Of a DNA stretch of 64,000 nt, positions 1 through 64,000 are shown one piece after another; the stretch's first letter is position 1; every line of letters begins with the position of its first letter. The stretch is from Nitrospirota bacterium. GTDB lineage: Bacteria > Nitrospirota > Thermodesulfovibrionia > Thermodesulfovibrionales > UBA6898. The translations under genes were made by a program, and so were the position numbers. Below the pieces are notes generated by a model. It was not told where the DNA came from and ran no database searches. It saw nothing but the letters and a program-made list of their open reading frames with translations. The stretch spans positions 702-64,701 of the forward strand of contig JACRLQ010000008.1 of NCBI GenBank assembly GCA_016215155.1, written 5' to 3'.

Positions 1-256
1 TCGCCCATCTCTGGTCTGACACGATAGTCTTATCACTATAAAAGTGCCAGCCGTCGGTTAAGCCAGTCCAGTTCCCATTGTAATTGAAATAGACCTTATA
101 GACGTATAGACACGATTGAAACGACGTGTCATCACAGTGTTGAGTACCAGAATTCCATCCAACCTTTATGCTCCAACAATTGTCAGCACTTGCTGTGCTG
201 GCATAGCAAAAAAAAAGAGAACCTATAATGAGACTTAAAAAGAGAATCTTTTTCAT
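1..256 (-). CDS. Partial secreted protein, C-terminus beyond window
   Basis: An open frame runs from an ATG at 256 leftwards off the window edge without a stop, giving 85 visible codons. An AAGGAG ribosome-binding site lies 7 bases upstream of the ATG. Residues 1-24 form a clear Sec signal peptide (MKKILFLSLIIGSLFFCYAS...) with an AXA-type cleavage site (A-S-A, then DN). The mature part is rich in Trp, Tyr, Asn and Cys (for example NCWSIKVGWN and WTGLTDGWHFY), as expected for an extracytoplasmic, perhaps disulfide-bonded protein. I do not recognise a family. Only the N-terminus is present, so function cannot be judged. Confidence 0.75.
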   Translation of the reverse strand, partial: MKKILFLSLIIGSLFFCYASTASADNCWSIKVGWNSGTQHCDDTSFQSCLYVYKVYFNYNGNWTGLTDGWHFYSDKTIVSDQRWA

Positions 257-468
257 GTTTATCTCCTTGTTTGTTTTTGCGCTCTTGCTCATCGATGTTG
301 ATATACACTGCTCACGCTGATGAACCTATTCATCGGCCTTCTTTTCTTAACGAGACATCATTCCCTTTTGGGCGCTATTCTTCCCTTCACGGCAAACCCT
401 CCTTTCTATTCGATCTCTGCATAAACCACGCAGGGACAGGGCTTTGATCTTTATTTTTGAATCTTTTT

Positions 469-845
469 ACTTCAAGAAGGTATTATCCCCCTCCAGCCTA
501 ATCGTGAATGGTAAAAAGTGAATAGTAAATGGTGACGGAGAGTACAGAAGCCTAATAAAACCGGTGAAAAGTGAACCGTGAAAAATGAACAGTAAGGGCG
601 AGGATAAAAGTTTGATGAAACCGGTGAAAGGTGAAATGTTAAAAGTGAATGGTAACGGAACATCAGCTACCCCGAATTCACGACCACCGCGCATGAAGCC
701 CACGTTACGGCCCTCCTGATAAAGTTTATCTGCCTGCGTAATTACCCTGAATCCCGCTAAAGACACTTCTAATCCGCCGCTCCCCGCGTAGATCCCGCAG
801 GACTGCATTATCATACGTAAAACGTGAAGGAAAGGCAATAAAAAA
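469..845. repeat. Duplicated element, copy A
   Basis: The left flank at 469-494 (ACTTCAAGAAGGTATT...) is identical over 26 bases to 2240-2265. The right flank at 798-823 (CAGGACTGCATTATCATACG...) matches 2329-2354 with one difference, and AAAGGCAAT follows in both copies. Here the two flanks are about 300 bp apart; in copy B they are about 65 bp apart. They therefore look like the ends of related non-autonomous elements with different interiors. No transposase is coded in this copy. Confidence 0.5.
505..660. repeat. GTGAA-type degenerate tandem repeats
   Basis: Short units such as GTGAATGGTAA, GTGAATAGTAAATGGT and AAACCGGTGAAAAGTGAA recur. AAACCGGTGAAA occurs twice, near 558 and 619. The stretch is AG-rich and lies inside copy A of the duplicated element. 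It has no stable coding frame. Confidence 0.5.
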
Positions 846-849
846 ATGT

Positions 850-1240
850 AAAACAGCGCGGAAGCTGGGAAGTTATGAAGCTCGGAAGGCGTAAAGCAAA
901 CAAGTGCATAAGTTAGGAAGCCAGGAAGGCGTAAGGTCAAAAGTCAAAAAGTAAATAAGCCAGGAAGTCAGGAAGCTCGGAAGTCGAAAAGCAAACATGT
1001 GCTTAAGCCAGGAAATTAGGAAGGCAAAGAAGAAAAAACTAACGAACCTGGCTATGTTTCGCTTCCGCGCTTACGACTTCCAGTTTTCCGCACTATTTTC
1101 GTTTTCGCGCTTCAGAACTTCAGACTTCCCAGCTTTTTCGTTTCCGCGCTTCCAAGCTACAGACTTCCGCACTATGTTTCGCTCCCGCGCTCACGACTTC
1201 CTATCTTCCCGGCTATGTTTCGCTTCCGCACTTTTTTCGC
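850..1240. repeat. GGAAG/CTTCC modular repeat block with arms of opposite polarity
   Basis: From about 850 to 1030 the plus strand carries repeated GGAAG units at roughly 8-base spacing (AGGAAGTCAGGAAGCTCGG). From about 1050 to 1240 it carries the complementary CTTCC units. A longer module, GCTATGTTTCGCTTCCGCGC, starts at 1051 and recurs with small changes at 1171 and 1212. The two arms could fold back on each other around 1040. Related units occur at 1600-1740, 3300-3365, 39475-39680, 40355-40395 and 44860-44925. Confidence 0.6.
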
Positions 1241-1587
1241 TATATTATGGTTCGGTAAAAGCTCCAGAGAAGTCTGCCGACTTCGGCGACGAGGGCCTCG
1301 ACCTCTGTACTATCGGTTTTGATGTAATCCAGGCGTTTAGAAAAGTTCAGGAGGTATTCTGTCTCGGCAAGGGAGCCAAGGGCGATGTTGATGAACTGTG
1401 CCAGTTCTTTTTTACTCTTTCTCGCATAGCCTTCTACAATGTTCGTCGGGACCGACAAGGCGGCCCTTCTCAATTGAGAAGTCAGTCCAAACTGCTCTGA
1501 CTTAGGGAAAAGCACGGTTATTTTATATATTTTGAAGGCAAGCTCATCCGCTTTCTGAAAAACAATAAGATCATGATGTCGTGCCAT
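1240..1587 (-). CDS. Four-helix-bundle protein, 23S rRNA intervening-sequence (S23) family
   Basis: This 115-residue protein matches the S23/IVP four-helix-bundle family. It has the family N-terminus (DLIVFQKADELAFKIYKIT), the central segment FGLTSQLRRAALSVPTNIVEG and the later LAETEYLL segment. Length is typical. Members were first found inside 23S rRNA intervening sequences but are widespread as stand-alone genes of unknown function; some resemble diversity-generating-retroelement accessory proteins, but no reverse transcriptase is present here. The start is preceded by a GGGGAGGGG stretch. It sits alone between CTTCC repeat blocks, and its 3' end abuts the repeat, suggesting a mobile or repeat-associated cassette. 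Confidence 0.85.
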   Translation of the reverse strand: MARHHDLIVFQKADELAFKIYKITVLFPKSEQFGLTSQLRRAALSVPTNIVEGYARKSKKELAQFINIALGSLAETEYLLNFSKRLDYIKTDSTEVEALVAEVGRLLWSFYRTII

Positions 1588-1599
1588 GCCTGATTGCCC

Positions 1600-1732
1600 C
1601 TCCCCACTTTTTCGCTTCCAACTTCCCAGCTTCGGCCTTACTTATCGTCTCAGCTATTATTTCGCCTGCGTTCTCCCGACTGTTTTTACTTCCGACCTTC
1701 CTGGCTTCCGCACTTTTTGTGTCTTACATTGT
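1600..1732. repeat. CTTCC-polarity repeat block
   Basis: This stretch holds CTTCC units (TTTTCGCTTCCAACTTCCCAGCTTC and related) of the same family as 850-1240. It lies between the S23-family gene and the DUF2283 gene. No gene is seen. Confidence 0.5.
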
Positions 1733-1733
1733 C

Positions 1734-1976
1734 TTATTTCTTAAACCGCCTGCTGATATTCGTTATTGTCATGCCGACTACCTTTTTCCCGCGAAGCCTC
1801 AGAAAGACGCCGTCTTCGAGGATGTCGGTATCGGTCGCGTTCTGCGGCCGTTCCATGCTGACATACAGGACATCGGCCTCTTTGTCGAAATCGAACCAGA
1901 GGTGGTTTGCCCCGGTCTTCTTGATATGAGGCAAGGCTGCAAAAATCTCCTTTATTGCGACTGCCGCTGTTGCCAT
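1734..1976 (-). CDS. DUF2283 family protein
   Basis: Eighty residues. The segment WFDFDKEADVLYVSM followed by an acidic stretch, DGVFLRLRGKKVVGMTI and a basic tail is the DUF2283 pattern (a D-x-E-x-D-x-LYV strand pair, then a G-x-V-V-G-hydrophobic strand). Members are small proteins often found beside toxin-antitoxin genes; their activity is unknown. An AAGGAG ribosome-binding site sits 7 bases before the ATG at 1976. It may form a single transcription unit with the S23 gene 146 bp downstream. Confidence 0.75.
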   Translation of the reverse strand: MATAAVAIKEIFAALPHIKKTGANHLWFDFDKEADVLYVSMERPQNATDTDILEDGVFLRLRGKKVVGMTITNISRRFKK

Positions 1977-2051
1977 ACCAGTCTCCTTTTTAACAACTTT
2001 CTGATCTTTGTCGTTGTAAATATAAACCGCGCACGGCGCAGGTCTTTGCGG

Positions 2052-2210
2052 GCTGCTGAAAAAGTGTTTTCAGATGTTTTTCCGTCATTCCCGTGCAGAC
2101 GGGAATCCATTGTTTTTAAGGAGTTTGGATACCCGCTGCTTAAAGCACCTGATATGTATTAAACCTGTCAATAGGAAACTTCGTGACAAAAACAAGAGTT
2201 TTTCAACAGC
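2052..2210. mobile_element. MITE-like element, copy 1
   Basis: About 160 bp bounded by imperfect inverted ends: GCTGCTGAAAAAGTG on the left and GAGTTTTTCAACAGC on the right (reverse complement GCTGTTGAAAAACTC). Inside is the palindrome ATTCCCGTGCAGACGGGAAT at 2087-2106, followed by TTGTTTTTAAGGAGTTTGGA. The same core recurs at 3375-3584. It has no coding capacity, so it would depend on a transposase elsewhere. Confidence 0.6.
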
Positions 2211-2239
2211 TTGTTTGAACTTGATTTTTGGACTTTTTG

Positions 2240-2375
2240 ACTTCAAGAAGGTATTATCCCCCTCCTATTTTTTCTGCCGTAGATCCCTCTATCTACAGTC
2301 CTGATCCGCGCATCCAGCCCCGGTCCGGCAGGACTGAATTATCATACGTAAAACAGGCCGGAAAGGCAATGAAAA
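2240..2375. repeat. Duplicated element, copy B
   Basis: Flanks at 2240-2265 and 2329-2354 match copy A at 469-494 and 798-823, with a different interior. It overlaps the 3' end of the broken Y1 transposase gene, whose reading frame runs into it. Confidence 0.5.
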
Positions 2376-2603
2376 AGTGAAAAAAAATGAAAATGTAGGG
2401 GCTGGCCCCTGTGCCTGCCCTTTGGAACCATTATCACCGCCTACACACGAACCAGGGTGACCACGGGGGGTTGCCCCTACGATACCGATAATCCCATGGA
2501 CATGGTTGGGCATGACGATAAATGCATCCGCTTCAACCCCAGGGTAATGAATCGGCATTCCATCCCATACAGTCTGTACCATGCGGCCGGCATCGTTGCT
2601 CAT
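2289..2603 (-). pseudogene. Truncated REP-associated Y1 (IS200-like) transposase
   Basis: The 104-residue frame contains DAFIVMPNHVHGIIGIVG. This is the HUH motif (His-Val-His) region of REP-associated tyrosine transposases, preceded by a typical MVQTVWDGMP segment. The N-terminal catalytic core is missing: the frame starts only about 25 residues before the HUH motif, and the PIN toxin gene ends 10 bp upstream. Past the motif the frame runs through an in-frame GTAGGGGC...GCCCCTAC repeat (about 2397-2481), coding GATPRGHPG and GQAQGPAPT, and then into copy B. No C-terminal Tyr helix is recognisable. Almost certainly a non-functional remnant. Confidence 0.75.
2397..2481. repeat. GTAGGGGC-bounded repeat inside the transposase remnant
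   Basis: Begins GTAGGGGCTGGCCCCTGTGC and ends GGGGTTGCCCCTAC, so it is bounded by GTAGGGGC in inverted orientation. The same terminal octamer bounds the palindrome at 46715-46742. This suggests one REP-like family associated with the Y1 transposase. Confidence 0.5.
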
Positions 2604-2612
2604 CCAGAAACT

Positions 2613-3041
2613 TTAATCCATCATCTTCAATAGATCAACCGCCTTTATAATCCTGACCGATCTGTATTTCCCGACATCACACAACGCGCTGTCCCCGGTC
2701 ACAATAAAATCCGCTGATGCGGCAACTGCACATGCTATAAACTTATCGTCGTCAGGGTCCGTGCATATACCCTTAACTTTATCAGCCGTCTCGGCAACCT
2801 CGAAAAAGGGCAGGACCTCATCTTCGATAATTGTTTTTATCTCGGCCCTGGACAGTCTGAACTTCGGATAATGAAGGACCGCCTTAAATTCCTGAAAGGT
2901 CTCTTTCGAGATGACCGGGACTATCCTGCCTTTTTTCCATAGATCAACTACCCGGGACAACTCCCCACGGAAAAGCAGGGCCGAAATCAGGATGTTGGTA
3001 TCGAGAACGACTTTCAGCGCCGGGTTTTCTTTCTTGCCCAT
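2613..3041 (-). CDS. PIN-domain toxin (putative ribonuclease)
   Basis: This 142-residue protein is a PIN nuclease of the toxin-antitoxin type. The N-terminal acidic motif is VVLDTNILISALLF; the central E lies in SKETFQEFKAVL; the C-terminal acidic cluster is CTDPDDDKFIACAVAASADFIVTGD. These match the Mg-binding Asp/Glu set of the PIN fold. The activity expected for the family is RNA cleavage that arrests growth until neutralised. Its start overlaps the upstream AbrB-like antitoxin gene by 28 bp, the usual translational coupling of such pairs. The cognate partner is inferred from this overlap. Confidence 0.85.
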   Translation of the reverse strand: MGKKENPALKVVLDTNILISALLFRGELSRVVDLWKKGRIVPVISKETFQEFKAVLHYPKFRLSRAEIKTIIEDEVLPFFEVAETADKVKGICTDPDDDKFIACAVAASADFIVTGDSALCDVGKYRSVRIIKAVDLLKMMD

Positions 3042-3256
3042 GTCAGCGCCTCAGTGACATCGCCTTCCGTGACGCCGAGCCTCTCCATCTTGTCCCGTAT
3101 CTCCTCAAGCGTCACAGAGGCAGGGGTTATCATGACCGGCATGAGGATAATCTTTTTGTCCTTCACCGTCACGTCGAAATAATCAGTGTCAGGGAAGGAC
3201 TTGACGATCTCTTTCGGCAGCGTGAGCTGGTTTTTGGATGTTTTCTTCGCAAGCAT
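3014..3256 (-). CDS. AbrB/MazE-type antitoxin of the PIN pair
   Basis: Eighty residues. The N-terminal part (KTSKNQLTLPKEIVKSFPD...YFDVTVKDKKIILMPV) is a swapped-hairpin AbrB DNA-binding domain. The C-terminal tail (LEEIRDKMERLGVTEGDVTEALTWAR) is the part expected to bind the toxin. GGAGG lies 8 bases before the ATG at 3256. It probably represses its own operon; no operator was identified. Confidence 0.8.
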   Translation of the reverse strand: MLAKKTSKNQLTLPKEIVKSFPDTDYFDVTVKDKKIILMPVMITPASVTLEEIRDKMERLGVTEGDVTEALTWARKKTRR

Positions 3257-3299
3257 TATTCCTTACCTCCTTACAATAAGGATACAATATATTGATAAA

Positions 3300-3365
3300 G
3301 TAAACAAGCCTGGAGATTAGGAAGCCAAAGAAACAAGTTAGGAAGTCGGGAAGCTAGGAAGTCAA
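3300..3365. repeat. GGAAG-polarity repeat block
   Basis: Contains AGGAAGCCAAAGAAACAAGTTAGGAAGTCGGGAAGCT-type units at about 8-base spacing, of the same family as 850-1240. It lies upstream of the antitoxin gene and next to the second MITE-like element. Confidence 0.5.
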
Positions 3366-3374
3366 TAAACCTAG

Positions 3375-3584
3375 AACTGTAAAACAAGTGTTTTCAGATG
3401 GTTTTCCGTCATTCCCGTGCAGACGGGAATCCATTGTTTTTAAGGCGTTTGGATACCGCTGCTTAAAGCACCTGACGGGAATCCATTGTTTTTAAGGCGT
3501 TTGGATACCGCTGCTTAAAGCACCTACTGTTGGCTTCGCGAGTATGACGACTCTAACTAACAAAATGAGAGTTTTTGAACAGCC
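3375..3584. mobile_element. MITE-like element, copy 2, with internal 52-bp tandem duplication
   Basis: Shares GTGTTTTCAGATG, the ATTCCCGTGCAGACGGGAAT palindrome and the following TTGTTTTTAAGG core with copy 1 at 2052-2210. The right end is GAGTTTTTGAACAGCC; the left end has degenerated (AACTGTAAAACAAGTG). Bases 3422-3473 and 3474-3525 are identical 52-bp tandem copies, so a recent internal duplication has happened. It lies just past the nuoN stop codon. Confidence 0.6.
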
Positions 3585-3614
3585 TGCTAGGCTTCCGCAC
3601 TTTTTTAAGAACGG

Positions 3615-5042
3615 CTAAAACGTCGCTGCGGCTGCCTTTGCGAGGTCGAGGAAAATCGATGGGGCGACGCCTATGAAGAGGACGAATATAAGCGTGATCG
3701 CAAGCGCGAGCCCGAGCGCCGGGGAGGTGGAAAGGACTATCTCGCCCTTAGGCTCCTTCATATACATAAGCATCACGATCCTTAAGTAGAAATAGGCGGA
3801 TATGGCGGAAAATATTACGGCTATGATTACGACCCCCAGATAGCCGGCGTTGATCGCCGACATAAAGAGATAGAACTTGCCCATGAAGCCGGCCGTCGGA
3901 GGTATCCCGGTGAGCGAGAACATGAATATGAGCATAAGGGCGGCCGCAAGCGGATGGTTCTTCGCGAGACCCTCGAAGTCGGAGATGTTGTCGCCCTTGA
4001 AGTTTTCGGACCTGAGCATGATTATGACACCGAAGGCGCCGATATTCATGAAGGCGTATACGAGCATGTAGAGCATGACGCTCGCGACGCCGTCCTGCGT
4101 GCCGGCGATGATACCAAGGAGTGCGTATCCCGCGTGGGCTATGGACGAATAGGCCAGCATCCTTTTTATGTTAGTCTGTGAGAGCGCGACTATGTTTCCG
4201 ACACCCATCGTGAGTATCGCTATAGGTATCAGGATAATGGACCAATCGGCCTGCATCGAGCCGAAGGCGGTCAGAAATACCCTCCCCAGCACCGCGAACC
4301 CTGCCGCCTTGGGGCCGACCGACATAAACGCGGTCACGGATGTAGGCGCGCCTTCATAGGCGTCGGGCGCCCACATATGAAACGGCACAGCCGCAATCTT
4401 AAAGGAAAACGCGACGGCGAAAAATACCATCGAGATGATGAGCATCGGGTTGCCGGAGAAGCCTCCACGGCCCAGGTAACCGGCGATCATCCTGATATCG
4501 GTCGTACCCGTGAGGCCGTATATCAGCGAGATCCCGTAAAGGAGAAACCCCGAGGCGAACGCGCCAAGCAGGAAGTACTTAAGCGAGGCCTCGTTGGACC
4601 TGATGTCGTACCGGATGAACCCGGCCAAAACATATGTGCTTAAGGCCATCAGTTCGAGTCCCAGATAGAGCACTATAAGGTCCCCGGCCGACGCCATAAG
4701 CATCATGCCTATCGTCGAAAAGAGGATGAGCGCGTAGTATTCCCCGAAATTCACCCTCTCTATCGAAAGATACTTTATCGATATCAGGACCGTAAGGATG
4801 ACGTTCAGAAGGAATATAAACTTAAAAAACATGCTGTAGCCGTCGGACAGGACCATGCCGTTAAAGGTCGTACCGAGCGCCCCTGGCAATAACATAACTA
4901 CGCCGGCCGTGCCCGCGATGCTTAAAAGCGCCACGGTCTCTTTCCTTTTGATGACGAGATCAGCCATGAGTATAAAAAGGGCCAAAACGGTCATGACGAG
5001 CTCAGGCATCACTGGTCCAAGGTCAGGCATTAGAAACGGCAT
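3615..5042 (-). CDS. nuoN: NADH-quinone oxidoreductase subunit N
   Basis: Antiporter-like membrane subunit of complex I, 475 residues, close to the usual length. Conserved proton-path features are visible: the Glu in LYLGLELMALSTYVLAG, the Lys in FSFKIAAVPFHMWAPDAYEG, and the PTSVTAFMSVGPKAAGF helix. About 14 hydrophobic segments span the sequence. It is the last gene of the minus-strand nuo operon, 13 bp after nuoM, with GGAGG 6 bases before the ATG. No clear intrinsic terminator follows; a MITE-like element lies directly downstream. Confidence 0.97.
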   Translation of the reverse strand: MPFLMPDLGPVMPELVMTVLALFILMADLVIKRKETVALLSIAGTAGVVMLLPGALGTTFNGMVLSDGYSMFFKFIFLLNVILTVLISIKYLSIERVNFGEYYALILFSTIGMMLMASAGDLIVLYLGLELMALSTYVLAGFIRYDIRSNEASLKYFLLGAFASGFLLYGISLIYGLTGTTDIRMIAGYLGRGGFSGNPMLIISMVFFAVAFSFKIAAVPFHMWAPDAYEGAPTSVTAFMSVGPKAAGFAVLGRVFLTAFGSMQADWSIILIPIAILTMGVGNIVALSQTNIKRMLAYSSIAHAGYALLGIIAGTQDGVASVMLYMLVYAFMNIGAFGVIIMLRSENFKGDNISDFEGLAKNHPLAAALMLIFMFSLTGIPPTAGFMGKFYLFMSAINAGYLGVVIIAVIFSAISAYFYLRIVMLMYMKEPKGEIVLSTSPALGLALAITLIFVLFIGVAPSIFLDLAKAAAATF

Positions 5043-5055
5043 CTGCGTCCTCCGG

Positions 5056-6594
5056 TCATTTCATAATCTCCATCACATTTTTTGTAAGACTCGTCCCGTT
5101 TGCGCTGCCGTCATTGACGCGCTCAAGCAGATGGCGGACCGACTCGTGCATGAAACCCATCACCGCCTCCGGATAGATGCCTATCCAGAAGATAAGGACG
5201 ACCATCGGAATAAGCGCGGCCATTTCCCTGAAGTCAACGTCCTTCAGCCCGGCCACCTTCTGGCCTGTCTCCATAAAAAAGACCCTCTGGTAGAGCCAGA
5301 GCATATACCCCGCGCCTATGATTATGCCGCTTGCGGAAAGCACACCCGCCAGCTGGCTTGCCTTGAACCCGCCAAGGAGGATAAGGAACTCCCCGACGAA
5401 GCCGTTCGTCGCCGGAAGACCTATCGAGGCAAAGGTGAAGACTATGAATATCGCGGCGTAGACAGGCATCACCGAGGCCACCCCGCCGTAGTCGGATATC
5501 TGGCGCGTATGGGTCCGGTCATAGATGGCGCCGACGCCTAAGAAGAGCCCGCCGGTCACTATGCCGTGGTTTAACATCTGGAGTATACCGCCTTCCATAC
5601 CCTGCGTGTTTAACGCGAATATGCCGAGGGTCACAAACCCCATATGGCTGACCGAGCTATAAGCTATAAGCCTTTTAAGGTCGGTCTGGGCAAGGCAGAT
5701 GATGCCTCCGTAGATTATCGCGATGACCGAAAGAGTCATCATCACGGGCGTCATCGCCCTCGACGCGTCGGGGAGTATCGGCAGGGAGAACCTCAGGAAG
5801 CCATAGGCCCCCATCTTTATGAGCACAGCCGCAAGGATGACGCTGCCTGCCGTCGGGGCCTCTGTATGGGCGTCTGGCAGCCAGGTATGGACAGGGAACA
5901 TCGGGACCTTCACGGCAAAGGCCGCGAAGAAGGCCCAGAAAAGCCAGATCTGCATGTCATAGGGATAGACCTTCGAGGCTAGCTCGACGATGTTGAAGTT
6001 CCTGCCGGAGTAAAGATAAAGCACGATAATGCCGACAAGCATAAGCACGCTGCCAACGAGTGTATAGAGGAAGAACTTGACCGCCGCATAGACCCTGTTC
6101 GGCCCTCCCCAAACACCGATGAGCAGGTACATCGGGATCAGCATCGCCTCCCAGAATATATAAAAGAGGAAGAAGTCGAGTGAACAGAAGACCCCTATTA
6201 TCGCGGACTCGACGACCAGGATCGATATATAAAACTCCTTCGTCTTCATCTTTACGGAGTTCCATGAGATCAGGACGCACAATATGGTGACCAGTGTAGT
6301 AAGGAGCACGAACATTATGCTGATGCCGTCTAACCCAAGGTGATAATTTATGTTCCAGGCCGGTATCCAGGCCTGTTTTTCGACAAACTGCATCGCATAG
6401 GTGGTCTTGTCGAAACTAGTAAAAAGCGGCAGGGACAACAAAAATCCGGCGATGCTCGTAATAAGGGCGACCATTCGGATCAGGCTCTCGTTCGTCCTCC
6501 TTACAAGAAGAAGGGCGGCCACACCCAAAAGCGGCAGAAAGATAAGACAGCTTAAGATCGGGAAACCGGCTTGATTTACCATAGTCTGTTCCAT
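5056..6594 (-). CDS. nuoM: NADH-quinone oxidoreductase subunit M
   Basis: Antiporter-like proton-pumping subunit, 512 residues. Key residues seen are the Glu in FYIFWEAMLIPMYLLIG, the Lys in FAAFAVKVPMFPVHTWLPDAHTEAP, and the APTAGSVILAAVLIKMGAYG helix. Family length is normal and there are about 14 membrane segments. Its ATG directly follows the nuoL stop codon with no spacer, so the two are likely translationally coupled. Confidence 0.97.
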   Translation of the reverse strand: MEQTMVNQAGFPILSCLIFLPLLGVAALLLVRRTNESLIRMVALITSIAGFLLSLPLFTSFDKTTYAMQFVEKQAWIPAWNINYHLGLDGISIMFVLLTTLVTILCVLISWNSVKMKTKEFYISILVVESAIIGVFCSLDFFLFYIFWEAMLIPMYLLIGVWGGPNRVYAAVKFFLYTLVGSVLMLVGIIVLYLYSGRNFNIVELASKVYPYDMQIWLFWAFFAAFAVKVPMFPVHTWLPDAHTEAPTAGSVILAAVLIKMGAYGFLRFSLPILPDASRAMTPVMMTLSVIAIIYGGIICLAQTDLKRLIAYSSVSHMGFVTLGIFALNTQGMEGGILQMLNHGIVTGGLFLGVGAIYDRTHTRQISDYGGVASVMPVYAAIFIVFTFASIGLPATNGFVGEFLILLGGFKASQLAGVLSASGIIIGAGYMLWLYQRVFFMETGQKVAGLKDVDFREMAALIPMVVLIFWIGIYPEAVMGFMHESVRHLLERVNDGSANGTSLTKNVMEIMK

Positions 6595-8520
6595 TTACCA
6601 GTTCCTCAGCAGCATGACCGCCGCTATGATGAATATGCCCATGGCGGTGATCGTGGCGTAATTATGGAGCAGGCCGGTCTGCATCTTCCTTAACTGCCTG
6701 CTGAACCCGCCTATGGCTGAAGGCACTCCGTTTACTATCGCCTCTATCACTCTTGCGTCGGTGACGCCTATCAGCACATTTTTAGCGACCCATATCGTCG
6801 GCCTTATTATCAGAAAACTGTATAGTTCGTCGATATAGTATTTATTGAAAAGCACCTTATGAACGGCCAGGAACCTCTGGGTGACTATGCCGGGAAGTTC
6901 CGGCCTCAGTACATACATAAAATACGCAAGCCCTATCCCGGAGAACCCGACCGCAACAGATATCGCCATGACCATCCACTCCTCGGCATGCGTCCCGTGC
7001 CCTTCGGCGTGCCCGAGTACAGGCTTCATGAACTCGGTAAAGTGGGCCCCGCCTCCTACCAGATGGGGAATGCCGACCCAACCGGAGGCGACCGCGCCGA
7101 CGCAAAGGATCATGAGCGGCACTGTCATTGTTTTAGGGGATTCGTGGAGGTGATGCTCCTGTTCGTGGGTCCCCCTGAATCTGCCGTGGAAGGTCAGAAA
7201 TATCAGCCGGAAGGAATAAAAAGCGGTCAGAAACGCCACCAGCGTCCCCATCGCCCATACGATCTTTCCGACAGGGCTCGCGCCCGAGTAGGCCAGCCAG
7301 AGGATCTCGTCCTTGCTGAAAAACCCGGCGAGGCCAGGCACACCGGCAATGCTCAGGGAGGCCAGGAGCATCGTCCAGTAGGTGATCGGCATGAACTTCT
7401 TTAAGCTGCCCATCTTCTGGATATTGAGCTCTCCGCCCATGGCATGCATCACGCTTCCCGCGCAGAGGAACAGAAGGGCCTTAAAAAAGGCGTGTGTATA
7501 AAGATGGAAGACCCCGGCGGTATATGCGCCCACGCCGCAGGCAAGGAACATATACCCCAACTGACTCACCGTCGAATAGGCGATTATGCGTTTTAAGTCG
7601 TTTTGGACAAGGCCTATGGTGGCCGCAAAAAGCGAGGTGATGGCCCCGGTCATCGCGACCACAATCAGCGCTGTTTCGGAGAGGCTGAAGATCGGGTTAC
7701 AGCGGGCCACAAGGAAGACACCCGCCGTGACCATGGTTGCGGCGTGTATGAGCGCGCTGACCGGTGTCGGCCCCTCCATCGCGTCGGGGAGCCAGACATG
7801 AAGCGGCATCTGGGCGGACTTACCGATAGAGCCGCAAAAAAGAAGGAGCGCTATGAGCGTCATAAGGTGAACGTCGAACCCCAGGAAATTCACCCTCGTA
7901 AGCGCGTGGCCCGCGGCCTGGCTGAAGACCTCGTCATAATAGGTCGTGCCGAACGTTATGAATATCATGAATATGCCGATGCCGAAGCCGAAGTCGCCGA
8001 ACCTGTTTACTATGAAGGCCTTCTTGCCGGCGTCGGACGCCGATTTCTTGTCGAAATAGTAGCCGATCAGGAAGTAGGAGCAGAGACCCACGCCTTCCCA
8101 CCCGAAGTAGAGCTGGAGGAAATTGTTGGCCATAACGAGCATAAGCATGCAGAAGGTAAAGAGGCTCAGGTACGAGAAGAACCGGTAATAACCCTTGTCC
8201 CCGTGCATATACCCTATCGAATAGATATGGATGAGCGTACTGCAGGTGGTGACCACGATAAGCATCACCGCCGTAAGCTGGTCGATAAGGAAACCCACCG
8301 ACACCTTGAAATTCCCTGAGAGCATCCAGGTGTACAGGTTCTGGTTTACCGACAGGCCCGAAAGGACGTCCATAAGGGTCATTACCGACACTATCCACGA
8401 GCCCGCGACCGCCAGGGTCGAGACCCAGTGCGCATTGTCTTTAATTATCTTCCTTCCAAAAAGGATATTTATGATGAATGCTGCAAAGGGCAGAAATGGT
8501 ATTAACAGATAATACTGCAT
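6595..8520 (-). CDS. nuoL: NADH-quinone oxidoreductase subunit L
   Basis: Largest antiporter-like subunit, 641 residues. The Glu in YFGWEGVGLCSYFLIGYYF and the Lys in CGSIGKSAQMPLHVWLPDAMEGPTPVSALIH are in place. The C-terminal part (from about residue 480) carries a His-rich loop and the long amphipathic helix region that runs along the membrane arm in this subunit. It lies 52 bp after nuoK. Confidence 0.97.
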   Translation of the reverse strand: MQYYLLIPFLPFAAFIINILFGRKIIKDNAHWVSTLAVAGSWIVSVMTLMDVLSGLSVNQNLYTWMLSGNFKVSVGFLIDQLTAVMLIVVTTCSTLIHIYSIGYMHGDKGYYRFFSYLSLFTFCMLMLVMANNFLQLYFGWEGVGLCSYFLIGYYFDKKSASDAGKKAFIVNRFGDFGFGIGIFMIFITFGTTYYDEVFSQAAGHALTRVNFLGFDVHLMTLIALLLFCGSIGKSAQMPLHVWLPDAMEGPTPVSALIHAATMVTAGVFLVARCNPIFSLSETALIVVAMTGAITSLFAATIGLVQNDLKRIIAYSTVSQLGYMFLACGVGAYTAGVFHLYTHAFFKALLFLCAGSVMHAMGGELNIQKMGSLKKFMPITYWTMLLASLSIAGVPGLAGFFSKDEILWLAYSGASPVGKIVWAMGTLVAFLTAFYSFRLIFLTFHGRFRGTHEQEHHLHESPKTMTVPLMILCVGAVASGWVGIPHLVGGGAHFTEFMKPVLGHAEGHGTHAEEWMVMAISVAVGFSGIGLAYFMYVLRPELPGIVTQRFLAVHKVLFNKYYIDELYSFLIIRPTIWVAKNVLIGVTDARVIEAIVNGVPSAIGGFSRQLRKMQTGLLHNYATITAMGIFIIAAVMLLRNW

Positions 8521-8572
8521 ATCTTCCCTCCTTCCGGGCTGTTTGGTTCGGACTGCGGCGGCATAACTTTTA

Positions 8573-8875
8573 TCATCCCTTCATCTCGTTCATTTCATCG
8601 ACATGCACGGTATTTTTGTTCTTGAAGAGGGCTATGATTATGGCAAGCCCTATCGACGCCTCGGCCGCCGCCACGGTGATGATGAAAAACACCAGCACGT
8701 GCCCCCTCAGGTCCTGAAGGTAGTGGCTGAAGGCGACCAGGCTTATATTGACCGCGTTCAGCATAAGTTCGAGGGACATGAACATTATGATTATATTTCT
8801 CCGGGTTAGGAATCCGAAGACACCTATCGAAAACACCGCCGCGCTTAGTATCAGATACCAGTTAAGTGGGACCAT
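8573..8875 (-). CDS. nuoK: NADH-quinone oxidoreductase subunit K
   Basis: 100 residues, three membrane helices. The two membrane Glu residues of the E-channel are present: E36 in [14 protein letters not shown] and E72 in [17 protein letters not shown]. The open frame extends much further upstream to 9295, but that extension is an overlapping frame of nuoJ. The start at 8875 gives the family length, and its A is shared with the nuoJ TGA stop. The tail ([10 protein letters not shown]) is slightly longer than average. Confidence 0.96.
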
Positions 8876-9396
8876 CAGTGGCTCCTCATCCGTTTTTTTG
8901 CAAGCACTATCGCCCCGACCACCGCTATCAGAAGGACAAGAGACGCGATCTCGAAGGGAAACAGGTACTCTGTGTAAAGGATCTGCCCCAGGACCTTCGT
9001 ATGCGTGACGCGCTGTATAAGGTCGACAGTGAAATTGCCCTTCGGGCCAAGGCTCACGGACAACATCGAGGCGGCAAGACCAACGAATATGCCGCCCGAA
9101 ATCAGCACGGCCGCCGGCCAGGACCCGACAAAGCGGGCCGACTCGAGCTCTTCTTTTAAGTTCAACAGCAGGACGACGAAAAGGAACAGCACGAGGATCG
9201 CCCCCGCGTAAACGATCACCTGTATGGCGGCGATGAACTCCGCGTTCAAAAATAGATACATGCTCGCTATATGGAAAAACAGAAGGAGCATCCACATGAC
9301 GCTATGGACCGGGTTTTTGCGGGTTATCACAAGCAACGAAAGGACTATGATCGCGAAAGCGAAATAGCCGAAAAATAACTGTGGCAGCATGCTCAT
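8875..9396 (-). CDS. nuoJ: NADH-quinone oxidoreductase subunit J
   Basis: Membrane subunit of 173 residues with five predicted helices. The helix 3 region ([25 protein letters not shown]) with the conserved VYAGAI segment, linked to the pi-bulge of complex I, is clear. Its start overlaps nuoI by 4 bases and its stop overlaps nuoK by one base. It ends in TGA, which shows that TGA is a normal stop in this operon. Confidence 0.96.
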
Positions 9397-9947
9397 TCCT
9401 TCCCCCTCTGCTTTATCCTGCTGAAGAGGGCCTGGTCTTCATGCGCCCTGAAGTCCTCGGAAAGCGGTCTCCAGAACTTGTTGTAATACTGCCTGCCCTT
9501 TTCTCCTGCAAAATATTTGTCCCAGTTTTCAAGGAGCCTTTCCTTTGTCATATAGAAGGCCTCCCTCTTATAACTCGAATACTCATAGTGCTCGCTGAGG
9601 GATATCGCGCCGAAGGGACAGGCCTCGACGCAGAACCCGCAGAATATGCACCTTACGAGGTCTATCTCATAACGCTCGACGATCTTTTTATTGTCGTCGC
9701 CTTCGGCGGTGTAAATATGGATGCACTGGGACGGGCAGTACGCGCCGCAGAGGCCGCACCCGACGCATTTCATCCTGCCTTCGTCGTCCTTGGCGAGGGC
9801 GTGGAGCCCCCTGTACCCGGCGGCCACGGTGGGTTTCACCATAGGATAACGCCTCGTCACCGGGGCCTTAAAGAGAGTCCGGAACGTAAGCGCGAGGCCC
9901 TTTAGGATCTCGGGGAAAAACAGGTATTTGATTATCGAATTACTCAT
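9393..9947 (-). CDS. nuoI: NADH-quinone oxidoreductase subunit I
   Basis: Peripheral 8Fe ferredoxin-like subunit, 184 residues. The two [4Fe-4S] motifs, CVGCGLCGAYCPSQCI and CIFCGFCVEACPFGAI, bind clusters N6a and N6b, which pass electrons towards N2 in NuoB. The C-terminal extension (from about residue 125) is somewhat longer than in E. coli and rich in charged residues. Directly abuts nuoH. Confidence 0.97.
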   Translation of the reverse strand: MSNSIIKYLFFPEILKGLALTFRTLFKAPVTRRYPMVKPTVAAGYRGLHALAKDDEGRMKCVGCGLCGAYCPSQCIHIYTAEGDDNKKIVERYEIDLVRCIFCGFCVEACPFGAISLSEHYEYSSYKREAFYMTKERLLENWDKYFAGEKGRQYYNKFWRPLSEDFRAHEDQALFSRIKQRGKE

Positions 9948-11006
9948 CTAGAGCCATCCCATTATTTTCAGCGTTCCGGTAAGGACGATATTAAAAAGCG
10001 CGATCGGGATAAGGACCTTCCAGCCGATGGCCATCAGCTGGTCATACCTGTACCGGGGCAGGGTCGCCCTTATCCAGTAATAAAAGAACATAAACGCGTA
10101 GACCTTCGCCAGGAATACGACCACCCAGAATATCGCCGGCACCTGGTAGAGAAACGGCAGCGCGTCCATTACGAATTTGGGGAGAGTCCAGCCGCCCAGA
10201 AAACAGATCGTGCCTATCGAAGACATTATGAGCATGCCCGTGTATTCGCCCAGGAAGAACATCGCGAACCGGAAGCCGCTGTACTCTGTAAAATATCCGG
10301 CCACGAGCTCGCTTTCGGCCTCGGGAAGGTCGAAGGGAAGCCTGTTCGTCTCTGCGAACATCGCCACCATGAAGACAAAAAACCCGATGAACTGCGGTAT
10401 CACGTAAGCTCCGGTCGGGTAGGCGAACTGGCCCTTTACGATATCTGTAAGATTGAGCGAGCCCGCCATGATCATCACTCCTACCAGGCTCAGGCCCATA
10501 GGTGTTTCATAACTTATGACCTGGGACGCCGAGCGGAGGCCGCCCAGGAACGCGTACTTTGAACCGGAAGACCAGCCCGACATCACTATGCCGTAGGCCC
10601 CCAGGGAGGACATCGCAAGGAGAAACAAAATTCCGACATTGATGTCGGCGACTACAAACCCGTCGAAAAACGGCAGCACCGAAAGAGACGTAAGCGCCGA
10701 GATAAAAAATATCACGGGGGAGAGGTAGAATATCGGCTTGTCCGCGTTGGCCGGGATGATGTCTTCCTTGAAAAAGAGCTTTATCCCGTCCGCAAAGGGC
10801 TGGAAAAGTCCGTACGGGCCTACCTCTCGGGGCCCCAGTCTGAACTGCATATGGGCGATGACCTTCCGCTCCCAGTAGGTCGCGTAGGCCACGTGAAGAA
10901 GGGTCACCGAAAAGACGACCACAATCTTAAGCAGGGCTATGAAAATTTCGCCTAAAATTCCAAAAGACCTGATAAAGGTCAGGGCCTGCATAAATAGATC
11001 GCTCAT
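9948..11006 (-). CDS. nuoH: NADH-quinone oxidoreductase subunit H
   Basis: Membrane subunit of 352 residues, eight helices, forming the quinone-channel junction. Visible family segments are YWERKVIAHMQFRLGPREVG, SGWSSGSKYAFLGGLRSASQ and the acidic loop FAETNRLPFDLPEAESELVA. Its ATG overlaps the nuoG TGA (ATGA arrangement). Confidence 0.97.
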   Translation of the reverse strand: MSDLFMQALTFIRSFGILGEIFIALLKIVVVFSVTLLHVAYATYWERKVIAHMQFRLGPREVGPYGLFQPFADGIKLFFKEDIIPANADKPIFYLSPVIFFISALTSLSVLPFFDGFVVADINVGILFLLAMSSLGAYGIVMSGWSSGSKYAFLGGLRSASQVISYETPMGLSLVGVMIMAGSLNLTDIVKGQFAYPTGAYVIPQFIGFFVFMVAMFAETNRLPFDLPEAESELVAGYFTEYSGFRFAMFFLGEYTGMLIMSSIGTICFLGGWTLPKFVMDALPFLYQVPAIFWVVVFLAKVYAFMFFYYWIRATLPRYRYDQLMAIGWKVLIPIALFNIVLTGTLKIMGWL

Positions 11007-13585
11007 GAACTCACCTTCCCGACAGACTCCACCGTGACCTCTGTCGCGCAGACGGCGGGCGCCTTTAAAACAGGGTCTAAAATATTTCCGGCAAGGCTTA
11101 ACGCCCCTTTGCCTTCAAAGATATTAGGCACGAGGACGACAGATGGTTCGACCTCCCCGTCAACGGAAAGCCGCAGTTCGATCGAATGTGATTTTGACGA
11201 TATCCTTACCATGTCACCGTCTTTGAGGGACAAGGCCCCGGCAGTCCCGGGGTCCATCCTGGCGACGGATTCAGAATACATCTTCACAAGGGCGGGAGAC
11301 TTCCGGCTCAACGTCCCGGAATGGAAGAGCACCCTGTCGATGCCGAGTGTGATCTTTCCGTCTGAGGCGGTCTCAGGCTTATTAAGAGGTATCTCGCCGA
11401 CAGCCCCCCTGAGCGGCTCGCCCTTATAGGGATAGATGACGTTTCCGGCTGCTATCTCATCGTAGGTAAGGTCCCTGTGGAGAGGGGAAATTTTTGTGAT
11501 CTCTTCAAACACTGCTTCTGAGCCGGCATAATTCATCCCAAAAGACATGTTCTTCGAGATCTCGGCGATTATGCGCCAGTCTTCCATCCCCGCCCTGTTG
11601 ACGGTTTTTCTTACACGCTGGATCCTTCGTTCCATATTTGTGAAAGTGCCGTCTTTTTCGCCCCAGCCGAGCGCCGGAAGGACGACGTCCGCGAGCCTGG
11701 CTGTCTCGGTAAGGAAGAGGTCCTGGACTACGAGGAACTCAAGCTTCCTCATGGAGGCCTCGACATTTGCGCCGTCCGGCAGGTTAAAGACCGTGTTTTC
11801 ACCCATGACATACATCGCCTTCAGATCACCTTTTCCGGCCGCCTCGATCATCTCAAAGATATTGAGGCCGGGCCTTTCGGATATCTTCGTCTTCCAGGCG
11901 TTTTCATACCTCTTTCTGAATTCAGCGTAACCGACAGGCCGGTATCCGGGGAGAAGGTCCGGGGCGCAGCCCATATCGAGCATCCCCTGTTCGTTTGCAT
12001 GGTCGGAAAGAAGATATAGCCTTCCGTTTATGAGATAGTTTATGGCGCATAAAAGGAAAAGCTTATAACCGCTCCCGGCTGACTGGAGCAGATCTTTGCC
12101 TATAACGACCGCGGGCGTACCCGAGGCGGTAAGCTTCCCGATGAAATCCGGATAGTCTTTTTCGGAAACATCGGCCTTCCCGGCCCCTGCCGCATCGACG
12201 ACGGTTTTGATCCGGCTTTCCAGTATAGTGTTCGAACCGGGCAGTCCTTTTCTGGATACAAGTTCCGAGACGATACGTTCCAACAGCGCCGTCTCACGGC
12301 CGCCGCCCGGGGTCAGCTCCACAGGGCTGAAATTCCTGAGCCCGCGGACATGCCCGATCGTAAGGACATTGCCGCCCTTCCTTGAGCAGGCCCTTATCTG
12401 GAGGCCCAGTATCGGATTTATGGTCGTGGGGTCTCCTCCCGCAACCAAAACGGTATCGGAATTCGAGAGCCCGGATATGATGTTTCCGGTCGCCCCCTGA
12501 CCGAAGATATTCTCTATGAACGCCTGAGCTCCGGCGTATCCCATTCTCGCCGTGCTGTCTATGTTGTTCGTCCCGATTACTGCCCTCATGAATTTCTGGA
12601 AGACATAATTGTCCTCGTTCGTACACCGCGGCGAGGCTATGCCGGCGATGGCGTCACCGCCGTTTCTGTCCTTTATCTCTGCCAGCTTTTTGGCGACAAG
12701 CCCGATCGCCTCTTCCCAGGTCGTCTCCTCCAGCACCCCGTTTTTTCTTACCATAGGGGAGGTCAGTCTTTCAGGGTCACCGACAAATTCATATCCGAAC
12801 CTGCCTCGGCTGCAGAGCATGCCGTTATTGACCGGGGAGCCTATCCTCGGCACTACCCTCTTGATCACGTCGTCCCTGACCTGCGCTATAACCGTGCAGC
12901 CGACAGCGCAATAAGGACATACCGTCTCTATGTTCTCTTTGACCTGCCAAGGCCTGTAGCTGTGCCTGTGGAGCCTCGACATGATCGCGCCGACCGGGCA
13001 TACCGAGACGCAATTGCCGCAGTACTCACAGTTATACCTGTTCCCCGAGAAGGGCTCGATATGGGAGTGCCCGCCCCTGTCGATGACACCTATGGCAGAG
13101 GCCCCCTGGACGCCCTCGCACATCCTGACGCACCTCGTACACATGACGCACCGCTCCATATTCCGGACGATCACCGGGTCCTGAAGATTTTCGGTCACAC
13201 GCCTTTTTTTCTCTTTGAACCGGCCTGTCGTCGGCCCGTATTTTTCAACCAGGTCCTGGAGCTCGCACTCGCCGGCCTTGTCGCAATACGGGCAGTCAAG
13301 GGGATGGTTAATGAGGAGAAATTCGAGTATGCCACGCCGCACATCGGCTATCGCCTCCGTCTCGGTCCTCACCGCCATGCCGTCGGTGACCATCAGCGTG
13401 CAGGCCGTCTGGAGCCTCGGCATCTTTTCGACCTCGACAAGACAGAGCCTGCAGCCTCCATATTTTTCGAGCTGCTCGTGCCAGCAGAGGGTCGGGATCT
13501 TTATACCCGCGGACCTCGCCGCCTCAAGCACCGTCACCGCCTTTTCGAGCTTTATCTCTTTGCCGTTAATATTTACCGTTATCAT
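11003..13585 (-). CDS. nuoG: NADH-quinone oxidoreductase subunit G
   Basis: 860 residues. The N-terminus has the [2Fe-2S] ligands (CWHEQLEKYGGCRLC...C), then the His-Cys3 cluster motif HPLDCPYCDKAGEC and two [4Fe-4S] motifs (CVMCTRCVRMC and CEYCGNCVSVCP). The N7-type motif CPYCAVGC...CSRGRFG follows, then a molybdopterin-oxidoreductase-like domain to the end. The site that holds Cys or Sec in formate dehydrogenase reads DSTARMGYAG, so the domain is not a formate dehydrogenase. Overlaps nuoH by 4 bases and starts 2 bp after nuoF. A paralogue lies at 23962-26433. Confidence 0.96.
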   Translation of the reverse strand: MITVNINGKEIKLEKAVTVLEAARSAGIKIPTLCWHEQLEKYGGCRLCLVEVEKMPRLQTACTLMVTDGMAVRTETEAIADVRRGILEFLLINHPLDCPYCDKAGECELQDLVEKYGPTTGRFKEKKRRVTENLQDPVIVRNMERCVMCTRCVRMCEGVQGASAIGVIDRGGHSHIEPFSGNRYNCEYCGNCVSVCPVGAIMSRLHRHSYRPWQVKENIETVCPYCAVGCTVIAQVRDDVIKRVVPRIGSPVNNGMLCSRGRFGYEFVGDPERLTSPMVRKNGVLEETTWEEAIGLVAKKLAEIKDRNGGDAIAGIASPRCTNEDNYVFQKFMRAVIGTNNIDSTARMGYAGAQAFIENIFGQGATGNIISGLSNSDTVLVAGGDPTTINPILGLQIRACSRKGGNVLTIGHVRGLRNFSPVELTPGGGRETALLERIVSELVSRKGLPGSNTILESRIKTVVDAAGAGKADVSEKDYPDFIGKLTASGTPAVVIGKDLLQSAGSGYKLFLLCAINYLINGRLYLLSDHANEQGMLDMGCAPDLLPGYRPVGYAEFRKRYENAWKTKISERPGLNIFEMIEAAGKGDLKAMYVMGENTVFNLPDGANVEASMRKLEFLVVQDLFLTETARLADVVLPALGWGEKDGTFTNMERRIQRVRKTVNRAGMEDWRIIAEISKNMSFGMNYAGSEAVFEEITKISPLHRDLTYDEIAAGNVIYPYKGEPLRGAVGEIPLNKPETASDGKITLGIDRVLFHSGTLSRKSPALVKMYSESVARMDPGTAGALSLKDGDMVRISSKSHSIELRLSVDGEVEPSVVLVPNIFEGKGALSLAGNILDPVLKAPAVCATEVTVESVGKVSS

Positions 13586-13587
13586 GG

Positions 13588-14850
13588 TTATCCCTGTGCC
13601 ATACAGGCCTTTGCCCTGATATGCTCCTCGAACTCAGGCCTGAAATGCTTTATGAAATTCTGCACAACGGACGCGGCCCCGTCACCGAGCGGACAGAACG
13701 TCTTGCCGATCATATTACCCGCGACAGACAAAAGCAGGTCAACATCGCCTTCCTGCCCCTGACCGGCTTCGATCCTCCCCAGGATGGACCTCAACCAGCC
13801 CGTGCCCTCACGGCAGGGAGTGCACTTGCCGCACGATTCATGCTCGAAGAATTTAAGCGCCCGGTAGCAGACCTTCACCAGACAGACGCTCTCGTCCATC
13901 ACGATGACCGCCCCTGAGCCGAGCATGCTGCCGTGTTTGGGCATATTGACGAAGTCCATCTGGCAGTCGATCTTGTCAGGGGGCAGCACCGGCGTGGATA
14001 TACCGCCGGGGATGACGGCCTTTAATTTTTTGCCGCCCTTGATGCCGCCGCAGTGGGTATAAATAATGTCTTTTAGATTGGTACCCATCGGGAGTTCATA
14101 GACCCCGGGCTTCTCCACATGCCCGCTTACGCAGTAGATCTTCGGGCCGGGGCAGTCCGGACTGCCGATCTTTGAATATGTCTCTCCGCCTATCTCGATC
14201 AGATACGGCAGGTTGGCAAGAGTCTCGACGTTATTTACGACCGTAGGTTTCGCGAACACTCCGACGTTTACAGGGAAAGGCGGCTTGATCCTCGGCTGTC
14301 CCTTGTCTCCCTCAAGGGATTCGATAAGGGCCGTTTCCTCTCCGCAGATATAGGCCCCCGCGCCCTGATGGACCGCCAGGTGGAACTTTACGCCTTTGCT
14401 CAGGATATTGTCTCCGAGGAATCCTTTATCGTATGCCTGTTTTATCGCCTTTTCGAGTATATGCTTTGCGGCCGGGTATTCCCCCCTCAGATAAATATAC
14501 CCATATTCAGCGCCGAGCGCGTAGCCGGAAATGGCCATACCCTCGATCAGCATATGGGGGTTCTTCTCCAGGATGGGCCTGTCCTTAAACGTTCCGGGCT
14601 CCCCCTCGTCCGCGTTACAGAGGAGATACTTCGGGGTCTTGGGGTCGCCGGAGGCGAACGTCCATTTCATCGCCACAGGGAACCCGGCGCCGCCGCGCCC
14701 CCTGAGTCCGGCCTTTTTGACCTCGTCGATAATGTCCTTCGGATTTCTGCCAAGGGCCTTCCCGAGGCTCTGGTATCCCCCGACGGACATATACTCCGCG
14801 ATATCTGCTGAGTTCGGGTTTTCTATATTTTTAAGAAGCACCTTTTCCAT
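13588..14850 (-). CDS. nuoF: NADH-quinone oxidoreductase subunit F
   Basis: NADH- and FMN-binding subunit, 420 residues. The flavin/NADH loops GLRGRGGAGFPVAMKW and CNADEGEPGTFKDRPIL are seen, with the N3 cluster motif ESCGKCTPCREGT and the distal Cys in GKTFCPLGDGA. It begins 5 bp after nuoE. In complex I it receives hydride from NADH and passes electrons through N3 to the chain in NuoG. Confidence 0.97.
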   Translation of the reverse strand: MEKVLLKNIENPNSADIAEYMSVGGYQSLGKALGRNPKDIIDEVKKAGLRGRGGAGFPVAMKWTFASGDPKTPKYLLCNADEGEPGTFKDRPILEKNPHMLIEGMAISGYALGAEYGYIYLRGEYPAAKHILEKAIKQAYDKGFLGDNILSKGVKFHLAVHQGAGAYICGEETALIESLEGDKGQPRIKPPFPVNVGVFAKPTVVNNVETLANLPYLIEIGGETYSKIGSPDCPGPKIYCVSGHVEKPGVYELPMGTNLKDIIYTHCGGIKGGKKLKAVIPGGISTPVLPPDKIDCQMDFVNMPKHGSMLGSGAVIVMDESVCLVKVCYRALKFFEHESCGKCTPCREGTGWLRSILGRIEAGQGQEGDVDLLLSVAGNMIGKTFCPLGDGAASVVQNFIKHFRPEFEEHIRAKACMAQG

Positions 14851-14855
14851 GGTTG

Positions 14856-15338
14856 TTACCTGTATTTCTCCAGGATCTCGTCGATATATTTTTCCGTCAG
14901 GTTTTCGTAGAAGTCATCGTTTATGAGCATGGCTGGGGCCGTGCCGCAGGCCCCGATGCATTCCATGATCACAAGTGAGAACCGGTTGTCAGGTGTCGTC
15001 CCGCCGGGCTCGAGCCCGTATTTGTTCTTGAGGAAATCGACCAGCCTCTCGGCCCCCAGGATCATGCAGGACACATTGGTGCAGAGCTGGACGACGTTCC
15101 TTCCCATCGGCCTGTTTTTATACATCGCGTAAAAAGTGCCGACCCCGCGCGCAATCGCCTTCGGGACACCCAGTATTTCGGACACAGCCTCGTAGGCCTC
15201 GGGAGAGAGCCAGCCGAATTCACGCTGGGCGACGTAAAGCGCCGGAAGCAGCGCCGCCCGTGCCGTCGGGTACTTGGCCCGTATCTCCTCGATCTCTTTT
15301 ATGGCTGCCTGACTGAACATTATATCCTTTATATCCAT
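14856..15338 (-). CDS. nuoE: NADH-quinone oxidoreductase subunit E
   Basis: Thioredoxin-fold [2Fe-2S] subunit, 160 residues. All four N1a ligands are present: CTNVSC (C-x4-C) and CIGACG (C-x3-C). The N-terminal helical part with REFGWLSPEAYEAVSEILGV and GVGTFYAMY is typical. It is paralogous to the C-terminal half of the receiver-fused protein at 21018-21938, which carries the same ligand spacing. Confidence 0.97.
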   Translation of the reverse strand: MDIKDIMFSQAAIKEIEEIRAKYPTARAALLPALYVAQREFGWLSPEAYEAVSEILGVPKAIARGVGTFYAMYKNRPMGRNVVQLCTNVSCMILGAERLVDFLKNKYGLEPGGTTPDNRFSLVIMECIGACGTAPAMLINDDFYENLTEKYIDEILEKYR

Positions 15339-15353
15339 CCCGAAATTTTCAAA

Positions 15354-16553
15354 TTATCTGTCGCATTCGCCGAGCACGATATCTATCGTGCCGATGTTGG
15401 CGATAACATCCGCGATAAGTCCGCCCTCACAGAGCCTGGGCATGACGGAGGCATGCACGAAAGACGGGGCCCTGACCCTCATCCTGTAAGGTTTTCCGGT
15501 GCCGTCGCTGACGAAATAGAACCCGAGCTCGCCCTTGGGCACCTCGGTCCCGACATAGACCTCACCCTCGGCTACGGACGGGCCTTTTGTGATCAAAATA
15601 AACTGGTGTATAAGGTGCTCCATGTCCTTCAGGATCATGTCCTTGGGAGGCAGGGTGAATTTCGGCGCGTCGGCCATCACCGCGCCTGCCGGAAGCTTCT
15701 CGACGCATTGCTTGATGATCCGGTTTGCCTGCCTCATCTCCTCGACCCTTACAAGATAACGGTCATAGCAGTCGCCTTTTTTCCCGACCGGCACATCGAA
15801 CTCGACCTGGTCGTAGGCATCGTAGGGCGCATATTTACGCACATCATAATCGACGCCGGAACCGCGCAGGGTCCCGCCCGTAAGGCCCCAGTTGATCGCC
15901 TCCTCCCTGGAGATGACGCCGATGTCAACCGTCCTGTCTTTCCATATCCTGTTTTCCGTGACGAGCGTCTCATAATCGTCCATCTTCGACGGGAAGTCAA
16001 GGACAAAATCATAGAGCTCATCCAGAAACTGCTGGGAGATATCGTTGCGCACTCCGCCCACCCTCGGGTAACTTACCGTCAGCCTCGCGCCGCAGAGTAT
16101 CTCGAAGAGGTCGAGTATCTTCTCCCTCGCCGCCATCGCGTGCAGAAACGGGGTGGTGGCGCCGATGTCAAGGACGTGTGTTCCGAGCCATATTATATGG
16201 CTTGACAGCCTGCCCATCTCGGCAACGATAGTACGGATGAACTTTGCCCTCGCAGGGGCCTCGATGCCGAAGAGTTTTTCGACGGCATTTACATAGCCGA
16301 CGTTGTTGTTCATCGAAGAGATATAATCGAGACGGTCACTGAGGGGAAGGGCCGCGAAGTAGGTCCTGTTTTCGCCGAGCTTTTCGACCCCGCGGTGAAG
16401 GTATCCGACATAGGGGGTGCATTTGACGACGGTCTCTCCGTTTAAGTGCAGGACCAGCCTCAGAACTCCGTGCGTGGCGGGGTGCTGAGGCCCAAGGCTG
16501 ATAGTCAGTTCCTTGGTCTCAAAGGTCTTGTCCGTGTCGTCGAGTTCCTGCAT
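15354..16553 (-). CDS. nuoD: NADH-quinone oxidoreductase subunit D
   Basis: 49-kDa subunit, 399 residues, which with NuoB forms the quinone site. Family segments are [33 protein letters not shown], and near the C-terminus [16 protein letters not shown]. It is separate from nuoC (in some bacteria the two are fused) and lies 17 bp downstream of it. Confidence 0.97.
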
Positions 16554-16570
16554 ATTCCTTTTCCGCTATT

Positions 16571-17113
16571 TTATTTCTGATACCAGTCGAATTCTTTGTA
16601 ACGCTTTGCCCTGTCGAGCACGTCGGTAAAGCCTTTCCATTCCATGTCAGGGCCGGGTCCCTTTAAGGGATAGTCCTTCCTCAGGGGATGGCCCTCCCAG
16701 TCCTCGGGAAGGAGTATCCTTCTTAAGTCGGGATGGCCCTTAAAGACGATGCCGAACATGTCGAAGCATTCGCGCTCGTGCCAGTCCACGCCTCTCCAGA
16801 CCGAGATGACCGAGTCAATGGACGGTTCCGACTCCTCCACCTCGGCCTTCAGCATGATCCTGTGGCGGTGTTCTACCGAGTAAAGATTGTACAAAACCGC
16901 GAAGCGGTTTTCCTTCTTCCCCTTGTAGTCAAGTCCGCAGAGGTCAACCAGGAAATCCATATAAAGTGAGGGGTCGTCATGGAGATAGCGGCAGATGTCG
17001 ACGATCCTGCCTTTTTTTAATGTGACGGAAACCTGCTCCCTGAATTCCCTTATATCAAGGACCTCTTCCGGAAACCTGTCTTTTATATTTTCAGCAATCG
17101 CTATTGGCTGCAT
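16571..17113 (-). CDS. nuoC: NADH-quinone oxidoreductase subunit C
   Basis: 30-kDa subunit, 180 residues. The signature [29 protein letters not shown] is followed by HPLRKDYP. It is unfused and starts 70 bp after the end of nuoB, the widest gap in the 5' half of the operon. No gene was seen in that gap. Confidence 0.96.
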
Positions 17114-17183
17114 TATACCCTAATCGTAAAAATTTTTTTTCTGTGCTTCTGTTTCTGAGACGTAACGGTCAAACCGGCTTCTG

Positions 17184-17711
17184 TTATCTCCAACGGCTCC
17201 ATCGGAACTGCTCGTCCCTGATCTTCTCCTGAAGTTTGATAATGCCTTCAATAAAGGCCTCAGGTCTGGGCGGACAGCCCGGGATGTAGACATCAACCGG
17301 CAGGAAGGTGTCACAGCCCTGCACGGTACTGTACGAATTGAATATGCCCCCGCTGTTGGCGCAGCTTCCGACCGAGATGACATACCGGGGTTCCGGCATC
17401 TGGTCATAGACCCGCCTGACTACCTCGGACATCTTCTTCGTAACTGTGCCGGCCACGAACATGAAGTCCGACTGCCGGGGGGAGCCCCTGGGAATAATTC
17501 CCATCCTGTCTAGATCATTGTGACTGGCATACACGGCCATCATTTCGATGGCGCATCAGGCCAGGCCGAACGTCATGGGCCAGAGCGACGAAACACGCGC
17601 CCAGTTTATAAGCTTGTCAAAAGAAGATATGATGACGTTCGGGGCAAGGATTCTCGTCCCCTCTTCCATTTCGACAAGCGACTGGGAACCGACTGTGGTT
17701 ATTAATCCCAT
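17184..17711 (-). CDS. nuoB: NADH-quinone oxidoreductase subunit B with in-frame TGA at an N2 ligand; candidate selenoprotein
   Basis: Reading from the ATG at 17711 (GGAGG 8 bases upstream, 10-bp overlap with nuoA) gives intact NuoB on both sides of one in-frame TGA at 17556-17558, codon 52. The context is [23 protein letters not shown], where the family has GLACCAIEMM, so TGA replaces the first of the two adjacent Cys ligands of cluster N2. The second Cys of the pair, the Cys in VGSCANSGG and the Cys in IPGCPPRPE are present. With the TGA read through, the protein is 175 residues, a normal length. If TGA is a true stop, translation could restart only at the MM after it, losing 56 residues and both paired ligands. 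The other 13 nuo genes are intact. Possible readings are selenocysteine, a sequencing error, or a real nonsense mutation. Confidence 0.85.
17521..17558 (-). promoter_or_regulatory. SECIS-like hairpin after the nuoB TGA
   Basis: On the coding strand the TGA is followed by 20 bases and then a 7-base loop (CGTGTAT, 17529-17535). The stem is TGATGGC (17536-17542) pairing with GCCA-TCA (17521-17528), with one bulged G at 17524. Spacing, loop size and a G at loop position 2 fall within the published description of bacterial SECIS elements as I recall it. A competing hairpin, GCCATC/GATGGC with a GAAAT loop, lies closer to the TGA. The same bases code conserved residues, so chance is possible. Confidence 0.4.
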
Positions 17712-18058
17712 ACAAAGGCCTCCTTTCTCCAGGCGTAGACATAGCCTACAAGGAGTATTATGATGAAAATTATCATTTCGATAAACGCGTAAAGCCCCAG
17801 CTGGTTAAAGACTACCGCCCAGGGGTAAAGAAAAACAGCTTCAACGTCGAAGACCACAAAAAGCATGGCGATGATATAAAACTTCACCGAAAACCTGACA
17901 TGGGGCTCCCCGACAGGGGCGTTTCCGGACTCGTACGGCATCAGCTTGTCGAAGTAGGGCCTTTTCAGCCTGAAGAGCTCGCCGACCAAGAGGGCGCCTA
18001 TTCCAAAGGCCGTCGCTACGGCAAGAAACACCATAACTGGCATATACTCAAATGGCAT
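17702..18058 (-). CDS. nuoA: NADH-quinone oxidoreductase subunit A
   Basis: Small membrane subunit with three helices. [44 protein letters not shown] contains the family Cys-loop region (here Ser replaces the Cys seen in many members) and the conserved Asp/Glu in [11 protein letters not shown]. The frame allows a start at 18073 or at 18058. I prefer 18058 (118 residues, [11 protein letters not shown]), because the predicted promoter would leave almost no leader before 18073. First gene of the nuo operon; its end overlaps nuoB by 10 bases. Confidence 0.93.
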
Positions 18059-18083
18059 AAAAGTTCCGGGCATGACGATATAA

Positions 18084-18113
18084 TTTATATCTAAAATTCG
18101 TACCCGATGTCAA
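18084..18113 (-). promoter_or_regulatory. Predicted nuo operon promoter
   Basis: On the minus strand TTGACA (18108-18113) is followed after 18 bp by TATAAA (18084-18089), a near-consensus housekeeping promoter. Transcription would start near 18077, giving a leader of roughly 20 bases to the 18058 start of nuoA. Confidence 0.6.
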
Positions 18114-18216
18114 GCAAAAAATATAATTATTTTTAATAGGCCCATAATCGTTTGTAATCAATATGTTAGGATTTTGTCTTGCAAAATAAGATAAAATGAT
18201 ATAAATTTCTTAGGTT

Positions 18217-19797
18217 ATGCGAGTCGAAAAATCACTACACTCACTAACAGGCAAGCTGCTTCTGACCATCGGCACACTGATGCTCGTGGGCAGCACCCTC
18301 TTCTGGTATTTCCTTCTTAAACATCAGGAAAAAGAGCTCCTCGAGAACTCCGTAAAGTATGCCTACTCCTTCGTTGACTACGTAAAAAAGAGCACCAGAT
18401 ACGGCATGATGACGGCCAATAAGCTGCTCATCCAGCAGACCATCGAGGCCATAGGTTCCTCCGAAGGCATCAGGAATGTAAGGATCGTCGAGTGCACCGG
18501 CAGGATCGACTATTCATCCAATCCGGCGGACGTCGGAAAGACGCTCGACAAAAACAGACCCCCCTGTTCAGGCTGCCACGGTCCCGCGGGTAAAACCCGT
18601 GACTCCGCCATCGTATCTTTCAGCAAGGACTCCGATGACATGCGGGTACTGAAAATAATCCACCCGATCTATAATGAAAAGCCGTGTTACACCGCGGCCT
18701 GCCACTTCCACACCGAAGACAAAAAAATGCTTGGGATCATAGAGGCGGAGGTATCTCTGGCCCACCTTGACATGAGCATTAAAAACCAGGGCATCGCCAT
18801 AACAATTTATATATTGATTTTTCTTTTTGTCATCTCCGTGGCCCTCTGCACGATCCTCTGGAACCTCGTGTCGACCCCTGTGAGCCTCCTCAAGCAGGGG
18901 ATGGAACGGGTTGCCGGAGGCGACCTTGACTATACCCTGACCATCAATACGAGGGACGAAATGGGGGACCTGGCGAACGCGTTCAATGCCATGACGGCCG
19001 ACCTCAAAAAGGCCAAGAACGAACTCCTTGAGTGGGGCAATACCCTTGAGAAAAAAGTCGACGATAAGACCAGGACGATACAGATGGCGCAGGCCCAGCT
19101 GATCCATTCCGAAAAACTGGCGTCGCTGGGCAGGATGGCCGCCGGGGTCGCCCACGAGATCAACAGCCCGCTTACGGGCATCGTCACCTTCGGACACCTG
19201 CTGCTCAAACGGTTCCCTCCGGGTTCGCAGGAGCGCGAGGACGTCGAGGTCATCATCGAGCAGGCCAACAGGTGCTCGAACATAATAAAGGGGCTCCTGG
19301 GGTTTGCCAGGGCGTCCGCAGCCGAAAAAGCGCCGGTCAACATTAATGACGTGCTCGACAGGTCCCTGAACATCGTCCGGAACAAGGCCGATTTTTTCAA
19401 TATAAAACTGGTCACGGAATTCGATGATTCACTCAGACGCGTAAAGGCCGACGCCTCACAGCTGCAGCAGGTATTTCTTAACATGATAATGAACGCGGCC
19501 GACGCGGTGGAAGGCAAAGGGACGATATCGATAATCACGAAAAACGTGATCGAGGACAATACTGAATTCGTAGAGATAGAGTTCAGGGACACGGGCACCG
19601 GTATAAGCGAGGAGAACATAGAAAAGATTTTCGAGCCGTTTTTTACCACAAAACCGGTAGGCAAAGGCACCGGGCTGGGGCTTGCCGTGAGCCACGGGAT
19701 CGTGCTCGACCACGGAGGGAAGCTCCTGGTCAAAAGCAAGCCCGGCGAGGGCACAAGCTTTTTCGTAAAATTCCCGGCGGACAAGGAAAAACCATGA
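18217..19797 (+). CDS. Sensor histidine kinase with two c-type haem motifs in the periplasmic domain
   Basis: 526 residues. TM1 is at about 12-33 and TM2 at about 192-217, leaving a 160-residue periplasmic domain. This carries CSGCH (117-121) and CYTAACH (157-163), a standard CxxCH and a CX4CH c-haem attachment motif. A HAMP segment (about 212-264), a coiled linker, the H-box GVAHEINSPL (His 313), the N-box (FLNMIMNAADAV) and the G-boxes (DTGTGI, GKGTGLGLAV) follow, so the kinase core looks active. By family knowledge, haem in a periplasmic sensor reports redox state or a small ligand. It begins the plus-strand operon that continues to 26433, and its stop overlaps the next receiver gene by 4 bases. 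The haem reading rests on motifs only. Confidence 0.9.
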   Translation: MRVEKSLHSLTGKLLLTIGTLMLVGSTLFWYFLLKHQEKELLENSVKYAYSFVDYVKKSTRYGMMTANKLLIQQTIEAIGSSEGIRNVRIVECTGRIDYSSNPADVGKTLDKNRPPCSGCHGPAGKTRDSAIVSFSKDSDDMRVLKIIHPIYNEKPCYTAACHFHTEDKKMLGIIEAEVSLAHLDMSIKNQGIAITIYILIFLFVISVALCTILWNLVSTPVSLLKQGMERVAGGDLDYTLTINTRDEMGDLANAFNAMTADLKKAKNELLEWGNTLEKKVDDKTRTIQMAQAQLIHSEKLASLGRMAAGVAHEINSPLTGIVTFGHLLLKRFPPGSQEREDVEVIIEQANRCSNIIKGLLGFARASAAEKAPVNINDVLDRSLNIVRNKADFFNIKLVTEFDDSLRRVKADASQLQQVFLNMIMNAADAVEGKGTISIITKNVIEDNTEFVEIEFRDTGTGISEENIEKIFEPFFTTKPVGKGTGLGLAVSHGIVLDHGGKLLVKSKPGEGTSFFVKFPADKEKP

Positions 19798-20171
19798 GTA
19801 AAGGGAAAATTCTGGTCATCGACGATGAAGACATCGTCAGGACGAGCTGCAGCCGGACTTTAAGCCCTGAAGGCTATGAGGTGAAGCTCGTAAAAAGCGG
19901 CTTTGACGGGTTTAAACTCCTCGAAGAGGAGCAGTTCGATATTGTGCTGACCGACCTCAAGATGCCCGAGATCGACGGCATCGAGATATTAAGAAGGATA
20001 AAAGAGAAGTGGCCGGAGGTCGAGGTCATTATCATAACCGGATACCAGACGGTTGACACCGCCGTGAAGTCGATAAAACTGGGGGCTTTCGACTACCTCG
20101 AAAAGCCCTTCACTCCGGACGGCCTTATTTCATCGGTTACAAAGGCGATGGACCACAAAAAAACAGACTAA
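19794..20171 (+). CDS. Single-domain response regulator (CheY-like receiver)
   Basis: 125 residues, receiver domain only. The acidic pocket is IDDED near residue 10, the phospho-acceptor is D54 in VLTDLKMPEIDGIE, and the Lys in YLEKPFTP and the Thr in IITGYQT are present. No output domain. The 4-base overlap with the kinase makes it the likely direct phosphate acceptor, perhaps an intermediate for the two receiver fusions that follow. Confidence 0.93.
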   Translation: MSKGKILVIDDEDIVRTSCSRTLSPEGYEVKLVKSGFDGFKLLEEEQFDIVLTDLKMPEIDGIEILRRIKEKWPEVEVIIITGYQTVDTAVKSIKLGAFDYLEKPFTPDGLISSVTKAMDHKKTD

Positions 20172-20205
20172 GGTTTTTTTTAATAAACTGGGATGGAGGA
20201 CTGAC

Positions 20206-20973
20206 ATGGAAAAGAAGGGGAAGATTTTAGTACTTGACGATGACCCCGTTGTAACGCTCAGCTGTAAAAGGATCCTCGGCGCCGAAGGGTATAACATAAT
20301 CACGACCAGCAGGGGCGAAGACGCCATCAAGAAAGTAGCCAATGAGGAATTCGACCTTCTTATCTCCGATGTGAGACTGCCCGACATCAATGGCATCACC
20401 GTCCTTCGGGAGACCAAGATAGTCCAGCCCAAGCTGGACGTGGTCATAATAACCGGCTACCCCACCCTCGATGACGCGAAGGAGTCCGTAAAACTCGGGG
20501 CCTTTGAATTCATAGAGAAACCCTTCACCCCGGAGTTCATGTTAAATGTCGCCAGGAAGCTCTTCGACAACAGGGGCTGGATATTGAGGAAGGCGTTCAT
20601 CGATGACTTCAGAAACGAGATCGTGTCGTTGAGGGACAGCGCCAATCCGGTCATCTTCTATAAGGAAGGGACCTGGGCGCGGCCGCTCAGCAATAATATC
20701 TGGGAAGTAGGGTGCGACGTGCGTTACTGGCTTTTAAGCGGCCAGCTGGCATTTATCGACATAGCAAACAATCTCCCTGCCGTCATGGCCGGCGAGTCGT
20801 TCGCCAAGATAGTCTCGGGAAGCGGGCAGGAAGACTCGCTTGTGTCTCCGATGACGGGGAGGGTAGTCGAGATCAACAAAGAGGCAAATCAGGCGATGAG
20901 CGCGCTTGTGCGGGACAACCTAAGTGAAGGATGGCTGCTCTGGCTTGCCAGGGTCGAACCTTTGAACATATAG
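20206..20973 (+). CDS. Receiver domain fused to a GcvH-like (lipoyl-type) domain lacking the lipoyl lysine
   Basis: 255 residues. Residues 1-125 are a receiver with D55 in LLISDVRLPDINGI and the EKPFTP motif. Residues about 150-250 resemble glycine-cleavage H protein: WEVGCDVRYWLLSGQLAFIDI, LPAVMAGESFAKI, SLVSPMTGRVVEINKEAN and NLSEGWLLWLARVEP line up in order with the H-protein barrel. Where H protein has ESVKAVSD with the lipoylated Lys, this protein reads SGSGQEDS, so the Lys is a Gly by eye alignment. Lipoylation is therefore unlikely, and the domain may act as a binding module. GGAGG lies before the ATG. GcvH-like proteins are known in other redox gene clusters (for example the lipoate-binding proteins of sHdr systems), but a receiver fusion is unusual. 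Confidence 0.8.
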   Translation: MEKKGKILVLDDDPVVTLSCKRILGAEGYNIITTSRGEDAIKKVANEEFDLLISDVRLPDINGITVLRETKIVQPKLDVVIITGYPTLDDAKESVKLGAFEFIEKPFTPEFMLNVARKLFDNRGWILRKAFIDDFRNEIVSLRDSANPVIFYKEGTWARPLSNNIWEVGCDVRYWLLSGQLAFIDIANNLPAVMAGESFAKIVSGSGQEDSLVSPMTGRVVEINKEANQAMSALVRDNLSEGWLLWLARVEPLNI

Positions 20974-21017
20974 CGCCAAAAAAAAGATAAAGCTTACAGT
21001 ATTCCGAGGAGGACTTT

Positions 21018-21938
21018 ATGGCAGGAGGACCTAAAATATTGATAGTCGATGACGAACCGGTCGTCATCAAAAGCGCTGAACGGGTATTAAAAAGCGAAGG
21101 GTATGATATCGAAGGCGCCGGCGGCGGCCGCGAGGCTATCCTGAAGCTCGAAAAGGGCGGATATGACCTTGTCTTTACCGACCTCAAGATGCCCGAAGTC
21201 GACGGGCTGACGCTTATTAAATGGATCAAAAAGACCAACCCCCATATAGGGATTGTCATCATAACGGGATATCCCTCCCAGGACACTATAAGGGACGCGC
21301 TTGAACTGGGCATTATTGACTACGTGCCCAAACCCTTCACCCCGTCAGTACTGCTGGACGTCACGGAGAGGGCGGTGCAGTGGTCTGAGGGAAGAAAACC
21401 CAAAGAGGACAAAGCGGGCGAGGAGTTCCCCCCTGCCATGGCGGCAGAGCTTGACAGGGTCATAGGCGCCTTCAGGAATGTCCCCGGAGGGCTGATCCCG
21501 GTCCTCCAGAGGGCCCAGGAGATAGTAGGGTACCTTCCCCCGGTCGTACAAAAGAGGATCGCCAAGGGCCTGAACCTCTCCGAGGCCGAGGTCCACGGGG
21601 TAGTCTCCTTTTATTCCTTCTTTACGATGAAGCCGCGGGGCGACCATAACATCCGCGTATGCCTCGGCACCGCCTGTTATGTCAAAGGCATCGAGGGAGT
21701 GCTCGAAAAGATAGAGGAAAACCTTAAGGTGGGCATAGGAGAGACGACCGGGGACAGAAGGTTTTCCATCGAAGGCGTAAGATGTCTCGGCGCGTGCGGC
21801 CTTGCCCCCGTCATGATGATAGACCAGGAGACATACGGCGCCCTCACACCGGCCAAGGCCATAGGGGTGATCAAAGGCTTCGACCCTTCCGTCGGGGGCG
21901 CTGAAGTTACCGCAGCTGCGGCACAGGAGGAGGGTTAA
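21018..21938 (+). CDS. Receiver domain fused to a NuoE-like [2Fe-2S] subunit
   Basis: 306 residues. Residues 1-125 are a receiver with D55 in LVFTDLKMPEVDGL, a Thr in IITGYPSQD and KPFTP. From about residue 145 the protein is NuoE/HydC-like: LIPVLQRAQEIVGYLP, VHGVVSFYSFF, then the four cluster ligands in CLGTAC (C-x4-C) and CLGACG (C-x3-C), with LAPVMMID. It is thus a 24-kDa subunit of an NADH oxidoreductase joined to a signalling domain. GAGGAGG precedes the ATG, and the next gene (NuoF-like) begins one base after its stop. Phosphorylation of the receiver could gate assembly or activity; that is inference. Confidence 0.9.
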   Translation: MAGGPKILIVDDEPVVIKSAERVLKSEGYDIEGAGGGREAILKLEKGGYDLVFTDLKMPEVDGLTLIKWIKKTNPHIGIVIITGYPSQDTIRDALELGIIDYVPKPFTPSVLLDVTERAVQWSEGRKPKEDKAGEEFPPAMAAELDRVIGAFRNVPGGLIPVLQRAQEIVGYLPPVVQKRIAKGLNLSEAEVHGVVSFYSFFTMKPRGDHNIRVCLGTACYVKGIEGVLEKIEENLKVGIGETTGDRRFSIEGVRCLGACGLAPVMMIDQETYGALTPAKAIGVIKGFDPSVGGAEVTAAAAQEEG

Positions 21939-21939
21939 G

Positions 21940-23961
21940 ATGCCAAGACTGACTGTTGATGATATATTGAGGACAAAGGAAAGTCACTCGGCGGGCCTGG
22001 CCCTTAAAGAAGGCGGCTATACCGCGAAGGTCACCGTGCATATGGGGACCTGCGGGGTGGCGGCAGGCGCCAACCCTGTTATGGCCGCGCTCAGGGACGA
22101 GATGGAAAAAGCCGGCAGAAAAGATATATTCGTGACGACTTCAGGCTGCGCCGGGCTCTGCGCCCGTGAACCGCTCATAACCGTCGAGACCATTAACCAG
22201 CCGCCTGTAAGATACTGCGACATGAGCGATCAGAAGATGAGGGACATATTCGGTGAGCATATCATGTCCGGAAGGGCGGTGGACAAATACGCGCTCGTAA
22301 GCGGCACTGAAATAACCGATGCGCCCGTATCCGGCCAAAAGCCAGGCCCATCCGTTAAAACTGACGTCACAGGGCCGTCCGAAAAGCCGGCCATACCCTC
22401 CATAGAGGATACCCCCTTTTTCAAATATCAGGTGCTCCGGGTCCTCAGGAACAAGGGCGTCATCGACCCCGAGAGCATCGAAGACTATATCGCGCGCGAC
22501 GGGTACCAGGCAGTCGCGAAGGCCCTGACCCAAATGAGTTCTGAAGACATCGTAAAGGTGGTCAAGGACTCGGGGCTGAGGGGAAGGGGCGGGGCGGGGT
22601 TCCCCACGGGCATGAAGTGGGAGTTTGCCTCGAAGGTCCCCTCTGAAGTCAAATATATGTTATGTAACGGCGATGAAGGCGATCCCGGGGCCTTTATGGA
22701 CAGGTCCGTAATGGAGGCCGACCCTCACTCCGTCATCGAGGGTATGATCATCGGGGCAAAGGCGATCGGCGCCCATCACGGCTATATATACGTCAGGGCG
22801 GAATATCCCCTTGCCGTCAAACGTCTCCAGCTGGCGATCGACCAGGCTACGGAAAGGGGCCTCCTCGGGAAGAACATCCTGGGCTCGGGGTTCGACTTTG
22901 AACTGGGCATTTATCTCGGCGCGGGAGCCTTTGTATGCGGCGAGGAGACGGCCCTTATGAGGTCCCTTGAAGGAAAGCGCGGAATGCCCAGACCCAGGCC
23001 CCCGTTTCCGGCCCAGAAAGGCCTGTGGGACAAGCCCTCAGTGCTCAATAACGTCGAGACACTCGCTCAGATCGCCCCGATCATCTTAAACGGCGCGCAG
23101 TGGTACAGGTCCCTGGGCACGGAGAAAAGCTCCGGCACGAAGGTGTTCGCCCTCACCGGCGCTATAAGCAACGTAGGCCTGGTCGAGGTCCCGATGGGTA
23201 TCCCTTTAAGAAGGGTGATCTACGACATCGGCGGGGGCATAAAGAAGAAGGGAAGAAAATTCAAGGCCGTACAGCTCGGCGGGCCCTCCGGGGGCTGCAT
23301 ACCCGAGTCGCACCTCGACACACCCGTGACCTACGAGGACATAGTTGCGACCGGCGCTATCATAGGCTCAGGCGGAATGGTCGTCATGGATGACGCAAAC
23401 TGCATGGTAATCACCGCGAGGTTCTTCCTGGACTTTACGGCTGACGAGTCCTGCGGGAAATGTCCTCCCTGCAGGGTAGGCACGAAAATACTGCTGGATA
23501 TCCTGACGGACATAACCGCGGGCAGGGGAAAGGAAAGCGACATAGAGACCCTTGAGGACCTCTCAAGAGACATCATCGCGACCTCGCTCTGCGGCCTCGG
23601 GCAGACCGCGCCTAACCCTGTATTGACGACCCTCAGATATTTCAAACACGAATATGAAGACCATATAAAACATAAATGGTGCAGGTCAGGGGTCTGTCGT
23701 GACCTTGCCACGTTCAGGATAGACGAGAAACTCTGCAAGGCGTGCGGGGCCTGCCTGAGGGCCTGCCCTTCGAAGGCGATCGTCGGAGAGAAGAAGGTGC
23801 CCCACAAGATTATCCAGGAACTCTGCGTTCACTGCAGGACGTGTTTTGATACCTGCAAATTCAATTCGATAATGATACTGCCGGCAGGGTTTGAGGGAGA
23901 CCCCAATGAACTGCCCGGCGTGGGCGCAGCTGACGCCGGAGCAAAGAAGGGGGACGCATAA
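21940..23961 (+). CDS. NuoF/HydB-like NADH- and FMN-binding subunit with extra Fe-S domains
   Basis: 673 residues in three parts. Residues about 25-110 are a thioredoxin-like domain with C38, C70 and C74 (MGTCGV and SGCAGLC). Residues about 150-585 are the 51-kDa NuoF core, with GLRGRGGAGFPTGMKW, CNGDEGDPGAFMDR, ESCGKCPPCRVGT and TSLCGLGQTAP. Residues about 600-655 are a double [4Fe-4S] ferredoxin (CKACGACLRACP and CVHCRTCFDTCKF). This layout is that of HydB from NAD-linked [FeFe] hydrogenases and NADP-reducing hydrogenases. No hydrogenase catalytic subunit is encoded here. It is coupled to the NuoG-like gene, whose ATG follows its stop directly. Confidence 0.93.
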   Translation: MPRLTVDDILRTKESHSAGLALKEGGYTAKVTVHMGTCGVAAGANPVMAALRDEMEKAGRKDIFVTTSGCAGLCAREPLITVETINQPPVRYCDMSDQKMRDIFGEHIMSGRAVDKYALVSGTEITDAPVSGQKPGPSVKTDVTGPSEKPAIPSIEDTPFFKYQVLRVLRNKGVIDPESIEDYIARDGYQAVAKALTQMSSEDIVKVVKDSGLRGRGGAGFPTGMKWEFASKVPSEVKYMLCNGDEGDPGAFMDRSVMEADPHSVIEGMIIGAKAIGAHHGYIYVRAEYPLAVKRLQLAIDQATERGLLGKNILGSGFDFELGIYLGAGAFVCGEETALMRSLEGKRGMPRPRPPFPAQKGLWDKPSVLNNVETLAQIAPIILNGAQWYRSLGTEKSSGTKVFALTGAISNVGLVEVPMGIPLRRVIYDIGGGIKKKGRKFKAVQLGGPSGGCIPESHLDTPVTYEDIVATGAIIGSGGMVVMDDANCMVITARFFLDFTADESCGKCPPCRVGTKILLDILTDITAGRGKESDIETLEDLSRDIIATSLCGLGQTAPNPVLTTLRYFKHEYEDHIKHKWCRSGVCRDLATFRIDEKLCKACGACLRACPSKAIVGEKKVPHKIIQELCVHCRTCFDTCKFNSIMILPAGFEGDPNELPGVGAADAGAKKGDA

Positions 23962-26433
23962 ATGACCGTAGAACTTACCATCAACGAAAAAAAGATAACT
24001 GTCGAAGAGGGGACGACCATCCTCAAGGCCGCCCAGCAGAACGGGATAAAGATCCCCAACCTGTGTTTCGACAAGAGGCTTAGGCCCTATGGAGGCTGCA
24101 GGCTCTGCGTTGTCGAGGTCGAAGGCCAGCCCCGGCTCTTCGCCTCCTGTTCGACCCCGGTCGCTCCCAATATGGTCGTAAAGACGGACACCCCGAAGCT
24201 CAAAAAGGCCCGGCAGACCGTTTTGGAACTGCTGCTGGTCCACCATCCTCTTGACTGCCCGATCTGCGACAAGGCGGGAGAATGTGACCTCCAGGACCTC
24301 GCCTTCGAATTCGGAAAGCCCGAGGGCAGGTTCATACGCCACAGGAAGGCGATGCCGCCGGATGTCAGGGGACCGCTGGTCGAACTGACCGCAAACCGCT
24401 GTATCCTCTGCGGCAAGTGCGTGAGGATATGCTCCGAACATCAGGGACGCGCAGCGCTGGGACTTATAAACAGAGGGTTCTCTACGGTAGTACAGCCCGC
24501 CTTCGGCGAGATCCTCGAATGCGACTATTGCGGCCAGTGCATCGACATATGCCCGACAGGCGCCCTCCTTTCGAAGCCCTTTAAGTTCCAGGCACGGGCA
24601 TGGTTCCTTGAAGAAAACGACACGATATGCCCCTTCTGCGGATGCGGATGCACACTCACGCTGGGCGTAAGGGAAGGGAAGATATTGAGGTCAAGGGGCA
24701 GGGAAGACACGGGCAGAAGCGACGGCAACCTCTGCGGAAGGGGCAGGTTCGGCGTGGATTACATATACAGCGAAGGCCGGCTCAGGACCCCCATGATAAA
24801 AAAAGACGGTGTCCTTACGCCTGTCTCCTGGGACGAGGCCTTGGCCTTCATAAGCGAAAGGCTCAAGTCCATAATGGCAGCCCATGGCAAGACCTCTGTC
24901 GGGGCGATCGGATCACACAGGTGCACAAATGAAGACAACTATATGTTGAGGAAGTTTATGGTGAACGTGGTCGGGTCGGCCAACATGGATTCGTCCGCAG
25001 CCTTCGGCTATTCAAAGGTCCAGAAGGCCCTCGAAAAGGCCTTCGGGACAAAAAACCACCCGATCTCACTCAAGGCCCCGCTCGGAAAAGACGTCATATT
25101 CATCGTCGAGTCGGACATAAGCATCACGCACCCGATATTCGGCCTCAATATACTTCAGGCAAAAAGGGAAGGCTCCAAACTCATCGTTGCCGATACCAGG
25201 GAGACGAAGCTTACCCGGCACAGCACCAGCCGCCTGAAGATGAAACAGGGGACATCGGTGGCGCTTTTAAACGGGGTTGCGAAGATCATCATAGACAAGA
25301 ATCTGTTTAACAGGGAGATCGTCTCGAAGATGAGCGGCTTCGCGGAATTCGCGAAGGCGTTGGCCCAGTATACTCCCTCACATGTCTCGAAGATCACGGG
25401 AATCCCCGAGGAAACGCTCGTTGAGACGGCAACCGCCCTTGCCAGGGCAAAAAACAGGATGATCGCCTTTACCGTGAGCGTCAACGAAAACACCAAGGGC
25501 GCCGACCTGGTGCTCGCCGCCTCGAACCTCGTCATACTCCTTGGGGAAGAGACGGACGCACTTCAGATACCCGCCGAATATGCAAATACCTACGGCGTCT
25601 ACAAGGTCGGAGTAAGGCCTGATGCAGACGCGCCAAACGGCAGGGACCTGTTCGGGATGCTCTACGAACCGGGGGCCCTCAAGGCGCTTTACATCATGGG
25701 CGAAGACCCGGTTTCCGCCTTCCCGTTCAACTCGAAGATAACGGCGAACCTCACCGGTCTGGACCTCCTGGTGGTGCAGGACATAGCGCTTACCGACACG
25801 GCAAAGCTCGCGGACGTTGTCCTCCCTGCGGCGGCATGGGGAGAAAAGGACGGCACGTTCATAAATGCCGAGGGAGTGGCGCAGGACCTGAAAAAGATTG
25901 TGGATGCGCCGGGGCAGGCCCTTCCTGACTGGAAGATCCTGAGGAACCTTTCCCTTGCGATGGGCAGGGAGATCGCGGTAAGAAATATTTCCGACATAAC
26001 GGCGGAGGTCATGGGCCAGACAAGGGAAGGTGAGCAGACCTCAGACATCAGACAATTCAACCCTGTGGCTTATACGCCACAGGAAGAGCCGGACGAGGGA
26101 TATCCGCTTTCGCTTATTACAAGAGACGTGCTCCAGCATTCAGGCACCATGTCCACGCGCTCGAAGTCGCTTGACCTTGTGGTGTCCGAGGCCCTGGTTG
26201 AGATCAATACCGGGGATGCGAAAAGGCTCGGGGTATCAGACGGCAGCCACGTAAAGATATCGTCGAGGCGGGGCGCCGTCTATCTTAAAGCAAAGGTGAC
26301 GGATGCGGTGCCCGAAGGAAGTGTATACGCTCCGCTTCACTTCCCTCACGGGAAGATCAATTCTCTTATCTATCCGTCTGAAAACGGCGCCGCGGGGGCC
26401 GAGGCAGTCAAGGTCGAGGTGGCCGGAGGCTGA
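23962..26433 (+). CDS. NuoG-like Fe-S/molybdopterin-fold subunit (no catalytic Cys/Sec)
   Basis: 823 residues, paralogous to nuoG at 11003-13585. Cluster motifs in order: [2Fe-2S] CFDKRLRPYGGCRLC...C, HHPLDCPICDKAGEC, CILCGKCVRIC, CDYCGQCIDICP, CPFCGCGC with LCGRGRFG downstream. A molybdopterin-oxidoreductase-like domain and a C-terminal barrel (VLQHSGTMSTRSKSL) follow. Formate dehydrogenase has Cys or Sec in its N-N-x-D-x-C-A-R-x-C/U motif; here the segment reads ANMDSSAAFGYSKV with no Cys or TGA, so formate oxidation is not expected. Probably an electron-wire or adaptor subunit of an NADH:acceptor oxidoreductase. Last gene of the operon; an intrinsic terminator follows. Confidence 0.92.
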   Translation: MTVELTINEKKITVEEGTTILKAAQQNGIKIPNLCFDKRLRPYGGCRLCVVEVEGQPRLFASCSTPVAPNMVVKTDTPKLKKARQTVLELLLVHHPLDCPICDKAGECDLQDLAFEFGKPEGRFIRHRKAMPPDVRGPLVELTANRCILCGKCVRICSEHQGRAALGLINRGFSTVVQPAFGEILECDYCGQCIDICPTGALLSKPFKFQARAWFLEENDTICPFCGCGCTLTLGVREGKILRSRGREDTGRSDGNLCGRGRFGVDYIYSEGRLRTPMIKKDGVLTPVSWDEALAFISERLKSIMAAHGKTSVGAIGSHRCTNEDNYMLRKFMVNVVGSANMDSSAAFGYSKVQKALEKAFGTKNHPISLKAPLGKDVIFIVESDISITHPIFGLNILQAKREGSKLIVADTRETKLTRHSTSRLKMKQGTSVALLNGVAKIIIDKNLFNREIVSKMSGFAEFAKALAQYTPSHVSKITGIPEETLVETATALARAKNRMIAFTVSVNENTKGADLVLAASNLVILLGEETDALQIPAEYANTYGVYKVGVRPDADAPNGRDLFGMLYEPGALKALYIMGEDPVSAFPFNSKITANLTGLDLLVVQDIALTDTAKLADVVLPAAAWGEKDGTFINAEGVAQDLKKIVDAPGQALPDWKILRNLSLAMGREIAVRNISDITAEVMGQTREGEQTSDIRQFNPVAYTPQEEPDEGYPLSLITRDVLQHSGTMSTRSKSLDLVVSEALVEINTGDAKRLGVSDGSHVKISSRRGAVYLKAKVTDAVPEGSVYAPLHFPHGKINSLIYPSENGAAGAEAVKVEVAGG

Positions 26434-26465
26434 TTTTAGAGGCTGATTTTATTTGTTGTAAAGAG

Positions 26466-26501
26466 GGCAGGCAGACTTTGATATTTGCCTGCCTTTTTTT
26501 T
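26466..26501 (+). terminator. Intrinsic terminator of the kinase/NuoEFG-like operon
   Basis: GGCAGGCA (26466-26473) pairs with TGCCTGCC (26486-26493) across a 12-base loop, followed by eight T residues. It lies 33 bp after the NuoG-like stop. Confidence 0.85.
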
Positions 26502-26507
26502 GGTTTT

Positions 26508-26738
26508 CTATAAGGAGTTCCACTCCGTCGGCATCAATGTTCGACCAATAATCCCTTCTACTTCTTTAATCATCATTTTAAGTTGAGGGACAGAATATTC
26601 GTCATTCGAAGGAATGGCTAAACGATGTTGACTGAAAACCATAAACTGGTGCCTGGTCCCCGAAAAAGGCCCCTCAAACCCGAGTTTGCGCACACGACTT
26701 ATAAAATCGCGACGCTTACAGGGCGTCCACTGATTCAC
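26508..26738 (-). CDS. hicA: HicA-type mRNA interferase toxin
   Basis: 76 residues, HicA/YcfA family: KRRDFISRVRKLGFEGPFSGTRHQFMVF followed by RLAIP and a C-terminal LKMMIKEVEGI helix. The His in GTRHQF is the catalytic His position of the family. Somewhat longer at the C-terminus than the shortest members. The start overlaps hicB by 23 bp, so the order is antitoxin first, toxin second. Confidence 0.85.
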   Translation of the reverse strand: MNQWTPCKRRDFISRVRKLGFEGPFSGTRHQFMVFSQHRLAIPSNDEYSVPQLKMMIKEVEGIIGRTLMPTEWNSL

Positions 26739-26988
26739 GGGAAGGTTCTTTATTTAAGTCGAGTTCTCCGATGACAGGAAGCGGGTGCCCAAGCTTTATA
26801 CCGACAAAGATCCAGTCCTCAAGGGTAGCATGCAACTCATCCTCGCATTCGCGCAAGGTGGTCCCAAAAGACAAAACCCCTTTGCAGACAGGTATGCGCC
26901 CGGCATATGTTCCATCGTCAAGCTTGTCGTATACAGCCTGTGCCAAGGCCTGCTCAACATATTCGCTCAAGATGAATCGTACAGTCAT
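26716..26988 (-). CDS. hicB: HicB-type antitoxin
   Basis: 90 residues. LDDGTYAGRIPVCKGVLSFGTTLRECEDELHATLEDWIFVGIKLG is the HicB partial RNase-H-like fold. The C-terminal DNA-binding helix is short or absent. Paired with HicA by overlap. It would block the toxin and repress the pair. Confidence 0.8.
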   Translation of the reverse strand: MTVRFILSEYVEQALAQAVYDKLDDGTYAGRIPVCKGVLSFGTTLRECEDELHATLEDWIFVGIKLGHPLPVIGELDLNKEPSRESVDAL

Positions 26989-27507
26989 ATTGATTTAATA
27001 TTACCATTTTTATCAAAAAAAGTACCCGCTACCGCAAACTTCTGTTTGACCGAACAAGCTATGTGCCATGATTATTATTCCCCGGGAACTTATTTCAACC
27101 ATCTTGACAATAGCATGAACTTAAGGAAAAGTACAGAAGAATAAAACGAAAAAAGAAGAATAACCGCGCGTTTTTGAAGAACTGGCTGCAACTATCTTAA
27201 CAGAAGACATCCCCTTAGTTTTTGTCGCCTTTCTGCGTAAAACAACGTCTGCATCATACTGCCTGTTTTTTGTTATTGTCGATGAACAACCCCGCGGCAA
27301 GCTGACGGGGTATCCCGAATATCCGCGCCCTTGAGAGGAGGGCCTAAGGGGAGGGTAATATAAATCAAAGCCGTAGCGAGCTTCGTGGAATTAGACCCAG
27401 AGATTAAACGAATGGCTTCCCCGATCAAGTTTACCCGCCTTCGGCAGCGCCAAAGGCGACCAGGGTCGGGGAATGACGGAAATATGCAGCGGGGGATAAT
27501 TAAAATG
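26989..27507. other. Gene-free intergenic region
   Basis: About 520 bp with no convincing gene on either strand. It holds degenerate short repeats (for example CCCTTGAGAGGAGGGCCTAA near 27330) of the kind scattered between genes in this genome. The open frames crossing it are extensions of frames antisense to neighbours. Confidence 0.5.
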
Positions 27508-28335
27508 TTATTTCTTTGCTGCCTTTTCGCATACCAGGCGGAAACCCAGATCGTCAAATTTATAGCCGCCGGTGCCTGAGCCTTCGGGCTCGCATAAGGC
27601 ACGAGAAAACGCAATCCCCAAATCTCCCGCCCATACGGCGCCACGATAGGAATTTCTCATGTCCTCGCCGGAATCACGCCAGCTGCCGCCCCGCACTACA
27701 CGCGCATCGCCTGACTCAGGGCCCTGCGGGTTATCCTTCGGGCTTTTCGTATAGAAGAATTCTCCGTATTTGTCCTCGACAAACTCCCAGACACCGCCGG
27801 TCATATCATAAATCCCGAGTTCATTAGGCTTTTTCTGCCCGACCGGGTGAAGTTTCCCTTCGGAGTTACGGTCAAACCATGCGTATTGTTCGAGATTCCC
27901 CGGTTCGTTCGTTCCCGCCCAGTTATCCTTTTTCCCGCCGCCCCTCGCGGAAAACTCCCACTCCGCCTCGGTGGGCAGCCGGCATTTATTCCCGGTCTTC
28001 TCGTTGTACTTTGCGATGAAGGCCTGCACGTCGTCCCAGTTTACATTCTCGACAGGGCAGTCAGGGCCGCAATCCCTGTTTACGGAGGGATTATTGCCCA
28101 TAACGGCTTCCCACTGCGCCTGGGTCACTTCAAATTTTCCGATATAAAAATCATTCACGCATACGTCATGGACAGGCTTTTCGTCGCTCTGGACATCCCG
28201 AAGGGTGTCCCCCATCCTGTAACATCCGCCCTTTACAAGCACCAGCCCGATGTCAGGGACATCGGCAGCCGCCGCGGCGCCCCATGAGAAACCCGTGATA
28301 AGGAAACACATAATAATTATTATCCTGTTCGTCAT
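27508..28335 (-). CDS. Secreted formylglycine-generating-enzyme-like (FGE-sulfatase) domain protein
   Basis: 275 residues with a signal peptide ending near AAAAAD. The rest is one SUMF1/FGE domain: LVKGGCYRMGD, FYIGKFEVTQAQWEAVMG, PVENVNWDDVQAFI, CRLPTEAEWEFSARGG, GIYDMTGGVWEFVED, RVVRGGSWRDS and the closing DLGFRLVC. Most bacterial members of this fold are not true sulfatase activators but are often secreted and of varied function. The Cys pair of genuine FGE is not evident in the GGSWRDSG region, so enzymatic activity is doubtful. An AAGGAG lies about 11 bases before the ATG. Confidence 0.85.
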   Translation of the reverse strand: MTNRIIIIMCFLITGFSWGAAAAADVPDIGLVLVKGGCYRMGDTLRDVQSDEKPVHDVCVNDFYIGKFEVTQAQWEAVMGNNPSVNRDCGPDCPVENVNWDDVQAFIAKYNEKTGNKCRLPTEAEWEFSARGGGKKDNWAGTNEPGNLEQYAWFDRNSEGKLHPVGQKKPNELGIYDMTGGVWEFVEDKYGEFFYTKSPKDNPQGPESGDARVVRGGSWRDSGEDMRNSYRGAVWAGDLGIAFSRALCEPEGSGTGGYKFDDLGFRLVCEKAAKK

Positions 28336-28489
28336 AACGTGGGCGCTCCTTTATCGTTCTGTTGTGTCGACATACGCTGGTCTATATTTTATGTGCGGTC
28401 CGGTATTTAATCAAGCCGATTATTCCCAAACTCCCCGTCTTGTAAGGAGGGGCCTCCCGAAGGGAGGCGTGGCTTGCCTGATGAACGGA

Positions 28490-28678
28490 TTATTTCTTTT
28501 CGAGAATTATCCTGTGTCTGATAAGTGATATTTCACGTATTTCGCCTTCGAAGACCTTCTGCTCCCCGAAGAGGTTTTTAAGGTAGATCTTCCCCTGTTC
28601 AGGCCTCATTATATCGACGTTTTCAAGATATAACTCCTCATTCCCCTCGCTGTACACATAGGCGTTGGCCTCACACAT
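28490..28678 (-). CDS. cooT: CooT-type small nickel-binding protein
   Basis: 62 residues. It begins MCEANAYVYSEGNEELYLENV, with Cys2 as the nickel ligand known for CooT, and ends FGEQKVFEGEIREISLIRHRIIL. CooT assists nickel insertion into carbon monoxide dehydrogenase; family members occur widely in organisms with CODH. No CODH gene is in this window, but metF/metV at 45-46.7 kb fit a Wood-Ljungdahl context. The start overlaps the DUF3842 gene by 8 bases. Confidence 0.85.
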   Translation of the reverse strand: MCEANAYVYSEGNEELYLENVDIMRPEQGKIYLKNLFGEQKVFEGEIREISLIRHRIILEKK

Positions 28679-29087
28679 GTCCTGCCTCCTTTATCTTCAT
28701 GATCATCGACTCTATCGTATGGGGGAGAGGCTCCCTTGAGATCCCGACGATCTCGACCCTCTCCTGGTTCAGCGGCAGAAGGACCTTTCTGGCTTCCGAT
28801 GAAATAATCGCGGCCGCCATCTTCGCGGTCAATTCCCCGAGCATTGCGTCAGGCAGGACAACACTGAGGGGGCCCACGATGATGTCCACCCGGGAAGAGT
28901 TCCATATAATCGCGTTTTCCCCGGTCGCGCCCTTGTTGGCCCTCTGCTTCATCATGGCAGAGGTCGCCGCTGCGTTGGTTCCGAGGGCTATTATCTCCAT
29001 CTCGTCCCTGAACTCCTCCTTGAGCCTCTTGACTATCAGTGCGCCGATACCGCCGCCCTGTCCGTCTATTACTCCGACCTTGACCAT
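28671..29087 (-). CDS. DUF3842 family protein
   Basis: 138 residues. It starts with a nucleotide-binding-like strand-loop (VKVGVIDGQGGGIGALIVKRL) and includes IALGTNAAATSAMMKQRANKGATGENAI and the PDAMLGELTAKMAAAI segment, the DUF3842 pattern. Biochemical role unknown. Overlap with cooT suggests a joint function, perhaps in nickel handling; that is inference. Confidence 0.8.
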   Translation of the reverse strand: MVKVGVIDGQGGGIGALIVKRLKEEFRDEMEIIALGTNAAATSAMMKQRANKGATGENAIIWNSSRVDIIVGPLSVVLPDAMLGELTAKMAAAIISSEARKVLLPLNQERVEIVGISREPLPHTIESMIMKIKEAGHV

Positions 29088-29233
29088 AATTGAAGTATAA
29101 GAAATCCGCTGACTTCAGTCAAATACATAATCGCCAGTGCATACAGGCAGGGCCGGACGTCTCCCGTCTTTGACACTTCATGAGAAAATTGCGATAATAT
29201 GGATCAGATATATTACTGAAGGGATGGATCTTC

Positions 29234-30628
29234 TTGAAAAGACAGGAAATTGCCGTACTCGCTGATGAAAAAAACATTCTTTTCCTCGAAGATTTCTTCA
29301 GTAAAAGAAAAGGATACAGGCCCCATTATTTCGACCGGCCGTCTCTGTTTATAAAATTTGTGCGTGACAACCCTCCGACGGCAGCCGTACTGTCCGCGCG
29401 ATACGTCAAAGCAGTCTCCGAAATACTTCCTTCCTGCCCTTCCATAGCGCTCATCAGTAAAGACATAGAAAAAACCATTAAAGAAGCCATGGCGCGGAAG
29501 GTGCACTGTTATATATACACTCCTTTTATGGAGGTGGACCTCGAACATAAACTCGGTCAGGTCACGGCTGAAAAAAGAATCCTGTCGGCGCTTGAGTCGA
29601 GAAAGAAGGAGCTTGAGTCGGTGGTCGATCTGATGCACCTCATTTCCGAGACCCTTGATTCCAAGGAACTGCTCTTCAGGATTGTCAGGAAGATATCGGA
29701 GCTGATCAGCGTCACACGATGTTCGATCATCAGAATCGACTGGAGACGGATGACCGCCTTTGTCGTCGCAAGTTTCGAAAACCCCTCCTTCAGGGGCGTC
29801 GAACTGGATTTGAACAAATACCCTGAAATTCTTGCGGCCCTCTCGTCCAAAAAAAATGTAATAGTGAAGAATGTCACGACAGACCCGATTATGTCCGGGG
29901 TAAGGGAGACGATATCTCCCCTCGGCATACGTTCGATACTTGTCGTGCCGATATTCCACCGCAACAGCATTATCGGCACGCTTTTTTTGAGGACCTCCAG
30001 GGCGCAAAACAGTTTCTCGGAATCCGAAATCAACCTGTTAAACAGCCTTGCCCGGGCCTCGTCGAACTCTCTTTATAACGCATTTTTGTTCGAACAGGTC
30101 GAAGACGAAAAGGCAAGACTTGAGAAACTCTCTATAACGGACTATCTCACCGGGATATACAATATCAGATATTTCTACCACAGGATATCAGAGGAGTTCA
30201 GCCGGGCGCAGAGATATGCGTCTTCACTGAGCTGCCTGATGCTGGACATAGACCATTTCAAAAAGATAAACGATACGTATGGACACAAAACCGGCGACCT
30301 GATCCTTAAGGAGTTTGCCTCGCTCCTTAAGAAGTCCTCCAGAAAGAGCGATGTCCTGGCCAGATACGGGGGGGAAGAGTTTATTCTGCTTCTGCCGGAG
30401 ACCACTACCGCGGGGGCCGTCTGCGAGGCGGAGCGGATAAGGCTCTGCATAAATAAACATGTTTTCAAAAGCCTCAAGACCAGGAGGGAGATAACCATCA
30501 GCGTCGGCATCGCTTCATACCCTCATCCGAGGATCAAGACCCATGACGACCTTATTGCCTCTGCCGACACTGCATTGTTCGCCGCCAAAAACAGCGGCAG
30601 AAACAAGGCGGCGATCTACGACAACTGA
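29234..30628 (+). CDS. GAF-GGDEF diguanylate cyclase
   Basis: 464 residues. The N-terminal 110 residues resemble a degenerate receiver without a clear phospho-Asp. A GAF domain follows (about 140-285), then a GGDEF domain with the intact active motif ARYGGEEFILLLPE and the product-inhibition I-site RKSD five residues before GGEEF. It should make cyclic di-GMP under feedback control. The first codon is probably TTG at 29234, preceded by GAAGGGATGG. Only 34 bp separate it from the next gene, so the two may be co-transcribed. Confidence 0.9.
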   Translation: MKRQEIAVLADEKNILFLEDFFSKRKGYRPHYFDRPSLFIKFVRDNPPTAAVLSARYVKAVSEILPSCPSIALISKDIEKTIKEAMARKVHCYIYTPFMEVDLEHKLGQVTAEKRILSALESRKKELESVVDLMHLISETLDSKELLFRIVRKISELISVTRCSIIRIDWRRMTAFVVASFENPSFRGVELDLNKYPEILAALSSKKNVIVKNVTTDPIMSGVRETISPLGIRSILVVPIFHRNSIIGTLFLRTSRAQNSFSESEINLLNSLARASSNSLYNAFLFEQVEDEKARLEKLSITDYLTGIYNIRYFYHRISEEFSRAQRYASSLSCLMLDIDHFKKINDTYGHKTGDLILKEFASLLKKSSRKSDVLARYGGEEFILLLPETTTAGAVCEAERIRLCINKHVFKSLKTRREITISVGIASYPHPRIKTHDDLIASADTALFAAKNSGRNKAAIYDN

Positions 30629-30662
30629 CCGCCCTGCCGTTTCAGCATCGAAACAGTCCGGA

Positions 30663-33284
30663 ATGCAGATCATAACCACACATATAAACGCGGACTTTGA
30701 CGCCTTCGCCTCGATGGTTGCCGCCCGGAAAATCTATCCCGAGGCATCGCTGGTATTTTCAGGGTCCCAGGAGAGAAACCTCCGCGACTTCATAGAGGTA
30801 TTCCAGCCTCCCGGGATCAGGAGGATAAAAGACATCTCAATAAAAGACATAACCAGGCTGGTCATTGTAGACACCAAACAGGCGGGGAGGATCGGCCCGC
30901 TTTCACAGGCGCTCTCCAACAGTAACATCAGCGTCCATATATATGATCACCATCCGGTGGAGGCCGGGGACATACGGGGCGAAATAGAAGTAGTCGAGGA
31001 GGTGGGGGCCACTGCCACGATATTTACTGAATTACTCAAAGACAAGAAGATCCAGCCCTCTCCGATCGAGGCGACACTTCTGGCCCTGGGGATTTACGAG
31101 GAAACGGGGTCTCTTCTTTTCCCGTCCACGTCCGAGAGGGACGTCCTGGCGGTCGCGCATCTGATTAAAAAGGGCGCTAACCTCAATATCGTTTCTAATT
31201 ATCTCTCGATGGACCTCAGCATCGAAGAGCTTGAACTCCTCAATGAACTGATTAAATCCTCAAGCGAAATATTACTGCACGGCATAAGGCTGACGATAAC
31301 CAGGGCATCGAGGGACTCCTATTTCGGGGATGCCGCGCATCTTGCCCATAAGATCCTTGATATGGAGGACGTCGACGCAGTGGCGCTGCTCCTCGATATG
31401 GGAGGAAAGATCCTTATAGTCCTCCGCTCCAGGGCGCCTGAACTGAATGTTGCCGAACTTGCCAAGGAATTCGGAGGCGGGGGACATCCCGCTGCCGCGT
31501 CTGCCACAATCCGCGAGGCCTCCCTCGACGTCGTAGCGGACACGATCAAAGCTCTCCTTCCGAAGCATGTCAAACAGGGCAAGACCGCATCCGATATACT
31601 GACCAGTCCGGTCATATCCATCGAGTCAACAGGCACCATCAAGGAGGCCGAGACCACGATGACGCGCTTTGGGGTAAATGTTCTGCCTGTTCTTAAAAGC
31701 GGCAAATACATCGGACAGATATCCAGGGAGGTCGTGGAAAAGGCGATTTTCCACGGCTTTAAACAGAACCGGTGTACGGACTTCGCGACTTCCGACGCGC
31801 TGACCGTCGGGGCCGACACCCCGATAAGGGAGATCGAGGCGCTGATGATCGAACATAACCAGCGGTTCCTTCCCGTGATGAAAGACGGCAATATCATCGG
31901 GGCGATCACCCGGACGGACCTGCTTAGGGTCATGTACGAAGACCTCCTGAGGAAACGGCATCTTGACAGAGAAGACATGACCGAAAGGACCTCCCCCGGA
32001 AGGAACCTGTCTTCATGGCTTAAAGAAAAATTCCCGAGGGAGGGCTATGAAGCGCTCAGGACCGCCGGGGAGATAGCCGACAAAACAGGGTATAACGCCT
32101 ATCTGGTGGGAGGGTCTGTAAGAGACCTTCTGCTGGGCGAGGGGAGCCTCGACCTGGATATCGTCATAGAGGGCGACGGGATACGTTTCGCGAGGGAGCT
32201 CTGTGAAGAACTGGGCGGAAAGATGAGGCAGCATGAACGTTTCGGCACGGCGACGATAAGCCTCGAAAATCTCAAGATAGACATAGCCACCGCCCGGACC
32301 GAGTATTATGAATCGCCCGCCGCCCTTCCGACCGTCCAGACTTCCTCTATAAAAAAGGACCTCTACAGGCGGGATTTTACGATCAACACGCTCGCTATAA
32401 AATTGAACCATAAGGACTTCGGCCAGCTCATCGATTTCTTCGGGGGGCAGCGCGACATTCGGGAAAAAACGATCAGGGTGCTCCATAACCTCAGTTGCGT
32501 CGAGGACCCCACACGGGCCTTCAGGGCTGTGAGGTTCGCGGAGAGGTTCGGCTTCAGGATCAGCAAACATACCGAAAACCTCATCAAGTCGGCCATCCAG
32601 ATGGACCTCTTCAAGAGACTCTCGGGGTTCAGACTTTACGAAGAACTCGTGCTGGCCTTCAAGGAAACCAACCCTTCAAAGACACTCCAGAGGCTTTCGA
32701 AACTCAAACTTCTCACTGTTATCCACCCGGCTCTGGAATTCAGCGAAAGGCTCGAAGAGAAGTTCAAATCGATCGGCGAGACCCTTGCCTGGTATAACCT
32801 CCTTTATCTGGACGAAAAGGCCGATATGGCCGTGCTCCACCTGATGACCCTGCTGTCTGAACTGGGAGACGCCGACAAAAAAGAGACCCTCGACCGCCTG
32901 GCCGCTCCTCCAAAAACCAGGTCCCTGATTCTGAAAAGCTCGGCAGGGTCATCGTACATACTGAGCAGGCTGCCGCTTAAGGACCCCGCGGAACTTTACC
33001 ACCTCCTTTGGGGCCATGATATCGAGACCCTGCTTTTTACCATGGCCGTCACCTCCGACGCGAGAAAAAAGAAGAATATCTCTCACTATATCGTTGAACT
33101 TAAAAAGATACGGCCCGCCTTAAAGGGCAGCGGCCTCAGAAAACTGGGCATCCCCCAGGGACCGGTCTATTCGAAGATCTTCGGCGCGCTGCTTGACGAA
33201 AGACTGAGGGGCCGCCTCAAGACCGAAGAGGACGAGCGGAAGTACGTAATAAAACATTTTGTCAAAGCCGGGGAAGTCCGATAG
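30663..33284 (+). CDS. DHH phosphoesterase-CBS-tRNA nucleotidyltransferase fusion
   Basis: 873 residues from the ATG at 30663; an upstream ATG at 30543 lies inside the preceding GGDEF gene and adds a non-family tail. Residues 1-310 are a DHH/DHHA1 domain (HINADFDAFASMVAA, VIVDTKQ, YDHHPVE, FGGGGHPAAAS). Two CBS repeats follow (about 320-440), then a class II poly(A)/CCA polymerase head from about 470 (LVGGSVRDLLLGEGSLDLDIVIEGDG with the D-x-D catalytic pair) and RNA-binding helices. This fusion is known in several phyla; it would add A or CCA to tRNA 3' ends. The DHH part suggests oligonucleotide or cyclic dinucleotide cleavage. Confidence 0.93.
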   Translation: MQIITTHINADFDAFASMVAARKIYPEASLVFSGSQERNLRDFIEVFQPPGIRRIKDISIKDITRLVIVDTKQAGRIGPLSQALSNSNISVHIYDHHPVEAGDIRGEIEVVEEVGATATIFTELLKDKKIQPSPIEATLLALGIYEETGSLLFPSTSERDVLAVAHLIKKGANLNIVSNYLSMDLSIEELELLNELIKSSSEILLHGIRLTITRASRDSYFGDAAHLAHKILDMEDVDAVALLLDMGGKILIVLRSRAPELNVAELAKEFGGGGHPAAASATIREASLDVVADTIKALLPKHVKQGKTASDILTSPVISIESTGTIKEAETTMTRFGVNVLPVLKSGKYIGQISREVVEKAIFHGFKQNRCTDFATSDALTVGADTPIREIEALMIEHNQRFLPVMKDGNIIGAITRTDLLRVMYEDLLRKRHLDREDMTERTSPGRNLSSWLKEKFPREGYEALRTAGEIADKTGYNAYLVGGSVRDLLLGEGSLDLDIVIEGDGIRFARELCEELGGKMRQHERFGTATISLENLKIDIATARTEYYESPAALPTVQTSSIKKDLYRRDFTINTLAIKLNHKDFGQLIDFFGGQRDIREKTIRVLHNLSCVEDPTRAFRAVRFAERFGFRISKHTENLIKSAIQMDLFKRLSGFRLYEELVLAFKETNPSKTLQRLSKLKLLTVIHPALEFSERLEEKFKSIGETLAWYNLLYLDEKADMAVLHLMTLLSELGDADKKETLDRLAAPPKTRSLILKSSAGSSYILSRLPLKDPAELYHLLWGHDIETLLFTMAVTSDARKKKNISHYIVELKKIRPALKGSGLRKLGIPQGPVYSKIFGALLDERLRGRLKTEEDERKYVIKHFVKAGEVR

Positions 33285-33362
33285 AGAAATAAAACAGGAC
33301 AGCATCGGGTCATACGAAGAAGACCGGTCAAAACCTCAACAAACAGTGACTTTGAATATGGA

Positions 33363-33402
33363 AGGGCCGGGTTCTGCCGCATTACAGGCAAAACCCGGCC
33401 CT
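33363..33402. terminator. Long hairpin between convergent genes
   Basis: GGGCCGGGTT pairs with AACCCGGCCC across an 18-base loop. It lies between the tRNA nucleotidyltransferase (plus) and the helicase (minus) genes. T-runs on either side are weak (CTTCTC on plus), so it may be a bidirectional terminator or an RNA-end stabiliser. Confidence 0.5.
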
Positions 33403-33420
33403 TCTCAATTAATAAAGAGT

Positions 33421-34797
33421 CTAAAGAGTCTTAACCTGACGGTTTGTATCGTAGCTGTGCGGCCGGCTCCTGTTGGCTGATGGGCCTGAAGAAGGCCTTG
33501 GCGCTGTTCCCCTATAACCGCCGGATGTGCGTGCGGGCTGCGGCTGAGGGCCTTTCTTATAAGGGTCAGCCGAAGCGGTGCGCGGCCTGGTCGAGGGTTC
33601 CGTTTTTTTCGGCTGCCTGCTTCCGTGCTGCTCGCGGGGCGGACGCTCGAATTCAGTGTCTCTCCTTGGAGAGGCCGCGCTGTAGTCAAAACCTTCGACC
33701 GTGCGGCGCTCGATTGCGCTGCCAAGGACGCTCTCGATAGAGCGGATCATGTCCTTGTCCTCGCCGGTCACGAGGGTATAGGCGTCTCCGGTCTTTGCGG
33801 CGCGGCCTGTACGGCCTATCCGGTGAGTGTATGCGTCGGTGGTATTGGGGATGTCATAGTTGATTACATGCGAAATCTGGGACACGTCGATCCCGCGCGC
33901 CGCTATATCGGTCGCCACGAGGACCTGAAACGTCCCGTTTCTGAAACCGCTCATTGCGGCCTGCCTCCGGGGCTGAGACAGGTTGCCCTGAAGGGATGTC
34001 GTCTTATAACCGGCCTTGTCAAGCTGCTCGGCAAGGCGCTTGGCCCTGTGCTTTGTGCGGGTGAATATCAGCACCGATTCGGTGTCCGTATGCTTCAGCA
34101 GGTTAAGCAGCAGGGGCGTTTTCAGATGAGGAGAAACCGGGTAGAGCGCGTGGCTGACGGTCACTGCGGGGACGCTTGAACTCACATCCAGAGTGACCGG
34201 TTCGTTCAGACAGTCATTGGCCAGATGACGTATCTCTTTGGGCATGGTGGCCGAAAAAAGCAGCGTCTGCCTCTGCTTCGGGAGGTGCTTAAGAATGCGC
34301 CTGATCGTTGGGAAAAACCCCATGTCGAACATGTGGTCCGCCTCGTCAAGGACCAGCACCTCCATTTTGGAGAGGTCTATCGTCCTCTGCTCTATATGGT
34401 CCAAAAGCCTGCCGGGACATGCAACGACGATCTCGGCGCCTCGTCTGAGCTTTTCAGCCTGCGGATTGAAGGCCACTCCGCCGTATATAGTCATGCTCCT
34501 GAGGCGTGTCTTTTTCCCGAGAAGGCCGAAAGACTCATGGATCTGTTCCGCGAGTTCCCGTGTCGGCGCGATAACAAGGGCGCGGACGTAACCGCGGCCG
34601 CCTGTCATAAGTTGATGCAGTATAGGCAGCGCAAAGGCAGCGGTCTTGCCGGTGCCGGTCTGTGCCAGCCCCATTACGTCGCGGCCCTGAAGGACGGGCG
34701 GGATGGCCTGCACCTGGATCGTGGTGGGTGTTTCGTAGCCGGCTGCTGTTACACCCGCGGCGACATCGGGGTGAAAATTAAATTTCTGAAATTCCAT
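33421..34797 (-). CDS. DEAD-box ATP-dependent RNA helicase, RhlE-like
   Basis: 458 residues. Motifs: Q-motif region (GYETPTTIQVQAIP), Walker A AQTGTGKTAAF, PTRELAEQI, VLDEADHMFDMGF, FSATMP, ARGIDVSQISHVINYD and HRIGRTGRA. The C-terminal 80 residues are a basic, Arg/Pro/Gln-rich tail likely to bind RNA non-specifically. The upstream leader holds a promoter, an intrinsic terminator and a competing pairing, which suggests attenuation control. It is one of two DEAD-box helicases in the window (the other is at 49332-50699). Confidence 0.95.
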   Translation of the reverse strand: MEFQKFNFHPDVAAGVTAAGYETPTTIQVQAIPPVLQGRDVMGLAQTGTGKTAAFALPILHQLMTGGRGYVRALVIAPTRELAEQIHESFGLLGKKTRLRSMTIYGGVAFNPQAEKLRRGAEIVVACPGRLLDHIEQRTIDLSKMEVLVLDEADHMFDMGFFPTIRRILKHLPKQRQTLLFSATMPKEIRHLANDCLNEPVTLDVSSSVPAVTVSHALYPVSPHLKTPLLLNLLKHTDTESVLIFTRTKHRAKRLAEQLDKAGYKTTSLQGNLSQPRRQAAMSGFRNGTFQVLVATDIAARGIDVSQISHVINYDIPNTTDAYTHRIGRTGRAAKTGDAYTLVTGEDKDMIRSIESVLGSAIERRTVEGFDYSAASPRRDTEFERPPREQHGSRQPKKTEPSTRPRTASADPYKKGPQPQPARTSGGYRGTAPRPSSGPSANRSRPHSYDTNRQVKTL

Positions 34798-34823
34798 AAA
34801 CTCCTTTTTCTGCTGGAAGGTAT

Positions 34824-34851
34824 AAAAAAAGCCCCGGATGTATTCCGGGGC
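34824..34851 (-). terminator. Attenuator terminator in the leader of the helicase gene
   Basis: On the minus strand GCCCCGGAA...ATCCGGGGC (34831-34851) forms an 8-9 bp GC hairpin followed by seven T residues (34824-34830). It lies 27 bases upstream of the helicase start codon, downstream of a predicted promoter, so it would end transcription before the gene. CCCGGAT at 34875-34881 on the same strand can pair with ATCCGGG of the 3' arm as an antiterminator. Confidence 0.75.
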
Positions 34852-34905
34852 CTCTTACAATAACGTTGTCTTTTATCCGGGTACAGCAGTTGTGTTTGAT
34901 AGTTA

Positions 34906-34935
34906 AGGATATCAGCTCAGGGCATCCCCTGTCAA
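34906..34935 (-). promoter_or_regulatory. Predicted promoter for the helicase leader
   Basis: Minus strand TTGACA (34930-34935), 18-bp spacer, TATCCT (34906-34911). A start near 34899 would give a leader of about 100 bases containing the antiterminator and terminator segments. Confidence 0.55.
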
Positions 34936-34985
34936 GGTAAAAGGTTTTAAGCCGGCATCGGTCCTGGACGCCCTGAAATTATTTA

Positions 34986-35015
34986 TTGCTCTATTTGACG
35001 GTCAGAGCGTATAAT
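34986..35015 (+). promoter_or_regulatory. Predicted promoter for the cyclic-nucleotide-binding/cytochrome operon
   Basis: TTGCTC (34986-34991), 18-bp spacer, consensus TATAAT (35010-35015). It lies about 85 bases before the start codon at 35102. Confidence 0.5.
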
Positions 35016-35101
35016 TTTCTATCATTGTCTGAAATATAACGGAGACGACGGGGTAACAAAATCGTCTTTTTTCGAAAATGACTAAATTAGGGGGGACGAA
35101 C

Positions 35102-36184
35102 ATGGAAATTCATTCTTCAGATTTGAGAAAGTACAGTTATTTTTCGAGCCTTTCCGGCTCCGCGGTGGAATCTCTTGCGCAAAGGATCGAGACTGTGGAT
35201 TTTCCCGCGGGGACTGTAATCGTAGAGGAAGGTACTATTGGCGATTCCTTTTATTTTGTTAAAGAGGGGCAGCTTGAGGTGAGCAAAAAGAGCAAATCCG
35301 GTCAGGACGCAAAACTCTCCGTCATAGGCAGCGGGCAGGGGTTTGGAGACATGGCGCTTCTGACCTGCTCGGTCAGGTCAAGTTCCGTGCATGCGATAAC
35401 GGATGTAACGCTTTTGCGGCTTTCCAAAAAAGACTTTGACGATATCATCCTCCACGATTCCGCATTCAGGGAGAGGCTCCAAAAAAGGGCTGAAGACTAT
35501 TCCCACCTAAATAGCATAAAAACTCTCCAGCCGTTTCAGCTGCTGGAACCCGAAAAAATGTGCGCCCTGATCGAAAAGATGACCGAAAAGACTTTCGCCC
35601 CCGGCGAAAATATCATTGTGCAGGGTGAAAAAGGTGACAATTACTATATCATCAAATCCGGCAGTGTCTCGGTGCTGAAAAAAAATAAAGACGGGGAGGG
35701 GCATCAGCGGATAGCATTGCTTTCGGAAGGCGAGGCCTTCGGCGAAGAGGCCCTTATCAGGGACGACCCGCGAAACGCGACCTGTCGCGCGGAACAGCAG
35801 ACCACGGTGCTGGTCTTGAGCAAATCGGACTTTTCAACCATTGTCAAGACGTCTTTCCTCGACAACATATTCCCCGAAGACATTACGCTCGATACGTACC
35901 TGGATGAATACGTGATAATTGACGCGAGGATCCCGGCTGAATATGAGGAAGAACATATTTATGGCGCGATCAACATACCTGTAGAAAGACTGCGCGGTGA
36001 ATGCACGGGATTTGACCGTTCAAAAAAATATATTACTTACTGCCTCAACGATTCAAGGGGCATGGTTGCGGCCTTTCTCCTTAAAAACCGGGGGTTCGAT
36101 GCCCAGTGCCTCAGGGGCGGAGTCAGCGGATGGGAGGGGAGGCTCGTCACCGGGTCAACGGGTGTGCACCTTCCCGAGGGCTGA
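35102..36184 (+). CDS. Double cyclic-nucleotide-binding domain protein with C-terminal rhodanese domain
   Basis: 360 residues from the ATG at 35102, which has TTAGGGGGG about 7 bases upstream (a frame-compatible ATG at 35078 lacks one). Two CNB/CAP-type barrels occupy about 10-125 and 140-260, each with the phosphate-binding-cassette-like turn (GFGDMALL and AFGEEALI...DPRNATCRA). There is no helix-turn-helix, so it is not a CRP-type regulator. Residues about 270-350 are a rhodanese domain (VIIDARIPAEYEEEHIYGAINIP) with a candidate active Cys in YCLNDSRG. Its stop overlaps the ATG of the next gene by one base. It may link cyclic nucleotide signals to sulfur or persulfide chemistry. Confidence 0.85.
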   Translation: MEIHSSDLRKYSYFSSLSGSAVESLAQRIETVDFPAGTVIVEEGTIGDSFYFVKEGQLEVSKKSKSGQDAKLSVIGSGQGFGDMALLTCSVRSSSVHAITDVTLLRLSKKDFDDIILHDSAFRERLQKRAEDYSHLNSIKTLQPFQLLEPEKMCALIEKMTEKTFAPGENIIVQGEKGDNYYIIKSGSVSVLKKNKDGEGHQRIALLSEGEAFGEEALIRDDPRNATCRAEQQTTVLVLSKSDFSTIVKTSFLDNIFPEDITLDTYLDEYVIIDARIPAEYEEEHIYGAINIPVERLRGECTGFDRSKKYITYCLNDSRGMVAAFLLKNRGFDAQCLRGGVSGWEGRLVTGSTGVHLPEG

Positions 36185-37362
36185 TGAAAGCTGTTTTTTG
36201 TATTTTGGCAATTATTGTTTCAGCCATTGTTTCCGCCTCTTCAGGTTCCTGCGCCGAGGACCGCATACCTTCTGTGTACAGTCCCGTCAAGGTCGACTCC
36301 GGGGTAGCGCCGGAGTCCGGCAGGGTGTCATGGCATAACGACAATACACGTATTGCGTACATCAGTGATGCGGCGTATATTTATGACACGCGCACCGGGG
36401 CCGCAAGGCCTCTCGACATAGCCGGTCCTCATTATCTGTCATGGGCCGGGGACAACCACCTGGTTGTCCTTTACCGGGAAGAGGGCAGGAAGGCCATGTG
36501 TCTAGTCGATGCGCGGGACCTTTCAATCAGAAAATTGCCGGTCGATATCGAGCCGGATGCGGTTTTCCCCGTCAAAGAAGGCGCAGGGCTGCTTATATTC
36601 TCGTCAAAAATATCGGCCCGGGCATTATGGGCGGACTATCATTTCGCCCTTGCCCGCTATGATATAAGTTCAGGATCGGCAAAAAAAATCTACGAGGCTA
36701 CCGTCAGACTCCCTGTGAGAAACGCCCGTCCGGAGGATTTGAAAGGACTGGTGCAGCCTGACATGAATCCCTTTGATTTCACTGCGCTTCTAATGGAGGC
36801 CGTAAAACCTCCGGTTGTGCAGCCTTATGTAAAGATTGTATCGGTCGATTATATTACGGGGAAGGCGAATGTCATAGGAGAGATGCATCACAGGGGCATT
36901 TCCGTCTCGGGCAGTTGGTCCCCAGACGGAAGGAGGTTCGCCTTCGGGGACGAGACCGGTCTTCTGAAGATTTACGACCTAAATAGCGGTGAGATTTCAG
37001 ACACCGGACATGATATCAGGGGCAGGAGACCTTCCTGGAATCCCGAAGGCAGCCAGATATTTTACGGGGGTCATGTTGTTACCAGGGGCGTAAAAGACGC
37101 GGAGATGCTGGTCCCGGACGGCGCATCGAGTATCGGGATATGGTCCCCTGACGGGACCGGCCTGGCGCTTATTTCCTCCGACGGGCTCCGCATCCTCAGG
37201 AATTTCAGGCCGTCATTTGTTCCGCCTGACGGAAGAGTGGACAAGACGCTCAAGGCGAAGCTGCTTCTTCTTAAGGAGATTTATGCCGAAGGACTGATTA
37301 CGGGAAGTGAGTATGAAAAGAGGTATAAAAAACTGATGTCCGAAACAAAGGAGCTCAGGTGA
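36184..37362 (+). CDS. Secreted beta-propeller (TolB/PD40-like) protein with SHOCT-like tail
   Basis: 392 residues from the ATG at 36184. Signal peptide about 1-24 (ends SSGSCAED). Several PD40-type repeats are visible: VSWHNDNTRIAYISD, GSWSPDGRRFAFGDE, PSWNPEGSQIFYGG and GIWSPDGTGLALISSDG, giving a probable six- or seven-bladed propeller. The last 35 residues (KLLLLKEIYAEGLITGSEYE...) resemble the SHOCT motif, a short C-terminal oligomerisation module. It sits between the CNB-rhodanese and cytochrome genes with overlapping stops and starts, so it is probably a periplasmic partner of the cytochrome. Confidence 0.75.
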   Translation: MKAVFCILAIIVSAIVSASSGSCAEDRIPSVYSPVKVDSGVAPESGRVSWHNDNTRIAYISDAAYIYDTRTGAARPLDIAGPHYLSWAGDNHLVVLYREEGRKAMCLVDARDLSIRKLPVDIEPDAVFPVKEGAGLLIFSSKISARALWADYHFALARYDISSGSAKKIYEATVRLPVRNARPEDLKGLVQPDMNPFDFTALLMEAVKPPVVQPYVKIVSVDYITGKANVIGEMHHRGISVSGSWSPDGRRFAFGDETGLLKIYDLNSGEISDTGHDIRGRRPSWNPEGSQIFYGGHVVTRGVKDAEMLVPDGASSIGIWSPDGTGLALISSDGLRILRNFRPSFVPPDGRVDKTLKAKLLLLKEIYAEGLITGSEYEKRYKKLMSETKELR

Positions 37363-38675
37363 CGCGTCTCGTTTATTTTTTTTTAGCAATACTCTGCCTG
37401 TCTGTTTTATGTATGGGGTCAGCCAAGGCTGAGGATGCCTGCCTTCCTTGTCATGAAAAAAATACTCCCTGGGCCGTCATTCACTGGAAAGAGAGCGTCC
37501 ATTTCGAAAAAAATGTCGGCTGTTCCGATTGTCACGGCCATGATATCGAGGCGAACCATAGGCGTGAGGTCACGGTGGATGCCGAAAAATGTGGCCACTG
37601 CCATAAAAAGGCCCTCTCCGAACACAATCTGAGCAGGCACTCCAGGGGGCTTAAAACCGGGCGGGGCTGCACAAGAAATCTGAAGGAAATGGAGGGGCAG
37701 AAAAAGAGCTGTTCTTTATGTCACGCCCCGGGCTCAACCAGGCCTTTTGATAATACCGAATGCGCCATGTTTCTTGCCCAGACAAAAGAGATGCAGAGCC
37801 ACGGCTGCGGCTCCTGCCACAGGGTCGAAAACAGGTGCGACACCTGCCATACAAAACACGGCACCAATCTGTCTCTGGCCGGTTCCCCCGGCGCCTGCGG
37901 GACATGTCATATGGGACCTGACCATGCGCAGTACGAGATGTGGGACCTGTCCTCGCACGGGGTGATATATAAGGTAAGGGGCGCAAAGGAAGGACCGTCC
38001 TGTACCACCTGCCATATGCACAATGGTTCCCATAATGTAAGCGGGGGAATAGCCTCAAGTCTTCCCGGGACCCTGCCGGAGCTGAGAAAACAGGAGCGGG
38101 ACCATATGATCGGCATCTGCTCGGGCTGCCATTCCTCCGGTTTTGCCTCCAGAAACCTTGCCGAGGCGGACAGGATCGAAGAACAGAGCAGGAAGATCGT
38201 CGAGGAGGGGCGCATCATTGTGGAGGAACTTCAGAAGGAAAACCTTCTTCTGCCCAGCCCCTCCGAAAGGCCCGCCCATCCGCTGTTCGGGAAAAATTTT
38301 GTTATAGGGCCCCACATGCTTTATGAGGACCTCTCGCGTCCCGAGAGCCTTTTTTTCAGGATGAAACAGTTTTACTACATGAACGCAGCAAAAGGCGCAT
38401 TTCACCAGAACCCCGATTATACCCACTGGTACGGAAACGCCCCGCTTAAGTTGGCCCTGTCTGAACTTAAAAGCGAGGCCGCGTTACTAAGACGTGTAAA
38501 AACCCTTAAGGACCGTCTCGACAATATCATGCGTTTCAGGGAGACTGAAAAAGACGACGCGGGCGGGACAAAAAAGATTTTAAGAGAGCTCAATGAGCGG
38601 AGGCTGAGGGGGGACATCTCCGAGAAGGAATATGACGAACTGAAAAACAGGGTCCTTGACGAAAAAGGGCTATAG
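37359..38675 (+). CDS. Nine-haem HAO-like c-type cytochrome
   Basis: 438 residues from a GTG that overlaps the previous stop. Signal peptide about 1-24. Nine CxxCH motifs at 28, 55, 78, 118, 150, 160, 180, 215 and 254. CGTCHMGPDHAQYEMWDLSSHGVIY matches the hydroxylamine oxidoreductase (HAO) octahaem family, including the Asp-His pair of the active-site pocket. The C-terminal helical part has FHQNPDYTHWYG, also family-like. By family it could oxidise hydroxylamine or hydrazine, or reduce nitrite or hydroxylamine; I cannot decide whether the P460 cross-linking Tyr is present. It has one more haem motif than the usual eight. The end (LRELNERRLRGDISEKEYDE) is SHOCT-like, as in the preceding protein. 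Confidence 0.85.
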   Translation: MTRLVYFFLAILCLSVLCMGSAKAEDACLPCHEKNTPWAVIHWKESVHFEKNVGCSDCHGHDIEANHRREVTVDAEKCGHCHKKALSEHNLSRHSRGLKTGRGCTRNLKEMEGQKKSCSLCHAPGSTRPFDNTECAMFLAQTKEMQSHGCGSCHRVENRCDTCHTKHGTNLSLAGSPGACGTCHMGPDHAQYEMWDLSSHGVIYKVRGAKEGPSCTTCHMHNGSHNVSGGIASSLPGTLPELRKQERDHMIGICSGCHSSGFASRNLAEADRIEEQSRKIVEEGRIIVEELQKENLLLPSPSERPAHPLFGKNFVIGPHMLYEDLSRPESLFFRMKQFYYMNAAKGAFHQNPDYTHWYGNAPLKLALSELKSEAALLRRVKTLKDRLDNIMRFRETEKDDAGGTKKILRELNERRLRGDISEKEYDELKNRVLDEKGL

Positions 38676-38713
38676 CTGAAAACCAGGGTTGCGGCCGGAG
38701 GAACTTGCGGGCT

Positions 38714-39304
38714 TTATGGGCCGAAAAACCATCTTTTCCAGTTCCAGAAGTGTATGAGCTTATGCGTGAAGGCAACATCCCTGACGTTTTCAGCAAGGTC
38801 CCTGATCTCCTGCCTGTTTTTTTCGATTTCCCTGAACTGGGACTTTTCCATGCCGCCCGACAGGATAAACTGACGTATCTTTTCAAGTTCTCCACTGTCG
38901 AGCCATATCCCGTGTCTCCCGCATTCATCGATAATCACCCCGGATATAAACCCGTAATTTTTCCTCACCATAAGCTTGCCGCATCTTACACACGGGATGT
39001 AGTCGATCCTGTCAGGGAGGCGCGGCCGGCTGTACTCGGCCGTGAGCTTTTCTTCACGATAGACGGTCGATTCAGCGGTGCAAACTTCAAACTCGCCGCG
39101 GTCAAGCCACAGACCGCCGCACTGAGGGCACATGTCTATCTCAATATCATTTTTGAGCCTGGACTCAAGCGGGGCCCCGCACCTGGGGCAGATCTGGCTC
39201 CCGCAGTTTTTCTCATCCCCCGTCCTGCCGCCGCAGAAAGGGCAGAGGGCGCTTTTAGAGTTTACATCTTTTCCGCATTGGGGGCATTTAACGAGTTCGT
39301 TCAT
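38714..39304 (-). CDS. Zinc-ribbon (TFIIB-type) protein
   Basis: 196 residues from the ATG at 39304. The frame runs further up to 39457, but the zinc-ribbon start MNELVKCPQCGKDV is the natural N-terminus. Four Cys-pair knuckles occur: CPQCG...CPFCG, CPRCG, CPQCGGLWLDRGEFE and CVRCGKLMVRKNYG...CGRHGIWLDSGELE. The CGGLWLD-x-GE pattern repeated twice is that of the zf-TFIIB family. The C-terminus is helical and ends with aromatic residues (FWNWKRWFFGP). Function unknown. Converges with the cytochrome gene. Confidence 0.8.
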   Translation of the reverse strand: MNELVKCPQCGKDVNSKSALCPFCGGRTGDEKNCGSQICPRCGAPLESRLKNDIEIDMCPQCGGLWLDRGEFEVCTAESTVYREEKLTAEYSRPRLPDRIDYIPCVRCGKLMVRKNYGFISGVIIDECGRHGIWLDSGELEKIRQFILSGGMEKSQFREIEKNRQEIRDLAENVRDVAFTHKLIHFWNWKRWFFGP

Positions 39305-39740
39305 TCGTGATATATACAATAAATGTATGAAGAGGGTCTTTTCAAGGCCGTCCGTGTTGCTTTCGGAAAAGAGAAACGCAGGCCCCGTCCGATGGGTATG
39401 CTCTCCAGTTGCGTAAAATCTTTCAATCGCAACGGACTGATCGGTCTTTTTAGTCACTGATCAGTTAGACAGGGGAGGAAGTAAAAAGTTCCCGGAGAAC
39501 TCAGGGAAGTCAGGAAGCGCGGAAGAAAAAATAGTGCGGAAGTACGCAAGCGCGAAAGTGCGGCAGTTAGGAAGCAAAACAAGAGGGAAACTCACAAGTT
39601 CGGATTTCCCATCTTCTGACTTTGTCCATTGGCCTCCTGACTTCCTGACTTCCGCGCTTCCTCACTATTTTCTGCAGGTTCTTTACAAATAAGTTTAATT
39701 GTTTTACGATATAGCTATCGATAAGATTATTGGAGGACGA
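39305..39740. repeat. Gene-free region with a GGAAG/CTTCC inverted repeat block
   Basis: From about 39475 to 39580 the plus strand carries GGAAG units (GGAAGTCAGGAAGCGCGGAA, then AATAGTGCGGAAG). From about 39625 to 39680 it carries the complementary CTTCC units, including CTTCCTGACTTCCGCGCTTC and CACTATTTTC, so the two halves form a modular inverted repeat. The structure and motif order are those of 850-1240. Bases 39305-39470 hold nothing I recognise. Confidence 0.55.
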
Positions 39741-39947
39741 ATGTCGACAACTACTATTTCTCCGAAGTTCCAGGTCGTGATACCCAAGGACGTCAGGGAA
39801 AAGCTTAGTCTTAAATCCGGACAGAAGATGTCCGTTGTCACAAAAGGGGGGGTCATCTATTTCATCCCTGAAAAACCTCTGGCCTCATTCAGGGGCTTTT
39901 TGAAAGGCATGGATACCGGCGGCATCAGAGAAGAGGAGGAACGTTAA
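39741..39947 (+). CDS. AbrB/MazE-type antitoxin (VapB-like)
   Basis: 68 residues from the ATG at 39741, which has TTGGAGGA 6 bases upstream (an in-frame ATG at 39699 has none). STTTISPKFQVVIPKDVREKLSLKSGQKMSVVTKGGVIYFIP is a classic AbrB swapped-hairpin domain. The short acidic tail (GGIREEEER) would bind the toxin. The last base of the stop is the first base of the vapC ATG. Confidence 0.88.
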   Translation: MSTTTISPKFQVVIPKDVREKLSLKSGQKMSVVTKGGVIYFIPEKPLASFRGFLKGMDTGGIREEEER

Positions 39948-40315
39948 TGCTCCTTATTGATTCCTCGGGCTGGATCGAGTTTTTTACTGAAGGGCCCCTG
40001 GCCGATGAGTATGCGAGGCGCCTTAAGGACCCCTCGAAAATCATTACGCCCACGATAGTCCTTTATGAGGTATACAAAAAGATAAAACGCGAAAGGACCG
40101 AAGAAGATGCGCTGACAGCCGTTTCCCTTATGAAAGGGACTTCTGTGGTTGCCCTCAGTGAAAGCATCGCCCTTTTCGCCGCCGACCTCGGCATCAAGCA
40201 TTCCCTACCGATGGCTGACGCTATTGTTTATGCCACTGCCATGGAGAACAATTGCAAAGTTGTGACCGGCGATTCGCATTTCAGGGGTCTGGACAGGGTT
40301 GTTTTTGTTTCCTGA
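39947..40315 (+). CDS. vapC: PIN-domain toxin (VapC-like)
   Basis: 122 residues. PIN acidic residues: D4 in MLLIDSSGWIEF, the Glu in ITPTIVLYEVYK, and the two Asp in LPMADAIVYATAM and KVVTGDSHF. Typical VapC length. Expected to cleave tRNA or other RNA. Translationally coupled to the AbrB-type antitoxin. Confidence 0.88.
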   Translation: MLLIDSSGWIEFFTEGPLADEYARRLKDPSKIITPTIVLYEVYKKIKRERTEEDALTAVSLMKGTSVVALSESIALFAADLGIKHSLPMADAIVYATAMENNCKVVTGDSHFRGLDRVVFVS

Positions 40316-40354
40316 AGCGTTGTTTTTCCAGATCTTAGACTTTTAGCTTTGAAT

Positions 40355-40395
40355 TTCCACCCTTCCTGGCTTTCTGACTTCCGTGCTATTTTGTT
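40355..40395. repeat. Short CTTCC-polarity repeat block
   Basis: CCCTTCCTGGCTTTCTGACTTCCGTGCTATTTTG carries the same modules as the blocks at 1051-1240 and 39625-39680. It lies between vapC and the winged-helix gene. Confidence 0.45.
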
Positions 40396-40399
40396 GTGA

Positions 40400-41707
40400 T
40401 TATATCTTTGCCTTAACATTATCCACAATATCAAAATAGCCTCTACATACCTTGATAAAGTCAGGATGAAGTGCAAGGACATGTTCAGCAAACCCATCCG
40501 GTAGGTTTTGAATTGTTTCTCCATCTCTTAGTGCTTCTGTAACTAAGAAAGTAGAAATTGGCTGTTTCTTCATTGATATCCATTCCTTTGCAAAGCGTTC
40601 AACTCCATTGGCCATTGCATCATAATTCTCGATATGTTTTCTTATTGCATAAGTCGCCCTTCTAACATTGATAAATTCTGGTGCATCGTGAAGCTTTTGA
40701 CTGACTGCATATTCTGGGTATCCGTACTTCTTACGAATCTCCTTCCATATTTGTTTGACTGTTAGAGGGGAGGGTGCTTTATCAAGAACTTCATATACTA
40801 TCTGGAACTTGTCCTTTCTCTCACCTTTTTTTCCAAAAGCATCGAGTCCTACCTGAAACTTTAAATGTCCGACAAAGCCATCATACTCAAGCAATAATTG
40901 CTTTAGAGAATATTCATTCAAATTTCCAGTGTCAAAATTCAGCTGCGCGAGCTTTACCATTAGGAATTTAGTGTCAGAAATTGAGTCAAGTTCTCGCAGA
41001 CAATGTCCACATGCATCGGCAATCTGATTCATTTTTGAAGGCACCGAAAACTTTGCACGAAGCATAAACGTGCCAGGCCCTATAATAATGAATCTTTTGT
41101 CATAAGTAAGCTTTGTGTGAATAAGCCGATTGAAATCCCCAACTTCGGGCTCGTTGAATTGCTCCTTATAAAGCACTGCAATTTCCTCAAAGTGCATGGG
41201 CTCGCTGAAACGATTCATTATGAACTCAATCCGATCACAATATGTCAGCCTACCAAGAGAGATGACTTCATCCCTAATAATTTCTATATGTTCTCGGTTG
41301 ATTAGATAATGTGCAAGGTATTCCTGAGATATGTTACCAAGTGAACCTGCAATGCAGGAGTAGAATTCCTTTTCATTCATGGGGAACCCGCATGCTAAAG
41401 CCGCTACCCTTATGTGACGATTAATAGCCTCTATTCCATCATTTTCGAGATTAGTCAAAAAGAGGTTATCAACGACCTTATAGCGGGAGGGATATCCCTC
41501 AGACATGATCTTGAAGAGGAATCCAAGCTCCCGTTTGCTTCCTGATGCAAAGAATGAATCTTGAGTAAGGTCTATGACGCTAACAATCCCCTTATAGTTG
41601 AGCAGAATTCTTTCTAGATTTTCAATTATTAGACCAAGCGACGCATTTCTGTGGATCCTCGCGGTAACTCCGGGGACACATCCCATTTTCTGCGACTCCG
41701 GTACCAT
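40400..41707 (-). CDS. Unrecognised protein with repeated winged-helix (HARE-HTH-like) domains
   Basis: 435 residues, noticeably more AT-rich than all neighbours, which suggests recent transfer. At least two segments have the winged-helix pattern ending in G-x-x-T/Y-x-Φ: MHFEEIAVLYKEQFNE...DKRFIIIGPGTFML (about residues 170-215) and LTVKQIWKEIRKKYGYPEYA...FINVRRATYAI (about 315-365). The N-terminal part (ENLERILLNYKGIVSVIDL...RYKVVDNLFL) may be a third. This resembles HARE-HTH/RNAP-delta-like modules that read DNA or restriction status. The frame is open upstream of the only ATG, without a clear ribosome-binding site, so the gene could be N-terminally truncated. No enzyme domain is visible. 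Confidence 0.6.
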   Translation of the reverse strand: MVPESQKMGCVPGVTARIHRNASLGLIIENLERILLNYKGIVSVIDLTQDSFFASGSKRELGFLFKIMSEGYPSRYKVVDNLFLTNLENDGIEAINRHIRVAALACGFPMNEKEFYSCIAGSLGNISQEYLAHYLINREHIEIIRDEVISLGRLTYCDRIEFIMNRFSEPMHFEEIAVLYKEQFNEPEVGDFNRLIHTKLTYDKRFIIIGPGTFMLRAKFSVPSKMNQIADACGHCLRELDSISDTKFLMVKLAQLNFDTGNLNEYSLKQLLLEYDGFVGHLKFQVGLDAFGKKGERKDKFQIVYEVLDKAPSPLTVKQIWKEIRKKYGYPEYAVSQKLHDAPEFINVRRATYAIRKHIENYDAMANGVERFAKEWISMKKQPISTFLVTEALRDGETIQNLPDGFAEHVLALHPDFIKVCRGYFDIVDNVKAKI

Positions 41708-41791
41708 AGGCGATTCATAAAGAAGGGATGAAACTATCAGGCTTATCTTTAAATACTTGCCTTTGTGTATCCGTTGGGATACTATAGAGGT

Positions 41792-42097
41792 ATGATCGAG
41801 GTTCGCCAGACCGAGATATACGCCAAATGGTTTAATGCCTTGCGCGACAGACAGGCTCGTGTCCGCATTGATATACGCATACGCCGCTTGTCGATAGGCA
41901 ACTTCGGTGATGTCAAGCCGGTTGGTGAGGGAGTCTCTGAATTACGAATCGATCATGGTCCCGGCTATCGGGTGTATTTTGTCCAGCGAGACCAGGAACT
42001 TGTAATTTTACTGGCTGGTGGTGACAAGCGCACACAGGCGGCCGATATCAAAACCGCTATACAATTATCGCGGGCACTTAAGGAGGACTGGGCATGA
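41792..42097 (+). CDS. RelE/HigB-type toxin (addiction-module killer protein)
   Basis: 101 residues from the ATG at 41792. IEVRQTEIYAKWFNALRDRQARVRIDIRIRRLSIGNFGDVKPVGEGVSELRIDHGPGYRVYFVQR matches the HigB-like killer family of the RelE superfamily; LLAGGDKRTQAADIKTA closes the fold. The antitoxin ATG overlaps its end by 4 bases. A promoter-like TTGCCT...TACTAT sits directly before the ATG, which may mean a very short leader. Confidence 0.87.
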   Translation: MIEVRQTEIYAKWFNALRDRQARVRIDIRIRRLSIGNFGDVKPVGEGVSELRIDHGPGYRVYFVQRDQELVILLAGGDKRTQAADIKTAIQLSRALKEDWA

Positions 42098-42393
42098 AAA
42101 AGACGAAAGTCAAAACAACGCCGTGGGATGCGTCCGAACATCTCAAAACAGAAGAGGACATGGCGGCATATCTGGAAGTTGCTATTGAGGACGGCGATCC
42201 GGTTGTGATCTCGGCCGCAATCGGAGATATAGCCCGCGCTAAAGGAATGTCGCAGATTGCCCGTGAAACAGGGCTTGGCCGCGAAAGTCTTTACAAGGCT
42301 CTTTCACCAGGCGGAAATCCTGAGTTTGCTACTATACTGAAGGTTGTGCGCGCCTTAGGGCTGAAGTTCCACGTCGAGGCCGCTGCTCATTAA
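42094..42393 (+). CDS. HTH antitoxin of the HigB-type pair
   Basis: 99 residues. The family signature is PWDASEHLKTEEDMAAYLEVAIEDGDPVVISAAIGDIARAKGMSQIARETGLGRESLYKALS, with an XRE-like helix-turn-helix at MSQIARETGLGRESLYKAL, followed by NPEFATILKVVRALG. Toxin precedes antitoxin, the normal order for this killer/antidote type. Confidence 0.88.
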   Translation: MKKTKVKTTPWDASEHLKTEEDMAAYLEVAIEDGDPVVISAAIGDIARAKGMSQIARETGLGRESLYKALSPGGNPEFATILKVVRALGLKFHVEAAAH

Positions 42394-42453
42394 AACCGCA
42401 CCGCTTTGTTTTCCTGGTTTAGAGATGATGGGGTCAAATCTGATTTAACCACG

Positions 42454-44844
42454 ATGTCAAAACACTTCAAGCGACTATTACTATCCTTTGCCGTCCTGGC
42501 CGCCTGCTGTCTGCCCGCGGCCGGCATGGCTGCGTCTTTATCTGCGCCGTTTGGCGCCCTGGCGACTATTGACATTTCCGGCCTGAGGACATTTCTCGAT
42601 ACCCTTCCCCCCGACGAAAAAGATGAACAGATTCGTGACTGGGCCCTGTATGGGCTCAGAAGCGTCCTCGGCCTGACCTCGACCGATGAAATGCCGGTCC
42701 GTCATCCCGCGCTTAAGGCTTCCCTCCCCGGCGAGGTGTCTCCGGGCAGGGTCTTTCAGATGACTTCGAAGGAATGGGGGTTTGTCGTTGCGCCTGAACT
42801 CATAAGCAACAAACCTATGCTCGGCAGGCTCATGGACGGCAAATACGCGTCCTGCAACTGCCTGCCAAAGACAGTCTCCCTTTTCACCTATTCCGCCGAT
42901 ACATCATCGGCTGCTATCAGCATTGCCTTTGCAGGCTCTGTAGATGCAAAAGACCTGTTTACGCCGGAATACGGGTATCATTCCGAAACGGTCAGTACGC
43001 CGGCAGACTTAAGGAAATTCGCCGCCGCTGTTGATGATGTGGTCAGCTTTCAGTGGCAGTCCGGAAGCGTCCTGATCGGCGGACGAAAATATGCAAAGGA
43101 CGCGCGACGGCCATTGACCGTGGAGGAAATCGCAGCACTCTATCAGGCGTACAATGCGCCTGCCGCCGTCAGCGCGGCCGGAAAATCAAAGGCCCCTCCC
43201 CAGCCTTCAGAAACGACCGTCGGTTTTTCTCTCGACCCGAAGATGAATTATGAGGCGTTTGGGGAAGATATCAGGGGTATTGAACTCTTGCCTTCCGTGG
43301 CAAAACACGCCGCCGACCCTTCCTTTTCGGCGCTGCTGTCCCGGCATCGTTCCGATTTTATCGCTATCGGCGAGCATCTCAAAAATAAGCATGACATCAG
43401 GCCGTTCCTTGCTTTGCGCAGCCGCTACGAAGAGGCGCACGGAGCGGCGGAGGCGCGGCTCAGAGACGCGCTTAAGCATATTCAGGACAGAAACAGCTAC
43501 CTGGCAACGCGTTATAACGGCAAATTGCAGGGGACCAGCCTGGGTATGATATTGTTTTACACTGACCTGATCGCCAAGCTCTGGAGCCTCGACTATGGAG
43601 GAATGGCGCCGACTTCAGTCAGGGGCTTCCGCAGGATGCTGGAGATCAAGATCCCAAAGCTCTACTGGGACGAGCTTTTGCGACTGCCAAAAACAAGACT
43701 CTGGTTCGGACTGCGAAAGGAAGGCTTCGAGCTTTACGGCAATAAAATCCTGTTACAGCCGGTCGCCACCAGGGTGTACGCCGCTTCTTCCGACCCGGCG
43801 CATCCGGGCAGGGAAAGCAGGCCCAATTATCAAAGCAGCGAATTCATGGGATGGTGGGATACTCATTATGAGGCGATGGCAGCTGCCGAGCCGTATTACC
43901 ATACACTGGATCAGATCCAGAAATGGAGTTGTATCTTTTTGGTGCTGAAGGAAAAAAAGTCTCATGCCCTTGATTTTCTCCTGAACGTTCGGGTCCGGAG
44001 CGACCTGGATTTCGAAGCCTGGAATAAAAGCGAGACGAAAACCGTGAAAATCGGGATACCCTTTCTGGAAAGAGGCAAGCACGGTTGTACAACGGAATGC
44101 CTCCCGCTGTTAGGCTCCAGAAGCTATCCCTTTATGGATGGTTATTATATGTTAAGCGGAGGCGTTACGCTCGCATCGCGGAAAGACATCCTGGCAAAAA
44201 TAGGGGACCATGACGCAAGGGGGAACGAAACGCATGCCCTGTCGCCGGAAGAGCATCCGGCAGGCGCGGGAGCTTTGCCCGGGGGCGGAAGCGCCCCCCG
44301 AAGAGCTTCCGGCCATAGGGCCCCTGCGGATGCCTTTACACCGCCGGCTCAGGGAATGAGTCCGGAAAAGCGGACTTCAGGCGCGGTCTCAGAGCCGGCA
44401 CGGCGGGCAGGGCGAGGGCCGGCCCCGGTTGAAGACAGAGCGCGTCGGGCCGCCGACCGGAAATACGGCACATTCTCGGCGGAAATAAGGCAGGGCGCAG
44501 TCAGGCTGGGGTGGACAAAAGGATCTTCACTCGCCCCGCACGAGCTTGTTGCGTCACTCGCCGCCTTGCAGGAAGCAGATAAAAAGGGCGGCAAGGGTGA
44601 AGAGATATTCAGCGGCATTGCCGAGGTCCGGTCAGTGGTGCGAGTGAAAAAGTGGAATCTATACGTGGTCAAAACAGCGGCAAGCGGGGATGAATGGATC
44701 TACCTCGCGGTCAATCCCGTAAAGGCGGACGAATATCCGGCCAGAGCTGCGGCTGCATTTCTCGAAGCCGATATCTTCGGCGCCAAACTGATAGACGACG
44801 GTTCCGCCCGCAAACTCGCCGTCGGCAATCCGGTAGTGAGATAG
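42454..44844 (+). CDS. Large secreted protein of unknown function
   Basis: 796 residues from the ATG at 42454; no convincing ribosome-binding site precedes it, and upstream in-frame starts give an extra non-signal tail. Residues 1-26 are a signal peptide (AACCLPAAGMAAS). Residues about 30-560 are globular without a domain I know. They include a Cys pair in KYASCNCLPK and one in KHGCTTECLP, and a WW-aromatic segment (FMGWWDTHYEAM). About 590-680 is an Ala/Pro/Arg-rich linker. A final domain of about 120 residues (YGTFSAEIRQGAVRLGW...) follows. GC content matches the core genome. It has no obvious partner; the preceding genes are a toxin-antitoxin pair. Confidence 0.7.
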   Translation: MSKHFKRLLLSFAVLAACCLPAAGMAASLSAPFGALATIDISGLRTFLDTLPPDEKDEQIRDWALYGLRSVLGLTSTDEMPVRHPALKASLPGEVSPGRVFQMTSKEWGFVVAPELISNKPMLGRLMDGKYASCNCLPKTVSLFTYSADTSSAAISIAFAGSVDAKDLFTPEYGYHSETVSTPADLRKFAAAVDDVVSFQWQSGSVLIGGRKYAKDARRPLTVEEIAALYQAYNAPAAVSAAGKSKAPPQPSETTVGFSLDPKMNYEAFGEDIRGIELLPSVAKHAADPSFSALLSRHRSDFIAIGEHLKNKHDIRPFLALRSRYEEAHGAAEARLRDALKHIQDRNSYLATRYNGKLQGTSLGMILFYTDLIAKLWSLDYGGMAPTSVRGFRRMLEIKIPKLYWDELLRLPKTRLWFGLRKEGFELYGNKILLQPVATRVYAASSDPAHPGRESRPNYQSSEFMGWWDTHYEAMAAAEPYYHTLDQIQKWSCIFLVLKEKKSHALDFLLNVRVRSDLDFEAWNKSETKTVKIGIPFLERGKHGCTTECLPLLGSRSYPFMDGYYMLSGGVTLASRKDILAKIGDHDARGNETHALSPEEHPAGAGALPGGGSAPRRASGHRAPADAFTPPAQGMSPEKRTSGAVSEPARRAGRGPAPVEDRARRAADRKYGTFSAEIRQGAVRLGWTKGSSLAPHELVASLAALQEADKKGGKGEEIFSGIAEVRSVVRVKKWNLYVVKTAASGDEWIYLAVNPVKADEYPARAAAAFLEADIFGAKLIDDGSARKLAVGNPVVR

Positions 44845-44859
44845 TTGACCCGGATAGTC

Positions 44860-44925
44860 CAGAAGTCTGAAGTCCCCTGATGCGGAAGGCTGAAGCGCGG
44901 AAGTCCGGGCAATAAGAGCTGAAGC
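44860..44925. repeat. GGAAG-type repeat remnant
   Basis: GAAGTCTGAAGTCCCCTGATGCGGAAGGCTGAAGCGCGGAAGTCC carries the GCGCGGAAGTC module seen at 39510-39540. It lies just after the stop of the large secreted protein gene. Confidence 0.45.
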
Positions 44926-44952
44926 ATATCCGGAAATATCCGGGAATAAAAT

Positions 44953-44982
44953 AAGGGGCGGAATTTCTCCCGCCCCTTTAAA
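44953..44982. terminator. Terminator downstream of metF, possibly bidirectional
   Basis: GGGGCGG...CCCGCCCC hairpin at 44955-44976. On the minus strand it is followed by TTATTTTATT, so it serves the metF operon, whose last stop is 18 bp away. On the plus strand it is followed by TTTAAAAG and may also end the 42454-44844 transcript. Confidence 0.7.
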
Positions 44983-44999
44983 AGTCAGATAATAAACAG

Positions 45000-45977
45000 C
45001 TACTCGGCAAATGCAGGTCTTGGGTATAACCCCGCGGCCTTTACTATACCCTCGATCGCGCTTTCCCATTCGATCGCCTGGATATGGACGCCCTTTATGC
45101 CAGGCGTCTCAAGCACCTGATGGATCAGCTCTATTGAAAGCTTTATTCCCTCCGCCTCCTGGAGTTCCCGCGCCTTTTTCTTGTCGTCGCCCGCCGCCTC
45201 TTTGGCCTTGTTCATCCTGTCGATAAGCGCCTTGGGCACCGACACCCCGGCAACCGACGAATCCATATATTTAAGCATCATCGCCGACTTGGGGACTATT
45301 ATACCGCCAAGAATGGCTGTGCGTTCATGCAGCCCCATATTGACGATCTTGGCCATCTGGGCCCTGAAGAGTTCGATGTCATAGATGCCCTGTGTCTGTA
45401 TGAAATCGGCCCCGGCGTTTACCTTCTTGAGCAGGTTCATCGGTCTGATATCTATCGGATCTCCCATTGGGGTCCACGAGGCGCCTATAAAAAACTTCGG
45501 CGCGACCTCGAGTTTATCGCCGCCTTCCTGCAGGCCCTCGTCCCGCATCTTTTTGAGGATACCCACGAGTTGGCAGGTGTCAACGTCATAGACGTTTTTG
45601 GCCCCCGGATGGCCCTTCAGTCTCCCCGCGGCGCTGAATACCTGGTGGTCGCCCGCGAGACAGAGGCAGTTTTTGAGCCCAAGCGCCGCGGCGCCGAGCA
45701 GGTCAGCCTGGATCGCTATCCTGTTTCGGTCCCTGCAGGTCATCTGCATCACGGGCTCAAGGCCTTCTCTTAAGGCCAGGACGGCCGCGGCTATACTCGA
45801 AATACGCACAACAGCGGTCTGGCAGTCGGTTATGTTCGCCGCGTCGCAGAACCCTTTGAGCTCTTTCGCCTTCTTTATGACCTCATGGCCGTCGGCTGAC
45901 ATCGGCGGGCCAAGCTCCGCGGTGACCGCAGGCTGGCCGCTTAGGATTACTTTTTCGAGATTGCTTCCGCTTTTCAT
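45000..45977 (-). CDS. metF: Methylenetetrahydrofolate reductase
   Basis: 325 residues. Reduces methylene-THF to methyl-THF with an FAD-bound TIM barrel. Seen: VTAELGPPMSADGHEVIKKAKELKG, CLAGDHQ, DVDTCQLVGILKKM, FFIGASWTPMGDP, NAGADFIQTQGIYDIELF and ILGGIIVPKSAMMLKYM. It differs from E. coli MetF and matches the short form that works with MetV in acetogens. GGAGG lies 10 bases before the ATG, which shares a base with the metV stop. Confidence 0.93.
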   Translation of the reverse strand: MKSGSNLEKVILSGQPAVTAELGPPMSADGHEVIKKAKELKGFCDAANITDCQTAVVRISSIAAAVLALREGLEPVMQMTCRDRNRIAIQADLLGAAALGLKNCLCLAGDHQVFSAAGRLKGHPGAKNVYDVDTCQLVGILKKMRDEGLQEGGDKLEVAPKFFIGASWTPMGDPIDIRPMNLLKKVNAGADFIQTQGIYDIELFRAQMAKIVNMGLHERTAILGGIIVPKSAMMLKYMDSSVAGVSVPKALIDRMNKAKEAAGDDKKKARELQEAEGIKLSIELIHQVLETPGIKGVHIQAIEWESAIEGIVKAAGLYPRPAFAE

Positions 45978-46693
45978 TATTTCTTACCTCCGGCAGAATC
46001 AGTATTGGCGGCTTCTTTCTCCTCGTATGCCCTGATATGCTCAAGCGACACCCGCCGGGGCCCGCCGTCCCTTGAGGTCGACCAGTTGCGCGCAGGCTGT
46101 ATCTCCGCGAGCTTTTCGAGGGTGCCGAGCTTCTTCATCCTCTCGACGATAAGGTACCACGCGCAGTCCACGTCCTTGCTGATTTCGCACTTGCCCTTGT
46201 TTGTGCCGCCGCAGGGCCCGTTCATCAGGGTCTTCGAACACCTGGCGATGGGGCAGATGCCGCCGGTCAGATGCAGGATGCAGTTTCCGCAGCCGGCGCA
46301 GAGTTCCACGAAATTGCCCGGCGACTCGACCGCTCCATAAAATGAGGTGTTGACGCCGGGATAGACCGGGATCGTGCCCGTCCGGTCGGACAGGAAATTC
46401 ACCCCGACACCGCAGGCGGTCGAGAGGATCAAGTCATACTTTTTCAGGTCTTCCATGACCGGCTCAAAATACTCCGGTTCACAGTGCCTCATTACGGAAG
46501 AGAAATCCACGGCGATGTCCTTCCCTTCCTGCGCCGCCCGCATCCGAAGAAGCGTCGCGATGGTCTCGGCCTCTTTTTCTCCGCCGGCATGGCAGATGGC
46601 CACGCAGGTGTTGCAGCCGAAGACCAGGACTTTTTTGAAGCCTTTGATCATGTCCCAGATTTCGTCGATTGATTTTTGTGATCCAACAATCAT
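45977..46693 (-). CDS. metV: MetV-type methylenetetrahydrofolate reductase partner (zinc-finger/Fe-S protein)
   Basis: 238 residues from the ATG at 46693, with AAGGAG 8 bases upstream (an in-frame ATG at 46729 lies in a repeat and is rejected). It has CNTCVAICHAGGEKEAETIATLL and a Cys-rich C-terminal domain, CAGCGNCILHLTGGICPIARCSKTLMNGPCGGTNKGKCE...CAWYLIVERM, the MTHFR C-terminal domain. MetV binds MetF and carries a metal centre. In acetogens the MetFV pair sits with Hdr/MvhD proteins; here the upstream gene supplies an MvhD domain. Confidence 0.9.
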   Translation of the reverse strand: MIVGSQKSIDEIWDMIKGFKKVLVFGCNTCVAICHAGGEKEAETIATLLRMRAAQEGKDIAVDFSSVMRHCEPEYFEPVMEDLKKYDLILSTACGVGVNFLSDRTGTIPVYPGVNTSFYGAVESPGNFVELCAGCGNCILHLTGGICPIARCSKTLMNGPCGGTNKGKCEISKDVDCAWYLIVERMKKLGTLEKLAEIQPARNWSTSRDGGPRRVSLEHIRAYEEKEAANTDSAGGKK

Positions 46694-46714
46694 AGTCCTG
46701 CTCCTTTTTTGTTG

Positions 46715-46742
46715 GTAGGGGCAATTCATGAATTGCCCCTAC
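46715..46742. repeat. 28-bp perfect palindrome (GTAGGGGC family)
   Basis: Bases 46715-46742 form a perfect palindrome whose left half is GTAGGGGCAATTCA. It lies in the 52-bp gap between the oxidoreductase stop (46746) and the metV start (46693). The same GTAGGGGC ends bound the repeat in the Y1 transposase remnant at 2397-2481. In the transcript it would form a strong hairpin just upstream of the metV ribosome-binding site. Confidence 0.8.
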
Positions 46743-46745
46743 GAT

Positions 46746-48845
46746 TTATTTATTTGTTCTCAACCCCATCTGCTTAATCTTCCCGGAAAACCCCGCACAG
46801 ACCCCACTATAGGGGTTTTCGGCCCCCGAGTCAGAGTTCATGATCTCCAGTCGTCCAGCCTCCATCCCAAGCATCCCGATGAGCTGTTTTGCCCTGTCGA
46901 CACGGGCGCTGACACGGTCTTCGATCCCCTTATATTTGCAGGTTTCAGTTGAGCAGCGCACCACCGCGACCCCGTCGGCCCCGCACTCGAAGGCCTTCAG
47001 GATATCGATGATATCGATACGGCTCGTACAGTGTACCGGGACCTTCCGCACGTTGTCGGGCAGGCTGAAACCGGATGTCCCCATATGGCGCATGCACAGG
47101 AACGCTACGATCACGGGATCAGGTCTTTTCGGCTCAACCGCGCCTACTATCGAGGCCATTGTATCACGGATCTCCCTCACGTCATAACTGACCATGCTGA
47201 TCGCCTGTCCCGGGCACTCGGGGGCGCAGAGACCACAGGCCTGACAGAACTCCGGCCTGATCTCCGACCATGCGGAAACTACAGGGGCGCCATAGGGACA
47301 GACCCTTTGACAGGTAAGGCAGGCCATGCATTTTTTTGCGTCAACTACCGCGCCGCCCCCGCAGCCCCTGCAGCGTCCGGCCTCGGTGAGCGCGGTCTTT
47401 TCATCATAACCCGATTCAAACTGCACGAAGGACTCGCAGCGGACCTTTGGCGGCAGGTGCCGGAGCTTCATCCTCGGCTCCCTGCCGATCTTCGAGGCTA
47501 CATCAGCCGGCATATCGGATATCTTTTCTTTTTCGTATGTCGGAAGTTTCCCTTCGATGCTTTCTCCCTGGAGATAAAGATGTATCGCAAGCGCGGAGCG
47601 GTGGCCGCTCGCCGCGGCCTGAATGGCGGCCCCAGGGCCTGTGACCACCTCGCCCGAGACGAAAACCCCCTTTGCGCCGGTCATCTGGGTCTTTGGGTCC
47701 CAGACCACCCGGCCTCTGTCGTCTATCCGCACCTGGGTGTCTTTCAGGAAAGATACGTTTGCCATCTGGCCTATAGTTATTATGATCGTGTCCGCACCGA
47801 TAACGGTCGTCTGGTTTTGGTCGAAGGTTGGGCTGAAACGGCGCTCGGAGTCGAAGACCGACAGGACCTTGACCACCTCCAGCCCCTTCACCTTTGCTCC
47901 TTCGCGCACTACCGACTTCGGCCCCCACCGGTGATGGATCTTTATATCCTCCTCCGTGGCCTCCTCGACCTCCCACTTCCATGCGGGCATCTCGTCGGGG
48001 CCTTCGAGGCATACCATCTCAACATTTTTTACTCCAAGCCGCCTGGCTGACCTTGCTACGTCCATGGCGACGTTGCCGCCGCCGATAACAAGGACCTTCT
48101 TCCCGAGATCAGGCTTTCTATCAAAGGCGACGTCCTCCAGAAACGGGATTGCAAGCATGACGCCGGGCCCCTCGACCCCTGGGATATTCAGTGAGCGGCT
48201 AAGGGAAAGCCCTACCGCGATGAGGATTGCGTCGTGCTTTTCAGAGAGTTCCTTCATCGAGATGTCCCTGCCTATCTCGCAGTTCGTCTTCACTTCAACG
48301 CCCTTTGCGATGACGTCGTCGATGTCTTCCTTGAGGGCCTCCCTGGGGAGTCTGTAGGCAGGAATGGCGGAAACCAGCATGCCTCCGAGCGCGGGATGCC
48401 GGTCATAGACCGTCACCTTGTATCCAAGGTCCGCAAGGTCGTTCGCGGCGGTAAGACCCGCCGGGCCGGACCCTATGATGCCTATGCTCCTGTCCCGGGT
48501 CTTTTCCACCAGTGCCCGCCTGTCCCTGCGGTATTCTGAGGCCTGTTCAAGCGCGAAACGCTTAAGGGGCCTGACTGCCAGGGGTTCATCGATCGAGCAC
48601 CGCCTGCAGGCCCTCTCGCAGGGGTGATGGCAGATCAGGGAGCATACCGACGCCACCGGGTTTACTGAGCGGATGACCTCAAAGGCCTCGTTGTAGCGGC
48701 CCTGCGCGATCAGCCCCACATAGGCCTGCACGTCCGTGTTTACCGGACAGGCCGCTCTGCATGGTGAATAGGGTCTGGTTTCCTTAAGGGCGGCCACGCG
48801 CTGCAGGTGGGTACCCTTCATTTTAATAGCTGATTCAGCTGCCAT
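46746..48845 (-). CDS. GltD-type flavoprotein fused to ferredoxin and MvhD domains
   Basis: 699 residues from the ATG at 48845, which has GAGGAGC 5 bases upstream; a GTG at 48905 would add 20 residues and has no such site. Order of domains: N-terminal Fe-S part (CRAACPVNTDVQAYVGLI, CSLICHHPCERACRR), FAD fold GIIGSGPAGLTAANDLADLG, NAD(P) fold KVLVIGGGNVAMDVARSA, Cys-rich linker (CRGCGGG), two [4Fe-4S] sites (CMACLTCQRVCP and CQACGLCAPECP), and a C-terminal MvhD domain (AFLCMRHMGTSG...HCTSRIDIIDILKAFECGADGVAVVRCSTETCKY). Together with metV and metF it likely delivers NAD(P)H or ferredoxin electrons to methylene-THF reduction; electron bifurcation is possible but unproven. Confidence 0.9.
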   Translation of the reverse strand: MAAESAIKMKGTHLQRVAALKETRPYSPCRAACPVNTDVQAYVGLIAQGRYNEAFEVIRSVNPVASVCSLICHHPCERACRRCSIDEPLAVRPLKRFALEQASEYRRDRRALVEKTRDRSIGIIGSGPAGLTAANDLADLGYKVTVYDRHPALGGMLVSAIPAYRLPREALKEDIDDVIAKGVEVKTNCEIGRDISMKELSEKHDAILIAVGLSLSRSLNIPGVEGPGVMLAIPFLEDVAFDRKPDLGKKVLVIGGGNVAMDVARSARRLGVKNVEMVCLEGPDEMPAWKWEVEEATEEDIKIHHRWGPKSVVREGAKVKGLEVVKVLSVFDSERRFSPTFDQNQTTVIGADTIIITIGQMANVSFLKDTQVRIDDRGRVVWDPKTQMTGAKGVFVSGEVVTGPGAAIQAAASGHRSALAIHLYLQGESIEGKLPTYEKEKISDMPADVASKIGREPRMKLRHLPPKVRCESFVQFESGYDEKTALTEAGRCRGCGGGAVVDAKKCMACLTCQRVCPYGAPVVSAWSEIRPEFCQACGLCAPECPGQAISMVSYDVREIRDTMASIVGAVEPKRPDPVIVAFLCMRHMGTSGFSLPDNVRKVPVHCTSRIDIIDILKAFECGADGVAVVRCSTETCKYKGIEDRVSARVDRAKQLIGMLGMEAGRLEIMNSDSGAENPYSGVCAGFSGKIKQMGLRTNK

Positions 48846-49033
48846 TGATAGCTCCTCATCTATTGATTTCTCATCGCTAATGCGATTACTATTAACACGT
48901 GACACCCCGAAGTATCATCCCTCAAAATCAGAAACAATTAAATTTAACATATATAAGCCTCATAACTCCATTAAATTTTCTTATAGGCAATTATCGGTCG
49001 TCCGCTCCAAAGGGAAGAACAAAACAGCGGTTT

Positions 49034-49063
49034 TTGCAAGCCGGCAGCCGGTCGTGATATCCT
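49034..49063 (+). promoter_or_regulatory. Possible promoter for the small membrane protein gene
   Basis: TTGCAA (49034-49039), 18-bp spacer, TATCCT (49058-49063). The -10 element is identical to that proposed for the helicase leader at 34906-34911. Confidence 0.35.
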
Positions 49064-49096
49064 AAACAATATATCATACAAAAGGCAGACGACTGA

Positions 49097-49327
49097 ATGA
49101 AAAGAAATGACTATTTTATATTGCTGGGAATCGCCGCCGCAACAGGGGCCGGGGTGGGCCTGCTGAGTAGCCGGGCGCGGAAGGCAAATGCAGGCCTGCT
49201 GGGCGCTGCCGCCGGCATTATCGCGGGCTCTTGTGCCGCTGGTGTGTATCAGTATGTGACCCAGGCAGAGAAGGTGCCGTATTATTCAAAACTCTCGCCC
49301 CTCTATGATGAGACGGACGCGGTCTGA
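49097..49327 (+). CDS. Small hypothetical membrane protein
   Basis: 76 residues. Two Gly/Ala-rich hydrophobic stretches (about 7-22 and 33-53: FILLGIAAATGAGVGLL and LLGAAAGIIAGSCAAGVYQYV) are separated by a basic loop (SSRARKAN), a hairpin-like membrane topology similar to glycine-zipper proteins. The ribosome-binding site is weak (AAGG about 15 bases upstream). Function unknown. It stands alone, converging on the helicase gene 4 bp away. Confidence 0.65.
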   Translation: MKRNDYFILLGIAAATGAGVGLLSSRARKANAGLLGAAAGIIAGSCAAGVYQYVTQAEKVPYYSKLSPLYDETDAV

Positions 49328-49331
49328 TCTT

Positions 49332-50699
49332 TCAGGACTGAGTGGATGTGGCTGGAGCCGGCTTCTGATTGGTGTTCTGGCCTGACGGTTTGCCCGATCT
49401 TTTGGGCCTCCGCTGAGACGAGGGGCCTCCCGATCTGCTATCAGAGGTCTTCTGCCCGCCGCCGTGGGGCCTTCTTTGGCCGCTTTTCGGGCCTGTCTTT
49501 TTCCCGAAAGACGGCGGTTCACTCCTTCTGGACCTTGTCGAGACCTTTTTATAGTCGGTGACGATCATCTCGTCGGTCACCGGGATGACGGGGATCTTCT
49601 GTTTGATATATGCCTCTATCTCCGGGAATGAAAGCACATAGTCTTCGCAGGCCAGGCTGATGGCCTTGCCTCCGGCCCCAGCCCGCGCGGTCCTTCCGAT
49701 CCGGTGCACATAATCCTCCGCGTCCTGGGGCAGGTCATAGTTTATGACATGCGTCACGCCGTCTATATGAAGACCGCGGCTTGCCACGTCCGTCGCAACC
49801 AGGACCGAAAGCGACCCGTCCTTGAACCTGGAGAGTATCTTCATCCTTTTTTTCTGGTCTATGTCGCCGGTAAGCGCCGCGCTGTCAAAGCCGTTTGCGT
49901 TCAGAAACAGCTGGAGCTTCTCAGCGGTGGATTTCATGTTACAGAAGATGATGAAATGGCCCCCGGCATTGCGCCTGAGGAAGCCCAGCAGAAAGCCGAA
50001 CTTTTCATCTTTCCCCACATGGTAAAGCTCCTGCTCGACCACCTCGACGGTCATCTGCTCAGGCGTGACGGAAAAAAGCTCGGGGTTATTCATATGCTCA
50101 TAGCAGAGTTCGAGGACGCGGTGAGACAGGGTCGCGGAAAAAAGCATGGACTGGCGCTTGTCGTAGGGCGACATCCTCCTTAAAAGGAAACGGAGGTCGG
50201 CGATGAAGCCCATGTCGAACATCCGGTCCGCCTCGTCTATTACCAGAAACTGCGTCTTGGAAAGGCTGTAGACCTTCTGCTTCAAATAGTCGATCAACCT
50301 GCCGGGCGTTCCAATAAGAAGGTCAACCCCTTTCGAGAGGTCCGACCGTTGTTTTTCGTAATCGATACCGCCGAAGACCGGCAATATTTTGAACCCGGCC
50401 GGTCCGCCAAGGATCCTTGCCTCGGCATCGATCTGGACTACCAGCTCCCTGGTAGGGGCGATGACGAGCGCACGGGGAGAAGGTCCGCGTCCGGGAGTCG
50501 GCATTGTCAGCATCCTCGAAAACACCGATATCAGAAACGCGGCGGTCTTACCTGTGCCGGTCTGGGCCTGCGCGGTGATGTCTTTGCCCTGAAGCGACGC
50601 CGGAAGCGTCAACGCCTGGACAGGGGTGCATTCGGCAAACCCTGCGGTCTTTATGCCTTCTAAAACAGGGGCGGGGATGTCAAGTTCGTCAAATCTCAT
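49332..50699 (-). CDS. DEAD-box ATP-dependent RNA helicase (second copy)
   Basis: 455 residues. TPVQALTLPASLQGKDITAQAQTGTGKTAAF, PTRELVVQ, FLVIDEADRMFDMGF, LFSATLS, ATDVASRGLHIDGVTHVINYDLP and HRIGRTARAG are present. GRTA instead of GRTG in motif VI is within family variation. The C-terminal tail is basic and Gly/Ser/Gln-rich. It differs clearly from the helicase at 33421-34797. No attenuator-like structure was seen in its 190-bp upstream region. Confidence 0.95.
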   Translation of the reverse strand: MRFDELDIPAPVLEGIKTAGFAECTPVQALTLPASLQGKDITAQAQTGTGKTAAFLISVFSRMLTMPTPGRGPSPRALVIAPTRELVVQIDAEARILGGPAGFKILPVFGGIDYEKQRSDLSKGVDLLIGTPGRLIDYLKQKVYSLSKTQFLVIDEADRMFDMGFIADLRFLLRRMSPYDKRQSMLFSATLSHRVLELCYEHMNNPELFSVTPEQMTVEVVEQELYHVGKDEKFGFLLGFLRRNAGGHFIIFCNMKSTAEKLQLFLNANGFDSAALTGDIDQKKRMKILSRFKDGSLSVLVATDVASRGLHIDGVTHVINYDLPQDAEDYVHRIGRTARAGAGGKAISLACEDYVLSFPEIEAYIKQKIPVIPVTDEMIVTDYKKVSTRSRRSEPPSFGKKTGPKSGQRRPHGGGQKTSDSRSGGPSSQRRPKRSGKPSGQNTNQKPAPATSTQS

Positions 50700-50893
50700 C
50701 GTTCATATATACTTTACCTGATTTGCTGCCGGGAATGCGAAGAAAAAAAGAATTGAAAAAGAATTGATAAATCGGGTCGAGCGGCATTGGCAATTAATAA
50801 TCATCAGACGCCCGGTTTCTTATCATAAATAACAGGGTGCCCGGAGGGTTTTCCGCTTGATTGTTGCGCCGCGTTTGATTTAACGTATTCCCT

Positions 50894-52399
50894 GTGATTT
50901 CCCGAAAAACATATCTTAGGTCGATGTCCCTTCTGGTCCAGTTGGCGCTCATGCTCTGCATGGCGGCCCCGGCATTGCCGGAATCAGGACCGATCGAGAA
51001 GATCAAAGCGAGAGGCCATCTCCTTTGGGGCTCCGACGCGGAAGGGGGCGCCCCTTATGTCTTCCCTGATCCTAAAGACCCATCGCGTCTGATAGGGTTC
51101 GAGGTGGACCTGGCCGAGGCCATCGCCCGAGAACTCGGGGTGACGGCAAGACAGTCACAGAACGCCTGGGACAGCCTTATACCTGCTCTGGAGCGGGGTG
51201 ACTTCGATATGGTGATAAACGGCATCGAGATTACCCCTCAGCGGCAGGAGAAGGCGCTGTTTTCTCTCCCTTACTATATCTATTCCGAGCAGCTTGTGGT
51301 AAGGAAGGACAATAAAGACATCAATAGCATCGAAGACCTGAGGGGCAAAAAAGTCGGGACCCTTTCGGGTACGGTGGCGCAGGAGATCCTCACAAAAAAA
51401 GAGGGGATCGACATCAGGATATATCCGGGTCAGGTGCAGCCGTATGAGGACCTTGCCATCGGCAGGATCGATGCGGTGCTGCTTGATCTGGCTATCGCCG
51501 CCTATTATGGAGAGACCAACCCCAAGGTCAAATATACAGGACAACCTGTCGGTGAAGGGCACTATGGGATTGCCGTAAGGAAAGAAGACAAAGACCTCAA
51601 AGAAGCAATTGATAAAGTTATCGCACGGCTAAGTTCAACAGGAGAGCTGAGAAAGATCTATGAGAAATGGGACCTCTGGGACAATAACCAGGAGCGTCTG
51701 GCGGAGAAGGTGAAGGCGGCGGAAGGATATGTCGGTATAGACGAGAGCAAGAAGGCCCCTCTTTATACATTCCTCCCGCTCCTGGCAAAGGGCGCGGGCA
51801 TCACAATCCTGATATCGTCCGTTTCGATGCTGTTTGCGATAATACTGGGGCTCGTTCTTACCATCGCCAGACTCTATGGGACGGCCCTGTTAAGCAGACT
51901 GGCAACCGCGTATATAGAGATATACCGCGGGACGCCGCTCCTTATACAACTCTATATCCTCTATTACGGCCTCCCCAATATTGGGATATCCCTGAGCCCG
52001 ATAATCGCGGCATTCCTCGGGCTGGGCATGAACTACGCGGCGTATGAAGCGGAACTTTACAGGGCGGGCATTTGCGCGGTGCCGAAAGGCCAGATGGAGG
52101 CCGCGCTGTCGCTTGGGATGTCGAAGGCCCTTGCGGTGCGAAGGATCATTCTGCCCCAGGCCCTGAGGATCGCGCTGCCGGGTGTTACCAACGATTTTAT
52201 AGCTCTTTTCAAGGACTCATCCCTGGTTTCGATCATCGCCATGGTCGAACTGACCAAGACCTACAGCATCCTTGCGGCCTCTACGCTTCGGTTTTTCGAG
52301 TTCGGGCTTGTCGTGGCCCTTCTTTATCTCCTTATGAGCTATCCGCTGTCACTTTTGGCCAGAAGGCTTGAAAAACGTCTTAAGGGGGAGCGAAAATGA
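50894..52399 (+). CDS. Polar amino-acid ABC transporter: substrate-binding and permease fusion
   Basis: 501 residues. The signal sequence reads [19 protein letters not shown] with a GTG start at 50894; an ATG at 50924 is possible but removes the basic n-region. Residues about 35-270 are a family 3 solute-binding protein ([58 protein letters not shown]). About 290-500 is a His/Glu/Gln-type permease with four or five helices ([20 protein letters not shown] and the coupling segment [24 protein letters not shown]). The fusion of receptor and permease is known for GlnPH-type systems. The ATPase gene overlaps its end by 4 bases. Confidence 0.93.
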
Positions 52400-53145
52400 T
52401 ATCCGTAACGGGCCTGCATAAACACTACGGCGAAAATCATCTCTTTAAAGGCCTCGGGCTCGAAGTGAAACGGGGCGAGGTGGTTGTTTTGATCGGACCC
52501 TCGGGAAGCGGCAAGAGCACGCTGCTTAGGTGCATCACCGCGCTGGAGTCTTTCCAGGGCGGGAAGGTGATTGTTGACGGCATAGAAGTCCATCCGGAGA
52601 ACGAGAAGAAGGACAGGGACTATGCGGAAAATATCAGGCGCGTCAGGTTAAAGGTCGGGATGGTCTTTCAGCAGTTCAACCTCTTTCCCCATATGACCGT
52701 GCTCGAAAATATCATAGAGGCCCCCTCGAAAGTCCTCGGCCTAAAAAAAGAAGACCTCAAAGCCCAGGCGAAGAGTCTTTTGAAAAGGATAAACCTCGAA
52801 AATAAGACCATGAGCTATCCAGCGGAACTCTCGGGGGGTGAACAGCAGCGGGTCGCCATAATCCGGGCCCTCGCCATGAAGCCCGAGGCGATGCTGTTCG
52901 ATGAGCCGACCTCCTCTTTGGACCCCGAGATGGTCGGAGAGGTCCTGTCCGTAATCACCGGTCTTGTCAACGACGGGATGACATCGGTCATCGCGACCCA
53001 CGAAATGGGCTTTGCGCGTGAAGTGGCCGACAGGATAGTCGTATTCGATAAAGGGGAGATCATCGAAGAAGGCGCCCCTGATGATATATTCCTCCGGCCC
53101 AGGCTGCAAAGGACAAGGGCCTTCCTAAGCCGTGTTAACGGTTGA
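52396..53145 (+). CDS. Polar amino-acid ABC transporter ATP-binding protein
   Basis: 249 residues, GlnQ-like. Walker [11 protein letters not shown]-loop [17 protein letters not shown], signature [17 protein letters not shown], Walker [15 protein letters not shown] and the switch His in IATHEMGFA are intact. A 20-residue insertion after the Walker A region ([19 protein letters not shown]) is common in this subfamily. Works with the preceding fused receptor-permease. Confidence 0.95.
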
Positions 53146-53235
53146 ACTGATAACGATACTCTTCGCGCAAAGACTCCGGTGTCGCCAAAAAAATCAGGTC
53201 CGGTTTTTATTTATTGAATGCCCGGTTTACTTTGC

Positions 53236-53267
53236 GGTCTCCGCGACTTCGCGTGAGACTGCTTTTT
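53236..53267 (+). terminator. Possible terminator after the ABC transporter operon
   Basis: GTCTC-CGCG-ACTT-CGCG-T-GAGAC forms a hairpin with one bulge and is followed by CTTTTT. It also resembles a common short repeat, so the call is tentative. Confidence 0.45.
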
Positions 53268-53285
53268 CCAGGATTGACGTCCGGA

Positions 53286-53789
53286 TTACCCGCAGGTCTT
53301 CGGGTCCAGCTGACAGCTGGCCTCCTGTTTTTTTTCAGCGAGACGCGATTCCTTTCTGATCAGCCCCTCGCGGTTTCTGCGCTTTTCATCGTCGGACTCC
53401 AGTATCAGTGGAGGCACACCCTTGGTCTTGCCGTCTTTGTCCAGCGCGACGAACGTCAGGTACGCGGAGGCCGTATGCCTGACTTCACCGGTTACATAAT
53501 TTTCGGCCTCAACACGCACCCCTATCTCCATCGATGTCCTTCCCACCATGTTTACGCAGGCCCTCAAAAAAAGCAGGTCGCCGATATAAACCGGGTGATG
53601 AAAATCGAGCCTGTCGATCGATGCGGTCACCGTGTTGCTCCTGGCATGCCTGCTTGCCACCACCGCGGCGGTAGTATCGATGAGCTTCATGATGACCCCT
53701 CCATGGATGTTCCCGGCAGGGTTTGCGTCCTGCGGGAGCATGACCTGTGCAATCGTTACGCTGCTGTCTTTTACTGTTTTGCCTTCCAT
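53286..53789 (-). CDS. Acyl-CoA thioesterase, hotdog fold
   Basis: 167 residues from the ATG at 53789, which has GAGGGGG 5 bases upstream (the frame extends to 53813). QVMLPQDANPAGNIHGGVIMKLIDTTAAVVASRH carries the N-x-x-G-x-x-H-G-G-x-x-M and Asp features of the YciA/BACH thioesterase family, and VYIGDLLFLRACVNMVGRTSMEI follows. Hydrolyses acyl-CoA; substrate not predictable. Tail Cys residues (ASCQLDPKTCG) are unusual. Confidence 0.9.
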   Translation of the reverse strand: MEGKTVKDSSVTIAQVMLPQDANPAGNIHGGVIMKLIDTTAAVVASRHARSNTVTASIDRLDFHHPVYIGDLLFLRACVNMVGRTSMEIGVRVEAENYVTGEVRHTASAYLTFVALDKDGKTKGVPPLILESDDEKRRNREGLIRKESRLAEKKQEASCQLDPKTCG

Positions 53790-53820
53790 TTTTCCCCCTC
53801 TGACTGTAATCATTCCATGC

Positions 53821-54462
53821 CTATCGAGATGACTTCGTTATCCTGTCCGCAAGCGCCTTCCAGTCCGTAGTCATAAGGTTTTTTGCCCTGACATGGATAA
53901 TTTTATTTTTTATTGCGGCGGTCTTTTCTTCTTCTTTGGTTATGCCGTAAAACGGCATCATGATATAGAAGGCTTGATCGACCGCTTCCTGTATTGGGGT
54001 CAGGACATCCTCCCGCCTGGAAAAAAAAGGGTCTTCCCCTTCACCGCACGGTCTGCCATAGACTATAAACTGCCTGCAGGCCGCCGGTCTGACCGGGTAT
54101 ATGGCACAGAGACGGTCACGGAGAAACGGACACGGCCCGCCAGGGGTAGGGGCCTCCAAGGTGTTTTTCAGGCGCGCGCGCACGGTCTCCCCGGTCTTTT
54201 CGAGCACATACCAGTATATGCCGGTCATCTCAAGCGGATATACAGGGATGTCGGTCTGGTTCGTGCAGCAGTTGTCACAGCCCTCCGTGCAGGCAGGTCT
54301 TCTTCCGCGTTTTCTCTTTTCCCTCTGGAGCGCAAGGGATATGCCGCGGTCGAAGACCTCGTAGGCGTCAAGGAGTATCGGGAGCCAGGGATTAAGTCCC
54401 TCGTCTGCCGGAAAGCGGACACGGAAGGAATCGGGCATGACGCCAGGCCTGTTTTTTCCCAT
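53821..54462 (-). CDS. YkgJ-family cysteine-cluster protein
   Basis: 213 residues. Metal-binding Cys motif: ACTEGCDNCCTNQTDIPVYPLE, then CPFLRDRLCAIYPVRPAACRQFIVYGRPC, the YkgJ/CxxCxxCC pattern expected to bind zinc or an Fe-S cluster. It lies 24 bp after the glycosyltransferase gene, so it may be its co-transcribed neighbour without sharing function. Role unknown. Confidence 0.85.
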   Translation of the reverse strand: MGKNRPGVMPDSFRVRFPADEGLNPWLPILLDAYEVFDRGISLALQREKRKRGRRPACTEGCDNCCTNQTDIPVYPLEMTGIYWYVLEKTGETVRARLKNTLEAPTPGGPCPFLRDRLCAIYPVRPAACRQFIVYGRPCGEGEDPFFSRREDVLTPIQEAVDQAFYIMMPFYGITKEEEKTAAIKNKIIHVRAKNLMTTDWKALADRITKSSR

Positions 54463-54486
54463 GATCAGTCCGGCTGCGGCGCTGTT

Positions 54487-55440
54487 TTAATCACGGCGCT
54501 CGAAACCTCCCAGGTTATGGGTCTCCCTGATAAAAAAAAGAGGCCTCCTCTTTACCTCGAGATATATCTTCCCGATGTATTCTCCTATCAGGCCGAGGAA
54601 AAGTATATTCAGTCCGCCTATAAAAAAGATCGGGATTACCGTAGAGGTCCATCCGGGGATCGTCCTGCCGGCGAATTTTTCGTAAAAGGCCCATAATACC
54701 AGCGCGAGGGAGGCAATCGAAATTATAAGGCCCGAGAAGGAGGCGAGTCTCAGAGGCACGTTGCTGAAAGACGTGATCCCCTCCCAGGCAAAGGCGAGCA
54801 TCTTTCTTAACGGATATTTGGTCTCCCCGGCATGCCTTTCGTCTCTGTCGTAATAGACAATTTCATGGCTGAATCCGAGATACGGGAAGATCCCGCGGAG
54901 GAAGATGTTCGTCTCCCTGACCGCCCTGAACGCCTCGACCACCGCGCGGGACACAAGGCGGTAATCAGCGTGGTCGTATATGAGGTCCACGCCCATGGCC
55001 TGCATCATCCTATAGAAAAATCTGGCTGTCACCCGTTTAAAAAAAGTGTCTTTTCCTCTGGCCCTGCGCACCCCGTAGACTATGTCTTTTCCCTTCCGGT
55101 ATTTTTCGAGCATGTCGCGGATCAGCTCCGGCGGGTCCTGCAGGTCCGCATCGAGGCTTACTACGGCGTCTCCGGAACAATGGAGAAGGCCGGCTGCCAG
55201 CGCCTTCTGATGTCCGAAATTACGGCTCAGTGAGATGACCTTCACCCCGGAATTGCCGGCCGCAAGTCTTCTGAGGATCTCGAGCGAACGGTCGCGGGAC
55301 CCGTCATCGACAAAGAGTATCTCATAGTCCGTGACAAGTCCGTCCCGGGTCAGTCCGGCGATGACCTCTGAAAGCCGGGAGTACGTCGTGTCGATTACTG
55401 CTTCTTCATTGAAAAGCGGGATGACGACGCTAAGTTTCAT
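54487..55440 (-). CDS. Family 2 glycosyltransferase with two C-terminal membrane helices (GtrB/ArnC-like)
   Basis: 317 residues. LSVVIPLFNEEAVIDTTYSRL, YEILFVDDGSRDRS, VISLSRNFGHQKALAAGLLHCSGDAVVSLDADLQDPPELI (D-x-D) and the HADYRLVSRAVVEAF segment are GtrB-like. Helices lie at about 230-253 and 263-290. It should load a sugar on undecaprenyl phosphate at the cytoplasmic face. Last glycosylation gene of the minus-strand cluster. Confidence 0.93.
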   Translation of the reverse strand: MKLSVVIPLFNEEAVIDTTYSRLSEVIAGLTRDGLVTDYEILFVDDGSRDRSLEILRRLAAGNSGVKVISLSRNFGHQKALAAGLLHCSGDAVVSLDADLQDPPELIRDMLEKYRKGKDIVYGVRRARGKDTFFKRVTARFFYRMMQAMGVDLIYDHADYRLVSRAVVEAFRAVRETNIFLRGIFPYLGFSHEIVYYDRDERHAGETKYPLRKMLAFAWEGITSFSNVPLRLASFSGLIISIASLALVLWAFYEKFAGRTIPGWTSTVIPIFFIGGLNILFLGLIGEYIGKIYLEVKRRPLFFIRETHNLGGFERRD

Positions 55441-55598
55441 GGCACACGGGTGTTTCCCTCCGCAAATAGGTTGCGTTCATGTTTTGTCCCGGTATTATAC
55501 GGAAAAACCTTTCCCCCCGGGTAGTCGATCCTTACGGATAAGCTGCAAATCACCTTTTATTTTAAACAATTCCGCAGGCATCGACATGACTTTTTGCC

Positions 55599-57422
55599 TT
55601 ATAAAGTATTTCCCCTTATTTTTGGATCCGCATCGCCGGGAGTTCTGGCCAGACAACGACCGGCGGTACCGCCGGGACCTGAAGTCCGCCTTATCGGTCC
55701 CGTAAGCGACGGACACTCCACCGTAAAGGCGCCCGTGCCGTAGTCCCCGTGCAGGCGGGCCGCCCAGGGGAGTTTCACCTCGTCGCTCAACACGCCTTTG
55801 TCGTCGGTAAACCGGACCGCCTCCGCCAGTTCGACGACGGCATTTTGACGAAATCGAAAGAGGACCAGGTCATCCGGCGCGACCTCCCTCGGGGGGTCGC
55901 CCCTGTAACCTGCGAGCAAGAGCGTTCGATTTTTTCCAGGAGCAATACTCCAGGCGAAATTTCCATAATCCGGTCGTATCACACTGATCGCTGTTTGCGG
56001 ATAGGCCTGTTTCAGGATAGTTCCGACTGAGTTCGCACTGGAGAGTCCGCCGATCAGCAGGAAGTTTGGATTCATGTACGTCGGGTACCCCAGGAAGTTC
56101 TCATGCACCTCGAAGGGCAGAAAGACAATGTCCTTCCCGGCAACGGCTTCCCTGGGAACAGCCTTAAGCAGGGTTTCCACCTGGAGCTGATCGAACTTAT
56201 AACGCAGATGATACATGCGGGTATATCCCAACAGGTGGGCCGAAAGCAGCACGACGCTGAAGGTTATAAAGGCCAGGATTAACCGCTGCCCCACGAGGGG
56301 GCGCCGCATGACCATCACCCGCGCAATTAAACATCCTGCTAGGAACGTTCCGCCGATGCCCGGCAGGTAGGCGAGCCGGGGCGAGCCGTTCTCGTGAGAC
56401 ATGAGCGCCGCCGGCAGCAGCATGCTCGCAAGGGTAGCCAGCAGGCATGCCGCGATCATTATGTTGATACGGGTTGCCTGCGGTTTTTTTTGGGCCGCCT
56501 GGATCTTTTCCGTTTTCCAGCGCAAGTTCAACGCTATTGCAGTGCCTGCCGCGGTCAACGCAAAAACTTGGGCGGCGCGATTAGTTCGAAGGGCTTCCCA
56601 CCCCTCAATGTTGCTGATTCGCATCATTTCCAGGCCAAACGGCCCTCCGAAGCCCCGCCGGGGGAAATCCATCAGGAACCGGCCAAGCCGGTCCAGAGAC
56701 GGCAGTTCAATCACGCCCCGGCTGGAGACCTGGTCCGCGCTGACATAGAACGTGGCATAGATAAGGGCGCCGGAAATGAGTGTGAACAAAACGGCCTGGG
56801 CCAGGGCCCCGAGCATCTGCCTTGTTTGTTCCGGCTGCCGGCCCCTCTCGATCAGCAGCAACCCCAAAAAAACAATGGCGAAATTGGCCGCGGGCTCTAT
56901 GGAGCCAAAAGCGAGGACAAGAGTAAGGCCGCTCAGGAGGGCCAGCCATGTCCTGCTTCGGGGCTGTTCGCCCGCGCGAAGGGCAGAGAGAAAAAGGTTT
57001 AGCGCCAGGAGGGAAAAAAAGCCCGCGGGCATATAGTGAATGAGGGCGTTCGTCCATGTGACCGCCTCGGTCCCCGCAAATGGCACCAGGCAGAGCAAAC
57101 TCACGGAGAGCGCCGCCAAGCGTATTTTGAACAGACGATAAAGCAGCAACCCGCCCAACAACGAAGTCCCGATCACCATGGATGCCGAGAACATTCTGAC
57201 AACAATCTCCGGTGCGGAGAAGATTATTGCCCCAATGAGTTTTCCCACCGGCCGGACTTCGTAATGCAGGATATCCACGAGCTGCTTAAACGACCAGCTG
57301 TAGAGGAAGTAATCGTCGTGATAAGGCCCATGCTTCCAATACACGCCATAGGCCAGACACATGCAGACCAGCCCGAACGCCGCGGCCCATGGCCATGGCG
57401 AACGCCACCCCTGGCTATTCAT
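55599..57422 (-). CDS. Polytopic membrane protein, probable GT-C-type glycosyltransferase
   Basis: 607 residues. About 10-11 hydrophobic segments between residues 10 and 400. The first external loop has GPYHDDYFLYSWSF, an acidic pair as in GT-C enzymes (PMT/ArnT-like), followed by EVRPVGKLI. A soluble C-terminal domain begins near residue 430. It likely uses a lipid-linked sugar, such as the product of the GtrB-like enzyme downstream. Its ATG overlaps the stop of the preceding gene by 4 bases. I cannot assign the substrate. No close family was recognised. Confidence 0.75.
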   Translation of the reverse strand: MNSQGWRSPWPWAAAFGLVCMCLAYGVYWKHGPYHDDYFLYSWSFKQLVDILHYEVRPVGKLIGAIIFSAPEIVVRMFSASMVIGTSLLGGLLLYRLFKIRLAALSVSLLCLVPFAGTEAVTWTNALIHYMPAGFFSLLALNLFLSALRAGEQPRSRTWLALLSGLTLVLAFGSIEPAANFAIVFLGLLLIERGRQPEQTRQMLGALAQAVLFTLISGALIYATFYVSADQVSSRGVIELPSLDRLGRFLMDFPRRGFGGPFGLEMMRISNIEGWEALRTNRAAQVFALTAAGTAIALNLRWKTEKIQAAQKKPQATRINIMIAACLLATLASMLLPAALMSHENGSPRLAYLPGIGGTFLAGCLIARVMVMRRPLVGQRLILAFITFSVVLLSAHLLGYTRMYHLRYKFDQLQVETLLKAVPREAVAGKDIVFLPFEVHENFLGYPTYMNPNFLLIGGLSSANSVGTILKQAYPQTAISVIRPDYGNFAWSIAPGKNRTLLLAGYRGDPPREVAPDDLVLFRFRQNAVVELAEAVRFTDDKGVLSDEVKLPWAARLHGDYGTGAFTVECPSLTGPIRRTSGPGGTAGRCLARTPGDADPKIRGNTL

Positions 57423-59254
57423 ACGTCAAGCTTTCTAATGGCATTTGTCCAGAGCCTTAACCTGGTCTTGTCGGGATCATATAAGGTCAGCTTATCACAT
57501 TCATAAATAAATTTATGTCCCTTGCCGGTGAGTTCGTTGTACTGGAGGTGCCAGCCGATCGCCTTTTCCTTCGAGTCAAAACGGTTTGTCCTCTCTTTTA
57601 ATATTTTCTTCAAACCGTGTTCCTCGCTGCGCACCGGGAAATGAAGGGTGATGAAATTCACAGGGAAGATCTTCCGGCCCACGAAGGAAACCATATGGCC
57701 GGCCGTGCCGGCGAGGTCTATCGCCTGTCCCGTGTTTTTCCAGCCCTTTGTCTGCATGATGTCGAATTCCTGCGGCGGCTCATAGTATTTAAGGTACTTC
57801 CTGACGTCTTCCCCCGGCCTATAGGAATTGTCCGTCGGCCTGAAATTGAAAAGTTCGAAGTTAACGGCGTTATACCCCATGCCGTCCACCAGCATTATCG
57901 CTTCTTTCAGTGTCATGCCCGGCCACGGCGCTTCGCGGAATTCGTCCGCGTCGTAGTGCAGATACCAGTCGGCATTGAGTGTTCCATGCAGCTGCTCCAC
58001 CCTCTGTGTAATGGCCCTCAGCGCGAAGACATCGACCAGCTCCTCTGAAAACCCGCTTTCCTGGGGGAATTTTTCTATATGCAGCAGCCCCTTTCCCAGC
58101 CACTTCGAGGCCTCCTCCACTGTATTGTCGGTAGAATTATGGTCCATCAAATAGACCCTGACCCCGTTTTCGATCAGGTGTCCGAGCGTATGGTAAATGA
58201 TATCTCCTTCGTTGAAGACACAAAGGATGGCGACGACAGTAAAGTCACCCCGGGTTTTGGGCCGGATGCCGGATTCCGGGCCTTCCTTTCCCCGGTCGTA
58301 TCCTTCGATAATCCCTTTTAGTTTACAGGCCTGAAACGCCTTCCAGTATCCCTGGTGCAGAAGCCTTCTGAAGGTTTCATCCATTGCCATTCCGTACTGC
58401 TCCCTTATCGAGGCCGTCCTGTCGAGCTGTCTTGCGGAGTGTAAAATCGATTCATAACTGGACGCGGTTTCATTCCATTTTTCGATGGCGCCGTTGACTT
58501 CGCACCATTCCTGGACTTCGGGTTCGGGGTGGAGCCTGCTGCATACGTAATTGGACCTCCCCTGCTTGATAAGCCTCCGGCAAAAACCGTCAAAATCAAT
58601 AGGCCTCATCATATAGGCGACAGCATTGGAGTTATATACCACCTTAAGGTTGTATCGAGACAGGCGGTACCCCAATTCAGTGTCTTCGTTGCCGAATTTG
58701 AAGACGGGGTTGAAGGTCCCGCAGTCGAGCAAAAAAGATCTTTTGCACGAGGTGCGGCCGCCCCAGAAATTTTTGTAGTCGAGAACATCCCCGTGCTTTA
58801 TGTATGGATATGCAAAAAGAAAACACCCCACCTCGGTGATAAAGTGCATCAACGCCGTTACCTGGAGTTCCGGCGCCCATTGGGTCTTGTGGAGCACCGC
58901 GAAATTCCGCTCAGGATATTCACTGTGTGTATTTAAATGCTCCTTAAGGAGGTCCTCAGTCGCCCAGTCATCGTCATCGAAAAAGAACACTATCCTGCCC
59001 TGAGAAGCAAATATGCCGTGGTTCCTGGCGGACGCCAGGCCCGCATTATGCTGAAAAAAGTATTTAAGGGGAAGGACGTCCCGAAACTTATTTACCGTCT
59101 CCGGGGTATCGTCCGAGGACCCATCGTCGATTACAACGACCTCGAACTGATCTTTGGGCAGGGTCTGGCCGACAAGGCTTTCGAGGGCCCTCCAAAGGAG
59201 CCCGGACCTGTTATAGGTGCAGATGATTACGCTAAGCGGCAGGGGTCCGTTCAT
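57419..59254 (-). CDS. Two-domain glycosyltransferase (two GT-A folds)
   Basis: 611 residues. Domain 1 (about 5-260) is family 2: LSVIICTYNRSGLLWRALES, VVIDDGSSDDT, GRIVFFFDDDDWATEDLL. Domain 2 (about 325-590) is another GT-A fold of the kind that starts FTVVAILCVFNEGDIIYHTLGHLIENGVRVYLMDHNSTDNTVE, with DWYLHYDADEFRE supplying the D-x-D. The domains may add two sugars in turn. It starts 8 bp after the 890-residue transferase gene and overlaps the membrane protein gene. Confidence 0.88.
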   Translation of the reverse strand: MNGPLPLSVIICTYNRSGLLWRALESLVGQTLPKDQFEVVVIDDGSSDDTPETVNKFRDVLPLKYFFQHNAGLASARNHGIFASQGRIVFFFDDDDWATEDLLKEHLNTHSEYPERNFAVLHKTQWAPELQVTALMHFITEVGCFLFAYPYIKHGDVLDYKNFWGGRTSCKRSFLLDCGTFNPVFKFGNEDTELGYRLSRYNLKVVYNSNAVAYMMRPIDFDGFCRRLIKQGRSNYVCSRLHPEPEVQEWCEVNGAIEKWNETASSYESILHSARQLDRTASIREQYGMAMDETFRRLLHQGYWKAFQACKLKGIIEGYDRGKEGPESGIRPKTRGDFTVVAILCVFNEGDIIYHTLGHLIENGVRVYLMDHNSTDNTVEEASKWLGKGLLHIEKFPQESGFSEELVDVFALRAITQRVEQLHGTLNADWYLHYDADEFREAPWPGMTLKEAIMLVDGMGYNAVNFELFNFRPTDNSYRPGEDVRKYLKYYEPPQEFDIMQTKGWKNTGQAIDLAGTAGHMVSFVGRKIFPVNFITLHFPVRSEEHGLKKILKERTNRFDSKEKAIGWHLQYNELTGKGHKFIYECDKLTLYDPDKTRLRLWTNAIRKLDV

Positions 59255-59262
59255 GACACGCC

Positions 59263-61935
59263 TTATGAGTATGCCTCAAGAATGCTGAAGGCCTCTTCCC
59301 TCGACAGATGCGCGTTTGACGACAGGTACGTTTCCATCGCCTTCTTGGCATCGGAATATTTATAGTTCTGCACGGGCTTCCTCATGCTGTGATCTACGGG
59401 GGTTGCGTCTATGATCCCGATCCGCAGGTCATGTTTTTCAGCAATGCATGGAAGGACATAGTCAAACCCCCATCCCATCGGCGTGGCCTGATCAAACGGG
59501 AAAATGTGAGGTATTAAATCCCGCCTGTATGACACCAGCGGGCCTATCTCCACAAAACGCGTCCTTCTGGCCCTGAGTCCGTCAAGTTGTTCGACGATGA
59601 AATGGTCGATATAACTGTTATGTGTCCTGGCGGGCTGGGCCGCCGCGAAATCATATCGCCCCTGCAGTCCAAGAAAATCGTCGAGGAAATTTTCAGGGAG
59701 GAGGATGTCGTCATCGCAGAGGATAATATAGTCGTATTTCTTAAGGTCCTGCCCTTCGAGGAGCCTGTTAATCAGCATCATCTTGGGCGCCGGATCTTTC
59801 GACTTAAGGACCGTTACTGCATCGACCTCAGCCGAGGGGGCCTCTCCGCCCAGGGCCGCCCACCTCTGGGTTACATTGAAATTCCCGGACTTCCGAAATT
59901 CTCCGACGATATGTTCTATTGAGTTTTTCTGGCCGGCCAGGTAGATGCCCGCCACAAGGACCGCCCCCCCTGCCCGGTATTTTGACTCCACACCATTTCC
60001 TGAGCCCGAAGGCCCGCTTGCGGCCGGAGGAGATTTCACGGTGTTCATCTCCGGGAGTTCGGGCGGCCCGATACTTTTTTCCATTACGGAGGCCATCAGC
60101 CTGCCGATCTTTGGGCGCATATCTTCCCCGTCATGGATGACCTCGATCTCGACGGATGGACCCTGCCGAGAAAGCTCGGCCCCTCGTTGATCGGAGTCCG
60201 TGACGACCCTGTCGGAAGTCAAGACATTTATCAACTCCATGGTTTCCACGTGAGGATTTGAGGCCGTGGAGACATAAATCAGCCTGCCTTGGGGCGCGTA
60301 AGCCCTGGCAAAGGGGAACAACTTCAGGCAGGTTTCCGCGCCCGTTCCGATGATATAACAGAACCTGCCCCCATGTTTCCTGAAATAATCTTCAGTCATT
60401 TCATCGTCTTCCACCTGCGAAACCTGATAGTCAAGAGATCTCAAATGCCCGACGAACAGGCCTTTCCAGTCAGAGTGCGGACCCACGGCATCCAACCCCC
60501 AGTCTCCGATCAGAAGGACCCTGTTTTTGTCCGGGGGCGTTACATCCTGCGTGGCGAATACGCCATAATCGACGGGTTGAACGGGCTGACCCGCGGAGCT
60601 GCTTCCCGAGAGTTTTTTGTTGACCTTGTATTCAAGGACCGAAGGGTCTGCATGTCTTAAATAATAAAAGAATTTTCTGATGGTCATCGCATTAAGTTTC
60701 CTGATATTTTGCTCAGGATTTGCGAGCGTTTTAAAGACGGTTTTTATCAAGACCCGTCTTTTAGACTGTGGAGGCAGAAGGTAGTCTCTCACCCTGTAGT
60801 AAGACAGAAGCAATCTCCATCCATGAGAATTATAGACAAGATCAAGCGCCTCTGTCTTGTCCCTGAGCGCCCTTTCGAGGCCGGCCCCGGCATCTTTGAG
60901 TTCGGCTATGTCCGTCTCTCTGGCACGGAGGGCCTTGTCCAGGGCTGCCAGGTCAGTCTCTTTCCGTCTCAGGTCCCCTTGAAGGTCTGTAAGCAGCTGT
61001 TCTTTCTTCCCGAGCATCTCTTTCAGGGCTGCGGTTTCAGTGTCCTTTTGTCTTATGGTATCTTGCAGGGCCGCGGTTTCGGTGTCTTTTCGCCTGAGGT
61101 CCTCCTGAAGGCCTCTCAGCAGCTCCTCTTTGTCGCTGACGCGTTTTTCAGACGCATTCAGTGCCCGACGGTCCGCGACGAGGCTTCTTATAATCTCAGG
61201 GGTGAACAGGGCCCTGTGTTTGTCGATTATTTTGCAGTGGGCGGCATCGGCTTTTTCAAGGAACTCCGGAGACTGCGCGACCTGGGCCGTCGCGCTCCAT
61301 TGAAGGTAGTGCGCGGTCGTCTTTTTTATGTGGCAAAACGGGGACCTCGCCGCAATCCGTATCAGCAGGTCCCAGTCTTCGTAGAGATCAAAGCTTTCAT
61401 CGAAACCGCCGGTTTCCTTGAAAGTCTTTGAAGAAAAAACAATGGTCATAAGAGGGATATAATTGTCCGTGACAAGTTCGCTGAATGAAAAATCCTTCGA
61501 CGAAAAGACCCTCTTTTGGGTTTCGGCCAACTCGGTGTCCTCAGCGCCGGGGTCAACCGCGGAGATATGCGCGTCGCTGTAGGCGACCTGAAAGTCCCAT
61601 TCTTCCAGGGTCCTCGTCAGGGTTTCTATATGGTCGGGATAAAAGGTGTCGTCGTCGTCGAGGAACCCGATATAGCTGCCGCGAGAGTTCCTGGCCCCGG
61701 CATTCCCCGCGTAAGCCCTGCCCATGTTCTTTTCCAGCCTTACATAATTCAAGGCTATATCGCCCAGGGTATGCATTATCTCTTTAGTGTCAAGGTCGCA
61801 GCCTCCGTCGTTGACCAGGACAACTTCGAGGGGCCTGTAGGTCTGCGCGGCAATACTCTTCAGGGCCTTTTTTAAAAGCTTGGGCCTGTCCTTTGTCCTT
61901 ACTATGATTGAAACTAAAGGTCTTGGCTTTTCCAA
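59263..61935 (-). CDS. Multi-domain glycosyltransferase with internal coiled coil
   Basis: 890 residues. Residues about 7-250 are a family 2 domain (LVSIIVRTKDRPKLLKKAL, VLVNDGGCDLDT, GFLDDDDTFYPDH). About 265-350 is a coiled coil of repeated units (LRRKDTETAALQDTIRQKDT, then related copies). A hinge follows (YNSHGWRLLLSYYRVRDYL). About 460-610 is a Rossmann-like part (RVLLIGDWGLDAVGPHSDWKG). About 645-880 is a third, GT-A-like domain with DYIILCDDDILLPENF. The coiled coil may set the distance between catalytic domains. A promoter is predicted upstream at 61995-62023. Confidence 0.85.
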   Translation of the reverse strand: MEKPRPLVSIIVRTKDRPKLLKKALKSIAAQTYRPLEVVLVNDGGCDLDTKEIMHTLGDIALNYVRLEKNMGRAYAGNAGARNSRGSYIGFLDDDDTFYPDHIETLTRTLEEWDFQVAYSDAHISAVDPGAEDTELAETQKRVFSSKDFSFSELVTDNYIPLMTIVFSSKTFKETGGFDESFDLYEDWDLLIRIAARSPFCHIKKTTAHYLQWSATAQVAQSPEFLEKADAAHCKIIDKHRALFTPEIIRSLVADRRALNASEKRVSDKEELLRGLQEDLRRKDTETAALQDTIRQKDTETAALKEMLGKKEQLLTDLQGDLRRKETDLAALDKALRARETDIAELKDAGAGLERALRDKTEALDLVYNSHGWRLLLSYYRVRDYLLPPQSKRRVLIKTVFKTLANPEQNIRKLNAMTIRKFFYYLRHADPSVLEYKVNKKLSGSSSAGQPVQPVDYGVFATQDVTPPDKNRVLLIGDWGLDAVGPHSDWKGLFVGHLRSLDYQVSQVEDDEMTEDYFRKHGGRFCYIIGTGAETCLKLFPFARAYAPQGRLIYVSTASNPHVETMELINVLTSDRVVTDSDQRGAELSRQGPSVEIEVIHDGEDMRPKIGRLMASVMEKSIGPPELPEMNTVKSPPAASGPSGSGNGVESKYRAGGAVLVAGIYLAGQKNSIEHIVGEFRKSGNFNVTQRWAALGGEAPSAEVDAVTVLKSKDPAPKMMLINRLLEGQDLKKYDYIILCDDDILLPENFLDDFLGLQGRYDFAAAQPARTHNSYIDHFIVEQLDGLRARRTRFVEIGPLVSYRRDLIPHIFPFDQATPMGWGFDYVLPCIAEKHDLRIGIIDATPVDHSMRKPVQNYKYSDAKKAMETYLSSNAHLSREEAFSILEAYS

Positions 61936-61994
61936 AATTATCCGCCCCTGACTGAGGAAGCCATCAGACGGCTTCCCTATAGAAATTTTAGGAA

Positions 61995-62023
61995 ATTACA
62001 GTCATATATATGAATCAGATCAA
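61995..62023 (-). promoter_or_regulatory. Predicted promoter for the glycosyltransferase genes
   Basis: Minus strand TTGATC (62018-62023), 17-bp spacer, TGTAAT (61995-62000). A GGAAGCC/GGCTTCC hairpin (61956-61976) lies between this and the start codon of the 890-residue transferase. Confidence 0.4.
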
Positions 62024-62083
62024 GCCGTTATTATATTACATAGGGGGGTATAAATTCTATGCCGTAACAGTCGGGCGATGTAA

Positions 62084-63562
62084 TCAGTATGCCCCGTCCC
62101 TTTTTAAAACTATCCTGATGGTTTTAAGGATAATCACGATGTCCAGCCATAAGTTCCAGTTTTTTACGTACCACAGATCGAGGGATATCCTGTAATCGTA
62201 GCCGGTGTTGCTGCGGCCGCTGACCTGCCAGAGCCCCGTGATCCCGGGAAGCACACGGAAACACAATGCGGCCAGGTCCTTATAATATATGTCGATTTCT
62301 TCCTGCGTGACGGGTCTAGGCCCTACAAGGCTCATCTCCCCCTTAAGCACATTCAATATCTGCGGGAGTTCGTCGAGAGACGTGGTCCTCAAGAACCTTC
62401 CCATCCTTGTAACTCTCGGGTCATCGCTGAGTTTCCAGCGCTGCTCCCACTGGTCCCTTGCCACGGCGTCTTTTTCCAGTATCGCCCCGAGCCTCTCTTC
62501 AGCGTCTTCATACATGGTCCTGAACTTGTAACATCTGAACGTTTTACCCCTCCTGCCGATTCGTCCCTGAAAAAAAATCGCCGGCCCTTTTGAATCAATC
62601 CTGATGAGTGCCGCTATCAGGGCCATGGGGACGATGAGCAGGGGGACAAGCAGCAGGCATACGCATATATCAAAACATCTTTTTATAAATATATTGATAG
62701 GGTTTGAAAGGTTGTTTTCTATCTCAAACGCAAGGACCTCGTCATGAAAGAAATGCTGGACCCCGGTCCCAAGAACAGCTATGCCAAGCATATCCGGGAC
62801 AAAAAGGGTGCGTTCCACTTTGTGCTGCAGGTCGTTGATGATCCCCTGGAGTCTCTCTCTTCCGGCGCCCGGCATCGCTATTATGAGGTCCGAAATATGG
62901 CACCTGCCGAGGTAGTTTTTTGCCCCGTTGATGCCTCTATGGACTTTTACCCCTTCGATGAAGGTGCCTATCTTGGATGGGTCATCATCCAGAAAGCCCA
63001 TCACCTCATAGCCGTAATGGGGCTCACGCCTGAGGGCCCTCAGAATGAGCCTTCCGGTATCCCCGGCGCCCAGAATAAGCACCCTTCTTTTGAGGAGGCC
63101 CATTTTTCTGAGGACTTTTTTAAATATTATCCGGGAGGAAGGCAGAATAAATAAGGCAAGTATCCCCATAAGAACGATAACGGTCCTGGAGATCTCTTCA
63201 CTCAATTTCCCTATCGACACAAGGGTGAACACCCCAACCGTGGAGAAAAAAGAGGCCTTCAGCAGGGCCTTGACCTCGTCCCAGAAAGAGAAACGCCTTG
63301 TGTAAAGCCCCTCATAATATATGAAAAAAATCCAGACAAGAAGTATCCACCACATCCCGGAGAGGGATACCCGGGGCTGTGCGGACGGGAAGCCTTCATA
63401 CACGAGAGGGAGCGCTTTGGTCCTTATCAATACGGCGATCATGTAAATCGACGTGATGGCGATAAGGTCGGCGAGAAAAATAGCGAGGACTTCCGCGATG
63501 CTCTTTGCCCTGGCAATTTTATTTAGCGCTGCCAATAGTCCTCCGGGATTTCCGACTTTCAA
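62084..63562 (-). CDS. Polyprenyl-phosphate sugar-phosphate transferase (WbaP/CpsE type)
   Basis: 492 residues. Four or five N-terminal membrane segments, a Rossmann-like CoA-binding region (VLILGAGDTGRLILRALR), then the catalytic domain: KRCFDICVCLLLVP, GPAIFFQGRIGRRGKTFRCYKFRTM, RTTSLDELPQILNVLKGEMSLVGPRP, PGITGLWQVSGRSN and LDLWYVKNWNLWLDIVIILKT. It starts surface-polysaccharide synthesis by placing a sugar phosphate on undecaprenyl phosphate. The first codon is uncertain: TTG at 63562 as listed, or TTG at 63535, which has GGAGG 4 bases before it. Confidence 0.92.
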   Translation of the reverse strand: MKVGNPGGLLAALNKIARAKSIAEVLAIFLADLIAITSIYMIAVLIRTKALPLVYEGFPSAQPRVSLSGMWWILLVWIFFIYYEGLYTRRFSFWDEVKALLKASFFSTVGVFTLVSIGKLSEEISRTVIVLMGILALFILPSSRIIFKKVLRKMGLLKRRVLILGAGDTGRLILRALRREPHYGYEVMGFLDDDPSKIGTFIEGVKVHRGINGAKNYLGRCHISDLIIAMPGAGRERLQGIINDLQHKVERTLFVPDMLGIAVLGTGVQHFFHDEVLAFEIENNLSNPINIFIKRCFDICVCLLLVPLLIVPMALIAALIRIDSKGPAIFFQGRIGRRGKTFRCYKFRTMYEDAEERLGAILEKDAVARDQWEQRWKLSDDPRVTRMGRFLRTTSLDELPQILNVLKGEMSLVGPRPVTQEEIDIYYKDLAALCFRVLPGITGLWQVSGRSNTGYDYRISLDLWYVKNWNLWLDIVIILKTIRIVLKRDGAY

Positions 63563-63640
63563 AGAGGTTTCCGTTCCAATTTTACGGTCTGTTTTGAATA
63601 TTTTCGGAATAACGACGATTTTTGGTAGTATATTAATACT

Positions 63641-64000
63641 ATGATAATTATTCCTGCAATAGATTTAAAAGACGGCAAGTGCGTAAGACTGCGGCAGGGC
63701 AGGAAAGAAGAGGTGACCGTCTATTCTGCCGATCCTGTATCGACGGCCGTGAAATGGGAGACGGCAGGGGCCAGGGTCCTCCATATCGTGGACCTTGACG
63801 GGGCCTTTACGGGCAAACCCGCGAATATGGACAGCATCCTCCGGATCAGAAAAAGCGTTAAGATGCAGATCGAGGTGGGGGGAGGCATAAGGGATATCGT
63901 GAGGGTGGACAAATTTTTGTCCGCCGGCATTGACCGGGTGATAATAGGGACCTCCGCCATAGAGGACCCGGGGTTCGTCCTGGAGGCGTGCCGTCGGTTT
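63641..64000 (+). CDS. hisA: HisA (ProFAR isomerase), N-terminal part
   Basis: 120 codons from the ATG at 63641 to the window edge. MIIIPAIDLKDGKCVRLRQG, HIVDLDGAFTGKPANM and the phosphate-binding QIEVGGGIRDI...GIDRVIIGTSAIEDP are diagnostic of the histidine biosynthesis TIM barrel, with the catalytic Asp in AIDLKDG. The gene is divergent from the polysaccharide cluster, separated by 78 bp. The C-terminal half is outside the window. TATTAATACT lies just before the ATG and no strong ribosome-binding site is seen. Confidence 0.95.
   Translation, partial: MIIIPAIDLKDGKCVRLRQGRKEEVTVYSADPVSTAVKWETAGARVLHIVDLDGAFTGKPANMDSILRIRKSVKMQIEVGGGIRDIVRVDKFLSAGIDRVIIGTSAIEDPGFVLEACRRF

Follow-up and report, generated by a model that had tools for sequence, protein, structure and literature searches.

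We describe RR-H, a response regulator whose output domain derives from the glycine-cleavage H-protein (GcvH) and is probably not lipoylated, and our favoured reading, held with modest confidence, is that it docks on or regulates an NADH-oxidising NuoEFG module in a manner tuned by phosphorylation. The gene lies in a 64,000-nucleotide stretch of a Nitrospirota bacterium contig (JACRLQ010000008.1, assembly GCA_016215155.1), hereafter the window. The features of the locus are as follows.

3615 to 18073, minus strand: divergent complex I operon, from nuoA near 18073 to antiporter-like subunits near 3615
18217 to 19797, plus strand: membrane histidine kinase, first gene of its operon, with haem-c-like motifs CSGCH and CYTAACH in the putative periplasmic part
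19794 to 20171, plus strand: stand-alone receiver
20206 to 20973, plus strand: RR-H, response regulator with a GcvH-like output domain, 255 amino acids, ATG start at 20206, stop codon ending at 20973
20206 to 20562, plus strand: receiver domain of RR-H, residues 1-119
20656 to 20961, plus strand: GcvH-fold domain of RR-H, residues 151-252
20815 to 20829, plus strand: hairpin tip S204-G205-S206-G207-Q208, which replaces the lipoyl-lysine turn, between predicted strands 198-204 and 209-213
21018 to 21938, plus strand: receiver fused to a NuoE-type [2Fe-2S] thioredoxin-like subunit (RR-NuoE)
21940 to 23961, plus strand: NuoF-like flavoprotein with extra ferredoxin domains
23962 to 26433, plus strand: NuoG-like iron-sulfur/molybdopterin-fold subunit (481 bits against the NuoG model, cut-off 470)

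The plus-strand operon encodes, in this order, histidine kinase, stand-alone receiver, RR-H, RR-NuoE, NuoF-like and NuoG-like proteins, and stands back to back with the complex I operon, confirming with its NuoE/F/G-like genes downstream of RR-H the oxidoreductase setting that the initial annotation had given. The genes of the complex I operon were named from their translations; a search showed its NuoE, NuoF and NuoG to be homologous to the plus-strand genes. Models of formate dehydrogenase give the NuoG-like protein a score too, but it is unlikely to be such an enzyme, because it reads SSAAFGY at the place where formate dehydrogenases carry Sec or Cys. Directly past the operon, an open reading frame at 26716-26988 on the minus strand resembles, by eye, a HicB-type antitoxin. 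CxxCH motifs recur in 32 of 34 long homologues of the kinase, which is likely a redox sensor, and in some relatives (L039, L055) a full NtrC-type regulator takes the place of the stand-alone receiver. RR-NuoE was found in 48 of 61 genomes, that of the window being one of them, so a redox subunit seems to be a response regulator in its own right.

The N-terminal half of RR-H matches Response_reg in Pfam (5.4e-25), and its receiver fold was recovered by structure search with a Z score of 17.2. D11, D12, D55, T83 and K105 are invariant among 65 homologues, so that the acidic pair and the phospho-accepting Asp of a receiver are present together with its Thr and Lys. With its catalytic residues intact, the receiver is predicted to be phosphorylation-competent.

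The proposal that NuoEFG is the partner is made because the gene neighbourhood is conserved. In 72 of 81 loci RR-NuoE lies downstream of RR-H in the same orientation, directly adjacent in 58 and about 2-2.5 kb further on in 14. These 81 loci are not all independent, and two are too short, leaving 79 that are testable; since L046 and L047 also contain RR-NuoE in overlapping reading frames (by eye), the count rises to about 74 of 79. NuoF- and NuoG-like genes usually accompany RR-NuoE. The intervening 2-2.5 kb are occupied either by an NfnA/NfnB-like pair (L070 by Pfam; L058, L061, L080, L089 and L090 by eye) or by HATPase, DRTGG and PHP-like genes (L095 partly by Pfam; L092, L096 and L102 by eye), in L095 (3170-5308) as HATPase, DRTGG, PHP-like and a second HATPase. 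Genes of this latter type accompany clostridial bifurcating hydrogenases. The association also extends beyond the RR-NuoE operon: in two copies in G361 and one in G042, RR-H lies 3' of a NuoG-type gene, beside plain nuoEFG. One G361 copy has the order HdrA/C/B-like, nuoE, nuoF, nuoG, RR-H, and NuoF matches were found at a fitting distance in the other copy and in G042. At L123:171-9134 and L098:7428-9145, HdrA/C/B-like genes, nuoEFG, RR-H and a gene resembling those of solute-binding proteins all run in the same direction, as an Hdr-NuoEFG operon that includes RR-H but no RR-NuoE. Among 61 genomes, counted without correction for phylogeny, both RR-H and RR-NuoE occur in 42 (a remnant of RR-H in G050 included), RR-H only in one, RR-NuoE only in six and neither in 12.

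Docking on NuoEFG, which we infer as the best reading of this conserved neighbourhood, has counter-examples. L104 and L079 encode RR-H with neither RR-NuoE downstream nor adjoining NuoEFG genes, and in G027 kinase, receiver and RR-H are followed by hrcA/grpE/dnaK-like genes, with NuoEFG genes likewise missing beside them. Conversely, RR-NuoE operons occur without RR-H (G030, G045, G052, G060 and two incomplete cases). Both observations are counted against docking, and genes may share an operon because they are regulated together, not because their products touch. The G027 arrangement would suit a role of RR-H wholly inside the signalling pathway, in which its H-fold docks either on the kinase or on a receiver, stand-alone or NtrC-type, and acts as a phosphate sink, a scaffold or a regulator of the kinase, NuoEFG being no more than regulated cargo of the operon; so would the kinase plus receiver or sigma-54 regulator that lie upstream of RR-H in many loci. 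We regard this account as unlikely, yet the most serious of the alternatives, given that a matched kinase or receiver is missing immediately upstream in several loci and that RR-H sits beside nuoEFG, away from any matched kinase or receiver, in G361 and G042. Among possible partners NuoEFG agrees best with the neighbourhood, the three exceptions leaving room for a role in signalling only.

The initial annotation had assigned the C-terminal half of RR-H to the H-protein fold, and both profile and structure comparisons uphold this. It matches Pfam GCV_H at 3.3e-6 and 27.4 bits (curated cut-off 22.2 bits), as do 73 of 76 family members, and the only solved structures found by sequence matches of this part are glycine-cleavage H-proteins, which the family profile matches at 1.4e-7. 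An AlphaFold2 model of the full-length protein, built with 65 homologues, has a mean pLDDT of 71.2 and a pTM of 0.46; the H half is confident, and the linker is undefined (residues 106-149, pLDDT below 50). Since the receiver filled the match lists of the full-length structure search, the H domain was predicted alone from 76 sequences (pLDDT 81.6, pTM 0.76). H-proteins then occupied ranks 1-19 in VIA-align, with Z scores of 8.5-10.8 and rmsd values of 2.6-3.6 Å over 96-105 residues, ahead of the first other chain, a biotinyl domain at Z 6.2, and all of rows 1-22 in Foldseek. The domain shares with GcvH (PF01597) its fold, its length, aligned Trp, Gly, Pro and Asn residues and a C-terminal GW; it differs in lacking the lipoyl lysine and the ESxKxxSD motif, in a turn that is one residue longer and in its fusion to a receiver.

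The whole genome contains two GCV_H matches, RR-H and a canonical GcvH on contig 20 (G000:C20) that retains its lipoyl lysine. This lipoylatable GcvH offers a possible competitor for a mimic, and the fold and general contour of an H-protein are kept in RR-H; RR-H might then be a non-lipoylated mimic that competes for ligase, octanoyltransferase or dihydrolipoamide dehydrogenase and in this way controls a lipoamide enzyme or the metabolism of lipoate. Against such a role, which we consider improbable, the ESxKxxSD recognition motif around the lysine is gone from the RR-H family, and none of the RR-H neighbours examined could be recognised as a gene for lipoate metabolism or glycine cleavage; translations of window positions 1-28 kb likewise gave no recognisable gcvT or gcvP.

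In an ordinary glycine-cleavage H-protein, lipoic acid is held by a lysine. The corresponding segment of RR-H reads VSGSGQEDSL (residues 203-212, window positions 20812-20841), where the aligned segments are ESVKAASDI in E. coli GcvH and ESTKSTSAV in the GcvH of the same genome. Residues 205-208 form the hairpin turn in the model (85-88 in domain-model numbering), and because of the additional residue the partner of the lysine is G207, give or take one position. The column of the E. coli lipoyl lysine holds Gly in 66 of 67 RR-H homologues and Lys in none of the 67, and position 207 is Gly in 74 of 76 aligned domains. The loss of the lysine at the SGSGQ tip, noted earlier for this one protein, is therefore no accident of a single genome. 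Nor did the homologues reveal a conserved lysine at the tip: position 208, one residue on, is Q in 44 domains, R in 10, K in 10 and E, D, N, H, A, T, P or G in the other 12. The family alignment contains no invariant lysine close to the tip, the invariant lysine of the domain (K153) being distant in sequence.

The ten domains with K208, in the predicted hairpin turn, are what might speak for a domain that has kept a cargo, lipoate or some other acyl group, attached to this lysine in some members or to a different residue. They are scattered on the tree, at least seven changes being needed, and lipoylation at this position was rejected as the function of the family; with position 208 mostly Q or R and K153 far away, residual carriage of any kind appears very improbable. 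Judged from the alignments, lipoate carriage cannot be a shared function, because lysine near the tip is occasional and never conserved, and the earlier statement that the domain can no longer carry lipoate thus finds support at the level of the whole family.

Within-genus comparisons of the H domain gave dN values of 0.04-0.16 with dS near saturation, 22 columns are invariant in the 76 domains, and the domain is under strong purifying selection and not decaying. Full-length RR-H was found by profile search in 95 of 396 Nitrospirota genomes, every one in the class of the window's own genome. Peptide patterns of RR-H run against the contigs of all genomes yielded 62 loci with titles nearly all from Nitrospirota; beyond this phylum, coverage is that of patterns from close relatives, and the few other titles may represent mislabelled MAGs. 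No family members were found in plasmids and viral contigs, the single match in the plasmid collection being weak (27.5% identity). In G050, RR-H is a remnant with an in-frame TGA (L115:3846-4010), and kinase, receiver and RR-NuoE stay, which makes it a natural loss. A decaying, functionless domain would fit this fragment and the missing lipoylation site, but is contradicted by purifying selection, the invariant residues and retention in 95 genomes, and can be dismissed with near certainty.

There is precedent in mycobacteria for the binding of a response regulator to complex I: Rv3143, an orphan regulator of their Nuo complex, could be cross-linked to NuoD, and NuoB, C, D, E, F, G and I were recovered together with it on purification (PMC9274095). 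Like Rv3143-like regulators, RR-H is encoded next to nuo genes, and Rv3143 acts via contact with complex I (PMC9274095); Rv3143, however, is a bare receiver contacting NuoD, whereas RR-H adds an H-protein output domain and has NuoEFG as neighbours. LbpA of Hdr-like sulfur oxidation likewise shows a GcvH fold recruited into an oxidoreductase operon, with a strictly conserved lipoylated lysine and, some archaeal exceptions aside, two conserved cysteines (PMC6067878). In the RR-H family, by contrast, the site has no conserved lysine and the domain no invariant cysteine: across the 76 domains, no column that is invariant or at the 90% level holds a Cys, C170 reaching 90% only in a narrower set of 65. 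With neither the conserved lysine nor the conserved cysteine pair, RR-H was rejected as a member of the sHdr LbpA group. The genes beside RR-H also resemble NADH-oxidising modules of the NuoEFG/BfuABC type (PMC9304861) in their NuoE, NuoF and NuoG-like subunits, but the NuoE here is fused to a receiver. The terms "response regulator" and "receiver" are absent from the text of PMC9304861, and no description of a receiver-GcvH fusion was found in the open-access literature; a co-mention in PMC5701242 (D. desulfuricans) proved unrelated to such a fusion.

On the simplest account, the H-protein fold was recruited to serve as the output domain of a response regulator and works through contact. For docking on NuoEFG, a plausible sequence of events would begin with the haem-motif kinase sensing a periplasmic redox signal and phosphorylating the receivers of the RR-H operon. 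Phosphorylation of RR-H would change the docking of the rigid H-fold on the NADH-oxidising module, and the changed docking may tune electron entry or complex assembly, the NuoE there having a receiver of its own. Sensing is accordingly placed in the upstream kinase as its more likely site, and the suggestion of the initial annotation that the H domain might itself be a sensor found no support. A more far-reaching version, which we offer tentatively and hold to be possible rather than probable, is that the two-component system acts directly on the electron-transfer complex, through a cofactor-stripped H-fold and a NuoE that each bear a receiver, with phosphorylation gating NADH electron flow without transcription.

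For annotation, the label "glycine cleavage H protein" is misleading when applied to proteins of the RR-H type. Together with the adjacent RR-NuoE, RR-H offers a direct way to test whether an NADH-oxidising module is under post-translational phospho-control. In a wide and constrained family, a classic cofactor carrier seems to have become a domain for protein interaction alone, governed by a two-component system.

What the first reader, a model, noticed from the sequence alone, without database searches (positions are those of the whole stretch)
21018..21938. Receiver domain fused to a NuoE-type [2Fe-2S] subunit
The fusion keeps a full receiver pocket (D55, Thr, Lys) and all four [2Fe-2S] ligands. 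A signalling domain covalently attached to a respiratory-type electron carrier is an uncommon design, and suggests phosphorylation gates electron transfer or subunit docking.
Basis: partly seen in the sequence, partly recalled or inferred. Interest (0 to 1): 0.72.

Follow-up and report, generated by a model that had tools for sequence, protein, structure and literature searches.

The report
Complex-I-type electron module with phospho-switch domain
In a little-known group of bacteria, one subunit of the machine that feeds electrons from NADH into respiration carries a built-in signal-receiving domain, which suggests that a redox-sensing kinase may switch that machine directly; this has not been tested at the bench.

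Summary
ORF 21018-21938 (+, 306 aa) joins an intact receiver (D11, D12, D55, T83, K105) to a NuoE/HydC-type [2Fe-2S] subunit (C215, C220, C256, C260). It is no assembly artefact: 75 of 295 genomes sampled from the phylum carry the full-length fusion, all within one class (Nitrospirota). The neighbours change the reading: a BfuB-type flavin subunit (closest solved relatives are electron-bifurcating enzymes) and a NuoG-like subunit without the molybdenum-ligand Cys, behind a kinase with two haem-c motifs and two further receivers. In relative G050 the set sits inside the nuo operon, between nuoD and nuoH, and no canonical nuoF was found. The fused clade is sister to an unfused 'Nuo-Bfu' module. 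Best reading: a bifurcating-type NADH/ferredoxin input module for complex I whose BfuC subunit is a response regulator. Docking is well supported in G050, inferred here; phospho-gating is plausible but untested. Against: most fusion genomes also have canonical NuoF; 51 of 75 lack near linkage to nuoD; one lacks complex I; three have degenerate receivers. A separate receiver-BfuC fusion occurs in an Nfn-type cluster (L137). Calls: 5, 31, 32, 35, 43, 48, 49, 51, 52, 69, 77, 84, 85.

The parts
21018..21938 (+). RR-NuoE (RR-BfuC): receiver fused to NuoE/HydC-type [2Fe-2S] subunit, 306 aa
   Evidence: best solved relative of the NuoE part is HydC 7t2r_C
21030..21383 (+). receiver domain (residues 5-122); phospho-acceptor D55 codon 21180-21182
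   Evidence: Pfam Response_reg; conservation; AF2 fold
21384..21443 (+). flexible linker, residues 123-142
   Evidence: pLDDT under 50 at residues 131-134, pTM 0.52; length mostly 21-24
21444..21887 (+). NuoE/BfuC domain (residues 143-290); cluster Cys codons at 21660, 21675, 21783, 21795
   Evidence: Pfam 2Fe-2S_thioredx; 4 Cys in 63 of 63
18217..19797 (+). membrane sensor histidine kinase (HAMP, HisKA, HATPase_c)
   Evidence: overlaps the next gene by 4 bases
18565..18579 (+). haem-c type motif CSGCH in the presumed periplasmic sensor part of the kinase
   Evidence: CxxCH in 23 of 24 cluster kinases; haem binding itself is inferred from the motif
18685..18705 (+). second haem-c-like motif CYTAACH (CX4CH) of the kinase
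   Evidence: CX4CH in 23 of 24 cluster kinases
19794..20171 (+). single-domain receiver (CheY-like)
   Evidence: Pfam Response_reg E 2e-32
20206..20973 (+). receiver fused to a GCV_H-like domain without the lipoyl lysine
   Evidence: Pfam; pocket intact in 36 of 36 relatives, alignment to the genome's own GcvH
21940..23961 (+). BfuB/HydB-like flavoprotein: thioredoxin-like [2Fe-2S] region, FMN/NADH domain, C-terminal 2x[4Fe-4S]; B2-type ligands C488, T526, H575, C581, C586
23962..26433 (+). BfuA, NuoG-like, A1-A5 cluster Cys present, Mo-ligand Cys replaced by Gly349
3615..18073 (-). divergent complex I operon with its own canonical nuoE (14856-15338), nuoF (13588-14850), nuoG (11003-13585), nuoD (15354-16553), nuoH (9948-11006), nuoI (9393-9947)
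   Evidence: labels of the other nuo genes, and of nuoI, are recalled from sequence recognition

Best explanation
RR-NuoE is the BfuC ([2Fe-2S]) subunit of a BfuABC electron-bifurcating-type module (with F = BfuB and G = NuoG-like BfuA). The module can serve as the electron-input (N-) module of respiratory complex I, oxidising NADH and probably reduced ferredoxin together. A membrane kinase with two haem-c motifs in its presumed periplasmic part senses redox state and phosphorylates D55 of the fused receiver (and the two sister receivers). Phosphorylation changes how BfuC sits or moves on BfuB, or whether the module docks on complex I, and so turns this electron entry up or down. Shown: fusion, conserved pocket and ligands, conserved kinase/receiver neighbours, Bfu-type ligand set, place inside a nuo operon in G050. 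Inferred: docking on complex I in the window organism, kinase-receiver pairing, haem sensing, and any effect of phosphorylation.
For: Bfu identity: F matches bifurcating HydB 7t2r_B at E 6e-218 against 1e-115 for complex I NuoF, with the B2 ligand set by alignment; H575 in 60 of 60 F-like sequences; the NuoE part is closest to HydC. Complex I link: G050 (100% complete, 20 contigs) has nuoABCD-HK-RR-[RR-NuoE]-Fn-F-G-DRTGG-RsbT-DRTGG-PHP-HATP-nuoHIJKLMN on one strand, no canonical nuoF and one full-length NuoD. In G046 the set lies in the nuo operon beside nuoEFG. In the window it is divergent from nuo, RR-NuoE 5.7 kb from nuoD; 19 of 75 fusion genomes have it within 11 kb. BfuB of RR-Bfu is one clade (97) sister (91) to BfuB of unfused Nuo-Bfu operons of another class; the NuoE-domain tree agrees. 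BfuA groups with NuoG (86) and lacks the Mo Cys. Signalling: of 87 receiver matches in the genome (itself included), the closest to the fused one are its two cluster neighbours; haem motifs in 23 of 24 cluster kinases; low dN of the receiver. A second receiver-BfuC fusion with its own kinase, outside the fused clade in both trees. Precedent: a receiver protein bound to complex I in mycobacteria (PMC9274095, PMC11522691).
Against: The window genome and, with it, 63 of 75 fusion genomes also have canonical NuoF, so the module is not needed for NADH entry there. In 51 of 75 genomes RR-NuoE was not within 30 kb of nuoD on the same contig (contig ends not corrected for). G156 has the fusion but no NuoD, NuoH or canonical NuoF (160 contigs). 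Complex I without canonical NuoF also occurs without the fusion: 9 of 14 control genomes with full-length NuoD, 8 of the 9 in one genus. BfuA of the unfused Nuo-Bfu groups with canonical NuoG, not with RR-Bfu BfuA. Three genomes (G176, G202, G204) keep degenerate receivers. The model gives no fixed receiver-NuoE contact (pTM 0.52), so it shows no route for gating. No activity, phosphorylation or complex was measured.
Confidence: 0.45

Rival explanations
1. RR-BfuABC is a stand-alone soluble NADH/ferredoxin enzyme with an unknown third partner; it lies near nuo only because the two are co-regulated. The receiver still controls its activity.
For: Not within 30 kb of nuoD in 51 of 75 genomes; present in G156 without NuoD or NuoH; canonical NuoEFG coexist in the window; BfuA is its own lineage.
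Against: Embedding between nuoD and nuoH with no canonical nuoF in G050; sister to unfused Nuo-Bfu by BfuB and NuoE; no Mo-ligand Cys in BfuA and no other candidate third-substrate subunit seen in the conserved gene set.
Confidence: 0.3
2. The receiver is mainly a docking or scaffold domain: it places the module on complex I or beside the kinase, and phosphorylation has little effect on electron flow.
For: Domain retained after pocket loss in G176, G202 and G204; flexible linker; the mycobacterial receiver is described as a supernumerary subunit of complex I (PMC11522691 passage).
Against: All five pocket residues kept in 60 of 63 distinct fusions and a kinase of one family beside many of them.
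Confidence: 0.2
3. The information runs the other way: the redox state of the [2Fe-2S] domain tunes the receiver and so the phosphate balance of the kinase and its other regulators (for example the NtrC-type one in relatives).
For: One kinase beside several similar receivers, with NtrC-type sigma-54 activators in several relatives.
Against: Receivers normally act as outputs (recalled); the NuoE domain keeps all ligands and the F and G partners of an enzyme.
Confidence: 0.05

Closest known systems
Bfu family of electron-bifurcating enzymes, in particular predicted Nuo-Bfu (PMC9304861)
   Same: BfuB with FMN, 4Fe-4S and B2-type His/Cys ligands, BfuC, BfuA with A1-A5 Cys; nuo-operon setting in G050; BfuB sister to a Nuo-Bfu clade of the same phylum
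   Different: BfuC carries a receiver; kinase and extra receivers in the cluster; BfuA lineage differs from that of unfused Nuo-Bfu; in the window the set is beside, not inside, nuo
Rv3143 / MSMEG_2064, receiver subunit of mycobacterial complex I (PMC9274095, PMC11522691)
   Same: a receiver attached to complex I, gene next to nuo in actinobacteria
   Different: a separate single-domain protein binding NuoD; here covalently part of the NADH-side [2Fe-2S] subunit
HydABC bifurcating hydrogenases and NfnABC/StnABC (7t2r, 7q4v, 8oh5, 9n5u)
   Same: closest solved relatives of F and among the closest of the NuoE domain
   Different: no hydrogenase or Nfn catalytic part here; the solved BfuC chains are 150-189 aa, without room for a receiver
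Canonical complex I NuoEFG
   Same: subunit folds; NuoG-like BfuA without Mo site
   Different: F has additional C-terminal 2x[4Fe-4S] and N-terminal [2Fe-2S] regions; canonical NuoEFG are separately encoded in the window

Membership tests
Bfu (BfuABC) family | BfuB with FMN 51K, SLBB, NADH_4Fe-4S and ferredoxin domains (InterPro set in PMC9304861) | tested here: met
   PF01512, PF10589, Fer4 pass their cut-offs; SLBB E 4e-4 but under its cut-off. Pfam stands in for the InterPro entries
Bfu (BfuABC) family | B2 cluster ligands incl. the His reported for bifurcating BfuB only | tested here: met
   C488, T526, H575, C581, C586 by alignment to 7t2r_B; H575 in 60 of 60. Thr at one position is the variant reported for about two thirds of BfuB
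Bfu (BfuABC) family | BfuC with thioredoxin-like [2Fe-2S] | tested here: met
   PF01257; 4 Cys in 63 of 63
Bfu (BfuABC) family | couples NAD(H), ferredoxin and a third substrate | not testable with these tools
   no assay
Nuo-Bfu | BfuABC genes inside a nuo gene cluster | tested here: inconclusive
   met in G050 and G046; in the window adjacent and divergent
[quoted passage not shown]
   not met in the window, which has canonical nuoEFG; met in G050 for nuoF. Hence not filed as Nuo-Bfu for the window, only as possibly working like it
Response regulators | DD, phospho-Asp, Thr/Ser, Lys pocket | tested here: met
   D11, D12, D55, T83, K105
Response regulators | phosphorylated by a cognate kinase | not testable with these tools
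   kinase next door; not assayed

The most novel reading that the evidence does not exclude
A respiratory complex I whose electron-input module is itself a response-regulator output: a haem-bearing kinase phosphorylates the BfuC subunit and thereby gates confurcation of NADH and ferredoxin electrons into the quinone pool. Receiver control of BfuC arose at least twice, also in an Nfn-type bifurcating enzyme (L137).
Probability: 0.35. Interest if true: 0.88.

Novelty: new variant of a known kind. Interest (0 to 1): 0.72.

Why it matters
Control of respiratory complex I by covalent signalling is, to my knowledge, poorly understood in bacteria, and I know of no described switch for Bfu enzymes. 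In the NiFe-Bfu structures BfuC is the part whose C-terminal domain moves between two electron paths (PMC9304861, section 6). A receiver built onto that subunit offers a natural handle: trap D55 in the on or off state and ask whether bifurcation, or docking on complex I, changes. It would also link periplasmic redox sensing to electron entry without transcription.

Tried and rejected
Assembly artefact: rejected, the fusion is in single-contig genomes and in 63 distinct sequences. Canonical NuoE of complex I: rejected, F and NuoE are closer to HydB/HydC and the canonical set is separately encoded. Formate dehydrogenase: rejected, the Mo-ligand position is Gly in 45 of 46 G sequences; the one exception has Cys, and L067 shows that motif. 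L137 as a transfer of the same fusion: not favoured, its BfuB and NuoE fall outside the fused clade, though on long branches that the tree tool flags. 'A complex I that lacks EFG must depend on RR-Bfu': rejected as an argument, since controls without the fusion also lack canonical NuoF. Paper searches listed no paper on a receiver-NuoE fusion; they cover open-licence PMC only, and most hits were seen only as listings. In one search some matches, and genomes without a match, were not listed. From I dropped 12 of 87 matching genomes before the counts of 75: nine of another class with the NuoE part only, and G054, G242, G213 with partial matches. Gene labels come from a simple non-overlapping ORF picker and BLAST to window or L050/L053/L037 proteins; it missed some genes (for example nuoI in L170, found), and loci L181 and L185 could not be read clearly. 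One search counted 31 ORFs, one of which (L055_5) is a receiver-HATPase and not a NuoE fusion; I use instead. Trees were quick searches without bootstrap.

Full report
ORF 21018-21938 (+) encodes 306 residues in one frame, with Response_reg at 7-114 and 2Fe-2S_thioredx at 147-287, both far above the Pfam cut-offs. The receiver pocket D11, D12, D55, T83, K105 and the cluster ligands C215, C220, C256, C260 are all there. The AlphaFold2 model has two well-folded domains (mean pLDDT 89.5) joined by a linker that is under 50 at residues 131-134, with pTM 0.52, so their relative position is not fixed. Foldseek's best matches are FdsG, NfnC and HydC chains (about 150 aligned columns), and a Spo0F receiver appears further down the list.

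Distribution. In 61 genomes (own plus 60 relatives) matches over the whole fusion were found down to about 42% identity. In 295 genomes sampled across the phylum, 87 matched at E 1e-50 or better. Of these, 75 are full length, all in the same genus, family, order or class as the window; nine genomes of another class matched over the NuoE part only, and three more were partial.

Conservation. Among 63 distinct fusion ORFs (L137 included) the four Cys are invariant; all five pocket residues are kept in 60; L137 has Thr to Ser, L161 and L162 are degenerate. L163 is degenerate as well and fell below the search threshold. Between the window and six relatives the receiver has dN 0.05-0.09, the NuoE domain 0.10-0.19; dS is mostly saturated, so only dN is compared.

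Neighbours. Upstream on the same strand lie a membrane histidine kinase, a single receiver and a receiver-GCV_H fusion; downstream F and G, with gaps of -4 to 44 bases. Among 87 receiver matches in the genome (itself included) the fused receiver's closest are its two cluster neighbours (39% and 41% identity, best E-values), so the three look like a related set served by one kinase; this is an inference. The kinase has CxxCH and CX4CH motifs between two presumed membrane helices; 23 of 24 cluster kinases have each motif. The GCV_H-like domain lines up with the genome's own GcvH, with Gly where GcvH has the presumed lipoyl Lys in the nine sequences printed, while its receiver pocket is intact in 36 of 36.

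What kind of enzyme. F is far closer to electron-bifurcating HydB and NfnB chains (E 6e-218 and 4e-213) than to complex I NuoF (1e-115). By that alignment the B2 ligands of A. mobile BfuB (C438, C476, H525, C531, C536; PMC9304861, section 6 part 1) correspond to C488, T526, H575, C581 and C586; H575 is kept in 60 of 60 F-like sequences, which include unfused Bfu proteins. G passes the NuoG model's cut-off and not that of the formate dehydrogenase model; its presumed A1-A5 Cys are kept in 46 of 46 (one extra Cys is not) and the Mo-ligand position is Gly in 45 of 46. So the set has the cofactor plan of BfuABC, and BfuA is NuoG-like and probably not itself a molybdenum enzyme.

Link to complex I. 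In the window the set is divergent from a nuo operon that has its own nuoEFG. RR-NuoE lies within 11 kb of nuoD in 19 of 75 fusion genomes and within 30 kb in 24 (positions). In G046 the genes are inside the nuo operon next to nuoEFG. In G050 they sit between nuoD and nuoH on one strand, with DRTGG, RsbT-like, PHP and HATPase genes, followed by nuoH, nuoI, nuoJ, K, L, M and N (nuoI, J, K named by recognition); no canonical nuoF is in that genome and it has one full-length NuoD. I take this as the strongest single piece of evidence that RR-BfuABC can be the input module of complex I. The BfuB tree puts the RR-Bfu clade (24 rows, support 97) as sister (91) to BfuB of operons in another class where BfuC is unfused and the genes lie in nuo operons; the NuoE-domain tree agrees (90 and 89). 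Schut and colleagues predicted such Nuo-Bfu enzymes in Nitrospirae (PMC9304861; I read the abstract, section 4 part 1, section 5 parts 1-2, section 6 part 1 and found passages; a search of its main text for 'receiver' gave none).

Results against that link. Canonical NuoF is present in 63 of 75 fusion genomes. Of the 12 without it, 11 have NuoD; in eight of these (G030, G045, G176, G190, G202, G302, G247, G192) nuoD is followed by nuoH, directly or after one other ORF, with no nuoEFG (G192), in G050 RR-Bfu lies between, and two (G052, G194) could not be read. But lack of canonical NuoF also occurs in 9 of 14 control genomes that have full-length NuoD and no fusion (20 controls searched), eight of them in one genus. 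G156 has the fusion but no NuoD, NuoH or canonical NuoF. In the BfuA tree RR-Bfu BfuA is one clade (100) beside the NuoG group (86), whereas the unfused Nuo-Bfu BfuA groups with canonical NuoG (96), so BfuA has a different history from BfuB and BfuC.

A second fusion. L137 (title: Proteobacteria bacterium isolate C4.bin.25) has receiver-NuoE (335 aa), a BfuA-like protein, two proteins with Nfn-type domains (DHODB_Fe-S_bind; Fer4_20 with Pyr_redox_2), BfuB, a Cache-domain kinase and two receivers. Its BfuB and NuoE fall outside the fused clade (long branches). The same subunit, BfuC, thus seems to have gained a receiver twice. This is one contig of one MAG.

How it may work. [quoted passage not shown] A receiver on BfuC could bias that motion or the docking of the module. 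A receiver on complex I has a precedent: Rv3143/MSMEG_2064 binds NuoD and is described as a supernumerary subunit (PMC9274095, abstract and passages; PMC11522691, passages; the structure paper itself was not held). I rate: Bfu-type module about 0.93, docking on complex I about 0.65, phosphorylation by the neighbour kinase about 0.8, an effect of phosphorylation on activity or docking about 0.55. These are judgements.

Novelty. Searches of open-licence PMC listed no paper describing a receiver fused to NuoE, HydC or BfuC; subscription papers were not searched. I class it as a new variant of a known kind.

Noticed in passing
20206-20973: Receiver fused to a GCV_H-like domain without a lipoyl lysine; found beside RR-NuoE in many relatives, pocket intact in 36 of 36. 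Role unknown.
   Followed up: partly
18217-19797; L083, L088, L089, L094: The haem-motif kinase has relatives with NtrC-type partners on contigs titled beta-, gammaproteobacteria, Sterolibacterium and Zixibacteria, with no Bfu genes labelled nearby.
   Followed up: partly
L137:225-1232: Second receiver-NuoE fusion in an Nfn-type Bfu cluster with its own kinase and two receivers.
   Followed up: yes
L055:5476-6327: A receiver fused to an RsbT-like HATPase domain in the same cluster as RR-NuoE.
   Followed up: partly
L050:13777-15648 and others: DRTGG, RsbT-like, DRTGG, PHP and HATPase genes accompany RR-Bfu in many relatives but were not seen in the window cluster.
   Followed up: partly
L179, L180, L182, L183, L186, L187, L189, L190, L176: nuo operons with nuoD followed by nuoH and no nuoEFG in several genomes.
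   Followed up: partly
L161, L162, L163: Fused receivers that have lost pocket residues yet are retained.
   Followed up: partly
21940-23961: In many relatives a separate 127-aa protein (Fn) precedes a 600+ aa F; in the window both are one 673-aa protein, shorter than their sum.
   Followed up: no
L168, L169: The window genome has two further Bfu-like clusters, one beside NfnA/GltD-like genes (the Nfn labels are recalled).
   Followed up: no
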